Shown in pieces: positions 1 through 64,000 of a stretch of DNA of 64,000 bases. This stretch comes from Erodium maritimum. Its lineage: Eukaryota > Streptophyta > Magnoliopsida > Geraniales > Geraniaceae. The notes below the pieces were generated by a model, which was not told where the DNA came from, ran no database searches, and worked only from the letters and a program-made list of their open reading frames with translations. The stretch covers positions 67,688,039-67,752,038 of the forward strand of contig OY997593.1 of NCBI GenBank assembly GCA_963921825.1, given 5' to 3'. Position numbers and translations under genes: made by a program. How positions within the stretch are numbered: the first letter of the stretch is position 1; each line of letters starts with the position of its first letter.

Positions 1-714
1 AGAAGGAACACTCAAAGCTTGAGATTGCTATGCTTTTGGAGGACTGAAAAGCTTTATTCATGTATTGAGATTTGAGAGAGGCATGCTTGGAGGCCATGAT
101 GACCAATTGATTATAATTCACTCCTACCTGAAAAGCTCAGTTACTTTTTTTTTCTCCTTTTCTTTTTGTTAGTGAGTGTATCCATTGTCAACTAAACTCA
201 AGCTTCCCATTTCATATTGGAAGCTCATGGGAATTGATTGAGCCGAGGTTGATGTTTACTACTCTCTGTCAACTCACAAATTCAAGTAGAGAAATAGATA
301 TTATCGAACAATAAGTAGTTTACACTCAACCCTTATTTTTTTTACACTTGACAATGGATTGATCAAATATCACCTAGAAACTCAGTTAAACGCTGTGTGG
401 AGGTTGGCAATGGTGCTAAGAGCATCACAGTACTGGGCGGGGAGCTGACGGAAAGTTGTTGGCGGTGAGTAGTCGGCAACAAGAAACAGGCGGGGAGCAA
501 CAGATTCAACGCTGGCAGGGAAGGGAGACGTTGAGCTCACCACCTCTTTTCAACGCCGGCGGTGAGCAAAATTGTGAAGAAAAAACACTTACCATTAGCT
601 CTTTACCACCTAGTATTGTAGGATACTGTCTATTAATACCGACTGTAAGCTAAAAACATAATTTTAATTCTTCCCGCCAACACCTCCCCGTCAACTTCCC
701 CACTTTAGCACTGT
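1..714. other. Intergenic DNA, no gene recognised
   Basis: AT-rich sequence with only short open frames, several of which begin with TTG rather than ATG. No protein family, RNA gene or complete repeat could be supported. Confidence 0.6.
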
Positions 715-1835
715 CAGGGCCGGCCCAACGTTTCTCGGGGCCTAAAGCGAACATTTCAGGACGTGGCCTTTTATAAGAATATAAAGAGTTGATATTTCGA
801 GAATTTTGTTAATCGAGTAAATAAAAATCATACTCCATAAACTATATTATTACTCTCTACCACTAAAAATATTAGTATTCATACAATTTCAACTACTTAC
901 TTTATCATACATATTTAACTCATCTATAACTTTTTCATCCGAGTTTAAAATTTTGTTTATATACATTCAATCTTATTTATGTGTTGTTGTTGTTGTTATC
1001 AACACTTGTAAAACGATAAATGGGAAAACTAAGTTAAATAGAAATATATTATACATAATCAAATAAAAAGTATAAACATAATAAGATTTTTGTAATAAAA
1101 ATCTTTAAAGACATTTTTATAATGTCATCAGAAATTAAATTATATCTAATTCACAAAAAAAAAGACTATATATTGTAGTTACATAATTATTTGGGTTAAT
1201 TTGTAATTAAGTAAAACTTATCTTAAAAATCTTACTTTAACATTATAATTCTTAATCCGTAATGTATTGTATAAATCATATGAAAAATCGTCTTAAAGGG
1301 TTTTTATCCAATAAAAGAGAAAACAACTCAAATCTAATACATTTAGATATATGCAAATAGCGCAAACATAATGAAAATATATTATACAAATTGATATACA
1401 AAATATACATCATCTGTCGTACACTAAAAAATTATCAAATAATGGAATTACAGTATATGTTTGACTATATAACGAAAATCAAAATATCTCATAAAATTAT
1501 TATATTTATATTGAGACAATAATATTACAAATTAAACGAGGGATTGAGAACAATAATTTTCATTAAGAAACCATATTAATGGTGTTGAAGTAAATGTTCT
1601 AATTAATGAGTTTAATTAACCTAAAACCTTTACACAAATCAACTGAAATAGGAGATCTTTTTGCAAACAAAGAAGCCGATGAAGCTTACAAAACATAGAA
1701 TTTGTCATGCGTTGGGCTTTTTTTAGACCAATTATGACTTAAGTTGGTAATTTTTATGTGAGGCTTTTTGTACAAAATAGAAGACTTAGCGGTAAACATA
1801 ACTAAAACTGGGCCTACTCTAGCTTGGGGCCTTAA
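715..1835. mobile_element. Non-autonomous hAT-like element, right end missing
   Basis: It starts with CAGGGCCGGCCC (715-726) followed by a GGGGCCTAAAG block, as in plant hAT elements of the ZMYM1-like type. A related GGGGCCTTAA block occurs at 1826-1835, directly before the Harbinger-like end at 1836. The body is very AT-rich with no coding frame. The far terminal repeat was not found, probably because the Harbinger element inserted into this end. Assignment rests on terminal motifs only. Confidence 0.4.
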
Positions 1836-3349
1836 GAGCACGCACAACAGAACGGTCCCGCTCCTCGCTTCCTCGCGCGCGCTGGTCGGGCGCGCTGGCC
1901 GTTCCGCTGTGGAGCCGGAAAAACGCGATCCCGCTCCCCATTCTCGCGCTCCCGCTCCCCGCGCCGCGCTCCTCGCTCCCCTCTCGCTGGCCGAGCGCGC
2001 TGGACGCGCCGTCGCTCCCTCGCCTGCGCTGGCAGCGTGTGGTGCCGCCACGTATCCCAACCGTTGGCAACGGTCAACTAACGGCTACTTTTTTTTAAAT
2101 TAAAAAATCAGCAAAAACCCCCTATAAATACCCATCTCCTCTCATTTTTTTCCACACCAATCTCTACTTCCACTATCCAACTTCACTCTCTCCTTCCCAA
2201 ATTCTCCTCTCTCGTTTCAATTATTCTCGTGAAAAATGTCGGGCGACGCTGGGTCTCGTGCACAGCCAGCTGGTGACGAAGTCGGATTCAGCCCCGACGA
2301 ACTGGCACATAATTTGCAAGACCTGCTAGGGGACAATCGGGAGAACTCTGCTTTATCCCAATACTCGCAATCGGGGTCGAGTTCAGGTAAGTGCAAACGT
2401 ATTATTTATGTAACGTAATTTTTTTACTTAATTTATTGTATTAATGCATTATATTAATTTTTTAATTAATTTATTATATTAATACATTGTGTTAAAAAAT
2501 TTCACTTAATTTATTGTATTAATTTTTTGCACTTATTTTGTTGTTTTAATTTTTTGCACTTAATTTATTGTATTAATTTTTTTTATTAGGGCAATACCGT
2601 CCCCAACAATTTCAAATGGCGCCAGGGTTCCAAGTGCCATCACAATGGGGCATGCCCCCACAAGGGTTCCAGACGCCACCGTTCCAGGTGCCAGCACAAT
2701 TTGGGATGACCCCGCAAGGGTTCTCGCTGCCACCCCAATTCTACAACTACGAGGGTCACCCACTATCCGACGTACAAACCCCCCAACCATCCTCTGTCGG
2801 ACCTTCCCAACGAGGAGCCCGAGCCCCTGCCCGAGCCCGAGCCCCTGCCCGAGCCCGAGCCCCTGCCCGAGCCCAACCCGAAGAACCAGATCCGGAGGGC
2901 CGGACATTCAGCAAGGAGGAGGACCACCACCTCATAACTTGCTGGTTGAGCACTACAAAAGACTCCATCAAGGGCAACTCTCAAACCGACAACACATTCT
3001 GGTGCGAAGTTACGAGGAAATATAACTCGAAGGGAGGTTTCCCACATCGCCGCTGGGAAGCTATCAAGAAACGTTGGCTCAGAGGTTCTGGGCAGACAAG
3101 GAAGATGCTCGGCTATTTGAAGAAGGCCAAGGCCGAGAATCCGAGCGGCGCAAACCCGGAAGAGCACTTGAGACGTGCGAAGGAACTGTGGGAGAAGGCA
3201 GGGAAAGTGGGTGACCACCCAATAAATTTCGAGCTGGATCATTGGATGATGAGGCTCGAGGGCGTCACGAAGTTCACTGCCCAGGAGGGCACAATGGGAA
3301 CTGTCCGCAGTCAGGTACGCCAACAACGACAGCGGTTGGATGAGGCTGG
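1836..3349 (+). mobile_element. PIF/Harbinger element, 5' part
   Basis: The left end GAGCACGCACAACAG fits Harbinger/Tourist termini and resembles the MITE end at 7860. It is preceded by TAA, the 3-bp target type of this superfamily. A GC-rich leader (1840-2060) leads to the ORF1 gene starting at 2236. No DDE transposase follows, because the element runs into retroposon sequence at about 3350. The right terminal repeat was not found. Confidence 0.5.
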
Positions 3350-4106
3350 GGCTTACAGCTCAACCCCACCTGTGGTTCAAACCATACCTTGTTCGGGATG
3401 GTGTATGTCAACGTTTAAAGATGTGGGGAATTCGCTGGGAACCTTTGTTTTAGCTCTGCGAGATGAAACCTCACCTTTGCTGGATTCCAACTACTTATTG
3501 CTGAAATTGAATTCACAGGCTCAAATTTTCCATCGTTTTATGAAGTTGGGGGAAAAAACTTATTTAATAGAAGCCCAGAAAGTTCAGATTCTACCGGCTT
3601 CTGAGACTGGTCTGGAGTCGAGTGTCAAGGATTCTGTTCAAGACCTTGGTTTGAACGACTTGAACTGTTTTCCTCCTCCGGGGAGCGCTTTGAAGATGAA
3701 GGAAATTCGTCGTGATTCACCGTCAGTAAGTAAAGTATCTGACTCTCAAAGTCAAATCAACCCGAGCCCAACTTCTCTCTTGCGTGGGCCTCAAGGCTCT
3801 CGGGCCGGCAAGACACCTCCCTGTGATCTGTTTTCTTCAGGTAAACCTAACCTTGTCTATAGGTCATACACGGCTAGGAGATGTTCACTAAGCAAGGAGT
3901 ATGCTGACAGAGATAGAAAATGGAAGTTGATTAAAGCTAGTCGAAAGGCTTTAACTGGAAATCCGGAAGCGGCAGAGCAAATTGAGGCATTGGATTTTGA
4001 GTTAGATGACTCAGTGGGTCCCGAGTTTCAGGAGGATTCTGAGGACTTTTGCACTGATGGTGAGCTAGAGGAGGGAGTCTCTCTCCCCTCTTCTCTACCT
4101 CATTAA
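2236..4106 (+). CDS. Harbinger ORF1 Myb/SANT-like protein with foreign tail
   Basis: Two exons are supported. Exon 1 is 2236-2386 (ATG, donor GTAAGT) and exon 2 begins at 2590 after TTAG. The phase-1 join is in frame with the long frame through 2616 to 4106, predicting about 554 residues. The N-terminus is Gln/Pro/Phe-rich, followed by an RARAPA repeat coded by three 18-bp units (about 2817-2875). A Myb/SANT-like (trihelix-type) domain starts near FSKEEDHHLITCWL at 2907 and runs through WCEVTRKYN and RRWEAIKKRW. Such ORF1 proteins bind Harbinger termini and help the transposase. From about residue 285 the sequence no longer fits ORF1 and is probably retroposon-derived. I infer a chimeric, possibly non-functional frame. 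Confidence 0.65.
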
Positions 4107-4529
4107 TCTTTCGTATGGCCTGTGAGGGTTGGGCGGCAGCTACAATGTTAATGAGAAGCTCGGTGCGGTTGATAGTGTGTTACATTACGTGTTGGCACAT
4201 TTGGTTACAGAGGACCAGTGTGGTTGAAACTGTTTTCTTCAGTTTCTGAGGTGTTTGAGATGATCACGCCTCACGTGTTTAGCGTTGTCTCCCTAGCAGG
4301 TGATCTGGTGCAGAATGCTTCTTATATTCAGTGGAATTCGGTCCCTGGGGCGTGCCTTACGTTCAGACGGCGTAGGGTGCTAGCAGGTGGTTAGGCTTTT
4401 TGTTGTTTTTGTCAGTTAAGTTGTATATTTTGGCCTAGTTTGTTTTGGTGTAATTGGTTGGGTTTTCTTTTTTAGGAATCCACGTTGGGTTCCTATAATA
4501 ATAATTTCATCGCCTTTCAAAAAAAAAAA
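3350..4529 (+). mobile_element. LINE-like retroposon, truncated, with poly-A tail
   Basis: Sequence unlike the Harbinger leader ends in an A-tract at about 4518-4529, preceded by a T/G-rich 3' region typical of plant LINE ends. It carries the C-terminal part of the 2236-4106 frame (Ser-rich, acidic end) and no reverse transcriptase, so it is truncated or internally deleted. The 5' junction near 3350 is approximate and no target duplication was found. Confidence 0.45.
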
Positions 4530-7003
4530 ACTATATGAAATCAAAATAAGTATTTATGAAGAAAAATGAAACAAAGATAACAAGTCAAATTTGAGGTTGT
4601 ATGTTTATTTCTATGCCAGTTGAAATCTCGATATTATAATTATGGAAAAAATATTTTTTTTGTTAAGAATATCATCAGTACTGAATTGAAAAATTAAATA
4701 AGATACGAGACAAATCAAAGAATCGTAATTTAATTGTATACATCATGAGATATATTTTTTGTTGTACTGATGATAAAACATTTTAAAACACTTTTTTATA
4801 AACCATGATATATTGATGTAACGAATGATCATAAGTAGTTATCTATTATCTTCTTATACACAAAATATTTATAATATTCTTTTAATTATATATGTCATAA
4901 CGAAAAATTTATTAGTACCACTTTAATGAAGCGTTATCGCTGGAAACAACAAAACCAGAACTTCATGATAAATAAAAGCGAAATCGCGCCAATGACAGCC
5001 ATACGAGTTTTGCATTTCCCACTTCTGACGGAAGATCAGACGATTATAACATTGTATAATATTTTAGCTCTAAAACTTTTTCAAAAAATAAATAAACATC
5101 CATCTGTTACTGTATATGTTTCAAAAATAAGTTACACTTAACAGATAGTATATAAAAATAAACTAACACCAATTTGGGTATAATATAAAGATGGGGAGTG
5201 AAGAGATCAACCAGTTCCTACCCTGTCGGTGTGGGATGTCTGGTCCCATAGCATTGTGGGAGAATTTTCATGCCTACCAAAATGGCAGCCTCAGTATATA
5301 CCATTTCTAGCATCCATAAATGCTCCTAGGAATCCAATGCTAAACCACAGACCAGATCAAGGTCTCAGAGCTCTCCACGTGTCTATTAAGATCATCACTC
5401 CACTCTTATCATCATTGCAGTTCAAGAAGAAAAAGAAGCTCTAAAGGTCAACAAAAACACATGCAATATGGTTGACTTTCACCAAGCAAAAGCACAAGAA
5501 AATAAGTGAGTCTCAGAGACAATAAACAGTATGAACAATGAAGTGGCATCTCCAATGTGAAAAAAGTTCATATTTTTCCTAATTGTCAGCAAAAGTCAAT
5601 CCAAGGCATGCAAATGTTTTATGCTAATGTTGTGAAGTTCATAACTTACCATGAAACACCATTTTGGAGAAGCTGACAGAAGAGACATCTCACCTGTGGT
5701 TCTTCGATGGTTTTGGTACTGTTCCAGCTAACCTGCAGCAACGAGGTTCAATCAAAATCAACAGAAGCCAAGCCAGCAAATATAAAGACTTGCTCTTCAA
5801 GGCACTGAATTTCAATTTTTCTGGAGATTCTCAGGGTGGACTTTGTAGGGCTACTTTAAACATTCTAGCCACCTCCAGTCTGTGAAACATGTTGAAGTGC
5901 AAATGTAGCAACATAGGATTGTCAATGGAGGTGGACAGAATGCCAAAATAGCCCTACAACAGAGGCCGCCCCTGAAAATCTAGATAAAATGAGATCAAGA
6001 GTGAGTTTTGGTTGTAGCCCAGCTCCAGAATACCAAAGAGAATCAAATATATATAGCCCTGGAAATTTTGGTGGTGGATTCTGAAATATGTGTGTGTTTT
6101 ATTGTGGAAAAGAGGGTGCATGAGCGTGCATGGTGTTGTACGACCTGTTGGGGAGCTAGTGGTTGTTGGTTGTGTAGCCTTTTTTTCTCAGACCTTTAGC
6201 AGTTTTCATATGAAAAATCTGATTGAGAAAGAATGAAACAAAAGGTAAGGCTTTGATTGTTGTACCTTTGTGACGAGATTGCCCCTTTCTTGCAGAGGAG
6301 TCACTCGAGTACAACCATGGAAAGCAAGGTTTATGCAGTTTTGCTGTTGAAGAGAGTGTGGACATTGGGTTCTTTGACTTCTCATGTGTTTATTTCTTTT
6401 CTGCTTTAATTTGCTTTTTGACTTGCTGCAAAGAGGAGGATGCAGAATGGGCTGTTCTTGTCTCCCACTGACTTCCTTGTTGCTTTGTCAACTCATCACT
6501 TCCCAGCTCACATCACCTAATTGCATTTTCAGGCAAACAAGCATGTTAGTCATGATATGTGCACACAATTTTATAATGATCAATAAGGAGAGAGGACATT
6601 CCTTAAAAATCGTTTTGGGCCATGTCCAGATGCTCCTGTAAACGGATACTTAAGTTCTAATCATTCAGAACCTGAGAAAAGCAGAACTGGAAAAAGGGAA
6701 AGTAGAGCAATATGACAGCAATTTCAGACAAAATTATCATTGTTATTACATTTGGAATAGTAGTAATGTATTGTGTTTCAGTACAGTAACCCTAAACCTA
6801 TTCAGGGTTCATCTATTTGAAAACCCTATATAATCCTATACAAGAATGTATACCTATCCTTCAAGCCAAGCAATTCTATGAGAAAATACTGTTGGGCGTG
6901 CAATGAGAATGTGTTGCATGGATCCCACAAAGGACGACCAAACCTGGTGATGTCCGCCATTATTCAATTTTAATCTGCCACCTATATCAACCTCCCCGAG
7001 GAG
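4530..7003. other. Intergenic DNA and 3' flank of patatin-like gene
   Basis: AT-rich sequence. The part from about 5160 to 6650 is less AT-rich and has short open frames, none recognisable. The stretch just below 7004 should be the 3' untranslated region of the minus-strand patatin-like gene. A long non-coding transcript cannot be excluded. Confidence 0.5.
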
Positions 7004-10000
7004 CTATTGGACCAAAGGATTGCCATCTTTGACTAACTGGTCAACAGGGTTGTCCTTGGCCCAAACTGCTGCATCTAAATATCCTAGCTCGAAGAGCTTG
7101 TCAAGGACTTGATCTTCCGCTGGTTCAAGTGCCCAGTTGAAAAGCTGAAATTATTGGGAAGTGGGATCAAATCATGTTAGTGAGATGAAGACAAAGATTG
7201 AAGGCCACTCAATTGTAAAGAAGAAAAATAATTACCTGTCGGGGGCCAGCCCTATTTTCAGGATTACAATCCGGACTAATCCCAATTCCTTCTATACCTA
7301 TTCGACCAGCTGGGAAAGCACAAACACGAATCTGAAGATTGCAAAGTAACATAGATAAGCCATCACAGTAATATAACAACCCTAACATTGTGGAGCATTA
7401 CTCATACTCCCTCAGTCCCAAAGTAAGTGTCTCCTTTTTTTACTTTAGTCTGTTAATTAAACACTAAAATTTGTATGCTTAGAACATCCACATCCCTAGC
7501 ATTACCAACTTTGTGATAAGGTAATGCTAGATGAGAGAGAAACAATGTCACATAGGAAAGAGATAACATTTTTTGGTAATGTTTAGGTGATGCTTAACTT
7601 TTTGCCTACAATGAGGTAATGCTAAAATAAAGCTAGACTAGTATATGTGGCAGTACCACATCACCCACTTAAAAATACACATCATTAAATAATACTATTT
7701 CAAGAAGCAAAAAAAAGAGAGGGAAAAAGGTTGACTGGGCGCTAGCGGCCCATGGGGCACTACCGGCCTAGAGCGCCGGCCCATTGCTGCCTCATGCAGT
7801 GCAAGCGTCACATGCGCGCTACTTATGCGCTAGAGAACCGTAGCACGGCTGCGGTTGCTCTTAATGCTTGCTTATAGTCAAACGAGGCACTTATTTTAAG
7901 ATAGAGGTAGTAGTATACAAGACTAGGTGATCAAACGTGTCAAGCTATAGCTTGCATAGAGAATTATTAGAAGTTACAGAGCTAAAGCAAAAGAAGCCAA
8001 TACCGTCTGAGCAGCAGACGTTGGTGGCATAAACAACGTCAAACCCCCATCAATGCAAAGCCGATTTCGAAACATTGTTGCTGGTCTTGGTGCAAGGTAT
8101 CTGAGTGAATATATAAATTCAGTTCAACTTCAACACATAATTTTATGAAGTAAAACACAGCATATTAACTACATACCCAGGAATGAAAGAAGAAGTGATG
8201 ACTGCATTAATGAGATCTTCCTTAGAGTCAAACTGATCTACTAGTAAGCCTCTAGGCCTCCAAACAATTTGGGTGACAGCAACTGTGATAGATGAAACAT
8301 AACTATAAGGCTGTAAGCACAACTCACAGCAAAAGAATCAACTGTTAGAGAGACAGAGAGAGAGTTCTCACCACGAACCCTCCCATTGGACCTTATATGA
8401 ACATCATCTGGTAAGAACTCATCAAGAACTTCTCGAAGTATGGCCTGTCCACAATAACATTATATAGTAAGAATATAAATACCACAAAAATGAAATATCT
8501 TTTTACACACCGGTAGTTCTTCCTTGATCAGAAATTTCATAGTTCGGAAGAGGTTCTTAACTTTTCCCCTGGTCCAAACTTTACCAGTTCCGTTCAATTT
8601 TAGTATAAAAAAAAGCCACTTGAACAATGAAAATCTAGAAGTTCCATTTACTTTCCTTCTAACATATATCATAGAACAACCCACCCTCAGAACAGTCAAT
8701 AATTTACTACTTACAGTCTGTGATGCTAAAGGCTCATACTTGAAAATTGCAACCGTCAAAACCATATTCTACAAACTCCTAATGTAGATATGACATGCTG
8801 TAAAATTGTGTCTACAGACAAATGGGGCACTAATCAAAATTCCATTACTCTCACAAACGATTTCTTTCAATGAAATTTGTATTGATCATAATTTCACAAT
8901 GGTAAAGCAGTTCATCCTCTGTAGTAACTACAAAACTGATATTATATTATTATTATTATGACAGTTGATCATGCAGCCCTTAATCAAACAAGATATAGAG
9001 GATATACTATAAAGGTCGGGTCGCAATGATAAATTACCCCCAAATCTTACTATATGGAGCATTACATGAATGCAGATTTAGTGACTACTTATATACTTGT
9101 TGGACCCTCCACCAAAAAGCTTAAGCTTTGGGGTTAGTGTAAGCTTAATACGACACCGAAGTTTGATTTCGTATTGGGACTGAGCTGTTTGTGCTTCCTC
9201 CGCACTACTATATTCTTGGCCCACGCATGAGGCCTTTTTTGTTGTCCAGCTTGCACGTGACACGAGGGAGGGAGAGTGTGGAAATGTCTTACATTGAATA
9301 AAAATAGGGTAAAAGAGGCACATATAAAGGGAAGAGCAAGCCCAACTATGAAAACTGAGTTTCTAGCTGCAAAACCCGGCCCGATATACATATCTGATTC
9401 AAAAGGTCTACATGGTTTAAGAGTCTAGTTTATCATTAACCTATACCCTCTCTGCCAATCTTTTATCTTGTGGCAAAGACCCATATGTCATCATTGGTAT
9501 ATGTACAACCATCTATCTCAATACGGCATGCAAATAAAAGATGTGGCTCCTGTCACCACTTCCAAACTAGTTGGGTACTCCACAGTCTACGTGATACCTT
9601 AAATGTTGGGTTTGAGTAAGTTTAACATAAAATATTATTATTGCAGTATTGGTTTGGACATACCCCAAGCCGAAAGGCAGTCCCTTTGCTTCGACAATTT
9701 TCAGCCAATATCTTCGTTGCTTTTAAGGCTTCTTCCATGGTTGCTCCAGAGGCTACAACTGCACAGACAATGGCACCAGCCGAGGAACCAGCCAATGGTG
9801 TGGTTTCCTGTATATATCACATAACATTTTTATCAGTAAGGACAATTGTAGCATGCTCGTGTTCAAAATTGAGATTGTAAAATTCCAATACTATATAATG
9901 AACAAGTTCAATTTTTTAACCAGCATAAAGACTCAGAAGGCACTAACAAAAGTCAAAAACATGAACCCTTCTTCACAACAGGAGCTCTAGCGCAAACCCT

Positions 10001-11170
10001 CTGTCGTGCTAAGAAATGCTAACTCATAATGATGATCACAGCGGTAAATTTACCATCATATCTCATACCACCACTAAACGAAGGATCAACTCCTCCAATT
10101 CTAATGATTGAGCCTGTTGGATGCTTGTTCTCCTTTCTACTACTCCCTCCATTCAATATTCTAAGATAAACTCCTAAAGCACATAAGGGTATATGAGAGA
10201 AAGTCTACTACTAGATAAATTATCCTTAGCTTTTGCAAAGAATGGAAGATGGACATTTACTTGTAGCAGAGGAAGTATATGTTAAAACACTTCTCAATTC
10301 ATACATTAATCGCAAACCCTGTAGAACAGTATGCACCCATTATCTCTATGCAAAACCTAGTTCCTTGCTTTCCCTAATCGTGTACTTCCATGATCAATAG
10401 ACAAAATCACACTAAAACTATCAGGTATAATGGCTAAAGTTCACTCACTTAAACAATGTCACACCCTCCATGCTATGAGAGAGTCACATTCCACTTGCAT
10501 CATGCTCATTACTAAACTCTCATTCAACCCACAATTTCACAAACCCCAAATTTCAAAATTGAGTGAATTGTACTATTGTACCTCAAAAACCAACTCAAAA
10601 TCTACACTATAGAACAACCTTCCATCAATTTTTCAACAGCAAAACAAAATAAAGGAACCCAACCTTGATGTAACCCTTTTCAATGAGAAACTTGGCAACG
10701 CCGAGATGATACGGAAACAGCAACCCGGCGGCAGAGAAACTAAACCCGGGACTGGTAACGACGGGTCTCTCACGCTCCGCCTCAACGTCCTTGACGCGCT
10801 GTTCCCAGAGCACCCCAGGATCAATCTCGTCCTCCATGACCTTCCCAATCCTCTCCTCGTAAGCCCCGCTGTTACCGTTAACGAACATCTCCACCTTCTC
10901 CTCCTGACCCTCGCGGCTCTTGCTCCGGCTCCGAATGAGCCTCGACGCGATGCCCAGGAAGATCTCCCCGGTGGCGACGGCCAACGACCTCTTCTCGGAG
11001 GGAGGAGCGGGAGTGGGAGGCTGGGAGGGCGTGAGGTTCGATTCGGAAGAGCATGACCTGATACGGACGAGGGATCGGAGCCGCGGAGGCAAGGCGCGGG
11101 TGTGGGTGAGACGTGGCTTAGGGTTTGGGGAGAGGAGGAGAGTGTAGATTGAGGAGAGAGTCGAAGCCAT
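7004..11170 (-). CDS. Patatin-like phospholipase domain protein, plastid-type
   Basis: A lipid acyl hydrolase (patatin family) that should cleave acyl groups from galactolipids or phospholipids. Seven minus-strand exons join in frame with GT-AG borders: 10664-11170, 9664-9807, 8372-8444, 8177-8282, 8004-8100, 7236-7331, 7004-7144; 387 residues. The nucleophile elbow is GSSAG at residues 176-180 (Ser178), and the dyad Asp is in IDGG (Asp294). The block before the elbow reads SFSAAGLLFPYHLGVAKF, as in the At1g33270-like group rather than storage patatins. The first ~50 residues are rich in Ser, Arg and Pro without acids, like a transit peptide. I chose ATG 11168-11170; an in-frame ATG at 11222-11224 would add 18 residues. 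Introns hold MITEs but the frame is intact. Confidence 0.9.
7407..7910. mobile_element. Stowaway-type MITE, split by a Tourist MITE
   Basis: The left end CTCCCTCAGTCCCAAAGTAA (7407) matches the reverse complement of the right end at 7885-7910 (CTACCTCTATCTTAAAATAA). TA dinucleotides flank both ends (7405-7406, 7911-7912), the mariner/Stowaway target. Only about 120 bp belong to it; the rest is the nested MITE 7482-7860. It lies in intron 5 of the patatin-like gene. Confidence 0.75.
7482..7860. mobile_element. Tourist-type (PIF/Harbinger) MITE
   Basis: The left end GAACATCCACATCCCTAGCA matches the right end read in reverse complement, GAGCAACCGCAGCCGTGCTA. It is flanked by TTA on both sides (7479-7481 and 7861-7863), the Harbinger 3-bp target. 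Length is 379 bp. It is AT-rich on the left with a GC-rich patch on the right, and has no coding capacity. Confidence 0.75.
9065..9400 (-). mobile_element. TRIM-like or solo-LTR-like fragment
   Basis: Lies in intron 2 of the patatin-like gene. Read on the minus strand it has the look of small plant LTRs (a leader with GTTGGGCTTGCTC followed by TTTATAT, ending near AAGCTTAAGCTTTTTGG). Exact ends and a target duplication were not found, so this is tentative. Confidence 0.3.
10143..10275. mobile_element. Short Stowaway-like MITE
   Basis: The left end CTCCCTCC (10143-10150) pairs with the right end GAGGAAG (about 10269-10275), with TA at both outer sides. About 133 bp, non-coding, in intron 1 of the patatin-like gene. 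Confidence 0.5.
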
Positions 11171-11224
11171 TGATGAAGCGATAGGGAAGGAGGAAGCTCT
11201 GGCTCTGTATAAATATCTTTGCAT

Positions 11225-12205
11225 CCTCGTTCCTTAAATATTTTTATTAATCAAATCTATACACATCATTTTCAGAGAAAAGTACATTCTAATTAAAAAG
11301 TCAAAAGCATGGTACACTCTCTTTACCTGATGGCCATAGTCATTAGGGCTAGAGAAAGCCTTGAGCGTCCGTCAAATACGAGTTTCGTCTTTTTTATTTA
11401 TTGTAGTTTCTTACGTAGCGATTCTCAGATGACTTCAGAATGTAAAGGGTAGGACGGTAAAACGGTGTACGGTTCCACAACACCCCATAGTGGGTATCCC
11501 GGAATTCAAAACGACATGTCGATCGGTCCTTTCTGTGCAAAACATCTCAAGATCCGAAAAACAAGATCTATCATGAAACGTTCGAACAATAACCTATGCA
11601 ACTCTTTTCAAGGATCATTAGAGAATTTCGATCATGGATTAATTTACTGTTTTCTGTGTAGTACTTTCGCTTCAGTTCTTTGTATGCTTTAATTTTTTCA
11701 TTTAAGATGGAAATTAGATGTTTCTACGGATCCAAAAACGCCGGAAAACTCTACAGAAATCTCGGACATATTCTAGTACCTAGGGTCCTTGACCCTTTTT
11801 CTCGTAACGATTGATCGGAATTATAAATAAAATCCTATATCGGAACGTTTCGAGAAAAGAAAGAAGAATAGGTTTTTAAACGATTGAGATCAGAAATCGA
11901 TCAGAAACCTTCATACAATAATTAATTATGTAAGATTTTTCTGTCACAACTTGAACCCGTACCATATTAAGTTCTGTTAAATGGCCGGTGAATGGAGAAA
12001 CTCACTCTCACTGTATGGTCCATCCATATGTAGACTTTTGACTACCACCACCAGGTAGTTAATTCGGTTAAATACCAGTAGGATCATGACGGAACAACTC
12101 TACTCACCAATCGGAATATACATAAAAAGCGAGATTCGTCGGGTTCAAATTCAAATTCAAGCTCGAGTTTACACATGAACACGATTCTAAATCACATTGA
12201 TGAGT
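11225..12205. other. Intergenic DNA between two minus-strand genes
   Basis: No coding region recognised. It should hold the promoter of the patatin-like gene (just above 11224) and the 3' end of the fibrillin gene (just below 12206). No TATA box in the correct orientation was evident. Confidence 0.5.
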
Positions 12206-14036
12206 TCATAGGGGCACTCTGTAGGATGGATCAGCCATCGTGAGTATGAAGAGATTAGCTCTGTTGCCTCTTGATATCCTGCAAAAAAAAAAAGAATATC
12301 AGCATACAGAGAGCTTTGCCTGAAAATGACGGTATCATGTTTCGATCATCGATTCCTCGTACCTTAGCTCCGAATCCAAGTAAGTGATTTCCAATTCACC
12401 CTTGCCACTTCCACGTGATTTAACAGGTATCTGTCAAATTACATCATATGTTCATGTTTCTTAACCAAAACATTAAGAATATTAAGAACATAAGCCTACC
12501 ACTGCAGCAATTTTGAAGTAGTCGAATTTAACTGCGACCCTTCTTCCGTTCAGAGGCACCAGATTCGCTGTGGCCTGCAGGAATGTTTAGATCATACAAG
12601 TGATCAATTTATATTAAGGGACGATGACAGAAATGTATAGTATACTATAGTTTGATTGCAGATTGTTACTGTCATCTTTATTTTGTGACAGATTGCTACC
12701 TTATATTTTTATTTAGTTGAAATAAACAGAAAAGGACACTAAAGTAGCATGTGACACACACGTGACCCGTGTAATTTTCAAAATGACAAAATTACCCTTC
12801 TTCCTTTTGTTTGTGTGAGTTAAAAAAAGTTCAAGGTAACACAGTGTCACAAAATGAAGAACTTAAGGAGTAGTTTAGTCTTTTCGCTTTGTTTTTAACT
12901 CCGTCATAAAAGGTGCGATTAAAAAACGTATAAGGTAACAATCTGGCGTAACATACAGATGACGGTAACAACCTGCAATCAAACTAAACTACGAGATATA
13001 TTTCTACTGTTAATTAAAGGTGGTGCTGAATCAGAACTCAGAAGTGAGACCTGATTGAAGAATGGCCAAGTTTCTATATTTTGAGCCCTGAGAGTATCTG
13101 TGTTTATGGCTTGGTAGATCTTTCCATTTGGCCTTAGAAACTTGGGTCTCTGTGTCTGCAAGATTGATTGAGATGTTGTGTAAATGAGCTCCCATTTGCC
13201 ATTCAACAAGTCCGATTTGAGAGGCTCTTTGATCTGGTTCAACCCCTCAAGTTTCCGAGCAATCTGATCAACAGGAACCACATAGTTACTATCTTATCAT
13301 CTTGACTAGGGAAAACATTGTTTTCTAACCTTCTGTGACCTTTAGTTATCACTTCTTAATTGAGATCAACCTATCGAGACATTTCCCAACATAAAAAGTC
13401 GCACAATTTATATGAGCCAACATAAAAGTGATAGTTTGTTACAAAAAATAAAAATGGTATTTTTTATAAGGAAAACCACTTTTTCATACTTATTTTACAC
13501 ATTTTACACGCGATTGTTACTTTTTGTAAACGTGTACCACTTTTGTATTAGGATATGTCACAAAACGTCGATCTCAATTAAAAATCACAAATAACCTTTC
13601 TGATGGGTTAGAAATCGAAGTTACCCCTCTTAACTATCTACTGTGCTCTTCTCAAAGGCTTTGCTTATCATCATCATCAAAGATCAATAAGAAACCTAGT
13701 GAATCCACAACCAGAGAGAAGCATTGACATGATCCACAAGCTCTTGGTCCTGAGGAGTGGCTTCAGCGCCACGATCAAGAGGAGCTATGGCCTCGAAAAG
13801 CTCTTCCTTGAGGCTCTTCACATCTTTTCCTTTTGTGGAAAAACCAGGAAAGAAAGAAACTTTGGTTATGAATTTGGGAGAAGATGAAGACCCAGAAACG
13901 GAACTGAGTGGAAATGATTTGGGTGTGGGTTTTGAGGGCAAAAGGTGTGGTTTTGATGTGAAAATGGTGGATTTTCATGGGTTTGAAGAAAGGTAGTAGT
14001 GGGTTTTGGGTAAGAAATTGCTGCTGCTATGACCAT
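12206..14036 (-). CDS. Fibrillin / plastid-lipid-associated protein, FBN3 (PAP3/4) type, frameshifted
   Basis: Plastid fibrillins are lipocalin-like proteins of plastoglobules and thylakoids that bind lipids and quinones. Five exons have GT-AG borders: 13729-14036, 13051-13263, 12500-12574, 12363-12430, 12206-12278. The protein shows [18 protein letters not shown], then [11 protein letters not shown] (the fibrillin signature), [23 protein letters not shown] and the end DPSYRVPL. Exon 1 joins exon 2 as QELVDH-IARKLEG. The start ATG (14034-14036) opens [16 protein letters not shown], a plausible transit peptide, but it is in a different frame from the domain. Exon 1 is 308 bases and one more base would restore the frame; the A-run at 13940-13943 is the likely site. 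So it is either a real frameshift or a homopolymer error. Expected length is about 245 residues. Confidence 0.8.
13336..13592. mobile_element. MITE-like inverted repeat in fibrillin intron 1
   Basis: The left arm contains TTAATTGAGATC (about 13356-13367) and the right arm the inverse GATCTCAATTAA (about 13570-13581), with further imperfect pairing outward to GGTTAT-like ends. AT-rich, non-coding, about 260 bp. Ends are approximate. Confidence 0.45.
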
Positions 14037-14130
14037 TTGGGATGGATGGTTGGAGAAGATACACTTGGTTTTGATGGGGTTTTGTTGTTGAATAGCTCTG
14101 TTAGTTTCTGCGGACAGGCTTGGTTTTGGC

Positions 14131-14139
14131 CCTTCTGGG
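14131..14139. repeat. Left 9-bp target duplication of the giant MULE
   Basis: CCTTCTGGG directly precedes the element start GGACCAATTT and is repeated exactly at 33321-33329. Nine bases is the standard MULE target duplication length. Confidence 0.85.
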
Positions 14140-14439
14140 GGACCAATTTCTAAAAAGGACTTATGCCAATATCGATTTTGAAAAAAACACTCACCCAATA
14201 TGTATTTTGAAAAAAGGCCTTCAAGACCCTCAACTCAACCAAAGTTGGTCAATGCCGAAACTACCCTTTTGTATTTGGTCAAAATTCCTAAAATGAGGGT
14301 AGCCCCCAATTTCGGCAGCCCCGTCCCCGCCATTTTCAGACCCAGGCACCTCTGAAAACCAGCACCGAGCGGCGTCCACCGCCGTCCACCGGACCACCGC
14401 CGTCCACCGGACAGAGTGTGCCACTGAAGCAAGGTCCAA

Positions 14440-14954
14440 GTAAGTTCAATTCATCCTCACCCTCTTCCAATTTCGTAAATTTCAGTTATAGGTTTTAGTT
14501 GAACTTCGAATTGAGGATGGTTTAGGTTTAGAAATTGGCCCTTTTGAGTGGTATAAAGTAGTGAATGGATTGGAATGGAATAAGGGAGCGAGAAAAAACT
14601 ATAAATTGGATTGGAATGGAATAGGGGAGCGAGCAGCAAAAACTGTAATTACCAGTAGGAGCCGCACGGGCAGAAGAGGTTGAAGACGGACCCCGCACGG
14701 GCGGAGGTGACCATGCGGCCAGGGTAGGTAGAAGACAGAAACCGCACGGCTACACGCAAATGATATACCCGTGCGGTGGCATATGACATACAGGTGTAGT
14801 GACCGCACGGCCGTATACAGCCGTGCGGGAGCGCTTGTCAGTGCCCGTGCGGGTGGTTAGCCACCGTGCGGCCAGTTGCATATCCTGGAATTTGTAATAT
14901 ACTTTGTGAAGTTGTAATTGTGAGGTTTTGTAATTGTTGTTTTTGTTGTCACAG
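14440..14954 (+). other. Predicted 5'-UTR intron of the MULE transposase
   Basis: A donor GTAAGT at 14440 and an acceptor TTGTCACAG ending at 14954 bracket a 515-bp segment just before the ATG at 14957. It contains a duplicated GGATTGGAATGGAAT block (about 14570-14625) and the first cluster of eight CCGTGCGG/CCGCACGG motifs. Intron status is predicted from splice signals only. Confidence 0.45.
14662..14871. repeat. CCGTGCGG/CCGCACGG motif cluster 1
   Basis: Exact 8-mers start at 14662, 14693, 14742, 14769, 14803, 14821, 14845 and 14864, in both orientations, with one-base variants between them (for example CCATGCGG at about 14711). Non-coding, directly upstream of the transposase. Confidence 0.85.
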
Positions 14955-14956
14955 GA

Positions 14957-17403
14957 ATGGGTAGAGTTGCAATACGTGTTACTTACGGTGGGGAATATAA
15001 GGTAGAGGGTGGCAAGTATAACTGGGAATCAGAAAACGAGATAGTTAAAGTTTTCCTGTTGATTATAGTACAACACTGAACACAGTGAAGCATCGCATTT
15101 ATGCTAGGATCGGGGTGAAGGATAGTGATTAAAGCTTAGTTACGTACCTAAGGGGTTTGAAGGAGGATTGACGCCAGAGGAGATCATTGACAATGTTAGT
15201 CTTCAGTGTTTTATAATGGAGAACAGTAATTTAGAATCCAGGGTCGCCTTACGTGTAGAACTGATCAAGAAAGATATCAATGGGGTCGTAGCTGAAACGG
15301 TGGAAGTTGAACAGGGGGTGCAATGTGTTGCAGTTGAGAATCCTGAACATGGAAACAGTGGGCGGGATAATTTTTTTGACGTTGATATTTGGAGTGGTGC
15401 GGGTGTTAATGAAAACCTAGTTATTCGGCGGCGTCCACCACCTAGAGAAAGTGATTCGGATTGGGGAGTATATTCAGAAGCATCATCTCCTACGCCACCA
15501 CCGGTAAGCTTGGATGAAGATAACGGTCAAATTGTGGAGTATGTTGCTCGGAATCAGCAGTTTCCGATAGATACGGTTGATCCAGAACAAACCAGGATCG
15601 GATTTAGGGATGAGTCAGATTTAGTAGTTGGCAAAGAGTTTCGGGACAAACAAGCAGTGATGATGTATCTGACAGAGCTTCAGCAGAAGAAGAATTTTCG
15701 GATACGCCGTGATAGATCAAACAAGGAATTATACGTTGCAAAATGTGTATGCGATACTTGTGGATGGAGGGTGCGTGCAGCAAAGGATCGGGGATCAGAT
15801 ACTTTCACCATCAGAACCTATGAGTCTTTGCATACTTGTCAGACCAGTGATCGGAACACCCAAAACAGGTCTTCTGACAACGGAACAAATTGCTTGTAGG
15901 TTGGCTAAAAAATATGCTGGTGGGAAAAGGATTCCCAGACCTTTGCTAGTTCAAGATGAATTGTTCGGAGATGGTTTAGGCGAATACAAATACTGGAAAT
16001 GCTGGAAGGCAAGAAAACTGGCGTTGATTAAACTTGTAGGGGATCCTGAATTAAGTTATGGATTACTCCCTCTGTATTTGGAACAGGTTCGAAAGCATAA
16101 CGAAGGCGCAGTAACTCATTTGGAGGTGGATGAACACAATAGATTTAAATATGTTTTCGTAGCATATCGACCATGCATTACTTGTTTTAACACTGCTTTA
16201 AGGAAGGTGCTCGCAGTAGATGCGACGTGGTTGAAAACACAGTATCAAGGGATTATGATAATTGCTACAGGTCAAGATGGTAATCATCACCAATATCCAG
16301 TTGCATGGGCGATAATTCATGACTCGGAGAACAACGCGTCATGGGGATGGTTCTTCGAAAAGTTGAGGTCGTTGATCCCGGACGAGGAGGACTTGGTTAT
16401 AATTTCTGATAGGCATAAAAGTATCATCCATTCAGTGGCGACCCTCTACCCAAATGCTAAACATGGCCATTGTAGGTGGCATCTCACCCAAAATGTCAGA
16501 GATTATCATGGGGGTCAGCCGAAAGACAAATTGTCAAGTTTATTCGAAAAAATCGTTGATGCTTACACAGTGGAGAGGTTCCTAGCCAAGTTCGAAAAGT
16601 TGAAAGCAGTGTACCCCAAGGCAGCGCAATATCTGGAGACAACGAACCTAGAACGTCCTCAATGGGCGAGAGCTTACTTCGAAGCCGCTCGGTACAATCT
16701 CATGACCACGAACGGTTCTGAGTGTATCAACAATGCAATACTAGAAGAGAGAAAGTGGCCTATTGTAGAGCTGTTAAACGCCATGCAGAGACTGGTTAGT
16801 CATTGTTTCATGCTTCGTTTAGATGTGTTGGAAAAATTACCTCCTTCCCAAGCTGTTACTCCTAAGGTAGAGAGTATCGTGTCAAGTAGGAATGAGCTAG
16901 TAAAAGACTGCCGAATAATACCAATGAACCTACACGGGCAGTATCGGGTTAATAGTGAACAAAGTGACGTGTATGTTGATTTGGGGATGAAGCGTTGTAG
17001 TTGTCGGGTGTTTGATCTGGATAGAATTCCTTGTGAACATGCCTTAGCGTGTTGTCAGCATGCTCGGGTAGAGATATATTCCTTGTGCTCGAAATATTAC
17101 ACGGTAGAAGCATGGGCTCTGGCATATACTGGAACCATTTACCCAGTGTTGCGAGAAACATAGTGGAATCTTGATGAGGTTTCGGCTGAAGGTCGTAGAG
17201 AGGTTCTCCCTCCAGATTATGAAGTGAGACGCGGTAGACTAACTGAAAGAAGAATCCCTTCAGCAGGTGAGGTGCCAAGAGCGGCTCAAGCGGCTCCGAA
17301 GCGTCCCCGAAAATGTGGGAATTGTTCTAATGTTGGTCACAACAAACGCACATGCCCTGGGCTTGCGTCTGCTAGAGCATCTGCTGGAGCATCTACTGAG
17401 TAA
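14957..17403 (+). pseudogene. MULE transposase (MURA-like), frameshifted
   Basis: The DDE transposase that would cut and insert the element. The start ATG 14957 opens MGRVAIRVTYGGEYKVEGGK, the usual N-terminal fold of MULE transposases. The MuDR DNA-binding region lies at about 15625-15830 (VVGKEFRDKQAV...CDTCGWRVRA). The MULE catalytic domain follows at about 16150-16500 with VLAVDATWLKTQYQG (first Asp) and VIISDRHKS (second Asp). A SWIM zinc finger (CSC...CEH, about 16990-17045) and a CCHC knuckle (CGNCSNVGHNKRTC, about 17311-17352) complete the protein. Breaks are shifts near 15048, 15130 and 15860, and a TAG at 17161-17163 before the zinc knuckle; the final stop is 17401-17403. Domain order is complete, so the parent was autonomous. 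Confidence 0.85.
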
Positions 17404-17585
17404 GGATTTGAATTTCATTATGGTACTACTATTTGGTGAGTGAGGACAATATATGTATTTGATTATGCTACTATTTGGTGACTGAGTGTGCTACATGTAT
17501 TTCATTATGCTAGTGTTTAGGTTTGATGTGAATCGCTTGGTGTTAATGGGTGTAGTGCATATTGTCGTGCGGTCAGAAGTGGGCA

Positions 17586-17810
17586 CCGTGCGGCAGTACA
17601 ACCAACAGTAGTAATGTGTTTAGCCACCGTGCGGTAATCATAGGTCACCGTGCGGTCGAACAGAGAGCAATCGTACTGCGCAAGATATGACCACACGAAT
17701 GGTTATTGACCCGTGCGGGTGACCCGTGCGGTAAGTTCACCACCTGTAGTATTGATCTCTGATCCACCGTGCGGCAGTACAAAAACCCGTGCGGCCTGAT
17801 CACCACACGG
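17586..17810. repeat. CCGTGCGG/CCGCACGG motif cluster 2
   Basis: Exact copies start at 17586, 17627, 17648, 17711, 17724, 17767 and 17787, with variants such as TCGTGCGG (about 17565) and CCACACGG (17803). It lies between the transposase end and the convergent 82-aa gene. Confidence 0.85.
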
Positions 17811-17983
17811 TGTTTTACCTCAAACAATCAAAAATTAGCCATGTAAAGATCAGAATAAAACAGCTTCAACGTTAAACATGTTCCACGTTAAACATCAACC
17901 CTACTTATTACAAGAAAGACTCACACGTATTGTAAAATGTGTGGTCTTTATTTCCGAGACATATAGCATAAACTTTAAACGGA

Positions 17984-18232
17984 TTACCAACGCGCTGGAC
18001 CCATGTCATCACCCGTGGTGAATGACAAGAGGTAGAACTCAAGGTTGTCAAGCTCTTCCACGAGCTTGGTAGCTTTCTGCATGTCTTCCTCTGACCAGTC
18101 TGTTGTATCGCCCGCCCGGACCTCCTCCCGAACCTCCTCTCGAAGTTGGACCGCCTTCGGAAGGATCCGTAGGAGAGCTGTCTTGATTTTCTCGAACCTC
18201 CACATCATCTCACCATGGTTGTGTGCAGCCAT
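17984..18232 (-). CDS. Small helical hypothetical protein (82 aa) of the MULE
   Basis: The open frame from ATG at 18230-18232 to TAA at 17984 encodes MAAHNHGEMMWRFEKIKTAL followed by charged helical sequence (REEVREEVRAG, then SEEDMQKATKLVEELDNLEF). It looks like two alpha-helices, perhaps a coiled coil. I recognise no family. The frame is intact while its neighbour genes are broken, and it sits between two clusters of the CCG-dyad motif. The longer upstream frame starts with GTG, so I prefer the internal ATG. Confidence 0.5.
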   Translation of the reverse strand: MAAHNHGEMMWRFEKIKTALLRILPKAVQLREEVREEVRAGDTTDWSEEDMQKATKLVEELDNLEFYLLSFTTGDDMGPARW

Positions 18233-18408
18233 GGCTGATTTTCTGTTTATCAAATGAATAGATGAAGTGAGAAAAGTGAGTGTACACTCACTCACATTTA
18301 TAGGCGAGGTTGTTAGTGTGGTTAGTTGGTTCCATGACCTGTGGTGTGGTGGTTAGAGTAAATGGTTACATTGAATGTGAGGTGGTTAGGCACATCTTCC
18401 TTTGATGC

Positions 18409-18462
18409 CCGCACGGCAAGTGGTGATGCCCGCACGACTTGAGGTCATTCATGCCCGCACGG
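18409..18462. repeat. CCGCACGG motif cluster 3
   Basis: Exact copies start at 18409 and 18455, with the variant CCGCACGA (about 18430) between them, all in the same orientation and each preceded by GATGC or CATGC. Upstream of both flanking small genes. Confidence 0.75.
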
Positions 18463-18837
18463 CTCGAGGTCATTTCTGTCAATCCCCCACAGATGATGTA
18501 ACTACTCCCTGGACAAAATCTAAACTTTGCAGTACAAAATCTGTGAATACCTATTCAGTCACTACATCCAAGAAAACTTTGCAGATTAATGTCTCTCATT
18601 AATATATCTCACCACCCACTCATCCACCAACTCCAACCCTCTTTACTCTTATTCGCATTGGGCCTATAAATGTGGCTTATGAGGACCATTATTTGTACTC
18701 CAACAAACCTCATTTCCAGCCTATCAATTATCTGTCAAGTTTTCTCGGAATACGTATTCGACGAATGTTCTTGCATTAACATGTTGTATATGTGTTTGTT
18801 TTTTTAGTAGTGTAAGCATGTATATGTTTGTGACAGA

Positions 18838-19236
18838 ATGGATCCCAACCGTGTGAACCGTGCGGAGCGTAGACTGAGGTGCTGGATTCGCCGGGAGCTA
18901 GCCGGAGAATACGTAACAATGTTGGCCGATGGCACCATAGTCAGAATACCCGAACGGCTTTACCAAGCACCGAAACCAGCATGGTCTATAGAGTACTACC
19001 GCTTAATTGAAGAATTCAATCAGGGCTTGGACCGACTGGAGGCAGTCATGCACCAGAAACGTTTACCATGTCCTCCACTCCCTCCTGGTGAAAACCCATT
19101 TATTCAACCGTCGATTAACGAGGATGACCTACTTCATTCTTTCGAGGAGCCAGCTTGGTTCCGGGGTTTCAGACAGTGGATGCTTCGAAACCAACAAATT
19201 GTACAAAGTCTGATTGACAATCTACTTGCTGCGTAA
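18838..19236 (+). CDS. PAWS/PAWF-family hypothetical protein (copy 1, 132 aa)
   Basis: An intact frame from ATG 18838 to TAA. The basic N-terminus (MDPNRVNRAERRLRCWIRRE) is followed by VRIPERLYQAPKPAWSIEYY, a helical stretch with RLEAVM, a Pro-rich linker (PCPPLPPGENPF), then DDLLHSFEEPAWFRGFRQWM and a short C-terminal helix. Three related copies lie further right in the same MULE (19503-19856, 26764-27118, 27726-28121). The two PAW motifs suggest a repeated half-structure. No known family is recognised; a role in the transposon is inferred only from repeated retention. Confidence 0.65.
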   Translation: MDPNRVNRAERRLRCWIRRELAGEYVTMLADGTIVRIPERLYQAPKPAWSIEYYRLIEEFNQGLDRLEAVMHQKRLPCPPLPPGENPFIQPSINEDDLLHSFEEPAWFRGFRQWMLRNQQIVQSLIDNLLAA

Positions 19237-19317
19237 GAGTGTATTTTGGATTTGAACTGTATTACTTATGCTACTTGGTTGAATGAAGTTTATGGTTGTT
19301 GGACTTAGCGAATGATG

Positions 19318-19430
19318 CCGCACGGGTTATTCTTTGCCGCGCGGTTATATGTTCATGGACCCCGTGCGGGTGTGTTGACTGGCCGCATGGTTTAGACTTA
19401 AAGCCGCACGGTCAGTTTTTGACCGCACGG
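19318..19430. repeat. CCGTGCGG/CCGCACGG motif cluster 4
   Basis: Exact copies start at 19318, 19362, 19404 and 19423, with variants CCGCGCGG (19337) and CCGCATGG (about 19383). It lies between the converging copies 1 and 2 of the PAWS/PAWF gene family. Confidence 0.8.
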
Positions 19431-19502
19431 TTTATCAGAGACGGATGCAAAAATGACTTTGGAAGTTCAATTCCATTATTAGTGAAGTTGAAATCAGTTA
19501 CA

Positions 19503-19856
19503 TTAGATGGCAGAGAGTTGTCTAATAATTCTCTCGTCACATTCTTTCACCTGACCCATCCACTGAAGCCAACGCTGGAACCAAGCAGGCTCTTCGACGG
19601 AATTAAAGTCATCCTCAATCCAGTCTGTCCAACGAGGCCTTTGACACGGGGGCCTAGGAGATGGTGCCACGTCTTTCTCACGTTCCAAGCGCTCAATGAC
19701 TTTCAACCGCTCACATGCGTCATCGATTAGTCGGTCGAACTCAATCGACCACGCGGGTGTGAATCGCTTGGTGTTAATGGGTGAGGGTATTCGCTCCAGA
19801 CGAGCTTCACGTCGCCTCCATCGTTGCTCCAGACGAGCATCGTGGTTTGGGTCCAT
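19503..19856 (-). CDS. PAWS/PAWF-family hypothetical protein (copy 2, 117 aa)
   Basis: An intact frame from ATG at 19854-19856 to TAA at 19503. It begins MDPNHDARLEQRWRRREARL and continues with FTPAWSIEFDRLIDDACERL, a helical ERLEREK stretch, a Pro/Arg linker, then FNSVEEPAWFQRWLQWM. It shares the two PAW motifs and spacing of copy 1 but lacks the VRIPERL segment. Its 5' flank (19870-19950) is closely repeated at 27120-27215, upstream of copy 3, so copies 2 and 3 arose by duplication of the whole gene. Function unknown. Confidence 0.65.
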   Translation of the reverse strand: MDPNHDARLEQRWRRREARLERIPSPINTKRFTPAWSIEFDRLIDDACERLKVIERLEREKDVAPSPRPPCQRPRWTDWIEDDFNSVEEPAWFQRWLQWMGQVKECDERIIRQLSAI

Positions 19857-20125
19857 ACTGTCACACACACATAATATGGTTACACCACTTCAACAAACAC
19901 ACACATATACAAAAAACGATTATTCATGAACAGAAGACAAATACCCGAGAAGAAGATGAACTTGAATATGTGTATAAGGAACCAAGGTAGTGATAATGAG
20001 GCTAATCAACCTCATTTATATAAAATTAGTAAGAGTTTAGGCATTAATTTCGTATGGGGAGTTGCTGCCAAGGCATTAATGGCGCACGGGGAACTGTTGC
20101 TTAGACTTTAATGGTTGACAGCAAA

Positions 20126-20294
20126 CCGTGCGGTCAACCCATGAATCCCGCATGGGTGCCGCATGGGGTCGATATTAGGGTTTCTCACCCGGGCGAGTGA
20201 TTGATATCCGTCATCAATGCCTATCCGCACGGGTTAGGAACCCTCATATATACCCCATGCGGGACCCGTGCGGGTCCTTGTGCCTACCGCGCGG
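20126..20294. repeat. CCGTGCGG/CCGCACGG motif cluster 5
   Basis: Exact copies start at 20126, 20225 and 20266, with variants CCGCATGG, CCATGCGG and CCGCGCGG (20287). Non-coding, between PAWS/PAWF copy 2 and the acidic gene. Confidence 0.8.
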
Positions 20295-20420
20295 TTCAGT
20301 CTCAGACCCAAAATGTTCCCTATTCCCTATGTGTTGTTGGGGACATTAAATTTGTTAGTACCTACTACCCACCAACCCAAGCCAAAGTAAGAGTTAGGGT
20401 TTATAAGCTATGTGTTAGGG

Positions 20421-20816
20421 TTAGGGTTTAGGGAATATATTCCTTCCATAAAGTTGGTTACATCAAATCGATGTAAGGAGGAATATATTCTTCCTCATCT
20501 TCTATAAGTAACAACAATGGAATTACATAATACGCGCACACTCATAATCTACTACATCATCACTTCATGTAATGTCAAGGGTTATTCTACTTCCCAACCC
20601 ATAGCCAGGGTTAGGGTTAGGGTTAGGGTTAGGGTTTCGGGTACAATGAGTAGGGTTTAGGGTTTAGGGAATATATTCCTTCCATAAAGTTGGTTACATC
20701 AAATCGATGTGAGGAGGAATATATTCTTCCTCATCTTCTATAAGTATCAACAATGGAACTACATAATACTTGCACACTCATAATCTACTACATCATCACT
20801 TCATGTAATGTCAAGG
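20421..20816 (+). repeat. Tandem duplication (236-bp step) of the acidic gene's promoter
   Basis: About 160 bp beginning TTTAGGGAATATATTCCTTC is present at 20425-20580 and again, nearly identical, at 20661-20816. Both copies run through the start codon. The first copy's ATG (20572) reads only ten codons before TAG, while the second (20808) opens the acidic protein. The duplicated unit includes GAATATATTC palindromes. Confidence 0.8.
20606..20636 (+). repeat. Short telomere-like GGGTTA repeat
   Basis: Four to five consecutive GGGTTA units ending in GGGTTTCGGG, between the two promoter copies. Similar single units occur at about 20390-20430 and 26601-26615. Too short to be a true interstitial telomere. 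Confidence 0.6.
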
Positions 20817-23800
20817 AAAGACTACTCTCCTTCCTACGACTCCTCATCCGATGGAAGCTATACTTCGCTTATCGATGGATGTGGGCGTAATACTCCACCA
20901 GAAGGACAGTATTCATCTCTGGCCCAAGAATACCCCGAAGATGAAGAGCAAGGAGAAGAAGAGCCACCGGAAGAAGAAGAGCCTCCCGTACACGACTATC
21001 CAGTGCAAGGAGAAGGAGAAACTGAAGTATATGGTAGCGATACATTGAAAGGAGAAGGCAATTGTAAGACCTGCTCCCGGTCGAACCGATGACTCAAGAA
21101 GTCACTCGGGGCTTTCCCGGAATCCAAACGACCTAGCCATCATCACGGTTGGCTTAAGGGGAGAAATTCCTTTCGTTTGAGTATAATGTTGGAGAAAGTC
21201 AATTTTGGTCAAAACGAGACTTTTTATCGACTAAAAGCATTATTTTATTGTGCTGGAATTTATTTTGGAAAAGTAAATAACCTATTTGGACACTTGTCCC
21301 TTTTTGGTTGAAAGAGAGAGAAGGGAGTATTCTTAGACCCTTTTACCCTCCCAAAAGCTTCTTCAAGGGATTATAGCTCAAGGGCTTTTAGTCATTTGAC
21401 ACATCTAGGTATTATATGAGTTTGGAAAAGCAAAACCAACCCATTTTTACTTGGTGTAGCCGAAATTTGGAGTAGGAGCAAGAGAGAGGAGCTCCCATGG
21501 AGCTTTGAAGAAGAATCAAGGAAGAAGAGGCCACTTGAAGCCTTCCTTTAGCCAACCCTTCTCCAAATCCTCACCATCTTCTTCATCTCAATCTTCTAGA
21601 GGTAATGGAACTCTCTAATCCTCATTCCTCTTCATCTCTTTTCATGGGTTTTGGGTGAAATTGCTAGATGTTGTTGGGTTTGAGTAGAAATGGGGGGAGA
21701 TGTTGTTGATGAAAGGCTTTGTTGGGTTTTTGGTGAGAAATCATTAGTTTGTTGGAGCTTTTAAGTTGGTTTTGATTTGATGAATCATTAGAAACTTGCT
21801 TATTTGTTATTTTCTACCATGGGTAGGGGAGTATTGAGGGATTTGGACTGTTTTGGGAGTTGGAAGGGGCAAAATTTGGGGTTTGAAGGTGGTTTTTCGG
21901 AGAAAATGAGCTGGAGGTTGAAGAAGGGAAAAACTGTCCTGGTGCGTCACGGATCCGTGACGGATCCCGTGACGGCACTCGTCACGGCTCCGTGATGGTA
22001 ACCGTGATGGTTGGCCTCACGGATCCGTGATCAGGTTTGTGACAGACCAGGGTGGGGGTTTCTTTGAGGGTTTTTCACCTTGGTTGATCTTGGTTTTGGG
22101 CTGAACTTTGGAGGGACTTTGGGGGTTTTACTTTCTGTTTAAGTGGAGTCTAATTTAACGTTTCTTTGTGTCCAAGACTTTGGGGATCGAGCTAGAGGAG
22201 CAAAGATCACGCCGGGACCCGAGTGAAGAACGGAGTGGTGACCACCGGGCTTCATCAAAGTGTTGAGAGGAAGACCTCGAGGTAGGGAAAGCCTTAACTA
22301 CTCGTTTATGATGCTTAGTATGCATGTTAGGCTAATAAAATTGGAAAGGTCCTAGAAATTCCTATAGGATGCGAATAACTAGATTAATCGTCTTTCAATT
22401 TCTAATAACCGGAAGTGTCTAGTGGTGAATGAATAGGATGCCAATCACTAGTGTAACTCGCTTTCATTACTTGGGAAATTGTTTGACTGGCAGAGTGGCC
22501 TTGGCAAAGCCCTCAGATTAGTTGAGTGTTAGGATCACATGCTTGGTTGTTTGGTTGCTTAGTGGATAGGCTAAAGAGTCTAATGGAACTAGTTGAATTG
22601 CATGTTTGAATGCTCGATTGAAGGTTTTATTGATTGGTTGATTAAATTCGTACTTGACCGTTGAATGTATTTGAATGATTGCTTGTTGTCCTTAAATGGT
22701 TACTTGGAGCATCGAGTATGACTGGTTGTACCGAGCGGTGCAATCAGGTGATCGATGCCCCGTTGGTGCGAGACTGGTAAGTGAACGGTAAGTTGTGATT
22801 GTGTGATTGGTGTGCTATGATTATGTGATTCGTGTACTGTGTGTTGTGGTGAATTGGTAATGTGTGAGCTATGTGTGGCAATGAATTGGTGGTTGTTTGG
22901 GACTGGATTGTTTCGTGTTTTCAGTTTGAGTGCGTTATTCAATTATTAACTGATTATTATTGAATTGCCCAAGAGTATGCTTCCTATGGGAGTAATACCT
23001 TGGTTCCCGAGGACCTAAAATCCTTTAGAGACGTTTCTGAGACTTCCGACGATATGTGCCCTGAAGGGTGTTTCCGATAGTCTCAATGATATGCGTCTCC
23101 TCTGGATTGGAGGGAAAATCCGAGAGGACACATCATATGTGGATCGGAGGGTGGTGACTCCATGTGCCACGGCATTTGTCACGCCCAAAATCCGGTTATC
23201 GCCCGGACCCGAGGCATGACGGGTAAGAGAAGACAGTAAAGCAAAGAAACAATATTAAATCTCGAAAATCTCCAGTGAGTACTCCAATCCATAACCTCAA
23301 GTACAGTATAAGTAACCCTCAGGGGGTGTGGTAATAAGTTTTTACCAGACTGTTTTTAAATAAAGGAAATAAACATGAAGTCTCTATGAACCCACACCGA
23401 GAAGCGCTCAAGCTTCTACTCTTCAGTCAAGCCTGTAGACACAACATCAAAACAAAGGGGTGAGCTCACGCTCAGTAGGGAAAACGCATGACAAGGTAGA
23501 CCTTAACTCGAACAAGATCAACAATAAAGTTAACAGAAAATAACTTAACAAAACAAGGGTAATAAGTAAACAAATCAATGCCGTGGCACATGAAGTCACC
23601 ACCCTCCGATCCACATGATGTGTCCTCTCGGATTCTCCCTCAAATCCAGAGGAGACGCATAACATTGAGGCGACCGGAAACAACCCTTCGGGGCGCTTAT
23701 CATCGGGATTCTCAGAAACGTCTCCAAAGGATTTTATGTCATTGGGAACCCAGGGCCATACTCCCGTAGGAGCGCACACGTGGGCAATTTAATAAATAAC

Positions 23801-26404
23801 CAATATATCATCCCACACCGGACTCCCCAACGGTGTAGGTACCATACCATAACAACAATCAACTCTATCTCACCCTACACCGGACTCCTCAACGGTGTAG
23901 GTACCATATCGTATCAACCATGATTCCATAACATCTTAGCAACACGCTTACCGAAACTTAACACCAACCAATCCAACCACAGTCAAACCACTAACACACA
24001 TAGTTCACCCATCACCAATTCCCATCGCACACAGTACACAAATCACTAGATCAATTCACACCAATCACACAATTCCAACTTACCGTTCACTTACCAGTTT
24101 CGAACCACCGGGGCATCGATCACCTGATTGCGCCGTGCGGTACAACCAGTCATACTCGATACCCCCAACAATCAATCAAGTAAATCAAGTAATCATTCGA
24201 ATACAAACAACGAGCAGGTACGAGTCTGATCAACCAATTAATCATAAAGCCTTCGAAAGAGCATTCAAACATGCAATTTCACTAGTTTCATTAGACTCTT
24301 TAGCCTATCCACTAAGCAACCAACAACCAAGCATGTGATCCTAACACGCAACTAATCCGAGGGCTTTGCCAAGGCTCCTCTACCAGACAAACATATCCCA
24401 AATATTGAAAGCGAATTATACTAGTGATTGGCCTCCTAATAGGTCACCACTAGACACTCTGGTTATTAGCAATTGAAAGATGATTAAGCTAGTTATTCGC
24501 ATCCTATATGCATATCTAGGACCTTTTCCAATTTTATTAACCTAGCATGCATACTAGGCATCGTAAACGAGAGGTTAAGGCTTTCCCTACCTCAAGGTCC
24601 TCCTCGTCAACGCTTTGGTGAAGTCCGGTGATCACCACCTCGCTCTTCCCTCGGGCCTCGGTGTGATCCTTGCTCCTCTAGCTCGATCCCCAAGGTCTTG
24701 GACACAAAGAGGCACTAATTAGGTTCCACTTAAACAGTAAGAAAGACCCCCAAAACCCTTCCAAAGTTCATCTCAAAACCAAGGTGTAAACCCTTCGACA
24801 AATCCCCAAGAAACCCTCACTCTGGTGGGTCGCGGATCTGGTCACGGATCTGTGATGGCAACCCTCACGGTCGCCGTCACGGAGCCGTGACGAGTGCCGT
24901 CACGGACTCCCTCACGGAGCCGTGACGTCGCCCGTCACGGGATCCGTCACGGATCCGTGACGCACCAGGGCAGTTTCGCCCTTCTTCAACCTCCAGCTCC
25001 AAAACTCCGAAAATCTACCTTCAAACCCAGAAATTTACCCTTTCCAACCCCCAAAACAGTCCAAATCCTCCAATACTCCTCTACCCATGGTAGGAATCAA
25101 CCCACAAACAAGTTTTCCAAGGATTCATCAAATCAAACCTACTTCAAAATCTCCAACAACTATTGATTTCTCACCAAAATCCAACAAGGTTCATCATCAA
25201 CACCATCTCCTATCATTTCTACTCAACCCCCCATCATCTAGCCATTTTTCACCCAAAACCCAAGGAAATAGATGAAGAGGAAAGATGAGTAGAGAGTTCC
25301 ATTACCTCTAGGATGTGGAGATGAAGAGGATGCTAGTGATTTGGAGGGTGGGAGGCTAGAAGATGACTCCACAAGGCTCCTTCTTCTTTGATTCTCCTTC
25401 AAGCTTCCATGGGAGCTCTTCTCCCTTTCTTCCTCTCCAAATTTCGGCTACAACAAGCAAATAGGAAAATGATTTTGCTTCTCCAACACATATAATACCT
25501 AAATGTTGCAATGACTTAAAGGCCCTTGAGCTAGAAACCCATGTAGGAGCTTTTGGGAGGGTAAAAGGGACAATAACTATCCCTTTTTCTCTCATTCAAC
25601 CAAAATAGGACAAGTGTCCCTCTAGCTCATTTAATTTCCCAATTTAAATTCCAGCACTTTTAAAAATTGAAGCTTTAGTCGATATGAAGTCTCGTTTTGA
25701 CCAAAATTGACTTTATGCAATATTATATTCAAATGAAAGGGTTTTCTTCCCTGAAGCCAACCGTGATAATGGCTACTTCGTTTGAGTTCCGGAGAAGTCC
25801 CGAGTGACTTCCGGAGTTACCGGTTCGACCGGAAGCGGGTCTTACAGCATTGATCGGTTTACCTATTGCCTGTGATTGTTAAGACTTATCTTGTTGACTT
25901 TGCTGTTGATTCTATTGAGTTTAAGGTCCACCTTGTTATGTGTTTTCCCTACTGAGCGCAAGCTCACCCCTGTGAGTTTATTGTTGTGTTTACAGGCTTG
26001 ATTGAGGAGTAGAGGCTCGGGAGCTTCCCGGTGTGGGTGTCTATAGAGACTTCGCTTTTATTTTATTTCGGTTTGGAACAGATTTTGTGAAGGATTATTA
26101 TTACACCCCTGGAGGGTTCTTTATGTTTTAAACTAAATTTTGTGGATTTGAGTTTCTTATTGGAGTTTTTTTCAGGAATTTATTATTGAGTTATTGTCTT
26201 TTAATCACTTATTCCTAGTCACGCCTTGAGTCCGGGCAAGAACCGGATTTGGGGCGTGACAGCAATACTGAAGTATATGGTAGCAATACAGTCAAACTGT
26301 TTGGAGATACTGAACAATATGGTAGCGGTGAAGTTGAAAGCGGTGATGAGGCAACATCGGCCTTCAATGGCCCACAACGGTCAACCCCTAAGAAGAAAAA
26401 GTAA
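20808..26404 (+). CDS. Acidic hypothetical protein (130 aa), split by an LTR insertion
   Basis: The frame 20808-21062 (ATG, 85 codons) breaks exactly at an LTR insertion and resumes in the same frame at 26267-26404 (45 codons and TAA) once the insert and one copy of the GCAAT duplication are removed. The protein is Ser/Tyr-rich at first (MSRKDYSPSYDSSSDGSYTS), then strongly acidic (EDEEQGEEEPPEEEEPP), then carries short repeats of TEVYGS/TEQYGS and ends in the basic PKKKK. An acidic domain plus a nuclear-signal-like end suggests a nuclear accessory protein, but no family is recognised. The clean reading across the insert shows the gene was intact when the LTR arrived. Confidence 0.7.
21951..22034. 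repeat. Array of TCACGG/CCGTGA inverted motifs in LTR A
   Basis: About eight CACGG or CCGTG cores in 85 bases, several joined as the palindrome TCACGGATCCGTGA. The same kind of array occupies the equivalent place in the two other LTRs of this family. Confidence 0.75.
23177..25846 (-). mobile_element. Solo LTR B (same Ty3 family), inverted and nested
   Basis: Read on the minus strand it starts TGTAAGACCCGCTTCCGG (from 25846) and ends GGGCGTGACA at 23177. It is flanked by GCATT at 23172-23176 and 25847-25851. Length is 2,670 bp. It is clearly related to LTR A in the opposite direction, and no internal coding region is present. It contains one CCGTGCGG copy (about 24133) and its own TCACGG/CCGTGA array at 24840-24963. 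Confidence 0.8.
24840..24963. repeat. Array of TCACGG/CCGTGA inverted motifs in LTR B
   Basis: At least ten CACGG or CCGTG cores in about 125 bases, arranged mainly as inverted pairs such as TCACGGAGCCGTGA and TCACGGATCCGTGA. Confidence 0.75.
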
Positions 26405-26449
26405 CATTTGCAAGGGTTTTGAACTTGTACATTCCTTTATGTCCTGCCC

Positions 26450-26650
26450 GTACGGGTGGGTCGTTAACCGCACGGGTGTATAAGTACACCGCACGCGTAA
26501 CCATTTAGCCCGCACGGGTGTATAAGTAGACCGCACGGGTTTAGAAGTAGACATCACGGGTTTAGAAGTAGACCGCACGGGTTTAGAAGTAGACCGCACG
26601 GGTTAGGGTTAGGGTTTGTGACCCCACACGGTGTACTCACCGCCGTGCGG
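26450..26650. repeat. CCGTGCGG/CCGCACGG motif cluster 6
   Basis: Exact copies start at 26468, 26510, 26531, 26573, 26594 and 26643, with variants CCGTACGG (about 26449) and CCGCACGC. Several units repeat as GGTTTAGAAGTAGACCGCAC with a step of about 20-22 bp. It lies just after the acidic gene. Confidence 0.85.
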
Positions 26651-26763
26651 GTGTATAATGTTTTTAGCATGGTCATGTTATTGACTGCACGGTTGAGTAG
26701 AGCCAGATTCAAAAATCATGATTAAAGATGAAATCCATTATTGTTCAAGGCCATGACAGTACA

Positions 26764-27118
26764 TTACATGACAGACAGTTGGTTAATAACACGGTCATCA
26801 TGGTCTTTCATCTCAGACATCCACTGAACCCAACGCGGGAACCAAGCAGGCTCCACGACCGAATCTAAGTCATCCACAATCCCGTATGTCCAACCAGGCC
26901 TTTCCAACGGGGGTCCAGGATATGGGGCGTCTTTCTCACGCATGAGGCGCTCAATGAATTCCCACCGGTCCATGGCGTCAAGGAGTCCTCGGTCGAAAAG
27001 CAAGCACCCACGCGGGTTCAGGTGGTGGGCACCTACGCGGGAGATGTCCTACTATGTTTCTTGTCGCTTCGCGTCGCCTCCATCGTCGCTCAAGACGTGC
27101 ATCGTGGTTTGGGTCCAT
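26764..27118 (-). pseudogene. PAWS/PAWF-family protein (copy 3), frameshifted
   Basis: The ATG at 27116-27118 opens MDPNHDARLERRWRRREATR, as in copy 2, but after a PAW motif the frame shifts near 27000-27030. The rest continues in another frame as LLDAMDRWEFIERLMREKDA, then VEPAWFPRWVQWM, to TAA at 26764. Closest to copy 2, with shared 5' flank. A broken gene. Confidence 0.65.
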
Positions 27119-27414
27119 GTTGTCACAAACATAATATGGTTACACCACTTAAACAAAAACACACATATACAAAAAATAAGAATGCATGAACACAAGTCGA
27201 ATACCCGAGAAAAAGAGCTTGATGCCGTGTAGATGGAACGAAGTTAGTGAAGAGGTTTGCTTTGAAGATAAAATGAGGCTAATGAACCTCATTCATAGGA
27301 AATGTTTAAGGGTTTAGGCATTAATGTCGCTTGGGGAGTTGTTTCTAACACATTAATGGGTTCGGCATTCAATGGTTGACTCATTAATGGTCAGTCCATC
27401 TGGTAGGTGACAGC

Positions 27415-27500
27415 CCGTGCGGCAGACAGCACACCCGCACGGGTGCAAAACCCTAATTTCGACCCTTTTTGATCACGCGCAGGTGTAAGTATCATCCGCG
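27415..27500. repeat. CCGTGCGG/CCGCACGG motif cluster 7
   Basis: Exact copies start at 27415 and 27435, with the palindromic variant CCGCGCGG near 27492. It lies between copies 3 and 4 of the PAWS/PAWF genes. Confidence 0.7.
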
Positions 27501-27725
27501 CGGGTTTCTGTCAACTCTATGGACTGCACAGTACGTAGTCAAACATAACTCCCAACCCATTAATGTTTGGCAACAACTCCCGCTGCGACATGAATGCCTA
27601 AACCCTAACTCCATACCCATTAAAGTCTTAGCAACAACTCCCTGGGCTACATTAATATTGTTATCATAAATTTATGTATTTATGTAAAAGAAAAGTTATA
27701 TTTATTAATCCGAAAACCAAATACA

Positions 27726-28121
27726 CTAAGTAGCCTGAAGAGTGTCAATGAGACTCATCTCGATTTCTTTGTTCCGAGCCATCCACTCTACGTAACCCTG
27801 GAACCAAGAAGGCTCATCGAAAGAATCAAGCAGGTCCTCCTCTGTTACCGAAGGGTGTGGTACAAGAGGGTTTGCACCGTAAGGGGGTGCGGGACATGGT
27901 AGATGCTTGTCGCGCATGAGTCGCTCAATTTGTTCCAAGCGCTCATTTGCTTCTTCGAGTAAGCGGTAGTACTCGACCGACCATGCTGGTTCTGGTGCTT
28001 GACACAGCCGTTCGGGAACGCGAACTATCCGGCCGTCACTGATTCTGGTGATGATTCCGGCATTCTGCTGTCGCCTCGAGGGGATGAAGCCAGGAAGAAG
28101 AGGATCGCGGTTCGGTTCCAT
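27726..28121 (-). CDS. PAWS/PAWF-family hypothetical protein (copy 4, 131 aa)
   Basis: An intact frame from ATG at 28119-28121 to TAG at 27726. It starts MEPNRDPLLPGFIPSRRQQN, then has VRVPERLCQAPEPAWSVEYY, a helical NERLEQIERLMRDK, the linker PCPAPPYGANPL, and EDLLDSFDEPSWFQGYVEWM. It is the closest relative of copy 1 (same VRxPERL and linker), although on the opposite strand. Conservation of both PAW motifs between diverged copies suggests past selection on the protein. Family and function unknown. Confidence 0.65.
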   Translation of the reverse strand: MEPNRDPLLPGFIPSRRQQNAGIITRISDGRIVRVPERLCQAPEPAWSVEYYRLLEEANERLEQIERLMRDKHLPCPAPPYGANPLVPHPSVTEEDLLDSFDEPSWFQGYVEWMARNKEIEMSLIDTLQAT

Positions 28122-28381
28122 CCTGTTCCAAACATATACACGCTTACACAACAAAAACAACTATGAAGAGGGAAGCTTTGACGAGAGCAGTGAAGATAAT
28201 GGGTGTGCTGAAGCCCATTTATGGGCGTAGTGACATTAATAGGCATGCCAAGTTATATTTGGGGCATTAATAGGCATTCAGAGGTGTTGTTGGGATATTA
28301 ACAGCATCCAAAGGCGTTGTTGGGACATTTATTGTGCCAACAATAATAATATATTTTATTTCAAAATATTAAAATTGGACC

Positions 28382-28842
28382 CCGTGCGGCCTACCTACGG
28401 CCCTCACGGGTGCACACAGACGACGTCGGGTTGACAGCAAAATGTGCGGCCAACCCATGTCCCTCACGGGTGCAAACAACATATGTCAAAGTTGACAGCA
28501 AACCGTGCGGCTATTTCCTTTTTCCCGCACGAGTTCCACAACATAAGTCAGGGTTGACAGCAACCCGTGCAGTGATTTCCTTATTCCCGCACGAGTTCCA
28601 CAACATAAGTCAGGGTTGACAGCAACTCGTGCGATGATTTCCTTATTCCCGCACGAGTTCCACAACATAAGTCAGGGTTGACAGCAACCCGTGCGGTGAT
28701 TTCCTTATTCCCGCACGAGTTCCACAACATAAGTCAGGGTTGACAGCAACCCGTGCGGCCAACCCATGGACCCGTGCGGTCGTACAGAGAGTTTTATACT
28801 AACCCTCGTATAACCGCACGGTTGAGTGTCACACCCGCACGG
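28382..28842. repeat. CCGTGCGG/CCGCACGG motif cluster 8
   Basis: Exact copies start at 28382, 28503, 28689, 28751, 28772, 28814 and 28835, with variants CCGTGCAG, TCGTGCGA and CCGCACGA between them. It overlaps the 62-bp tandem array. Confidence 0.85.
28430..28765. repeat. 62-bp tandem array carrying the dyad motif
   Basis: The start GTTGACAGCA recurs at 28430, 28491, 28553, 28615, 28677 and 28739, a step of 61-62 bp. Each inner unit holds one CCGTGCGG-like and one CCGCACGAG site plus TTCCACAACATAAGTCAGG. The last units differ mainly inside the motif. Not a CRISPR: there are no unique spacers. Confidence 0.85.
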
Positions 28843-29013
28843 CAAAATGCATTCCAACAGTCATGCCAATCAACGCACAAGACATAAGTACCAAATAAGA
28901 AACACAATTACATTCAAATCCTTAATGTACAAAAACCTAAGTACCAAATACTCCAAAACCTTGTTGGCCTCACACTGTACGACAGTTATAAACAAATGTT
29001 TGATCTCCAAAAC

Positions 29014-32000
29014 CTACAGAATGAGTTGCCAGTTCGACATGGCCTCAATGGCATACTTTTTCCGATACTGCTTCATAATGCTGTCTCTTAAGTGATTGTC
29101 GAACTCCATTTCTGCCAACTTCAGCTGGATCATCTTCAGCGTGCATATCCTAGTGTCGCCACGACTACCAAAATATACACCGGAAATGTTAAACATTACA
29201 TAAACTGTGTACCTATGCAAATTAAACGGAGGAAATTTCACACTTACACTTTTGTCTGATGTACATCCGGGACCCTCAGGTGGGTGAATGGTTCCTCGTA
29301 CAAGATCTTGTTCTCCTCGTCCAAGTATCCTGAATGTAACATCATCCTCGGTATCATGCAGGCATACGACCTAATCAACACTTTTAGCTCATCATCCGAT
29401 GTCCACCAGTTGAAGTTGTCATAGACATTAATGTTCCTTCCGGCTAGGTCAACCTCTAACAATATCCATGTCCAACCCGCGGTCCCCTTCACGTGCTGTA
29501 CTGGAAAGTAAACCTTCTGCAACTTTTTTCAGGTTTTCCTAAACTCCACTGGAGTATGACCAAGAACATATTCCATCAACAGAGTCGAAGGTTTACCCTG
29601 CATGCCTGTCTCGAACTCCACTCAGCATATCTCCTAGAACAACCCATCCAGTACAGAAGCCTCCTGATCAGTGAAAACACCCTTATACAGGCGTTGTTGT
29701 TTCCGTCTCCTGTACAACTGATCTTCCATTTGCTGTGTGCAATGAAAATCAATAACCAAGTAAATATTAGAATAAAAATGCATTTGTATTCAAAAAATTT
29801 AAGAATAGTTAGACAAAAGGTTATACAATAAATATAGTATACGAACCTCACAGGATACCGTTGTTCCAGCTTTCAAGAGGGTCTTGAAATATTGTTTACC
29901 CCTTGTGCCGTACGGAGTCGTGATTTCCTCGAACCCAACAAAGTTTTCCAACACCTTGGAATGTTTCTTAGCAGCACTTTTGTACGCCCCGCTCGGATTC
30001 CACACTTTCTGCGACTGCATTTCTACGTGGGACACCTCGCGTACTCTCTTCCTCTTTCTTGAACTAGGACCCTCAGTGTCTGGCACGTGTACCGTGATGT
30101 GTGGAGTAGAGTTCTGGGGAGCTGCGACAGGCGGTGTAGGAGTGACTTGTACGACATCCATCCAGGATTCACTTGACTTTTCCCCAAGTCCTGAACCTGC
30201 TGCACCTTCAAGATAAGTTTCATACCAGGAACTCGGTGTGCTCGTCCCCGACTTTGTCTGCTCTGCCGACGCTTCCACTGCCCCCTCTACCGGTCCTTCT
30301 TGCTGTACCAGGTCCTGTAACACAGACTGTACCACCTCGGCATCCTGTACTCGTGCAAGGACATACTCACTTCCTCCTCCAGATGCGGCAACACGGTCTT
30401 CGGGTTCCCCAGTAGAACCAGTAGTCTCCACTTCCAGTATTTCTCCATGAACGCCTGCAACTTGACCGGGAGGCCTTGACTGTGCACCATCATCCTGTCG
30501 AGATCTGGTGTCTGCTTCTGCGGCACGTTCACGGGCAGCGGCGTTGGCACGAAGTATCCTAAGGACCTCATCCATTTGAGTCCTTAACTCTGTAAATTGC
30601 CCCTGAGCCCATGTCCGCATCTCTCCCATTTCAGCTTTACAAGCTCGGATTTCTTCCAGGACAACTGACTGATCCACCGGTGCGGGCTCTCTGACATCTT
30701 CCTGTACGGGGTCTACCCGTACTTCTTCTCTGTCGGCTGTCTCCTCGACTGGCGGTGGCAAATCTACTCCTCCAGTTGCCTCTTCAGCAACCGGCTGAGC
30801 TGCAGGGTCCGACTGGACTACCTCATCATCCCAATGGATGGATCCTCCATTCTCCAAAAATGCAGACAGACGATCAATGTCGGAATTCGGATGCTTTTCT
30901 GGTAGTTGTCCGATATTCTGCATCCACGGGAGTAACATCTCCGCTGTCGTCGGGACGAGGACACTCTTGGCCACCTACACCTGCATGGACATAACAATTA
31001 CGCTACATTTTTGTGGCCCAGCTAAATCAAACTTAGGTAAATCAGAATACCAAATTAACATTTTTTTACCTCAACTTTTGCAAGTGCAGTGGTGACCTCT
31101 TCTGCAGACGGCGGCTTGGACCACTTCGGAGACCATTTGAAGAATCGTGGCTGCTCCCCCATGTAATCTTTATCTATGCTTGCCCATAATTTTGCCACTT
31201 CTGGCATGCACTCGAACGCCAATATCTGTGTAACATAAGTAGTCATTCAGAAACCCGTCAAATCATATATATATTTTGCGGATAATAAAATTATCGGTAA
31301 TTACTATTGTACGTACTGTCAACACGGGAAGAAAACCACAAATGGTCTAGGTTGAACCGCTGGTTGCAGTGGCGGACGCAACATACTTTGCCTTCAAATC
31401 TCGCATGCAATCCCTCCTCAGCCATTCGAAGGCTACATACCCCCATGGGTACTTGTTGAACATCTCGAGGTTATCCGCTAACCCGAACCAACAATCAGAC
31501 ACCCATTGACCTCTTTTTCCACTCGGTACCAATGCATCTGCGACGAAGAGAAGTTGAGCCAGTTTGCAAATGTCTAGATTTGGGGCTGACTTATTCCCTC
31601 GACTTTCAACCCGTTTAGTCACCAGTTCCTTCAACTTTGCCTCTAACGTCTCAGTCGACACACGCTCACCTTTTTTAAAATGTTTGGTCTTCAACACTGT
31701 GGACTTGAATTGTTGTTGGAGCGCTTCATCCCCATCGTTGGGTTGACTGCAATTCAACCCAGTTATCAGCGCAAAGTCCTTAAGGGTCAACCTGATCGGT
31801 CTCCCTTTAAACACAAACCACATCTCGGATGATCGTGGTATCTTCGTGCTCCTAGCCAATTGGGCCCACGCAAGGTTGTTGGCGTGCATCCACTTTTTTG
31901 GGATGTTAGTGAACCTCCCAAATGGACCCTCTTGGAGCAGTTCAATTGTCGACTTGTCATCTTTCAAGTCTTTCACCCTTGTTTCCAGCATTGTATAATT

Positions 32001-32126
32001 GCACCTCTGACTGAGCCGACATTGGAACAATTGATCTTCTGTTAGTTCTGTTTCCAATCGTGGATAGTCCTGAGGTGGTTCCGAGGGAGTCGCACTTGGA
32101 ACAGACTGAGAGGTACTAGCTGCCAT
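29014..32126 (-). pseudogene. VANC-like DUF1985 + Ulp1-like gene, with premature stops
   Basis: Five minus-strand exons join in frame: 31317-32126, 31070-31225, 29847-30974, 29248-29732, 29014-29164 (910 codons). ATG is at 32124-32126. Exon 1 carries a DUF1985-type domain (GPFGRFTNIPKKW, GRPIRLTLKDFALITGLNCS, LAQLLFVADAL), finished by GFLPVLT-ILAFECMP across the splice. Exon 3 is long, acidic and helical, with a basic nuclear-type signal SSRKRKRVREV. Exons 4-5 form a C48/Ulp1-like domain (WILLEVDLAGRNINVYDN). In-frame stops are TAG 31347-31349, TAG 29634-29636, TGA 29622-29624 and TGA 29529-29531. Arabidopsis VANC proteins of VANDAL MULEs have DUF1985, bind short motifs of their own family and remove silencing; by analogy this should be the motif-reading factor. 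Confidence 0.7.
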
Positions 32127-32213
32127 TGTCTGAACACGTACTACTACAATTCATCAGTACATGAAAATATGTACAGAAATGCAAATATCCACATGAACAA
32201 ACAGTGTAACTGC

Positions 32214-32294
32214 CCGTGCGGGTAGCATAACCAGCCGCACGGCTAACAGAGGCGTCATACACTAAATAACATTCTAACCGTGCGGGATCTGAAT
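32214..32294. repeat. CCGTGCGG/CCGCACGG motif cluster 9
   Basis: Exact copies start at 32214, 32235 and 32278; another occurs at 32687. It lies just upstream of the VANC-like start codon. Confidence 0.8.
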
Positions 32295-32345
32295 GTTCCC
32301 GCGCGATTTTAAACCGCGCATGACAGCTGTCCTCCAAATTAGAAA

Positions 32346-32905
32346 ATGCCGTCGTTTTCAGGCCAAGCGCGAGTTCGCGACACCGAAAACGACGTCGTTC
32401 CTTTCTCCCCACGCGGTTTATTCACAACTCGAGGGCCCAAAACGCCGTCGTTTTCAAGTCCCGCGCGAGTTAGCTCGGTGAAAACGACGTCGTGCTTTTG
32501 TCCCCGCGCGATGTTCACTACGACGCGCTTTTTACAGAGTTCCACCCCGTGCAGGTGTTCTCTTTCTGTATCCCAAAACGCCGTCGTTTCTTAGGCCCCG
32601 CCCGAGTCCACATCGTTCACATATCGATGGCCCAAAACTGCGTCGTTTCAACTACCCGTGCGAGAGGTGAACAGACCTACTCCATCCCGTGCGGTATACA
32701 CACCTACTCCCTCCCGTTCGGGTGAACATCGTGTTGTCGACCACCAAAACGCAACCGTTTCAGGTATGCCGCGCGGGACATAAGCCTCCGCGCGGGTTAC
32801 TGGTCCACAGTGAAACCCTTGCCTTCTTCTCCAAGGGTCAACACCAGTCGTGCGGGTTTAGGTCATCGTGCGGGGGACAGCAAAGGCCCCAAACTCACGG
32901 CGTTT
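32346..32905. repeat. Dispersed AAAACGNCGTCGTTTT-like motif in the right arm
   Basis: About eight copies of GCCGTCGTTTT, GACGTCGT or AACGCCGTCGT (near 32347, 32388, 32438, 32481, 32576, 32638, 32748, 32897) in 560 bases, intermixed with degenerate CCG-dyads. Non-coding, upstream of the VANC-like gene and inside the right MULE arm. Confidence 0.6.
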
Positions 32906-33320
32906 GCCTCACCAAACACCGTCGATTGGGCAACCCAGCACCGCCGATTTCTACTCCCTAGGGTTTCCATTTACTAATTCTACCCTAAATCTTACTTACA
33001 CTGCAATGAAATCGTACCTGGGAAGAAGTCGTTGTTGTGGATCTTACTCGCGACGGAGAAATTGCCGGCGTCGTTGACGGTTGCTCGGATTTGCAGAGAG
33101 AGAGAGAGCGGTTTGATTTGATGAGTTTGAATGAAGTGAGCGAGAGGGGAAGGAGTGGAGGGAAGTGAAGGGTCAGCCAGAGGGTATTTCAGTCCTTTCA
33201 TCGTTTTTTTGGTCAAACGCGGTCAAACTGGATCAAATGAAGGAAAAGTCAAAAATGGCAAAAGACGGAGGCTACCCCTCAAAATATATATTGGCATAAG
33301 GTCTTTTGGATAAATCCTCC

Positions 33321-33329
33321 CCTTCTGGG
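33321..33329. repeat. Right 9-bp target duplication of the giant MULE
   Basis: CCTTCTGGG directly follows the element end AAATCCTCC, identical to 14131-14139. Confidence 0.85.
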
Positions 33330-33715
33330 TTCAGGAGGGTTCTTGAAACACTTTGCTTCCTTCACCATTGTAGAAAAAAACAAAACAAAAAGGACTTCAA
33401 TCAAAATATTGAAGCTTCTTTTAGTGTGAAAATGAATAATTTAGAGGATGTAAAAAGTTGAGATATTTTGAAGGATTCCTGGTCTTATTTTTGGAATTGA
33501 AATGTATATATGAGAATTGATTTTAAGAACAGTTATCTTTCACAACATTGAAATTCTGTAAAGATCTTATATAAATTTTTATATATTCATAGGATAATTA
33601 ATATTGTTTTACTGAATATATTTAATCCTGAGATAAAATAGATTTTAAACCAGTTTGTTGCGATTTGAGTTGAATATATAAATAAATACATTAAAAAAAT
33701 TCAATCAAATATATT
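33330..33715. other. Displaced upstream flank of the fibrillin gene
   Basis: Before the MULE arrived, this AT-rich stretch lay directly upstream of the minus-strand fibrillin gene (junction near 14131). It may therefore hold that gene's original promoter. No motif could be assigned. Confidence 0.45.
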
Positions 33716-34497
33716 CAAAATTCAAACAACTAAAGTACAACAAATACAATAGAAATTAAATTGATTTGTAGTCTCTTCTTGTATGTGTTCAATAAGATCA
33801 ACTATAAGTTGTCGGTGAATACTATTACTTTTCAGGTATTCAAACGGAAACGTATTATTGGTAAGATAAGGGGCCTCCGTGGTGCCATCGTTATGGTGGT
33901 GACAAATCAGGTATGTCCGAGTGTTCCTCGTCATAAGAGTCTTTAGTTTCTCTTTCATATCTGACACGTTCCTCCTCTAAAATCATATTGTGTAGAATGA
34001 TACAAGTGGGAGGATGTCGGACAATGTAGACCTGTCCCAGATACGAGCCAGTCGGGAAAATATGTGCCACCGTGCTCAAGGAACTCCAAAAGTTCGTTCA
34101 GCATCCTTCCTAGTGTCTTCCTGGACTTTGGGAAACAGTTTGTATTTGCTTTTGACAGGATGACGAATCGTTTTCATAAACCGACTCCAATTTAGGTAGA
34201 TGCTATCAACCAAATAATAAGGTCGCTTTGCTTGTATCGATTCCTTTTGATCTCGTACTCAACCTCATAGTCACAGACGAATTTTTTATTCGAATAAGTA
34301 TCCATAGTTGAGCACGATGATGTCGTAGTTTGAGCCAACAACACCAAAATACATATGCTAGATCCATAAATCCTGGGACGCTACAACTTCTAGCATTATC
34401 GTTGGACCGCTATATTGATCTCCCCATCCGAAGGTCCCTTACAACTCGGTTGGATAGTTCTTCCATCTCAATGCATGCAGTTAATACTTTCAAGTGA

Positions 34498-35091
34498 TGT
34501 AAAAATCCCTGCCTGAAAACGCCTAGGCCCCGCCTAGGCGCTGAAATGGGCTCTGTCGATCGATTTATCCTCCCATAGCGCTCTAGGCCGTTTGGGGGGG
34601 GGGGACCGACCCGACCGATTAATCGCCGCCTGACCGATTAATTGACCGGGTCGGTCAGGCGTCGATTCGAATTCGTAATTAAAAAAAACAGTTTCTAATC
34701 TTTTTCAAACTAAGTGATACCTTAAAATTATGCTAGTTTAGTTGGTAAAGGACATTTTGTTCAAATGCTATATCTTGAGTTTGATTTACACTATTAATCT
34801 TTTTTGTTTATTACTTTCTAAACATATAAAGTGTACAAATCTGTGCTAATTGAGTTGATAGAATTATATTTATTGATCTTCTTTTAAGAATGGTATGATA
34901 TTTTTAGTTTAATAGAATATTTATGCTTTTTAAATATATTTAATGTTTGATATTATTAATATTTTTATATAATATAATATAAATTTGATAATATATAATA
35001 AAAATAATAAAATAATAATCTGATTAATCCCCGTCTAGCGCCTAGGATCCTTTCCGCCCGATTAGCGCCTAACGTTTTTTACAACCTTTCC
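34498..35091. mobile_element. hAT-like non-autonomous element with GCCTAGGCGC ends
   Basis: The left end TGTAAAAATCCC followed by CGCCTAGGCCCCGCC faces the right end, which in reverse complement reads TGTAAAAAACGTTAGGCGC. It is AT-rich inside, about 594 bp, with no coding frame. The target duplication is unclear, so the superfamily is tentative. Confidence 0.4.
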
Positions 35092-35122
35092 AATCATACC
35101 CACGTTTGTATCATAATTCTAA

Positions 35123-35614
35123 GGGAAAAATCTGGGTCCTAACCTTCTTGAACGTTTTGTTTTGACGTCCTAACCCAGACCAACGTTTCGTTACAGTTCC
35201 ATACACGAAAAGTTGGAACTTTTACAAAACCTGATATGAACCGTTCAAATTAACGATTTGGTTAACATAGGAAGTGAAAAGTCGAAACTACAACTCCATT
35301 CACGTTAACCTTTCAGCTCCCCATGCCCGTTAAACATGCAATAAGAACACTTAGTATACATATCCAACAATTTTTCAACACTGAATTTCAAAATAATGCA
35401 TTACTTTGGGAAAGAGGAGCTGAAAGGTTAACGTGAATGGAATTGTAGTTTCGACTTTTCACTTCCTATGTTAACGAAATCGTTAATTTGAACGGTTCAT
35501 ATCAGATTTTGTAAAAGTTCCAACCTTTCGTGTATGGAACTGTAACGAAACGTTGGTCTGAGTTAGGACGTCAAAACGAATCGTTCAAGAAGGTTAGGAA
35601 CCAGAGTCATCCCC
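35123..35614. mobile_element. Foldback MITE with ~200-bp inverted arms
   Basis: The arms 35123-35320 and about 35410-35614 are near-perfect inverted copies (for example CTAACCTTCTTGAACG against CGTTCAAGAAGGTTAG). It starts with GGG, ends with CCC and is flanked by AATTCTAA at 35115-35122 and 35615-35622 (8 bp). It lies within the dead Harbinger transposase. Confidence 0.8.
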
Positions 35615-35990
35615 AATTCTAACAATCGTGTCAAGTCCTCCACATTAGGATTTCTCTCATATTCCTCAATGATACATCAATAACGGTCTTGTAAAACCGC
35701 CACAAACATATCAGTATGGTGCTTGCACCCATTTAGAGTACTTCGTCCAAAGAATCTGCCAAGCACATGTACGCTAACATTCGTATTGTGGGTGTGTATT
35801 TTTGTTGCTTAGAACAACGGGGCCGCTTGAATGCGACATACTTTTGAACGAAGAAATTGTCATACGCCCCAACTACTTTCGTCACCCGAGTGAACAGGTG
35901 TCTGCTCATCCAAAACTTACGCTTAGAGACCTCGGGGCTGTTAATAAGCTCGGTAATAAAATAATCACACATTAATCATGCGTGACCATC

Positions 35991-36749
35991 AACACGACCT
36001 CTACTCACCTCTCTTTAGTACGAGCAGTTTGGTTTGTACATCATGAAAACCAAACATGTTAAGGATCATAGACACTATCAAGACATGATTTTTCTATGTA
36101 TTTTTTGTTTTGTTTACTTTGTTGCGCAGAATATGACTATGTAACCTGGTCCGGAGCATGTAAGAACACTAGTAGGATCATCGTTGCATAGCTATAAGCC
36201 ACAGGAGGACACACTCTTTTGAAGCTCATTGAATAGTTCGTGGCCACGCAGGTTGTAGGATTCCCATACGTTCCTAGCGCACGCACTCCGGCGAACGTGT
36301 TATCCCAGGCCATACCGTCTCTTGGCAGTTGTTGACTAGGGTGAATGATTTGGTACCTTCAGACACCCCCTGGATAAACAATGAAGATGGAGAGCATTTG
36401 AGTGCAGAGCCTCTTCTTGGTTTGGGTTATGGAGTTTTAATGCAGAGAAAGCGTGTAAAGGAGGAGTTTGAATCTGCAATGGCATAAAAAAGCTTCCCTG
36501 TTCGCAGACATGAACTGAACCTCTGTTTTATTGCTGGCTTCGGATAGTAGAGTTCAATCTGAAACATGGGTTTTTTTGTTGACAACAAGAAAAATGTAGA
36601 ACAAAGTGAAATGAACAAACAAATACTGAATCTCTCTCCCAAATACTCCTAAGTACAGTTTGTCTAAGCCTTGTAATCTTAGGTTGTAACGGCTCAAAGA
36701 TCCTGTTGTGTCTTGGTTTGGTAGCAAAATTGGGATGATGAACCGGGAA
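35991..36749. other. Intergenic DNA
   Basis: No gene recognised. The part below 36750 should be the 3' untranslated region of the RETICULATA-related gene. Confidence 0.5.
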
Positions 36750-39700
36750 CTAGGCTGAACTTGTAGCCACCTTCCTCCTGACAACCCTCTTCTTCCTTGG
36801 CTTAGGGGCTGGTGCTTCCCCGTCAGCAACCTTGTCAGTGCTACCTTGTCCAGAGACAACAGACTTCTTTGATATGAACCATTTTGATGGAGACTCGATA
36901 GAGCTCTTGACATAACCTGACTGATATATCGGGTCTGCTTCCACCCCCAGCCATGCCAGCCTAGATTTTTCTCCTAATTGAACATTCAAAATCCTGCAAA
37001 GAAACCCAGAATAAGAGTTGCAGAATAGCAGGGACTTCCACATAAAAACTCTCTTTTCTCTAGACATATATTTCAAAACTAAACCAGCTGAAGCATGTTC
37101 ATCATCTTCCAAGCATGTTAGCGTTTCAAAAACTTGGCATAGCTCTTTTTCACCAGAAAATGACAAAGAAGCCCTTGACCTTGACATCAAAATTTACTTT
37201 ATAAATACAAAAACATTTTGATTAGATGTAGAAAACGGTTGAGTAAAAAGACTCCTTAAAAGATAAAACTATTTAAAAAGCTGATAAAATGGTATTTTTT
37301 TGAGATTACGGCCAAGGGCATTTTCGTATTTTTTCTTGGCAAAAATGAGTTGTGTGATTTCTTTTTTGAAAGTTTAGGTATCTGCAATTAACCCTTTAAA
37401 TTACATAAGAAGTCATGTAGGATGAGAACGAGAGATCCAACCTCAAAGCTGTGCTAAAAAACAACCCCACTCCAATGACATCAAAATGGTTCATCATTGT
37501 TCTATCAAATCCACATAAAAGCTGATAGCGCAGGTTGGCATAGAACCCAAGAAAAGAGCCATAGCAAAGTGCGTTACTGCTAACAGTTGGGGTTGTCACA
37601 GATAACCTACAAACCAATTGAACAATTGCTGCTTATCAGAATTGAGACGACCAATGACCAGAAACATTTATGATTTATCTTCCAAATTTGGATTACCTTT
37701 CTTTCTTTTTACCAGCAATAAGATTAGTCAAACCACCCTGCAAAGCCCCGGCTCCAAGACCAACCATACACAACTCTGCAGTCTTGAAGATGAAGGACTG
37801 AACTCTCTTTTGCATGTCGAATTCTCTTAACGGGTAACTCTTTTCGAAGATGTTGTTTGGAAGCTTCTGTAGTGTGTTTTGCAAATCAAACTGGAACGTG
37901 TTTCCATATGATCTACAAGGCGCTAGTGACCAAGAAGTAAATGTGTTGCATGCATATACAGTAGCAACATTAATGAGTGCCAAACCCCATTCCTCCTTTA
38001 TCCTATAATCACAGTGAGGTAATAACCCATCAGATCAAACATCAAAACTTTGTTCTTTTTGATAGAAGAAATGATTACCTTTCCTTGCGAGTTTTGAACT
38101 CCCACCATACAGAACATCCAATTGTAGCAGCCTGTTCTATAAGAAATTTATACAGGAATGCAGGATCTGCAATCATCCTGCATAAAACAAAAGTATAATG
38201 AAGGTTAGTTTTTGAATTTTACAATTTTTATGTTTTTACGAACCAATGGCAGGGTTTTGATAATTTGATTGTCAGTGAGGGGTGTTTTGGACTTTTACAT
38301 TTTGTTGGATGGAAAATTAACGCGTCGAGTACAGTGCAAAAATTGGATGTTAGGGTACCAACCAAGCGAATTTTATAGTTAAGGATAGTTAAGTGAAAAA
38401 CACACATACATAAGTGTAATTTTCCCTAAACTTTTCACCCTTAAAATACAGTGTTACTAGGAAAGAATGTGACTAGCCAGAGGACATGGCTACATTGATT
38501 TTGTCACAGACATGGCCACATTTTCACTCTTAAAATACAGAGTTTTTAGAACCTTTGACCTTGTCACATTTCTCACTTAACTACATTGATTTTTAAACTC
38601 TCACTTTACTCTATTTTGGTAATAAATGACAAAAATATACTACAACAATTTAGGAATACCAGGCCTAATTTACTGTACCAAAATTAATCAAGGGTATTTT
38701 TACCATTTATTACTAAAATAGAGTAAAGTGAGAAAATTTGAAGTTTAGTGTAGTTGGGTGAGATATTTTAAAAGCCATTGTAGTTAAGTAAGAAAGATGA
38801 TAAGGTTAGTGTACTTTTATGAGATTATCCCTAAAATAGTGAAATCAACACACTATGTCATTGAACTACAGTTTCAGCAGGATATCAATGTTTAGCACTC
38901 AACTGTGAATGCAATAATATGATCAGATTGTATCATGGAGGCAACAAAATAGCTGCTCCCGGCATATACTTCTATCGCTTCAATTGCGTATCTTCACAAT
39001 ATCAATTACTAGCTTGACAAATAGGTATGTTCTAGATCCTTGAAAAATAGTGTACACAACAATATCCATAAGAATTAGATTACAAGTGTTTCATTTTTGT
39101 CTTAGCTTAAGATTTTAATCATGCAATAGTGAGCTTATTCCAAAGGGGAGCTAATGCTACTCTTCACACAAAGAAATTACATAACTTTTGAGCACAGCAG
39201 CAGAAAGTTGAATAGTCTACTTCATACATTGGGCAGCAAGAATCCAGAGGAAATGGATTTAGAAGAGTTTTTAAATGAACACAACCGAAGATTTCGGAAA
39301 ATATAAGGGTTTTATCTTTGAGCGGAATGCAAATTCAAAACCAGAACACATTGACAGGATAGGCTCTTAAAATTACCTGCCAATAAACTCTCTAGATAAG
39401 GCTTGAGGAAGCGCTCTTGAAATGAACCTAGTGGTAGTAGGTCTAGCATTGATTGCTAGGTATCTTAACATTTGAGCTGAACTGACCAAACCCTGAAGGC
39501 AGAGTATTCAGTCAGAGTCCAACTTTCCTCAACAAAAAGTAAATATAAACAGCGATTAAGTATACCATTTCATAAGCTTGTCGAAAACCTGCAGGCAAAT
39601 CCAGCATTGATTTCTGCCACTCATACAACACCGTATCTACAAATTTCCGATCAAAGAGCTGGCAAGAAGAAGAAATGATGGTCAAGTAAAAAGGAAGTTC

Positions 39701-41646
39701 AAAATAAAATAAAAAGGACTTGATGCAGTCGCTAATAAAATCAAGATAAATGCATTAATGCTAGTTTGTAAAACCATGCGATATCAAACCTCTTTAAGAA
39801 ATTTCCGTCTCCGAAATAGGCCGCCCTCATCTCCCTCGTCACCATCTTCAAAATCATCATAGTAATCGTCATCATCACCATCATCATCACCTCCATCACC
39901 ACCACCATAGCTGACTATCTTTCCAATATCACCACCACCTCCCCCAGTTGCAAGCTGTAAGTATAAAAGTATTAACTACTTCACCCAACGGTGGAACCTG
40001 GACTCAAAGATGACAAGATCCAGTAAACTAATTACATAGCAGCAAAACCATGAGCTCAAGTACATAAACCTTCATCAACAGTCATATAATAAGTGCAAAG
40101 GAATAAGGTAGAGAAAATTAAGGATGCCCCTAAAATGCCTGTATTACAAAAGTTTCAAAAAAAAGAAGATGAAAATAATCCTATACTTTAACCAGAATCC
40201 GAAACAACGGAACAATCTGTCCTATATTTAGCTTCATAGTCAGTTGTCTGAGTTGGGATTCATACTTATTGGATTTTGACCAACGAGGTAGTCCAGTGAT
40301 GAGTTACATTATTAACAAGTCATCAAAAGTTTGTCCCGGAGACAGTAGGCACAGACTTTGGTTCCAAGCATTATAATTTATAAGACTACATTGGTAAACC
40401 TAAATATCCATGGATCCGCTTTGGCAACTCATTTCACTCTTTGTATAGGAGAAACTTTTGTGAGTCATAGCAACACATCTTGAGAACTTAAATATGGAAA
40501 GCTACTTACCTAGAAGGATAGTAGCTTCACCCCTCTAAATGAAGAACCTGTGAATGGCACTTGAGGCTTGCATACATAGGCAAACTAGCACTTCTTATTC
40601 TTTACTAGCGTGAAGTACAGTATCTCAACTATATTCCACACTCTTAGTAAAGGCGGAGACCTATACGGCCATAGTGACACAAAAAGAGAGCTTATGTGTG
40701 TATAGTCAATAGAACTCCTCAACTATATCCCGGCACTCATGTGTAAGTGTAACATCAATTATGAGTACCAAACAATTAATACGTTTATATCTAAATTAGT
40801 TAAACAATTCCTTCCTCACTATAAAAAAAGGCACCATCAGATTTACAGAAATTCTCTAGCAATTTACTCTCTTTTACAGGACCCTTTGATCAATGTTTTC
40901 TCTTATTCTTCTTACAGTTTTCTGCATAATTTGCCAACCAAAACTGAAGCAATAAACTTTGAGCTAAAACCCCTTTACCAGAAACTTGACTGAGTAGAAA
41001 TGAAAAGAAATTCACAAACCACTAATGACAAGTTCACAGCTCTTCAAACTTCCATTCAAGTTATGAAAAAAAATCACCTGGAAAAACATATTGTTTCTTC
41101 CACCAACTGAATTTCAATTTATTAACTTCATTTTACCATCGATTTCATAACTACAACTAAAATGACTCAAAACATTTCGTTTTCTGTAAATTCCCAGGCT
41201 TTCCTAGCTACCAAACATCAATTTTGAAGAATGCCCAGATCAAATTTCTCAATCAAAAACCGAAAACAAACCTCGGGGCCGGGTTTAGCTTGCTTCTGAG
41301 ACAAATCCAGCTTCCCCTTCTCCAAAGTAACCGCCCCAAACGAACCGAAGTCTTTCCCTTTCTTCATGACCGGACCATACTGCGAAGAAGCAGACGACGA
41401 AGCCGATTCAAAAGAATTCGACGTCCCTTCCGACGCCAGCAAGCACCGCTCCAAAGAAGCGACAGAGTCGTCACCAGCCACGGACGAAGAAGAAGCCGAA
41501 CACTTGAGCAGTACAACTCGCCGGAGCTTCCGAGAAACCGGACGGACGGCGAGTGGGATTGGACCCAGATTCTGTACCGAGGGGTGGCGGGTCTGGGTGT
41601 TGATGGGCATCATCGCCGGCGACGCCTGGAAAAATGCGTGAGCCAT
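36750..41646 (-). CDS. RETICULATA-RELATED 3/4-like protein (DUF3411), chloroplastic
   Basis: DUF3411 proteins are plastid envelope membrane proteins linked to leaf mesophyll development. Eight exons join in frame: 41272-41646, 39790-39954, 39566-39658, 39377-39492, 38079-38177, 37697-38002, 37442-37606, 36750-36993 (520 residues). The N-terminus (MAHAFFQASPAMMPINTQTR...) is a likely transit peptide. An acidic run (DDDGDDDDYYDDFEDGDEGDE) in exon 2 precedes the DUF3411 core: LPAGFRQAYEMGLVSSAQML, ARPTTTRFISRALPQ, LIEQAATIGCSVWWE, LAPCRSYGNTFQFDLQ, LPNNIFEKSYPLREFD. The C-terminus is basic (PKPRKKRVVRRK). ATG is at 41644-41646. All borders are GT-AG and no break was seen. It matches RER4 (At5g12470)-type sequence; RER3 is the alternative. 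Confidence 0.9.
38555..38806. mobile_element. MITE-like inverted repeat in a RER intron
   Basis: The left arm CACTTTACTCTATTTTGGTA (about 38599) mirrors the right arm TACTAAAATAGAGTAAAGTG (about 38711), and outer parts (CTTAACTACATTG / CATTGTAGTTAAG) also pair. About 250 bp, AT-rich, in intron 4. Confidence 0.6.
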
Positions 41647-42144
41647 TTCTTCGAAATTTTCTCCCTTTCTGGCAAGGTGTGTGCTTGGCTACCGAGAAAT
41701 CCTCAGAAAATGCTCATGGGTTTGGTTTCTCTCTCTGGGGAGAGGGTGATTTGTAGAGAGAGAAAGAGAGATTGAAGATTTGGAGCAATAGGGGTTTTGT
41801 AGTAGGAGGAGACACAACGCAATCCGTTTAGCGAGAGCGATTTTTGAGTCCACCAGGTGAGTCGACTCGTTTGAGTCGAACCGGCCGGCCCCGGCTGAGT
41901 TGGATCACCGGCGAGTGTGGTGGGTCCACTCCCTTGCTTACTTGGCTGCTCATCTAACCGTTCATCTGTGGGTCTAATTATACAACGAATTTACCTATTT
42001 ACCCTCAATAATTGTAGCTAATAACTCTCGAAATATATTATATTAAAATCTGGATGCCTTTTATGCAATTTTGCATTTTTAATACTAAATAGATAAGAAA
42101 AAAAAAACATTTTTTTGGTCTCTCTGTTCTGTAGGAGACGAAGA
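41647..42144. promoter_or_regulatory. Shared divergent promoter region (RER gene / RBL10)
   Basis: 498 bp separate the start codons of two divergent genes for plastid membrane proteins. It includes CT-rich and GA-rich stretches (about 41660-41780), typical of plant 5' untranslated regions. No defined box was assigned; regulation in common is inference. Confidence 0.5.
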
Positions 42145-45100
42145 ATGGAAGCAGCAGCATTTCCACAGACCTTCAGGTGGGTCCAGATATCCGAGTTGGG
42201 TCCCACACCCGGCCACCTCATCACCGCCGCCTCTTCCCTCCGCCTCGGCCACCTTCTCCAGCACCAACTCCACGATGGGTTTCTCAAGGTATTTCTCTCC
42301 TTCTGTTCCGTTTGGTTGGTCAGAAAGTTGAAGTTTCTCGGGAAAAAGGGTTTCCTTGAAAAATTTGGGAATTCTGGAGGAAATTCTGGTTTTCCCATTT
42401 GTTCTATTGTGTAAAGTTCATATTTTTATCCCCCAAATGCTAACCAGAACAACTGTGGTAGTACAAGAACACTAATTGACTCAATTCTAGGGTTTAGCTT
42501 ATCTTAACTGGTATTTTCACTGTTGTGGGAGTGCAATTGTATTTTCATTGAATCGGTTTGATTACCAAAGGTCTGCAGCTGGCTTGCAACTACTCATGTG
42601 TTATATTGATCCTTCTGTAAATATGTGGTTTAATGTTGTGTTTTGCCACTGGCATTGGCAAGAATTTCTGGTAGGCGTAAGGTGGTTCGAGTGCTGTTTA
42701 TGGATACATGTGTTGTGGTATGTAACTGAAGGGCTTCAATGAAAATGTGATGTTTGTGTCTATTAGGCATGATCAGTTTTGATCTTATTATATACGCTAT
42801 AGTTATGTCCCTTCAAGGTTGTAATTCCACTAAGAAAATAAGAACATGGATTTGGGATGCTAGGAGTAGAAAAGAGGACAAGAGAAGTGTGCCAAGGAAG
42901 AAAATTGCATTGCTTGGATTGGGTGTTCTTATGCATAGCTTTTTGGGTATTGGAGGTATTAAATATATCAACAATGCCCTTCTTTACCATCATGTTCAAC
43001 CTGGCCTGCTATGTCCTATTGCTTTTCTTATGACTCTGGAGCGCCACCATCAGTTATATCAAAATTGGACGTTTCGTTTAGCCCTTAGATGGTTTATGCG
43101 GTAATAATGCCTTGGTTGTTATTTTTTGTGTGCAATTTGCTTGTATTTTGAGTTTCAAACTTTTCCCTTTGCTTGGCAATCTGATACCTTTTGTCCACAG
43201 AAACTCTGTCATCTCAATAATGCACCCATATTAAAGGATGCATGGTGGGGAAAGGCCTTTCGGTTTGATGGGTTCAAGTTTATCCAGTCATCAAATGAAG
43301 CTTTCTCATCCACATTTTCAGCTTGTGTACATTACTTCAATAGAGGAGTGCAACGCATTCATAGGGGAGGACAACGTAGGAAGGCCTTTAGAAATGGGAG
43401 TAGATCAAACTCGGAGTTATCTAGAAGAAATCCATTAGATGGAAGGAAATTGACCACTGCGCTTATTGCTATTAATGTCTTGTAAGTATCTTAGCTTTTT
43501 AGATATGGGTAAAGTGTGAATATAAATATAATCCATTAGCTGTTGGGCCAAACCTGAGTTATGACATGTTAAATCTGTAGGGCTTATATGGCTCAACTTG
43601 CAACACAAGGGAAGCTCATGTTATGGGGAGCCAAGGTAAGAGCTGTTAGGCCGTGACCCAGAGCTTATATTGGTCAAATTAATATATGCCTGTTTAAATT
43701 AATATTAGGGATAATTGCAAAAAAAAAAGTATCCTGAACTATTAATTTTTGGCAACTTGTAGTTGTAGCCCTCGTTGGATTTTTTGTTCTTTAATTAATA
43801 TTTTATATTTTATATTTTTTATGGTAAAATCGTCATTTTGAAACAAATTTATACAAAGTACAACAAAAAGACAAGTTCAGGGCATTATTTGCAATTATCA
43901 AAGAAGAGGGCTACAAGTTGCAAAAAGTTCCATTAATATATTTACATTTAACTTACGGTGAATGCAGATTAATAGTCTTATTGACAAAGGACAATTGTGG
44001 AGGCTTGTAACCTCCTCCTTTTTGCATGCAAATCTCGGGCACTTGCTGGTATGACCTTGCATCATACTGTTTGCTTCTTGTAACGGTTGACTTCTACATC
44101 TCGATCTGAAAGCAAATCCATCATTTTCAGATTAACAGTTATTCTTTGAATTCTGTTGGGCCAAGTGTGGAGTCTATCTGCGGCCCTAGGAGGTTTCTTG
44201 CAGTGTACTTCATCTCTGCAATTGCAAGTAACAGTCCAGATTCCTACTATAATAGATAATTTAATCGTTTACAAATTAGTATTCTGATCCAATAGTTTGA
44301 AGAAAATCAGGTTCAGCATCAAGTTACCGGTTCTGCAAATCCCCTGCAGTTGGTGCATCAGGAGCTATCTTTGGACTAGTGAGTAAAGACAAACATTGCA
44401 TGTGTTCTGCCATATCTTCTCTTTTATTTATAATTTGGAGTTTAACTGAGTTTTGATTTAGGTTGGTTCTGTTGCTGTGTTTGTCATGAGGCATAAGGGC
44501 ATGCTTGGAGGTGGCAAAGACGAGCTACAACATATAGCTAAAGTAATAGTCCTAAATATGGTATGTTTATCAGCAAGCATGCTCTATTTATAGCCGTTTT
44601 GTACTGAGTATTTATTGTGGGTATTTATTATGTCTTTTGCACGAAACCATCCCAAATTTTAAAGTTTTATATCCAGCCACCTAAAATTTCAAAAAATCAC
44701 ACAGCTCTTTTTCTCTAGAAAATGACGAAAACTCCCTTGACCCTAATCTCAAAAAATACCATTTTTGTTGTTGTCATTTTAATAGTTTTATCTTTTAAGG
44801 AGTCTTTTTACATCTACTCAACCGTTTTCAACATCTAGTCAAAATGTATTTGGTAATTATGAAGCCTAGTTTCAGATTATGGTCAAAAACTTTTTCATCA
44901 TTTTCTTGCAAAAAAAGGCTATGTATAACTTTTTGGAAATATGGTAGCTGCATGGATGTAAAAGTTTTTTTTTGAAACGATGGATGTAAAAGTTTAAAGG
45001 TAGAGATAGTTATGTGCAAAATACGTATAATAAGTAACAGCTATTTACAGTTAACGTTTTATGTTATGCACTTATGTTGCATGCTCAATAACTTCGCTGC

Positions 45101-45383
45101 AGGCCATCGGGCTTATGAGTAGCGGCATTGATAACTGGGGACATGTAAGTATAATCCCATCAAACTTTCTATCTAACATTTCAATTTTATTAAATTTGTA
45201 ACCTTTTTTCCTCTTATTGATTAACAGTTAGGAGGGTTGCTTGGCGGAGCGGCTGCGTCATGGCTTATTGGGCCTGCCTGGAAGTACGAGTCCCAAACCA
45301 GAGATGGGCGCAGAGTATTGATCGACAGACCTCCCATTTCTTTCCTCATGAACTCGAAAAAGAATTCGAGGAAACTCAAGTAA
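42145..45383 (+). CDS. RBL10: RHOMBOID-like protein 10, chloroplastic
   Basis: An intramembrane serine protease family member of the plastid envelope; in Arabidopsis RBL10 affects plastid lipid metabolism. Nine exons join in frame: 42145-42288, 43201-43481, 43581-43635, 43968-44048, 44131-44227, 44311-44378, 44462-44560, 45103-45144, 45228-45383 (340 residues). Rhomboid marks are [17 protein letters not shown] (residues 171-187), the catalytic Ser in GASG (Ser236) and the catalytic His in NWGHLGGLLGG (His289). The Arg-rich stretch [20 protein letters not shown] opens the first membrane helix, and KNSRKLK ends the protein. The start ATG 42145 gives [12 protein letters not shown]. All nine exons are open with GT-AG borders, so it should be active. 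Confidence 0.9.
43709..43943. mobile_element. MITE-like inverted repeat in an RBL10 intron
   Basis: The left end GGGATAATTGCAAAA and an inner GTAGCCCTC face right-side GAGGGCTAC and TTGCAATTATC. ATTAATAT occurs on both sides (about 43700 and 43932), a possible target duplication. Ends are approximate. Confidence 0.4.
44640..44900 (+). repeat. Dispersed repeat shared with the RER gene
   Basis: Sequence containing ATAGTTTTATCTTTTAAGGA and CTCAACCGTTTT here in an RBL10 intron recurs in reverse orientation at about 37130-37330 in the last RER intron. An unclassified repeat family. Confidence 0.6.
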
Positions 45384-48085
45384 AGTCTTGATTTTGTAAA
45401 TTAAACTTACATTTGTGTGTAACTGTTCTGGGTTCATTTGAAACAATAAGCCAATAATATGATGATTTTTTTGTCAACTTACCTGGAGAAAAGGCTCATA
45501 TGTAATGACTGTTTTTGTAAATTTAAATGGGTTGACATACACTATTTATATTTAAAGTTATGAAATAAAACCTCCAAAACTAATTTATTTGTCAATATTT
45601 TCTATAAGTGTTGAGAGAACGAATTGTACTTACTTTTTTTTAGCATATAACATGAAACTTTTATTGAAAATAATATGTAAAAATGAAGAGTACAAATATG
45701 AGATTTGGCAAGAGGGCGAGACTTGGTTTAGAAACGAATTTATGAACGCTAATCCTATAACTATGACGCCTGGGTAATCCAGGAGAAACAATTGTGAGGG
45801 AATCCTCAATCTGATGGTTTATTAGACACAATTGGTTATGGTCATTTTTTGTTTCGACCCGAAAATGTTTGTGATATGAGATAAGGGACACTTGAGAGGA
45901 TAACGTGCAATCAGGGAGAACACCAAGAAATGGGGGAAGCAGGAGGTCTGGTTAATAGCGATATTGGTAGGGCGAGGTATGCGTTCCTACACATACCCCG
46001 TTGCTCGATAGCGTACTCATTGGTCTTGGCGAAACTACTTTGTATACCTCGTCTCAGTATTCTTCGGAGCAGCCCATTCCTGTGCCTGGTCAGGGGTGTC
46101 CAGAATCTCTTCTTTTGGGCCGGGAGGGGAGTGGTCACCCTAACATCTGGGAGGGAGAACCCAACGTTACCCCTTCACTAATATCTACTGGCTGAGGGGA
46201 CCGAGATTGTAAATTCCTCGCACCAAACAAGAATAGGTCCTAGTTGGGCAAGAGATTCTTTGTCGTAATCGTCTCGCTTGGCCTTGCTCCCGTAGTTGTA
46301 GGTCGTAGTGACTCGTGTTGACAGGCACAGGCTTTCGGCTCTAGGTGTGTGCTGGTGTGTTGGGCAGAAATCCTTTGTCGGGGTTCGAGTCAGTGGCTCT
46401 AGTGGGCCAACACCTGTTTGGATCGTGGACCATTGTCAGAAGGGTGATAACACACAGTTCTCGGTCCGACAGTAGTCCTCAACGATTGGAGGGCTTAAGG
46501 GGGATGGGGTTCGACCAATCCCTACGAATCCATGTACATAGGTTGGGGAGTGTCGGGGCCATGAGCGATAGGTCAAATCGTTGGATCATTTAAGGGGCCG
46601 TAGATCCCTCCGGGGGCATTCCAGTTCAACGTGACCTATGTAGTCGTAGTGAAAACAGAAGTCCGGTAGTCGCACATACTAGAGTTAGACCCGGGTTAGG
46701 TTCTAGTTTCCTAAGATGAGTACTAGTGATGTCCGTCGAAGCGGGGTTGCAAGGTCCTTCCAAAACTAGACGTTCAAGGTGCCTCCCCGAGCAACCTAAT
46801 CCATGCAGACATCCACAAAACCACCTAGGGTCTCCCCTATTTGGAGACCTGTCTCTACTGTAAGTCTGTCCCAAGGGAGGTCCGAGACAAGAGCCCACAT
46901 CTGAATTCTAGAGAATGATATCCGCTTGAAAGATCAGGGTTCTTCTCTCTGGATCCTATCCTTCTCCGCTTGGAGGTGAAGTAAAATTAGGAGATGCCCC
47001 AACCAAGGTCCTTAATGACCAGGCCCTCATGATGCCAAATTTTTTTCATGACCCCCCTCCATGGATGTTCGTCACAACTTCGGGTCGTGAACAGGCGCCC
47101 TACAAGGCCAAATGCGGTGTGGGCATGGGCCTTGTCCGCTATCAGGTTCCTCGAGATACATATTACAATATACTCCTCTTCCTCTATCTTAAAGTGATCA
47201 AAGCCCTCTTGAAGCGCTAAGAGGGTCTCTAGGGGAGGCCGGTGTTCCTCCTTAGATGTGCAAGCGATGGCGGGATCGACAAGAGCGGAGATGAGAATAG
47301 GAGGGGAGCGGTAGTCGTGGCCGTTCTTCAGGGTATGCTCACCGAGGAGGTTGGACCGAGGGGAGATGATGGTGGCTCGGCTTGTTGTCCGATTACTCGG
47401 GCAGATCGACCATCCTAGCGGCGGTTGTGTGGGACCTCTGCATCTTAATTCAACTATCGGGTCTGGGGTCTCCCGAGCCGTTGAGGAGGTTGTAATCCCC
47501 TATTGAAGGCGAGGAGATGGTAGGGGCAGTGTGGTCGAATCGACTCCCATGCGTCCTTCACTGCTACGGTCTTGCCTACGGTGGAAAATAGAGGCACCAG
47601 TTGCGGATTCGGCCAGGATAGTTGGCCAATATGTCTTCCAGATCGAGGTTTGTGGGAGGCGCATAATTGTGCTACAGGAAGTGGTCGAAGAGGAGGAGGT
47701 GGGATTTTGTGAGGTTTCTTCCGAGAGCGTGGAGGTCTTATAATCTCGTGGATCGGAGTCAGGGGCATAAGGGGGCCAATCAGCGTGGACGGAGTCATCG
47801 AGGGGGAGGCGCCCTGTTTGAGGCTAGTCATCACATGGTAAAGGGAGGAGTAGACAAGGTTCACGGGACGACTGGGAGGGGTGGGGGGAATTAGTGCAGA
47901 CATGCTGTGGTTCGTGAAGGAATCAATGGTTCGTAGCTATGGAAGAGGTCGAGCGACTCACAAAGATGTCGGAGAGAAGAAACCCTTGAGGTTTTAAAAA
48001 AATCATTGGACTTTGTTTAGTCAAACTTGAATTGTACTTACTTCATTACACTAAAACTTCAATTAGATGCTGGAAGTGGCTACCG
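45384..48085. other. Degenerate repeat-like DNA, unclassified
   Basis: From about 45760 to 47990 the sequence is more GC-rich than the surroundings and full of short frames on both strands without a clear protein family. It has the look of an old, decayed LINE or other retroelement, similar in composition to 54480-57420, but no reverse transcriptase motif was found. No host gene is supported. Confidence 0.35.
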
Positions 48086-48094
48086 TTGTTATTG

Positions 48095-49898
48095 GGGTAA
48101 ATTACATCTGACTACCCCGAACTATACGACTTTAACGATATACTACCCCAATGTTTATTCGTAACATTTACCTACCCCGAACTAACCAATAATTACGACG
48201 TTACCCCCTTCGCATCCATTACTGTTAATTTTTTGTAAAAAGACGAAAATGCCCTTTATTGTTCCATTCACTTCAAAAATAAATAAATATCATTCATATA
48301 TGTTTTGTATTTTTATTAAATCAACAATAAATGTTTTTTATTCATTTTAAAATCTGATTTAATTTTTTTATGAAATCTTTATTTTTAAAATAATAAATGA
48401 TTAAATATATAAAAATCATAAAATTTTATAAAATCAATTTTTTTATATTATGTTTTCTGATTTCTTTTTTGGGTTTATTTATGTTCTAATAAATTTAATA
48501 AATATCTCTTTAAAATGATTTATTAATTTAAAAATGATTTATTAAATAAATAATTAATATATATATAATTTTTCTGTAAATTTTTATTGTTACTAATATA
48601 TAATTTGCATATTTACAAAAATAAATTATTTATTAAATAATTAATTAATATATAACTTTAAATTTTAACTTAATCTAGTCGGTTAACCTACCTATTCACA
48701 GTGTCTCTGCATCATCTAATCTCTATTTACAACACATGAAACCAAAATAAGAGGCCTCTGTCAATGACTCAAGCGTTGGAGATGAAGGGCTGTCAGTTTC
48801 AGACGGTCGCGGTGGGACGGCGAGGAGACCACGGTCGTGGCGGGACGGCGCCGACGAGCTCATCCTCTCGACTCTCGAGCCCACAACCTTCTTCTCAGGC
48901 CAGCGACGGCGAGAAGCTTCATCGCCGGCTTCCTTCAGATCTGGAACGGGTCTTTCCTTCCATGGCTCGATTCAGGTCGAGCTTCGTTCCAGATTGAGTA
49001 GATCTGCTGTTTTAGGTTTGAAGCTTCATCGTCTTCTCGATCTATATTTGTTTAGATCTAAAGAATTTCTTGTGCCTCGTCCCAAAGCCGGAGAAACATC
49101 CTCTCATCCTGTCGCTGTCGGAGCTCCGGCCACGCCTCGACGTCTCCATCGTTTGTATTGTGTATTAGTCTGTAAAATCTGAGTATCGTTTATTTTGTTG
49201 AATCTGTATTGTTGGTGTTCGAACATTTTGTTAAATTTAAGTGAGTATTGTGTATTAGTGTATTGTGTTTGCTGTATTGTGTTAGAATCTGAGTATTGTT
49301 GTAGGGTGTACTCTGTATTTTTTTTGAATCTGATTTAGGTTTGATTATGATTTTGTTGTGTGTATGAACTTTGCAGATATGAAGTTGTGTATTGATGATG
49401 AAAAACAATTAATGAAAAAAGGAATTAATTAATAATAATAAACTAAAAGTAATTAAGAAATAAAAATATGAAAAAGAAATTTCGAAATTTTAGTTATATA
49501 TATTAAAATAAATAAATATATATAAAATAAAAAATTGATGTTTTCAAAATAAAAGAATATTTTTCTGTTTTTTATTTAAAATATAAACATTAGTTCAAAT
49601 AATTCTGATTTTCTGAAATAAATAGATTTTTAATTAAAACAATACAAAAAATGAATGTGTATTTAGGGTTGGAGAAAGAATTAGGGTTAGAATTAGGGTT
49701 GGAGTTGTTTTAGGGTTGGAGTAGTAAGGGTAGTTTAGGAATTTCTGAAAAAAATAACAGAAAATGGATGGAAAAGTGGATGGAGAGGGTAACGTCGTAA
49801 TTATTGGTTAGTTCGGGGTAGGTAAATGTTACGAATAAACATTGGGGTAGTATATCGTTAAAGTCGTATAGTTCAGGGTAGTCAGATGTAATTTACCT
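48095..49898. mobile_element. Non-autonomous MULE with long TIRs (Pack-MULE-like)
   Basis: The left end GGGTAAATTACATCTGACTA is inverted at the right end (about 49879-49898). The arms pair over roughly 130 bp, including CCCCGAACTAACCAATAATT. TTGTTATTG flanks both sides (48086-48094 and 49899-49907), a perfect 9-bp MULE duplication. The interior is AT-rich except for a GC-rich island at about 48765-49180 that looks like a captured gene or promoter fragment (Arg/Ser-rich frame, CGGCGAGGAG and GGCGGGACGG runs). No transposase. Confidence 0.8.
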
Positions 49899-50499
49899 TT
49901 GTTATTGCAGCTTTCTTCTACTAGCTTTTTATTGTTTAAGAGGGTATTTCTCGACCTTGATGTAAGTATTTGCAGTTACCGTTTGATTCGTCAACATTTG
50001 TGGCATGATACGGGCTAATTTATCTTGTTCTTGTGACGAAGTCGTCTTGCTCATTCATGTACTCTTTGTCTTGCTTTCCTTTTAAATTTTTATGTACTCA
50101 AATATATTTTTGAATTTAGTCTATGTGTTTTAAAAGCTTATTTAAATATGTTTGAATATATTTTTTTTTTCTATTTCGAGTTGGCACAATTGGTTTTTTG
50201 TTGATTGACGCCTTAAATTTTTATTTACGAAATTGTGAATTTGGAATAAAGCTAAAAAATATATTGCAATTAGAATAATAATAAATTAGTCTTAATCCAA
50301 CCTATTAGCGTGCCTTGAGTTATTGCCAGTGTGATAGTTCGAAGCCAGATGAAACCTCGACTTAACATAAATATTAAGAACGTATTTTATGTTATGAATA
50401 TCATCAAGACTAGGTTGATAAATCTTATTGGATACCAATGACTGAACAATAGTGTGATCTTAACATTGTATATATCAAGAGATTTTTTGCATTGTATTG

Positions 50500-52614
50500 A
50501 TCATAAAAATGTTAATCGCCTCTGAAGTCATTGATATGATCCGTAGGTCGAATGACGAGGTCGTGGTTCTAAAATTGGACTTCGAGAAGGCATTTGATAA
50601 GGTGCACTGGGATTATATGGATGAGGTTATGGCAGCTATGGATTTCGGTCCTAGATGGCGTGCCTGGATGGCCTCTTGTTTTAGAGCTTATGTTGTTGTT
50701 CTTGTCAATGGCTCACCCAGTCAGGATTTCCCCATCTTGAATGGTATTCGTCGGGGTTGCCCTCTTTCCCCCTTCATTTTTCTAATAGCAGCTGAAGGCC
50801 TGCATCAGGTTCTGGAAGAGGGTATACGTCTGGGTGATTTTGCTGGTGTTCAAATAGGCTCCTCCGGGCCAATCATTTCCCATCTGCAGTTTGCAGATGA
50901 TACTCTGCTTTTTGTGAAAGGTTCGCCGGAGGATCTTGTGAGGCTTAAGTCCACTCTTGTTACTTTTGAGCTGAGTTTGGGGCTTAAAATTAACTTTGAT
51001 AAATCCACGGCCATCCTCCTGAATGCTCGTTCCTGCACACCAGAGTCAGTTGCTTCTTCTTTGGGTTGTTTGGTAGGTACCCTGCCTATCAAATATCTTG
51101 GTTTCAGCCTTGGTTCAAATCCCGGACGTGTCTCCTTTTGGGCCCCGGTTGTTCAGAAGTTCAAAGACTCTCTTGCCCTATGGAAAACAAAGAATCTCTC
51201 CATGCCAGGTAGATTGGTTTTAATCAAATCCACTCTATCAGCCTTGCCTGTTTTCTTTATGTCTTTGTTCAGGGCCCCAAAAGGAGTTGTTCGTGAGTTA
51301 GAAGCTTGGAGGCGAAGGTTTTTATGGCACAACAGGGCTCACTCTCGCGTATTTTGCAAAGTGCGTTGGTCCACAGTCTGTAAGCCCAAGAGGGAGGGAG
51401 GCCTGGGAATTCGGGGCCTGGAAAGGGTCAATCAGAGTTTATTGGCCAAATGGTTTTGGCGCTTTGCAGCTGAGAAAGACTCTCTTTGGAAGCGTGTTCT
51501 TTGTGCAAAGTTTGACTGGAACTTATCAGAATGGGACCTCACAGCTCTTGACAAACCGGGGTCATCCTTCTTCTTTGGACATATCATGAGCCTATCCGAG
51601 TCCCCCACTTTTAGAGGCTTGTTTGGTAGTCAGAGTCTTCACTGGCGAGTTGGTGGTGGTGATCGGATCCGGTTCTGGCAAGACGTTTGGGTCGGCTCTA
51701 TTGCTTTCCGGTTTCGATTCCCTCGGCTCTACAGAATCTGTTCGGGGAAGTGGTCTCGTATTTGTGAGATTTGGCAGGATGGTACTTGGAATGTGGACTA
51801 TCGTCGCTCATTCATCTTCTCTTATGAGTGGGATGACTCCGCTGCCCTCATGGACGTCCTCGCTTCGGTTTATGTTCGGCCCGAGGTTCCTGACTCGGTT
51901 CTCTGGTCACAGTGTGATCGTGGTTTCTCTACAGCAGCTTCATATCTCCTACTTGCTGACTCGGCTCCTTCTCATGTGCCTTGAGCCGGCTTTTTGTGGA
52001 TCAAGAACCTACCCCCCAAATATAGCTCGCTGGTTTGGCTATTAGCTCATGATGCGGTCCCCACCAAGACATTTCTGGAAGAAAGAGGTATGCGTATTTC
52101 TCTCAATGACATGTTCTGCAGTCTTTGTGGCGATGCTTTTGAGGATACTTCGCACCTTTTTCTTCATTGCTCTTTTGCTTGGCGTTTGTAGTCGCTATTT
52201 TATTCTTGGTGGTCGATTTCTTGGGTCTCTCCTGGAGACTGCTTATCTCTGATTGATGCTTGGAGAGGCTTATGCAGTAGGAAATGGTGGAAGGTTGGTT
52301 ATCTTTGTTTTTGGCATATTTGGCTACAGAGGAACTCGGGTGTTTTCAGGCAGCAGTTTGATCCGGTTGGGGTCGTTTTCGACAAGCTCTAGTTGCACAG
52401 TTTCAGCATTTGCAGGATGGCTGGTGATCTTAGGGGCGATGCCACCTTTCCCCTTTGGTTGACATCTCCATCTTCATGTATTAGTAGTCCTGTTAGGAGT
52501 TGAGCTCCTTTTTCTGTTCTTTGGAGGTTATTTTGGGGTTTTTATCTCGCGCTTTTGTAATCATTTTAATTACGAAAGTCAATGAATAAATACATCATTT
52601 ATCAAAAAAAAATA
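50500..52614 (+). pseudogene. 5'-truncated L1-type LINE, reverse transcriptase part
   Basis: It starts inside ORF2 with SEVIDMIRRSNDEVVVLKLD and shows the reverse-transcriptase blocks FEKAFDKVHWDYM, NGIRRGCPLSPFIF and the catalytic LQFADDTLLF (about 50885-50915), then PIKYLGFSLGS. The C-terminal zinc-binding region (CSLCGDAFEDTSHLFLHC, about 52120-52175) follows two interruptions (TGA at 51982-51984, TAG at about 52189). It ends in an A-run at about 52605-52614. The endonuclease and ORF1 are missing, the usual result of incomplete reverse transcription. No target duplication was identified. The long open frame suggests fairly recent insertion. Confidence 0.85.
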
Positions 52615-53149
52615 TGGTTTGCGCGTCACTTCTGATATTGACTTTGGACCATCCTCTATCACAGGTGCTGAAAGTGTCATTGTCAAGTCATATTTTCAAT
52701 ATAAAATTTATGAAGATGATTTATCACCCAACAACAAAGAAATCTTATTGAGCATGATGTCTCTTATGAAGATGAGTCATTATCGGAAAACAATCGAAGT
52801 TCATTCCTCAACAACGACGTCATCTTGCTGAGATTAATGAGGCTCCTGGTCAGGTTTTATTAAGGGTTTGACCAAATTGGATCAAACCCTTAGGATATAC
52901 ACACTCAAGGTGTGACGAGATAGAGTGTTCAGCTTGAATACTCCATCGTCGGTGAATTGATCTAGAAGGGTCACTGACATACAAGTCTGGATTTCATTAA
53001 TAGTTTACTCGAATCAGTATTACATCACTAAAAAACTTGTTCAACAAGGAATATAGCTTTTACGGTACAAGTACCAGTGAATCCCACAGGGAAGAGATGT
53101 GTATCTCACTATAATGACACTTTAAGCTAAAGTTGTCACTACCCCGGTT
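52615..53149. other. Intergenic DNA
   Basis: A short frame at 52619-52831 has a coding-like look but starts without ATG context and matches nothing I recognise. Otherwise no feature seen. Confidence 0.4.
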
Positions 53150-53158
53150 TAGTTTTTA

Positions 53159-53566
53159 GGGTAAATTACAAATACTTACCCCAAACTTATAACGTTTAAC
53201 TGATACTTACCCTGAAGTTTTTTTAACTGATATCTACTCAGATGTTTAGTTATATAACAAATAGCCCAAACCGTAAACTAAAATGACGAAAATACCCTCA
53301 ACTACACTTCACTAATTATTTTTAAAAAATATTTAAAAAAATCACTTTTGTTATATATATATATATATATATACTTATTAAATCACTTCAGTTTTATTTT
53401 TAAAAAATTATTTAAAAAATCACTGAGGGTATTTTCGTCATTTTAGCAGACAATTTGGGCTATTTGTTATATAACTAAACATCTGAGTAGGTATCAGTTA
53501 AAAAAAACTTTAGGGTAAGTATCAGTTAAACGCTACAAATTTGGGGTAGGTATTTGTAATTTACCC
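53159..53566. mobile_element. MULE-type MITE with GGGTAAATTACA ends
   Basis: GGGTAAATTACAAATAC (53159) is inverted at 53550-53566. The arms pair for about 150 bp around an AT-rich centre with an (AT)n tract near 53356-53371. TAGTTTTTA occurs at 53150-53158 and 53567-53575, a perfect 9-bp duplication. It shares its terminal 12 bases with the element at 48095. Confidence 0.85.
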
Positions 53567-53575
53567 TAGTTTTTA

Positions 53576-54479
53576 TTTACACTTTTCGCTCACATAAGCT
53601 GCCGAATAAATAGAAGGGGGTTGGAGCATCCACTGTTTCTAGAGTTCTTACTAGAGGAAGGTAAGAGAAAAAGAGTCACTACCTTGAAGAAGCATGCAAA
53701 TAAACACGACAAACAAGAGTGCTACAGATGTAAGGTGAATCAATAATACAAATAAGAATGACTTGTGCTCTTCGACAGTAAAAGGAAATTAGTTATCTCC
53801 TCGGCACAAATAACCATATTTAGTCCTCAGGCTGCGACTGTAACGTATTTCAACTATGCCTCTTGGTATGTGGCGCCACCTCAGATTGGATCTGGCTTAC
53901 CTACAATAATTACTCTAAGGAGTTTACTAACCAACAATCATAATTTAGATTGGCAAGTCGGTTCTGTTGCATGAATAACGTCAAGACTTGGTCTAGTGTC
54001 GAAATTAGTTTATGTACCAACTTATCACTAGGATTTACCTTATAAAAATTCAATCAATTAGCCAAATAACCAATTCACTCAACCATCTAGGCAGGTTTAT
54101 TGCATAATCAAATCAATATAGAAAATTGGTTTCACAAATCATTAATTCATGCCATCAAGCATAATCAAGTTATTAATTACCAAATTAAAAACTCTATGGT
54201 CCAATTTCATGCTAAACAAATCATATATTTTGACATAGATGAAATTGAAACAGACTTGAAATCATCTCCAATGAACCACATAAAAGACAAATTAAACTCA
54301 AGTTAGATGATACAATTTATAGATCTAAGCATCTATAACCATGATATTGAGATGAAAAGATGGGTCGTAGTCTCCTCATGAGAAGAGAACATCAGGAAAG
54401 TAGAGGAGATGAGAAAAAATCGCTAATGAAAGCGGGCTACGACTTAAAAATATTTCATGAGAATACTCCATAATAATAT
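53576..54479. other. Intergenic DNA
   Basis: AT-rich sequence with short frames only; no gene, RNA or complete repeat recognised. Confidence 0.5.
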
Positions 54480-57420
54480 GTGGGTGCACGGTTGAGTCGA
54501 GACTATCTAGAGTGAAGCCCTAGGAGGCCGAGGGATCGGAGGCTTAGAGTGATCCCTTTTGGTATCTATGTACCCTGTTTTTACCGAGTAATTGCATGTG
54601 TCGTCGGACGCTAGCACCGTTCATCGGATGCTCGAGTCATAAAGAAAGGATAACCAGAATTTCTTCTTGATATCGAGTATGGACGATGTCTCGGATGATA
54701 TCCAAGTCCCAAATACGCCATCCCGACACTATAAAGTAGAAATAGTAGCATTTGGAAGAGGAGAGGAGTCTGTCTAGATGCAGGGGAAACCAAGAATCAG
54801 GATGTCAATCCCTGGGCCGATGGTACGTCGAAGGCCTGAATTCATAAGGGACTATGTTGCAAAGACACTCACCCAAATGTATCTTAGGTTTTTATCCAGA
54901 TCCGAGCGGTCTGGAAATCATCTTTTGGAATAATTACGAGCCTAATTATTTTTTCAACGAGAGAGTCCATGTTTAAGGTCTCATGTCTGTTTTCCCAAAA
55001 GCGCGAGATTACAGTCCTAGAGGTCACGAAATCCTATCATCTAGCGATTTGGGCTTGCAGAATGAGTGGTCTAGTCTTCTTTGAGGAGCCACCAACCAAA
55101 ATTTAGTTAGTGTAATGTGAATATGACCAATGAGAGTCTTAGGGATCTTGAAAACAAATATAACATAGGTTGGGAGGGATGTAAGGACCGAGCGGATGAC
55201 CATCCTAAAATCGTAGCCTTTTAAGCATCACTCATTCATGTAAGCAAGGCTCTGATGTCTACTTCGACCCATCACGTTCAGGACCCCTAGGTACATAGAA
55301 GCCTCCGTAGTTTTCTGAATAGCGAGGATTCCACAACAAGTTTGGCAAGTCATGGGCGGTGTGCTGGTACTGAAAAAATGGACAACTTCTAATTGTTGAT
55401 TACTTGGCCGAAATGGTCCCAAACATTTGAATAATATCCTATAGTTATTGTCTGCAACAAAAACATATGTGAAATTATATTAGCTCCTCGAGCTATGGAA
55501 CATTCATGTAGGCGACCCTCTGATCGACCATAGAGATGAGTCACAATAAGCCTTCCATGTAAAAGAGAAACAAATATGGGGATAGCGGGCCCCCTAGAGG
55601 ATACCTCTGGTCGGGGTGATGGGTTCCGTTTCCCGGCCCACTTGGCTCACTACGTATGACACCGATCCCATATATATCGAGATAAGGGACAACAACACAT
55701 CACCAAAGTCAAACTTCTTTATCATAATGAGGATAAAAGGTCATTCCTCTCGGTCATAAAATTTGCTCATATCTAGTTTGAGTGCCATAAAACCTATATG
55801 GTCCTGCGTTTTCCTGCGAAAAAAGTGTATAACCTCAAACACAAAAAAAGTCAATATCTTGAATAGACTGACCCGAGGTAAAATACCCCTAGGTCGGGGC
55901 AATATGGACCGAGAGGAGCAGTGTGAGCCCATTGGAAAGGACTAAAGGTGACATTACACAAGGCGATTGCTTGGAGATCCGCCACCAACTCGGGCCCCGA
56001 CTTCTTTGAGATCAATTAATAACATTCAAGACCGATTCGAGAGTACACCCCCAACCGATCCTTAAACCGTGGGCCAATAATGCTTTTGGTAAAGTTTTGG
56101 GTTCAGACCATCTAGGTTAAGAGATTTATCAAGTCTCATTAGATAGACTTTCGTTGTTACTTCCCTAGCCCCCATTATCGCTATCAACACTTCATTTGGG
56201 GGTTGAGACCCCGTGGGGGATATTTACTTAGATATCACTCATATTTAGGGAGGAAGTAGCAAATATGTCCCGGAAATACCTGGTAGTTAGGGTATTCATG
56301 CCCATCTCCCAGGACACCATATTTCCTTGGTCATTCATCAACGAACAAACCTTGTATGCATGTCGGTAAAAGGAGGTAACGACGTGATTTTTTTTTGTAT
56401 TCCGATCCCCTTCTATCAACCATTGATGCTATGCGTGTTGGCGCCAAAGGACTTCTGCTTGAGCAATGCAAGCTCATATTGGCCCTGGATGACCTCTCGA
56501 TGATTCATCTTAGGCATGTTAGTGTACGATTATTTAGGATGACAATGTTTTGTTGGCACCACTAGAGGTGGTTGATGTTCGCTTTGAATATGTTCAGTCT
56601 GTAAAAGTAAAGGGTAGTCTAGTGTTCTGGATAATTGAGGAGATAGGGGTCCGTGTAACATTGTCCCGCGTCGCCTGAATTAGTCAGCCACACTCCGGAT
56701 CCTGCGTCCAAACATTTTCAAACCTAAACTTCCGTTTCAGGGGTTATAACATAGGTGTTCTTAAGGTGAGAAAGATGGGTTTGTAGTATGAGGTTATTGT
56801 CCCCAAGTTACGAAACCCAATATCCGAGAACAAGTGGTAGAAAGACCCGACGACCTTATTGTTTGTCTCGGTGCCAAGTAAATTGGTACCCTTTCATCTA
56901 GATATCTAGTACTCTCATGCCATCGGTGGTATCTTGGAAATCATAAATAAAGGATAGTGGGTAAGGGTCACCTCCAATAGTTTTAGTTTGGGTAAGGATT
57001 CCGTTGAAACCGTCAATCAGAGCCCATCGATCTCGATCTTCTTCCGCCATAGTATCGCCTATGTCTGATCACGATGATCTCTTCTCATACATCCTTGTTA
57101 GACAAATCCTTTTGTGGTTTGGGCAGGTGATCCAGGTATTAATGTACCGTGGAGAAGAAGTCCCGACTTCAACAATTTTCCCATCCGTCCAAAACATGGA
57201 CAAGCCATCCTGGTGGCCGACCGTTGGGATCTACATCCCTCCTTGAAAATCCAGATTGCGGTAGAGGATAAAGAGGCTCGCGTTGGAGATCAAAGTTTCC
57301 GAGGGAACCAGAACGTGTGAGTGATACTATTTGAGAAGGAGTTTGATGTGCTGCTAGTGGGTTTTTGAGTCCATTCCTTATCAGTTCCAAGCGAAGCTGT
57401 GAATATCAATATGTGGGAGA
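54480..57420 (-). pseudogene. Highly degenerate LINE remnant
   Basis: Minus-strand pieces recall LINE ORF2 in the correct order. IEGDRNTKKNHVVTSFYRHA with YFRDIFATSS (about 56228-56419) is the linker before the reverse transcriptase. GFMALKLDMSKFYDREE (about 55741-55790) is its first block. MYLGVLNVMGRSRHQSLAYM (about 55230-55310) is the segment after the catalytic region. Many stops and shifts lie between them. Outer limits are set by change in composition only. Confidence 0.6.
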
Positions 57421-57703
57421 AGAGAAGAGAGGGAGGGTTAAAATTTATTCATTTAAATGGAACCTTAGAAACGGATGAAGTATTCATTTAAAATTTAAAA
57501 TTTATTTTTGTCCATTCCTACATCCTACATCTCTTCATAAGTAGTATAAAATCTATTACTACTATAATTTTACCGATCATAATATTGATTAATATTTAAC
57601 TCAATCGAGCTGGTCATGGCCTTAGTTGAAACCGGATGTGGTTCTAGAAATGGAGAAGTTAACGGACCAGGTTGGTTTGGGCCCATAAGTAGCTTTAGAG
57701 ACT

Positions 57704-58041
57704 ATGGGAGCTAGTCGTGAGAGTCTTGGACATGTTTCCCATGAACCTCAACCTTTTCCTAGCTTGATTAAGGACGATACTCCTTCTAGGGGTATCGAGA
57801 GTAGCCTTTGGAAGGATGCCCTTCTCAAACCTCTGAAACAGAAGAACCGACCCTCTAAACATTTCTCAGATTACTATAGCATTAATTCAAGAGCACATTC
57901 TTTGAATCATGAAAGACTCGTTAGACCTGTTGACGTTTGGACACAGGTCGTGCAAGCTCGAATCGCTCGAAAGGCGCCCAATAAGCCTACTGAAGCGAAG
58001 GTTTTAGACCATCTGACCTTAACTTCTAAAGGCGAAGAATT
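57704..58041 (+). other. Unrecognised open frame interrupted by a retroposon
   Basis: The frame beginning MGASRESLGHVSHEPQPFPS reads about 113 codons to the poly-T of the minus-strand retroposon at 58042; what follows is not part of it. The composition is protein-like (RPVDVWTQVVQARIARK) and could be a retroelement ORF1 remnant. No family was recognised. Confidence 0.3.
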
Positions 58042-59856
58042 AGTTTTTTTTTTATCAGCAATGCAAATATATAAAACCCGACTCTTTGAAATAAAGAGCA
58101 CGGGGGTGAAGCAATTACAAGCTAAGAGCGTCCCCTTTAGAACCTCAAGACACCAAGAGCAACAGACACAGAAATACAGCCCGAAGGAACACAGGCAAAA
58201 AATGAAATCAACCAACAAAGATTACAACCAAGGAAAACTATGGCCTATAACCAGATTTGTCCACCCTTGAGCACAAATTGAGGTCTCAAATACCAATATT
58301 TCTCAAACTTTAAGCTCTAACAAAAAGGATCTAAAATCCGAAAGATAACAATGAAGACCAGCAAACCGCAACAACCAACAAACTGAGGCCTCTCTTCCAG
58401 CTTCAGAGATGGATTTACATCAGCTCCCCAATCCACAAATACCCCAAATCCAACAAAGGAACAGGGGAATTGCAAATGTCGGTGGCCAACACCACTATAC
58501 GACATAGACAACATCTGCTCCATCTACTTAAACAAGGAATTGCCTAGGGCACCAAGGCCCCATGCTATCTCCGGTGGCCAACACCGACCAGTGATTCCGA
58601 CCACATCAGTGATTGGGAGCACAAGCAATCAAAGTTGAGTAGAGAAGCATAATGAGAGTAGAAGACCAGTTAAAGAGGAAGAAGAAGGGAAAAAAAACCT
58701 TACCAGCTCTCGACCTCGGAAGCCAAAGTAGAGGTCCGGAGTCCCGCACTAAGGACAGAGCCACCAAGGAAATCGGCCTACACACCAGCGACGACCTCAG
58801 ACGAGCACCACGATGATCCAAAAATAGGAAGCGCGTCCCATGACTGTTGCCTGAATGAAACACCGGGATCTGATGAGTTGGCGACCTCCTTCACGTCTCC
58901 GATGGAAGCTACCACCAAACTGTAAGAACCGCCCCCGGTCGATCCCGGTCGAACCGGTGGTTTTTAGCGAAAATTGACTTTCGTCCGGAAAAGTCAACCG
59001 ATGACTCCGAGAGTCATTCGGGACCTTTCCGGGACCCAAAAAACTTAGTCGTCGTTACAGTTAGCTTAGTTGGGTCGTTTCCTTTCAAATGACTAATTTT
59101 CTGAAAAAGTCTACTTTCGGTCAAACTAGGCCTAATTAGAGGATAAACCGTATTAAATTAAAGGTGCTGGAAATTATGAAGGGCAAGGTGGCCCCCACTT
59201 GGACACTTGTCCATGGTAGCTTGGAGGGGAAGAAAAGGGCCTAAAAAGACACATTTGACCCTTATTTGTTGGTCTTGAGAAGATAAGAGCAAGGGGGTAC
59301 TTTGGGGACTTCACCTTTAGGTTAAATGCCTCAATTTTGGAGCAGTTTCAGCTCATACTCACTAGTGGCCGAAATTTAGAGAGAGAGAGAAGAGGGAGAG
59401 AAGCCATTGAAGCTTGAAGAAGAAGAAGAAGAAGAAGAAAGGAGAAAGGAGGCTCTTTTGGGTGGTTTTTCTTCTCAAATCTTCTCCAAAATTAGTTAAT
59501 CTTCATCCCCTCTTCATTCCCAAGGTAAGTAAGCTCTAACAATCTCCTTTGAATCAATTTGGGGTTATGGGTTTCCATAGAAATTGCATGAACTAGTTGG
59601 GTTTTGAGTTATTTGTTGTTAGATGATTGTCTATGAGAAGAAAGTGGTTGATTTAAGTAGAAATCAATTGGGGTTTTGGTTGTTTTGGATGGAAATCCCT
59701 TGGGTAATTGTTTTTTTGATGAAAACCACAATGGGCAGTGAAGTATTGAAGTTATGGGACTGATTTGGAGGTTTTGGGTTGTTAAAAATGGAGTTTTTGG
59801 TGTTGATTTTGTGGAGAAGAAGCTGGAGGAAGAAGAAGGGCGAGTCTGCTCGGACC

Positions 59857-59980
59857 CGTCACGGATCCGTGATGGGTACCGTGACGGAAGACATCACGGC
59901 TCCGTGATGGAGACCGTGACGGCACACGTCACGGGTCTGTGACGTCACCCGTGACGGGGAGCCTCACGGCTCCGTGACCC
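59857..59980. repeat. Array of TCACGG/CCGTGA inverted motifs in LTR C
   Basis: About ten CACGG or CCGTG cores in 125 bases, in pairs such as TCACGGATCCGTGA and TCACGGCTCCGTGA. Confidence 0.75.
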
Positions 59981-60590
59981 GAACTGTGGCAGATTAGTTT
60001 TGGGCCTTTTGGGTCCATTTTAGGTGCTTTTCGAGTAATTAGCAAGGTTAACTTTGACCGAACATTTGGGGGTTTTAACTTGGGTGTTTTCCTCTTAAAC
60101 CACACTTGATTCGTCATTAATAACTGGTAAAGTCTTAGCTTGCATATAGGATGTGATTAACTAGAATAACCGCTTTCAATTATGGGAATTGTCGTGCTGT
60201 AGAATCATATGTGGCCATGTCGGGCCTTAGGATTGTGTGTTGGTTGTATTTGATTGTGGTTGATAGTCCTTAACGGTTGATGTATAGTAGATTCCTTGGT
60301 TACTTTAAGAATCATGGTATGCTATATGAATTGTGATGAATGTGATATGAATGGTTGTCTTGTGTTATGATTGGTTGAATGAATGTGATATTAATGGTTG
60401 TCTTGTGATATGATCGGGTGAATGATAGACCGATGTGGTGCGCTTGGTAAGTTATGTCGGTAAGCTTGATGGTATGATAAGTTCGGTGTAACATGTTTGG
60501 TATGATATTGTGTGGTGTGGCTTGTACCCCGTGCGACGGGAAGATACCCGACCGAAGTGTGTGCCGGTCCGGTATGTTGTTATGAGGTTT

Positions 60591-60930
60591 ACCCCGTTGT
60601 TGCGTTTCCGGGAAGACATCTAGACCGATGGTGCATTCCGGTATGATGTATTGTTTGCTTACCCCGATGTTGCGTTTCCGGTAAGACACCTAGACCGATG
60701 GGTATTCCGGTATGATGTATGTGTTTCACCCCGATGCTGTGTATCCGGGAAGACATCTAGACCGATGGGTATTCCGGTATGATGTATTGTTTCACCCCGA
60801 TGTTGTGTGTCCGGGAAGGCATCTAGACCGACGATGTATTCCGGTATGATGTATTTGTTCCACCCCGATGCTGTGTGTCCGGGAAGACATCTAGACCGAT
60901 GGTGTATTCCGGAATGATGTATTTGTTGAG
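60591..60930 (+). repeat. Tandem repeat of about 67 bp in LTR C
   Basis: ACCCCGNTGNTGNGT units begin at 60591, 60661, 60728, 60794 and 60862, each followed by a TCTAGACCGA block and TTCCGGNATGATGTAT. Steps are 66-70 bp. Confidence 0.8.
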
Positions 60931-61479
60931 TTGTGTGTAGTGATCGGAGTATCACGGTGTACTTATCTTATGTCGGTATAATATCGGATATGAGTGTCGT
61001 TCGTAGTGGTCTTAGTAGCATAATGTTCTGTTGTTTGTATATTTCTTTAGCTTGGTTCTATTATCGATAACGTTGTGTTCCTGTTGGTTTCTGGTTGTGT
61101 TGTTGGTCATTAGTAAGTGTTGTTGATCGAGTATTTATGGTAACGGAGCGGAAGTCCTTTTCCCTTTGCTACTTTTTCCTACTGAGCGAAAGTTCACCCC
61201 TTCTGTTTTTACTGTTTTACAGGTTTCGATGGTGAGTCTGTTTAGAGGACGTCTCAGAGCTCGGGAGCTCATCGAGAGTCCGAGGATTTATCATTAGTAG
61301 AGACGTACTTTCTTTTTTTTAACTAAATAGTGTCTTTATGTATTTAGATTTGAGCGTATGACTCGTGGTATCAGATTTTGGTTATGAACTATTTGGAGAT
61401 TTATGTTAATTAAATTTACTTTTATTGTTATTTTAGTTCACGTCTCGAATTCAGTCAAAACCGGATTTGGGGCGTGACA

Positions 61480-62525
61480 ATTTGGTATCAGAGCCAGGTT
61501 TTTCAAAAACTTCGGACCGTACGTCAATTAGGTGGGTAGAGTTAAGTCGTTAGGTTTCGGTGCGTCGGTTACGCAAGTCGGAAATGTCCTACGCGTAGAA
61601 ACGAGATGAAGAGAGTCTCGGGTTAGTGAAATGTCCGGTCTAGGCACCGCGTACTTGTAGTGAACCATTATGGTTGGTGTCATTGATTGGGTTATTTGAT
61701 TGCTGAGTGTTGACGTGGCCGGGTGGTAATGGTATAATTACCGGGACCCGAGGTGTGTAGCTGCGACGACTTACTGTGTGCTATGACTGTGTTGAATGCT
61801 TTGTGCAAGTTGTAAATTGGATGTCCCGCGTAAGCGGATGATTAGTGTAATTTACAAACGGGTCATGCCCAAATTTCTGCAAAACTGAAGTGTTTGTACC
61901 ATCACAATTCGACAATAGGGGCCACTGTAGTCGAACGTGACAGAGGGATGTCAAGTGGTTACAACGTAATTCGGGGACGCCTGAACCGGGTTGTAACGAC
62001 ACGATATCGACATGAATATTATGTTAGAAAGAAGACGTGTTAAGAACTTGAAATTAAGTTGATGTTGGTCTATTGTGGAATTGTTGTGTGGTATGAATTG
62101 TGAACTGTGTGACTCGTGTGTGAAATTGTTGAAATGTGTGTTTGACTTATGTGACGCACTAGTGTGCGGACTTCTCTGGTTGTGTGAAATTGTATGACTA
62201 TACTATACTAAGTATATTATTATTTCGAGTGTGACTTATTTGAAACGTGTGTGAACGCTAGTTATTTAAGCGTGTCGTTTTATGCAAATTTAAGAAACTG
62301 AACATGTGCGTTATCCGTGTAGCGGATATACGACATGACGCCTACCTACGTACCACGAGGAACCAGGAGCCGGCCAACTAGGGGCCGAAGGCAGCCACCT
62401 GCCATTGAGTCGGCAGGGGCAACAAGTGCCCAAGGTGCACCCACTGAGGGGCATGAGAGAGCTGATGCTGGACCAGTGGAACTACCGCCCAGAGTTCCGC
62501 CTCCCAGAAAAGGCTCAATCCGCGA
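61480..62525 (+). mobile_element. Ty3 internal start: primer-binding site and gag beginning
   Basis: TGGTATCAGAGCC at 61483-61495 is the classic primer-binding site for initiator methionine tRNA. After an untranslated leader, an ATG at about 62335 opens a Pro/Arg-rich frame (MTPTYVPRGTRSRPTRGRRQ) like the N-terminus of Tekay/Del-type gag. The element stops within gag; there is no protease, polymerase or 3' LTR. CAAAC occurs at 58916-58920 and again at 62526-62530, where LINE-like sequence seems to resume. Confidence 0.65.
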
Positions 62526-63393
62526 CAAACCTCACAAGAGCCAAGTAAGTCGACCGACGTCCAGACGAAGCCTTTCTCGGAAGCGATAGATCTGGACCAA
62601 AAGAGTCCAGATCTACAAGAGCAAGAGAGAATTGAAGCCTTCGCCGCCCAGTCACTAGAGCCCTTTCAAAAACCGAGTCGATCCCCTCCATAAATCAGCG
62701 AGGAAACGACTTCTCCCGCCCGGAAGAAAGGAGATCGTCGTCGACGGGGGTTAGAGTCAAACACCCCAAAGCACCGATAGAAACGAAAAGGGGAGGAGGG
62801 AGAAGCGAAAGGGACAAGAAAAGTACCCCTGCCGGTGCCCTCCATGATCGAGAGGACTAGGAGAGAACCGAAGGAGAGGGAAGGAGGCTCGGCGGCGTAG
62901 AGGCTGGGGCAGAAGCTTATGGTTTCTAGAGAGAAGGGAGACCCTCTCTCTAGAACGCTTTATTGTTACCATAGATAGCAAGAATGAGTCATCGATAAGG
63001 ATTGATTTGCTTTGTTTGCTTTGCTTTGAGCATATAGTTGTTCTCCTGTTCCCTGACATGTTCTAACGGTCTCGGACTGTTTTTTGAGCTTCCGCTAATG
63101 AGCTCCTCTTATAATTACTTTCTTGGCCCTTACTCTTTTGATACTTTTCATCTCGAAAAATACTCTTTTATAATAAAAATCTGTGCTTATGGAAAAAATA
63201 TATTTAACTTAGTCGAAATAGAAAACATCAATCAACTAAGTGGGAGCTTAATTTCATTAGTGTAATAAACGAGCACATGTCGGAGTATTAATTGTTTTTT
63301 GTTTATTTATTTGTCAAGTAAATTTGTACTACAAATAGAGTATTTCGTGGGCGAGAAGGTGTAGGCAACAGAAGCAGAGACCGAGAGAAAAGC

Positions 63394-63490
63394 ATGGGAG
63401 GATCAGCATTTCCACGGCGGCTCCCGACCGATGATGACCGTCCGGCAGTCGGCCACATCACCTCCACCGCTTCTTCTCTCCGCCAGAGTG
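63394..63490 (+). pseudogene. Partial duplicate of the RBL10 first exon
   Basis: ATG at 63394 opens MGGSAFPRRLPTDDDRPAVG followed by HITSTASSLRQ. This parallels the RBL10 start MEAAAFPQ...[15 protein letters not shown], with shared CAGCATTTCCAC and a TCTTCNCTCCGCC block. It is cut off by the Ty1/copia element that begins just after. Either a second rhomboid gene starts here, split by the insertion, or it is a duplicated fragment. The window ends before this can be decided. Confidence 0.5.
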
Positions 63491-63497
63491 AAAGATG

Positions 63498-64000
63498 TGA
63501 ATTTCCCGTAGGGTTAATTATCATTGAATGATCAATATATAGTCATATTACACATGTAGAGATAGAGTCCTAATACAATTGTTACACATGTAGAGATAGA
63601 CAGTATATAGCTGAAATGATATGGCTAATATATATCTCTAACACGCCCCCGCAGTCGAAGCAGGACTAGCAAGAATGCTGAGACTGGACCTGAATTCCTC
63701 AAAAAAGTGCCGTCGGGAGACCCTTCGTAAAGATATCTGCAAACTGGTAAGACGAGGGCACATGGAGCACACGAACCTGACCTGCAGCAACTTTCTCACG
63801 TACAAAATGTAAGTCTAGCTCGACATGTTTGGAACGTTGGTGTTGTATTGGATTACCGGACATGTAAACCGAGCTTATATTATCACAAAACACAATAGTA
63901 GCAGTGGAAAGTGGGTAATGCAACTCAAGGAGAAGGTTACGCAACCAACAAGATTCAGCGACTGCATTAGCAACACCACGATACTCAGCTTCAGCACTGG
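63498..64000 (-). mobile_element. 3' end of a Ty1/copia retrotransposon (minus strand)
   Basis: A short LTR (about 63498-63641) reads TGTTAGAGATATATATTAGC on the minus strand and is preceded by a G-rich polypurine tract. Upstream on the minus strand is the RNase H end of copia polyprotein: IVFCDNISSVYMSGNPIQHQ, KHVELDLHFVREKVAAGQV and DIFTKGLPTALF, which is open to the window edge. The catalytic DN and the final TKGL motif are typical. The 5' part lies outside the window. Confidence 0.85.

Follow-up and report, generated by a model that had tools for sequence, protein, structure and literature searches.

A CG-rich 8-mer arrayed in the non-coding DNA of a VANDAL/Kaonashi-like MULE from Erodium maritimum, a likely target of the element family's own VANC-type protein

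Introduction

The closest described systems are those of the VANDAL transposons. According to the sections of PMC5735166 drawn on here, VANC21 binds a short motif that forms arrays in non-coding DNA of its own VANDAL elements and demethylates these regions, and VANC6 likewise acts on dense arrays of a short motif, the evidence being a loss of methylation and an in vitro assay. The same sections describe the VANC21 motifs as arrayed in the same orientation and the VANDAL motif arrays as evolving by tandem repetition. Degenerate terminal inverted repeats (TIRs) are named as a VANDAL trait in an excerpt of PMC10398659, and a review (PMC13317346) states, in the portion used here, that VANDALs carrying Ulp1 use family-specific motifs too.

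Here we describe a Mutator-like element (MULE) of Erodium maritimum in which the 8-mer CCGTGCGG/CCGCACGG is strongly over-represented; "the window" is the whole 64-kb stretch of DNA that was analyzed. By analogy with the Arabidopsis systems, we consider it likely that the element is a VANDAL/Kaonashi-like MULE and that the VANC-type (DUF1985) protein of its own family has the 8-mer as its DNA target. No treatment of the 8-mer, in either orientation, as a transposon motif was found in the titles and abstract openings of 15 matching papers.

Results

The element was delimited by its target-site duplication (TSD) and degenerate TIRs, and its main features are as follows.

14140 to 33320: complete Mutator-like element of 19.2 kb, nested insertion included
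14131 to 14139: left 9-bp TSD, CCTTCTGGG, repeated exactly at 33321; the match reaches 10 bp from 14130
33321 to 33329: right TSD, CCTTCTGGG
14140 to 14181, plus strand: left degenerate TIR, from inverted-repeat comparison
33279 to 33320, minus strand: right degenerate TIR
15129 to 17163, plus strand: MuDR-type transposase (DBD_Tnp_Mut, MULE, SWIM; Pfam), in two overlapping frames
21063 to 25981, edges approximate: nested fold-back insertion with long imperfect inverted repeats and one exact 8-mer copy (24133)
29014 to 30974, minus strand: 3' part of the VANC-type gene, comprising a middle exon of low complexity and an Ulp1-like (Peptidase_C48) stretch that is interrupted
31347 to 32150, minus strand: DUF1985 exon, VANC homologue (PF09331, E 4.3e-22)

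On the plus strand of the window CCTTCTGGG occurs just twice, at 14131 and 33321, and the TIRs pair over 44 nt (14138 to 14181 with 33279 to 33322) at 75% complementarity. A MULE transposase domain (PF10551, E 6.9e-20, accompanied by DBD_Tnp_Mut and SWIM) together with a TSD of about 9 bp identifies the element as a MULE, and the degenerate TIRs together with an encoded VANC-family protein, whose gene looks damaged in this copy, are those of a VANDAL-type MULE. The DUF1985 exon matched Arabidopsis VANC21 (PDB 9LNJ/9LNK) with an E value of 3.5e-13, and a two-sequence profile of the exon matched the same structures with an E value of 4.8e-16. A homologue search with this exon gave one relative among 612 candidates, and the structure predicted from two sequences was poor (mean pLDDT of 39). 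The sequence-only reading of this DNA had named neither a VANC21-type protein nor a known VANC system.

The copy described here may not make transposase or VANC proteins itself, because the transposase switches frame, in-frame stops interrupt the 3' part of the VANC-type gene, and the DUF1985 exon ends in a stop codon where the reading frame of the relative P0001 continues. The transposase is probably frame-shifted in this copy, an intron being the alternative explanation for the frame switch. The Ulp1-like stretch has an interrupted reading frame and a weak Pfam match to Peptidase_C48 (16.9 bits, below the cut-off of 20.7), and no Ulp1 match was found for it among solved structures. Five small open reading frames (ORFs; 18811, 27726, 20784, 17984, and 19503) were scanned, the one at 26764 being left out, and had no Pfam match; a search with one small ORF of the element found no homologue among 23 candidates.

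The window contains 45 exact copies of the 8-mer, all within positions 14662 to 32694 of the element, and its other 44.8 kb contain none. The sequence-only reading had counted about 43 exact copies in nine clusters, with fewer than one expected by chance and none elsewhere in the window apart from a single copy. The enrichment held, shuffled windows having a mean of 0.40 copies and a maximum of 4 (100 shuffles), whereas the number of clusters came to 12, two of them single copies, when clusters were defined by a 150-bp gap rule. Forty-four of the copies lie in the MULE proper, and the lone copy at 24133, which falls in what is now seen as a fold-back insertion, is probably incidental. These counts concern one copy of the element and the 64-kb window in which it lies. 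Among the 120 permutations of its letters that hold two CpGs, the 8-mer was the most frequent in the element once the insertion was set aside, with 44 copies against a mean of 0.68 for all, and the runners-up (12 and 8 copies) were one-base shifts of the same site.

The many one-base variants seen earlier were also borne out, with 42 one-mismatch copies in the element versus about 8 expected from first-order Markov sequences. Most of these (31) are in element DNA outside the insertion, the coding spans, and the small ORFs, which hold 4, 4, and 3 variants, respectively. CpG decay was rejected as their main source, as a C>T or G>A change at one of the two CpGs accounts for only 10 of the 42.

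The exact copies are distributed along the element as follows.

14662 to 14871: 8 exact copies in motif cluster 1, which lies upstream of the transposase ORF
17586 to 17794: 7 exact copies in motif cluster 2, which lies downstream of the transposase
18409 to 18462: motif cluster 3, 2 exact copies
18858 to 18865, plus strand: single motif copy inside a small unnamed ORF (18811 to 19236)
19318 to 19430: motif cluster, 4 exact copies
20126 to 20273: motif cluster, 3 exact copies and one-mismatch variants
26446 to 26650: 6 exact copies in a motif cluster that is mostly a 21-bp tandem array (TRF period 21, 6.6 copies)
27415 to 27442: motif cluster, 2 exact copies
28382 to 28842: 7 exact copies in motif clusters that consist in part of a 62-bp tandem array (TRF period 62, 4.6 copies)
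32214 to 32694: 4 exact copies in motif clusters upstream of the VANC-type gene, with one-mismatch variants on to 32873

These positions bear on two other explanations. Spm subterminal repeats are a precedent for end-recognition sites, and the 8-mer could in principle be bound for that purpose by the transposase, which has a DNA-binding domain, or by a TnpA-like accessory protein. The distance from the left end of the element to the first exact copy is 522 bp, and 626 bp separate the last one from the right end; TnpA also accompanies demethylation, as described in the part of PMC10398659 used here. However, most clusters lie deep inside the element around its genes rather than at the ends, the terminal 500 to 600 bp on each side have no exact copy (the nearest one-mismatch copies are at 14365 and 32866), and a VANC21 homologue is present; we therefore regard end recognition as very improbable. 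Clusters near the starts of the transposase, of some small ORFs, and of the VANC-type gene would also suit a host transcription factor that drives the element genes. Copies are found downstream of the transposase too, however, the neighboring 44.8 kb are devoid of them, and 44 copies far exceed the usual promoter architecture, which makes a host factor site very improbable.

None of the 44 exact copies falls in the exon spans of the transposase or the VANC-type gene, which make up 33% of the length (binomial P of ~2e-8; P of 0.008 when the 12 clusters are counted instead of copies), and the avoidance of the transposase and DUF1985/Ulp1 exons claimed from the sequence is thus upheld. The exclusion is strict for exact copies and looser for variants, and one exact copy (18858) lies in a small unnamed ORF. 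Counting against a target array are the 8 of 42 one-mismatch copies that lie in coding spans or in the insertion.

Similarity of the flanks sorts the 44 copies into 32 groups, and therefore the 8-mer itself is the repeating unit. Forty-five of 63 adjacent pairs, exact or with one mismatch, are spaced 18 to 22, 40 to 44, or 60 to 63 bp apart, near whole helical turns. The periodicity at 10.5 bp had an R of 0.51 for all 63 pairs and for 23 non-redundant exact distances (0.57 at 21 bp for the latter), and R was 0.54 for 54 flank-independent pairs. For the 23 non-redundant distances, the proportions of 5,000 smoothed controls that were equally strong in bands around 10.5 and 21 bp were 0.0056 and 0.0014, respectively. 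Rayleigh-type P values assume independence even of related distances, and the period that fits best shifts with the subset, from 10.3 to 11.1 bp.

As two of the arrays consist simply of units of 21 and 62 bp repeated in tandem, the 8-mer might be a functionless by-product of tandem duplication. This is the least probable of the explanations considered and is largely refuted by the diversity of the flanks; moreover, both orientations occur, several clusters have no tandem structure, and the spacing holds in pairs with unrelated flanks. The presence of both orientations had been noted before, and they are represented by 25 plus-strand and 19 minus-strand copies among the 44, with uniform orientation in 3 of 10 multi-copy clusters. 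The single orientation described for VANC21 motifs is thus not seen here, although the dyad CCG-NN-CGG makes the difference in orientation small.

Each CCGTGCGG holds two CG sites as well as cytosines in the CHG context on both strands, as had been pointed out for CCG-NN-CGG. The docking site of a VANC protein would thereby itself be a methylation target, and it is possible, though doubtful, that binding is directly gated by methylation, which could either block the protein or attract it as a pioneer. If so, the array would act as a switch that influences its own state. With exact motifs masked, the CpG observed/expected ratio was 1.20 in positions 32151 to 33311, upstream of the VANC-type gene, versus 0.63 to 0.84 in ten other stretches of the element. 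CpG depletion as a sign of methylation history was set aside, as four copies of the CG-bearing AACGNCGTCGT lie in 32151 to 33311 and 2-kb bins outside the element reach 1.26.

Discussion

The strict 8-mer with mostly unrelated flanks, its exclusion from exons, the helical spacing, and the VANC21 homologue support the earlier suggestion of a putative binding site kept across the element. The dense short motif in non-coding DNA and the partly tandem arrays, with turnover between units of this one copy and loss of the motif from some units of the 62-bp array, are traits of VANC target arrays. We hypothesize that a VANC protein from this or a sister copy binds the CCGTGCGG arrays in the non-coding stretches around the element genes. 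With a spacing of about 21 bp, or two helical turns, several molecules would sit on one face of the double helix, and the protein would thus occupy dense phased arrays and ignore lone 8-mers elsewhere. Bound VANC would counter RNA-directed DNA methylation in the array stretches, and the loss of methylation would spread over the element and render its genes expressible. We infer VANC binding, demethylation, and the pairing of protein and motif from the Arabidopsis system; the number of sites, their exclusion from exon spans, their spacing, and the homology to VANC21 come from the analysis itself. Homology in DUF1985 is no proof that the motif is recognized by this protein.

The proposed reading would extend the VANC logic, in which a transposon reverses its own silencing through a private address word, so as to include a motif with a very different composition. 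It suggests that such systems are perhaps recognizable from raw sequence by an over-represented 8-mer that is restricted to non-coding DNA, shows phasing at about two helical turns, and is accompanied by a DUF1985 gene. The CG-rich motif opens a direct test of methylation-dependent VANC binding and may provide a further sequence-specific tool for plant methylation editing.

Sasaki et al. in 2022 reportedly described many VANC systems across eudicots, whose specificity depends on the sequence of the motif, its density, and its helical periodicity; the ~21-bp spacing found here would fit a periodicity of that kind. Like Kaonashi (KI) and the grapevine and melon ULP-bearing MULEs, as portrayed in the portions of PMC2528002 and PMC13317346 used here, the element combines a transposase with a reverse-oriented gene carrying an Ulp1-like stretch, but unlike in Kaonashi MULEs this stretch is interrupted and only weakly matched by Pfam. 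VANC6/VANDAL6, in the relevant sections of PMC5735166, is a separate family with its own short motif (AGTTGTCC/AGTTGTAC) and the same logic, although AGTTGTCC and AGTTGTAC occur just 2 and 1 times, respectively, in this element. VANDAL21 (Hiun) differs in its AT-rich YAGTATTAY, which has 0 copies in this element, whereas CCGTGCGG is CG-rich with two CpGs per site, and the Erodium element differs further in its mixed motif orientation and Ulp1-like stretch. Within what those sections of PMC5735166 cover, however, both have a dense non-coding motif, with exact copies absent from exon spans here, and partly tandem arrays, degenerate TIRs are shared as the VANDAL trait of PMC10398659, and both are MULEs with a DUF1985 protein, which in this element is homologous to VANC21 itself.

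Abundance and identity of the repeated unit

The sequence-only reading had proposed the 8-mer CCGTGCGG, a CCG-NN-CGG dyad, as a binding site kept across a Mutator-like element (MULE, 14140-33320). Its repetition was confirmed: both orientations together gave 45 copies in the window, every one within 14662-32694, compared with a mean of 0.40 and a maximum of 4 in 100 dinucleotide shuffles, and none was present in the 44.8 kb of the window outside the element. It was the top over-represented 8-mer of the element (45 observed versus 0.35 under a second-order Markov model), and 44 copies in the element proper (the MULE minus a nested insertion) compare with a mean of 0.68 over 120 two-CpG letter permutations. 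No flanking base was invariant around the 45 copies, the 5' base being C 24, A 12, G 9, and T 0 times and the 3' base T 17, G 14, C 12, and A 2 times, with A at position -2 in 26; the 44 element-proper copies fell into 32 flank-similarity groups, the biggest of 5 and 4. Because the flanks vary and none is fixed, the repeat unit is the 8-mer itself.

Structure of the element

The element is 19.2 kb long, its bounds fixed by a 9-bp duplication and degenerate terminal inverted repeats, and contained the following features.

14131 and 33321: 9-bp target-site duplication CCTTCTGGG, with no other plus-strand occurrence in the window
Element ends: degenerate terminal inverted repeats, 44 nt, 75%
21063-25981 (edges approximate): nested fold-back insertion, about 4.9 kb
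Plus strand: MuDR-type transposase, MULE domain E 6.9e-20 (Pfam)
Minus strand: VANC-type gene, with a DUF1985 exon (4.3e-22), then a low-complexity exon, then an interrupted Ulp1-like stretch
18811-19236, 19503-19889, 26764-27048, and 27726-28160, both orientations: related small open reading frames (ORFs), 27-55% identical to the first
26467-26604: tandem array, 21-bp period, with CCGTGCGG
28476-28758: tandem array, 62-bp period, with CCGTGCGG

The small ORFs lie between the transposase and the VANC-type gene, together with a fifth that is 13% identical to the first; the three of the four related ones scanned had no Pfam match, and a homologue search with one of the four found none. In the copy analyzed, the transposase switches frame and is open only across two overlapping frames, the DUF1985 exon ends in a stop where P0001, the single relative found for it, continues open, and the interrupted Ulp1-like stretch (16.9 bits, under the Pfam cut-off) contains stop codons. 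Both genes look damaged, and proteins acting on the sites may therefore come in trans from sister copies.

Telomere-like AGGGTT repeats (20417-20636 and 26605-26616) flank the fold-back insertion some 430-620 bp beyond its edges as set here, and 20410-20580 is duplicated at 20646-20816 (95%). The CG-rich, partly palindromic AACGNCGTCGT occurs four times at 32388-32587, 42-94 bp apart, 5' of the VANC-type gene; these are its sole copies in the window, and the stretch has the highest CpG observed/expected ratio measured in the element (1.20). The element adjoins a minus-strand PAP/fibrillin-like gene (12979-14234; PF04755 exon, 2.1e-16) and probably lies in its promoter or 5' leader, with the gene start placed by inference at about 13.9-14.05 kb from an ORF with no Pfam match. 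A separate retroelement is marked by a long ORF (50464-51984) whose reverse transcriptase domain matches RVT_1 (2.5e-24).

Placement and spacing of the sites

Around the element's genes, the sites group into ten clusters (2 to 8 copies each) and two singletons. The exon spans of the transposase and the VANC-type gene, which make up 33% of the 14.25-kb element proper, contained none of the 44 exact copies (P 2e-8; P 0.008 when counted by the 12 clusters), and one copy lay in a small ORF. Avoidance is less strict for one-mismatch variants: of 42, coding spans hold 4, small ORFs 3, and the nested insertion 4. The 21-bp and 62-bp arrays show tandem turnover, some units having lost the site. A longer block common to distant clusters, GTTGACAGCAA, stands 5' of the site in the 62-bp array (28414-28788) and at 20113, which may indicate that motif units have been exchanged inside the element.

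Among 63 adjacent pairs of exact or one-mismatch sites at most 80 bp apart, 45 were separated by 18-22, 40-44, or 60-63 bp (23 of 36 same-orientation and 22 of 27 opposite-orientation pairs). Such phasing could to some extent still reflect old tandem copies with drifted flanks; it persists among 54 pairs with unrelated flanks (R=0.54 at 10.5 bp). With one distance kept per flank-group pair (n=23), the proportion of 5000 smoothed controls that were equally strong was 0.0014 near 21 bp and 0.0056 near 10.5 bp. The best-fitting period varied from 10.3 to 11.1 bp between subsets. We take the spacing as a sign of protein molecules that would sit side by side on one helix face. Helical periodicity reportedly matters to VANC targeting (Sasaki et al. 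2022).

Comparison with known VANC systems

When all solved structures were searched, VANC21 (9LNJ/9LNK) was the only match to the DUF1985 exon at E <0.001 (3.5e-13 for the exon alone, 4.8e-16 for a profile of the exon and one relative), spanning about 200 residues; the second-best, an unrelated receptor, had E 0.045. The Arabidopsis transposon VANDAL21 is described as having VANC21 for its anti-silencing protein, which binds YAGTATTAY both in vitro and in vivo, at dense, often tandem arrays within introns, intergenic DNA, and terminal non-coding DNA, leaving sparse sites elsewhere unbound, and targeted elements lose methylation (PMC5735166). VANC6 is reported to act likewise on other elements and is associated with AGTTGTCC/AGTTGTAC (PMC5735166). 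RNA-directed DNA methylation is described as acting on the same kind of stretches with the opposite effect (PMC10398659).

Exon avoidance, phased spacing, and the VANC21 homologue, all from one element copy, support the binding-site proposal and sharpen it: the arrays are most likely targeted by an anti-silencing system of VANC type whose motif is CG-rich. The earlier remark on methylation contexts also holds, each copy carrying two CGs together with cytosines in CCG (CHG) context, so the putative docking site itself can be methylated, and methylation there might gate binding. On sequence grounds, the motif differs from the two published VANC motifs compared, neither of which is enriched in the element (YAGTATTAY, 0 copies; AGTTGTCC/AGTTGTAC, 2 and 1). 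Whereas VANC21 sites are described as one-way, those of the element are mixed (25 plus, 19 minus), with uniform orientation in 3 of 10 multi-copy clusters and the two orientations of the dyad distinguished solely by the central TG/CA.
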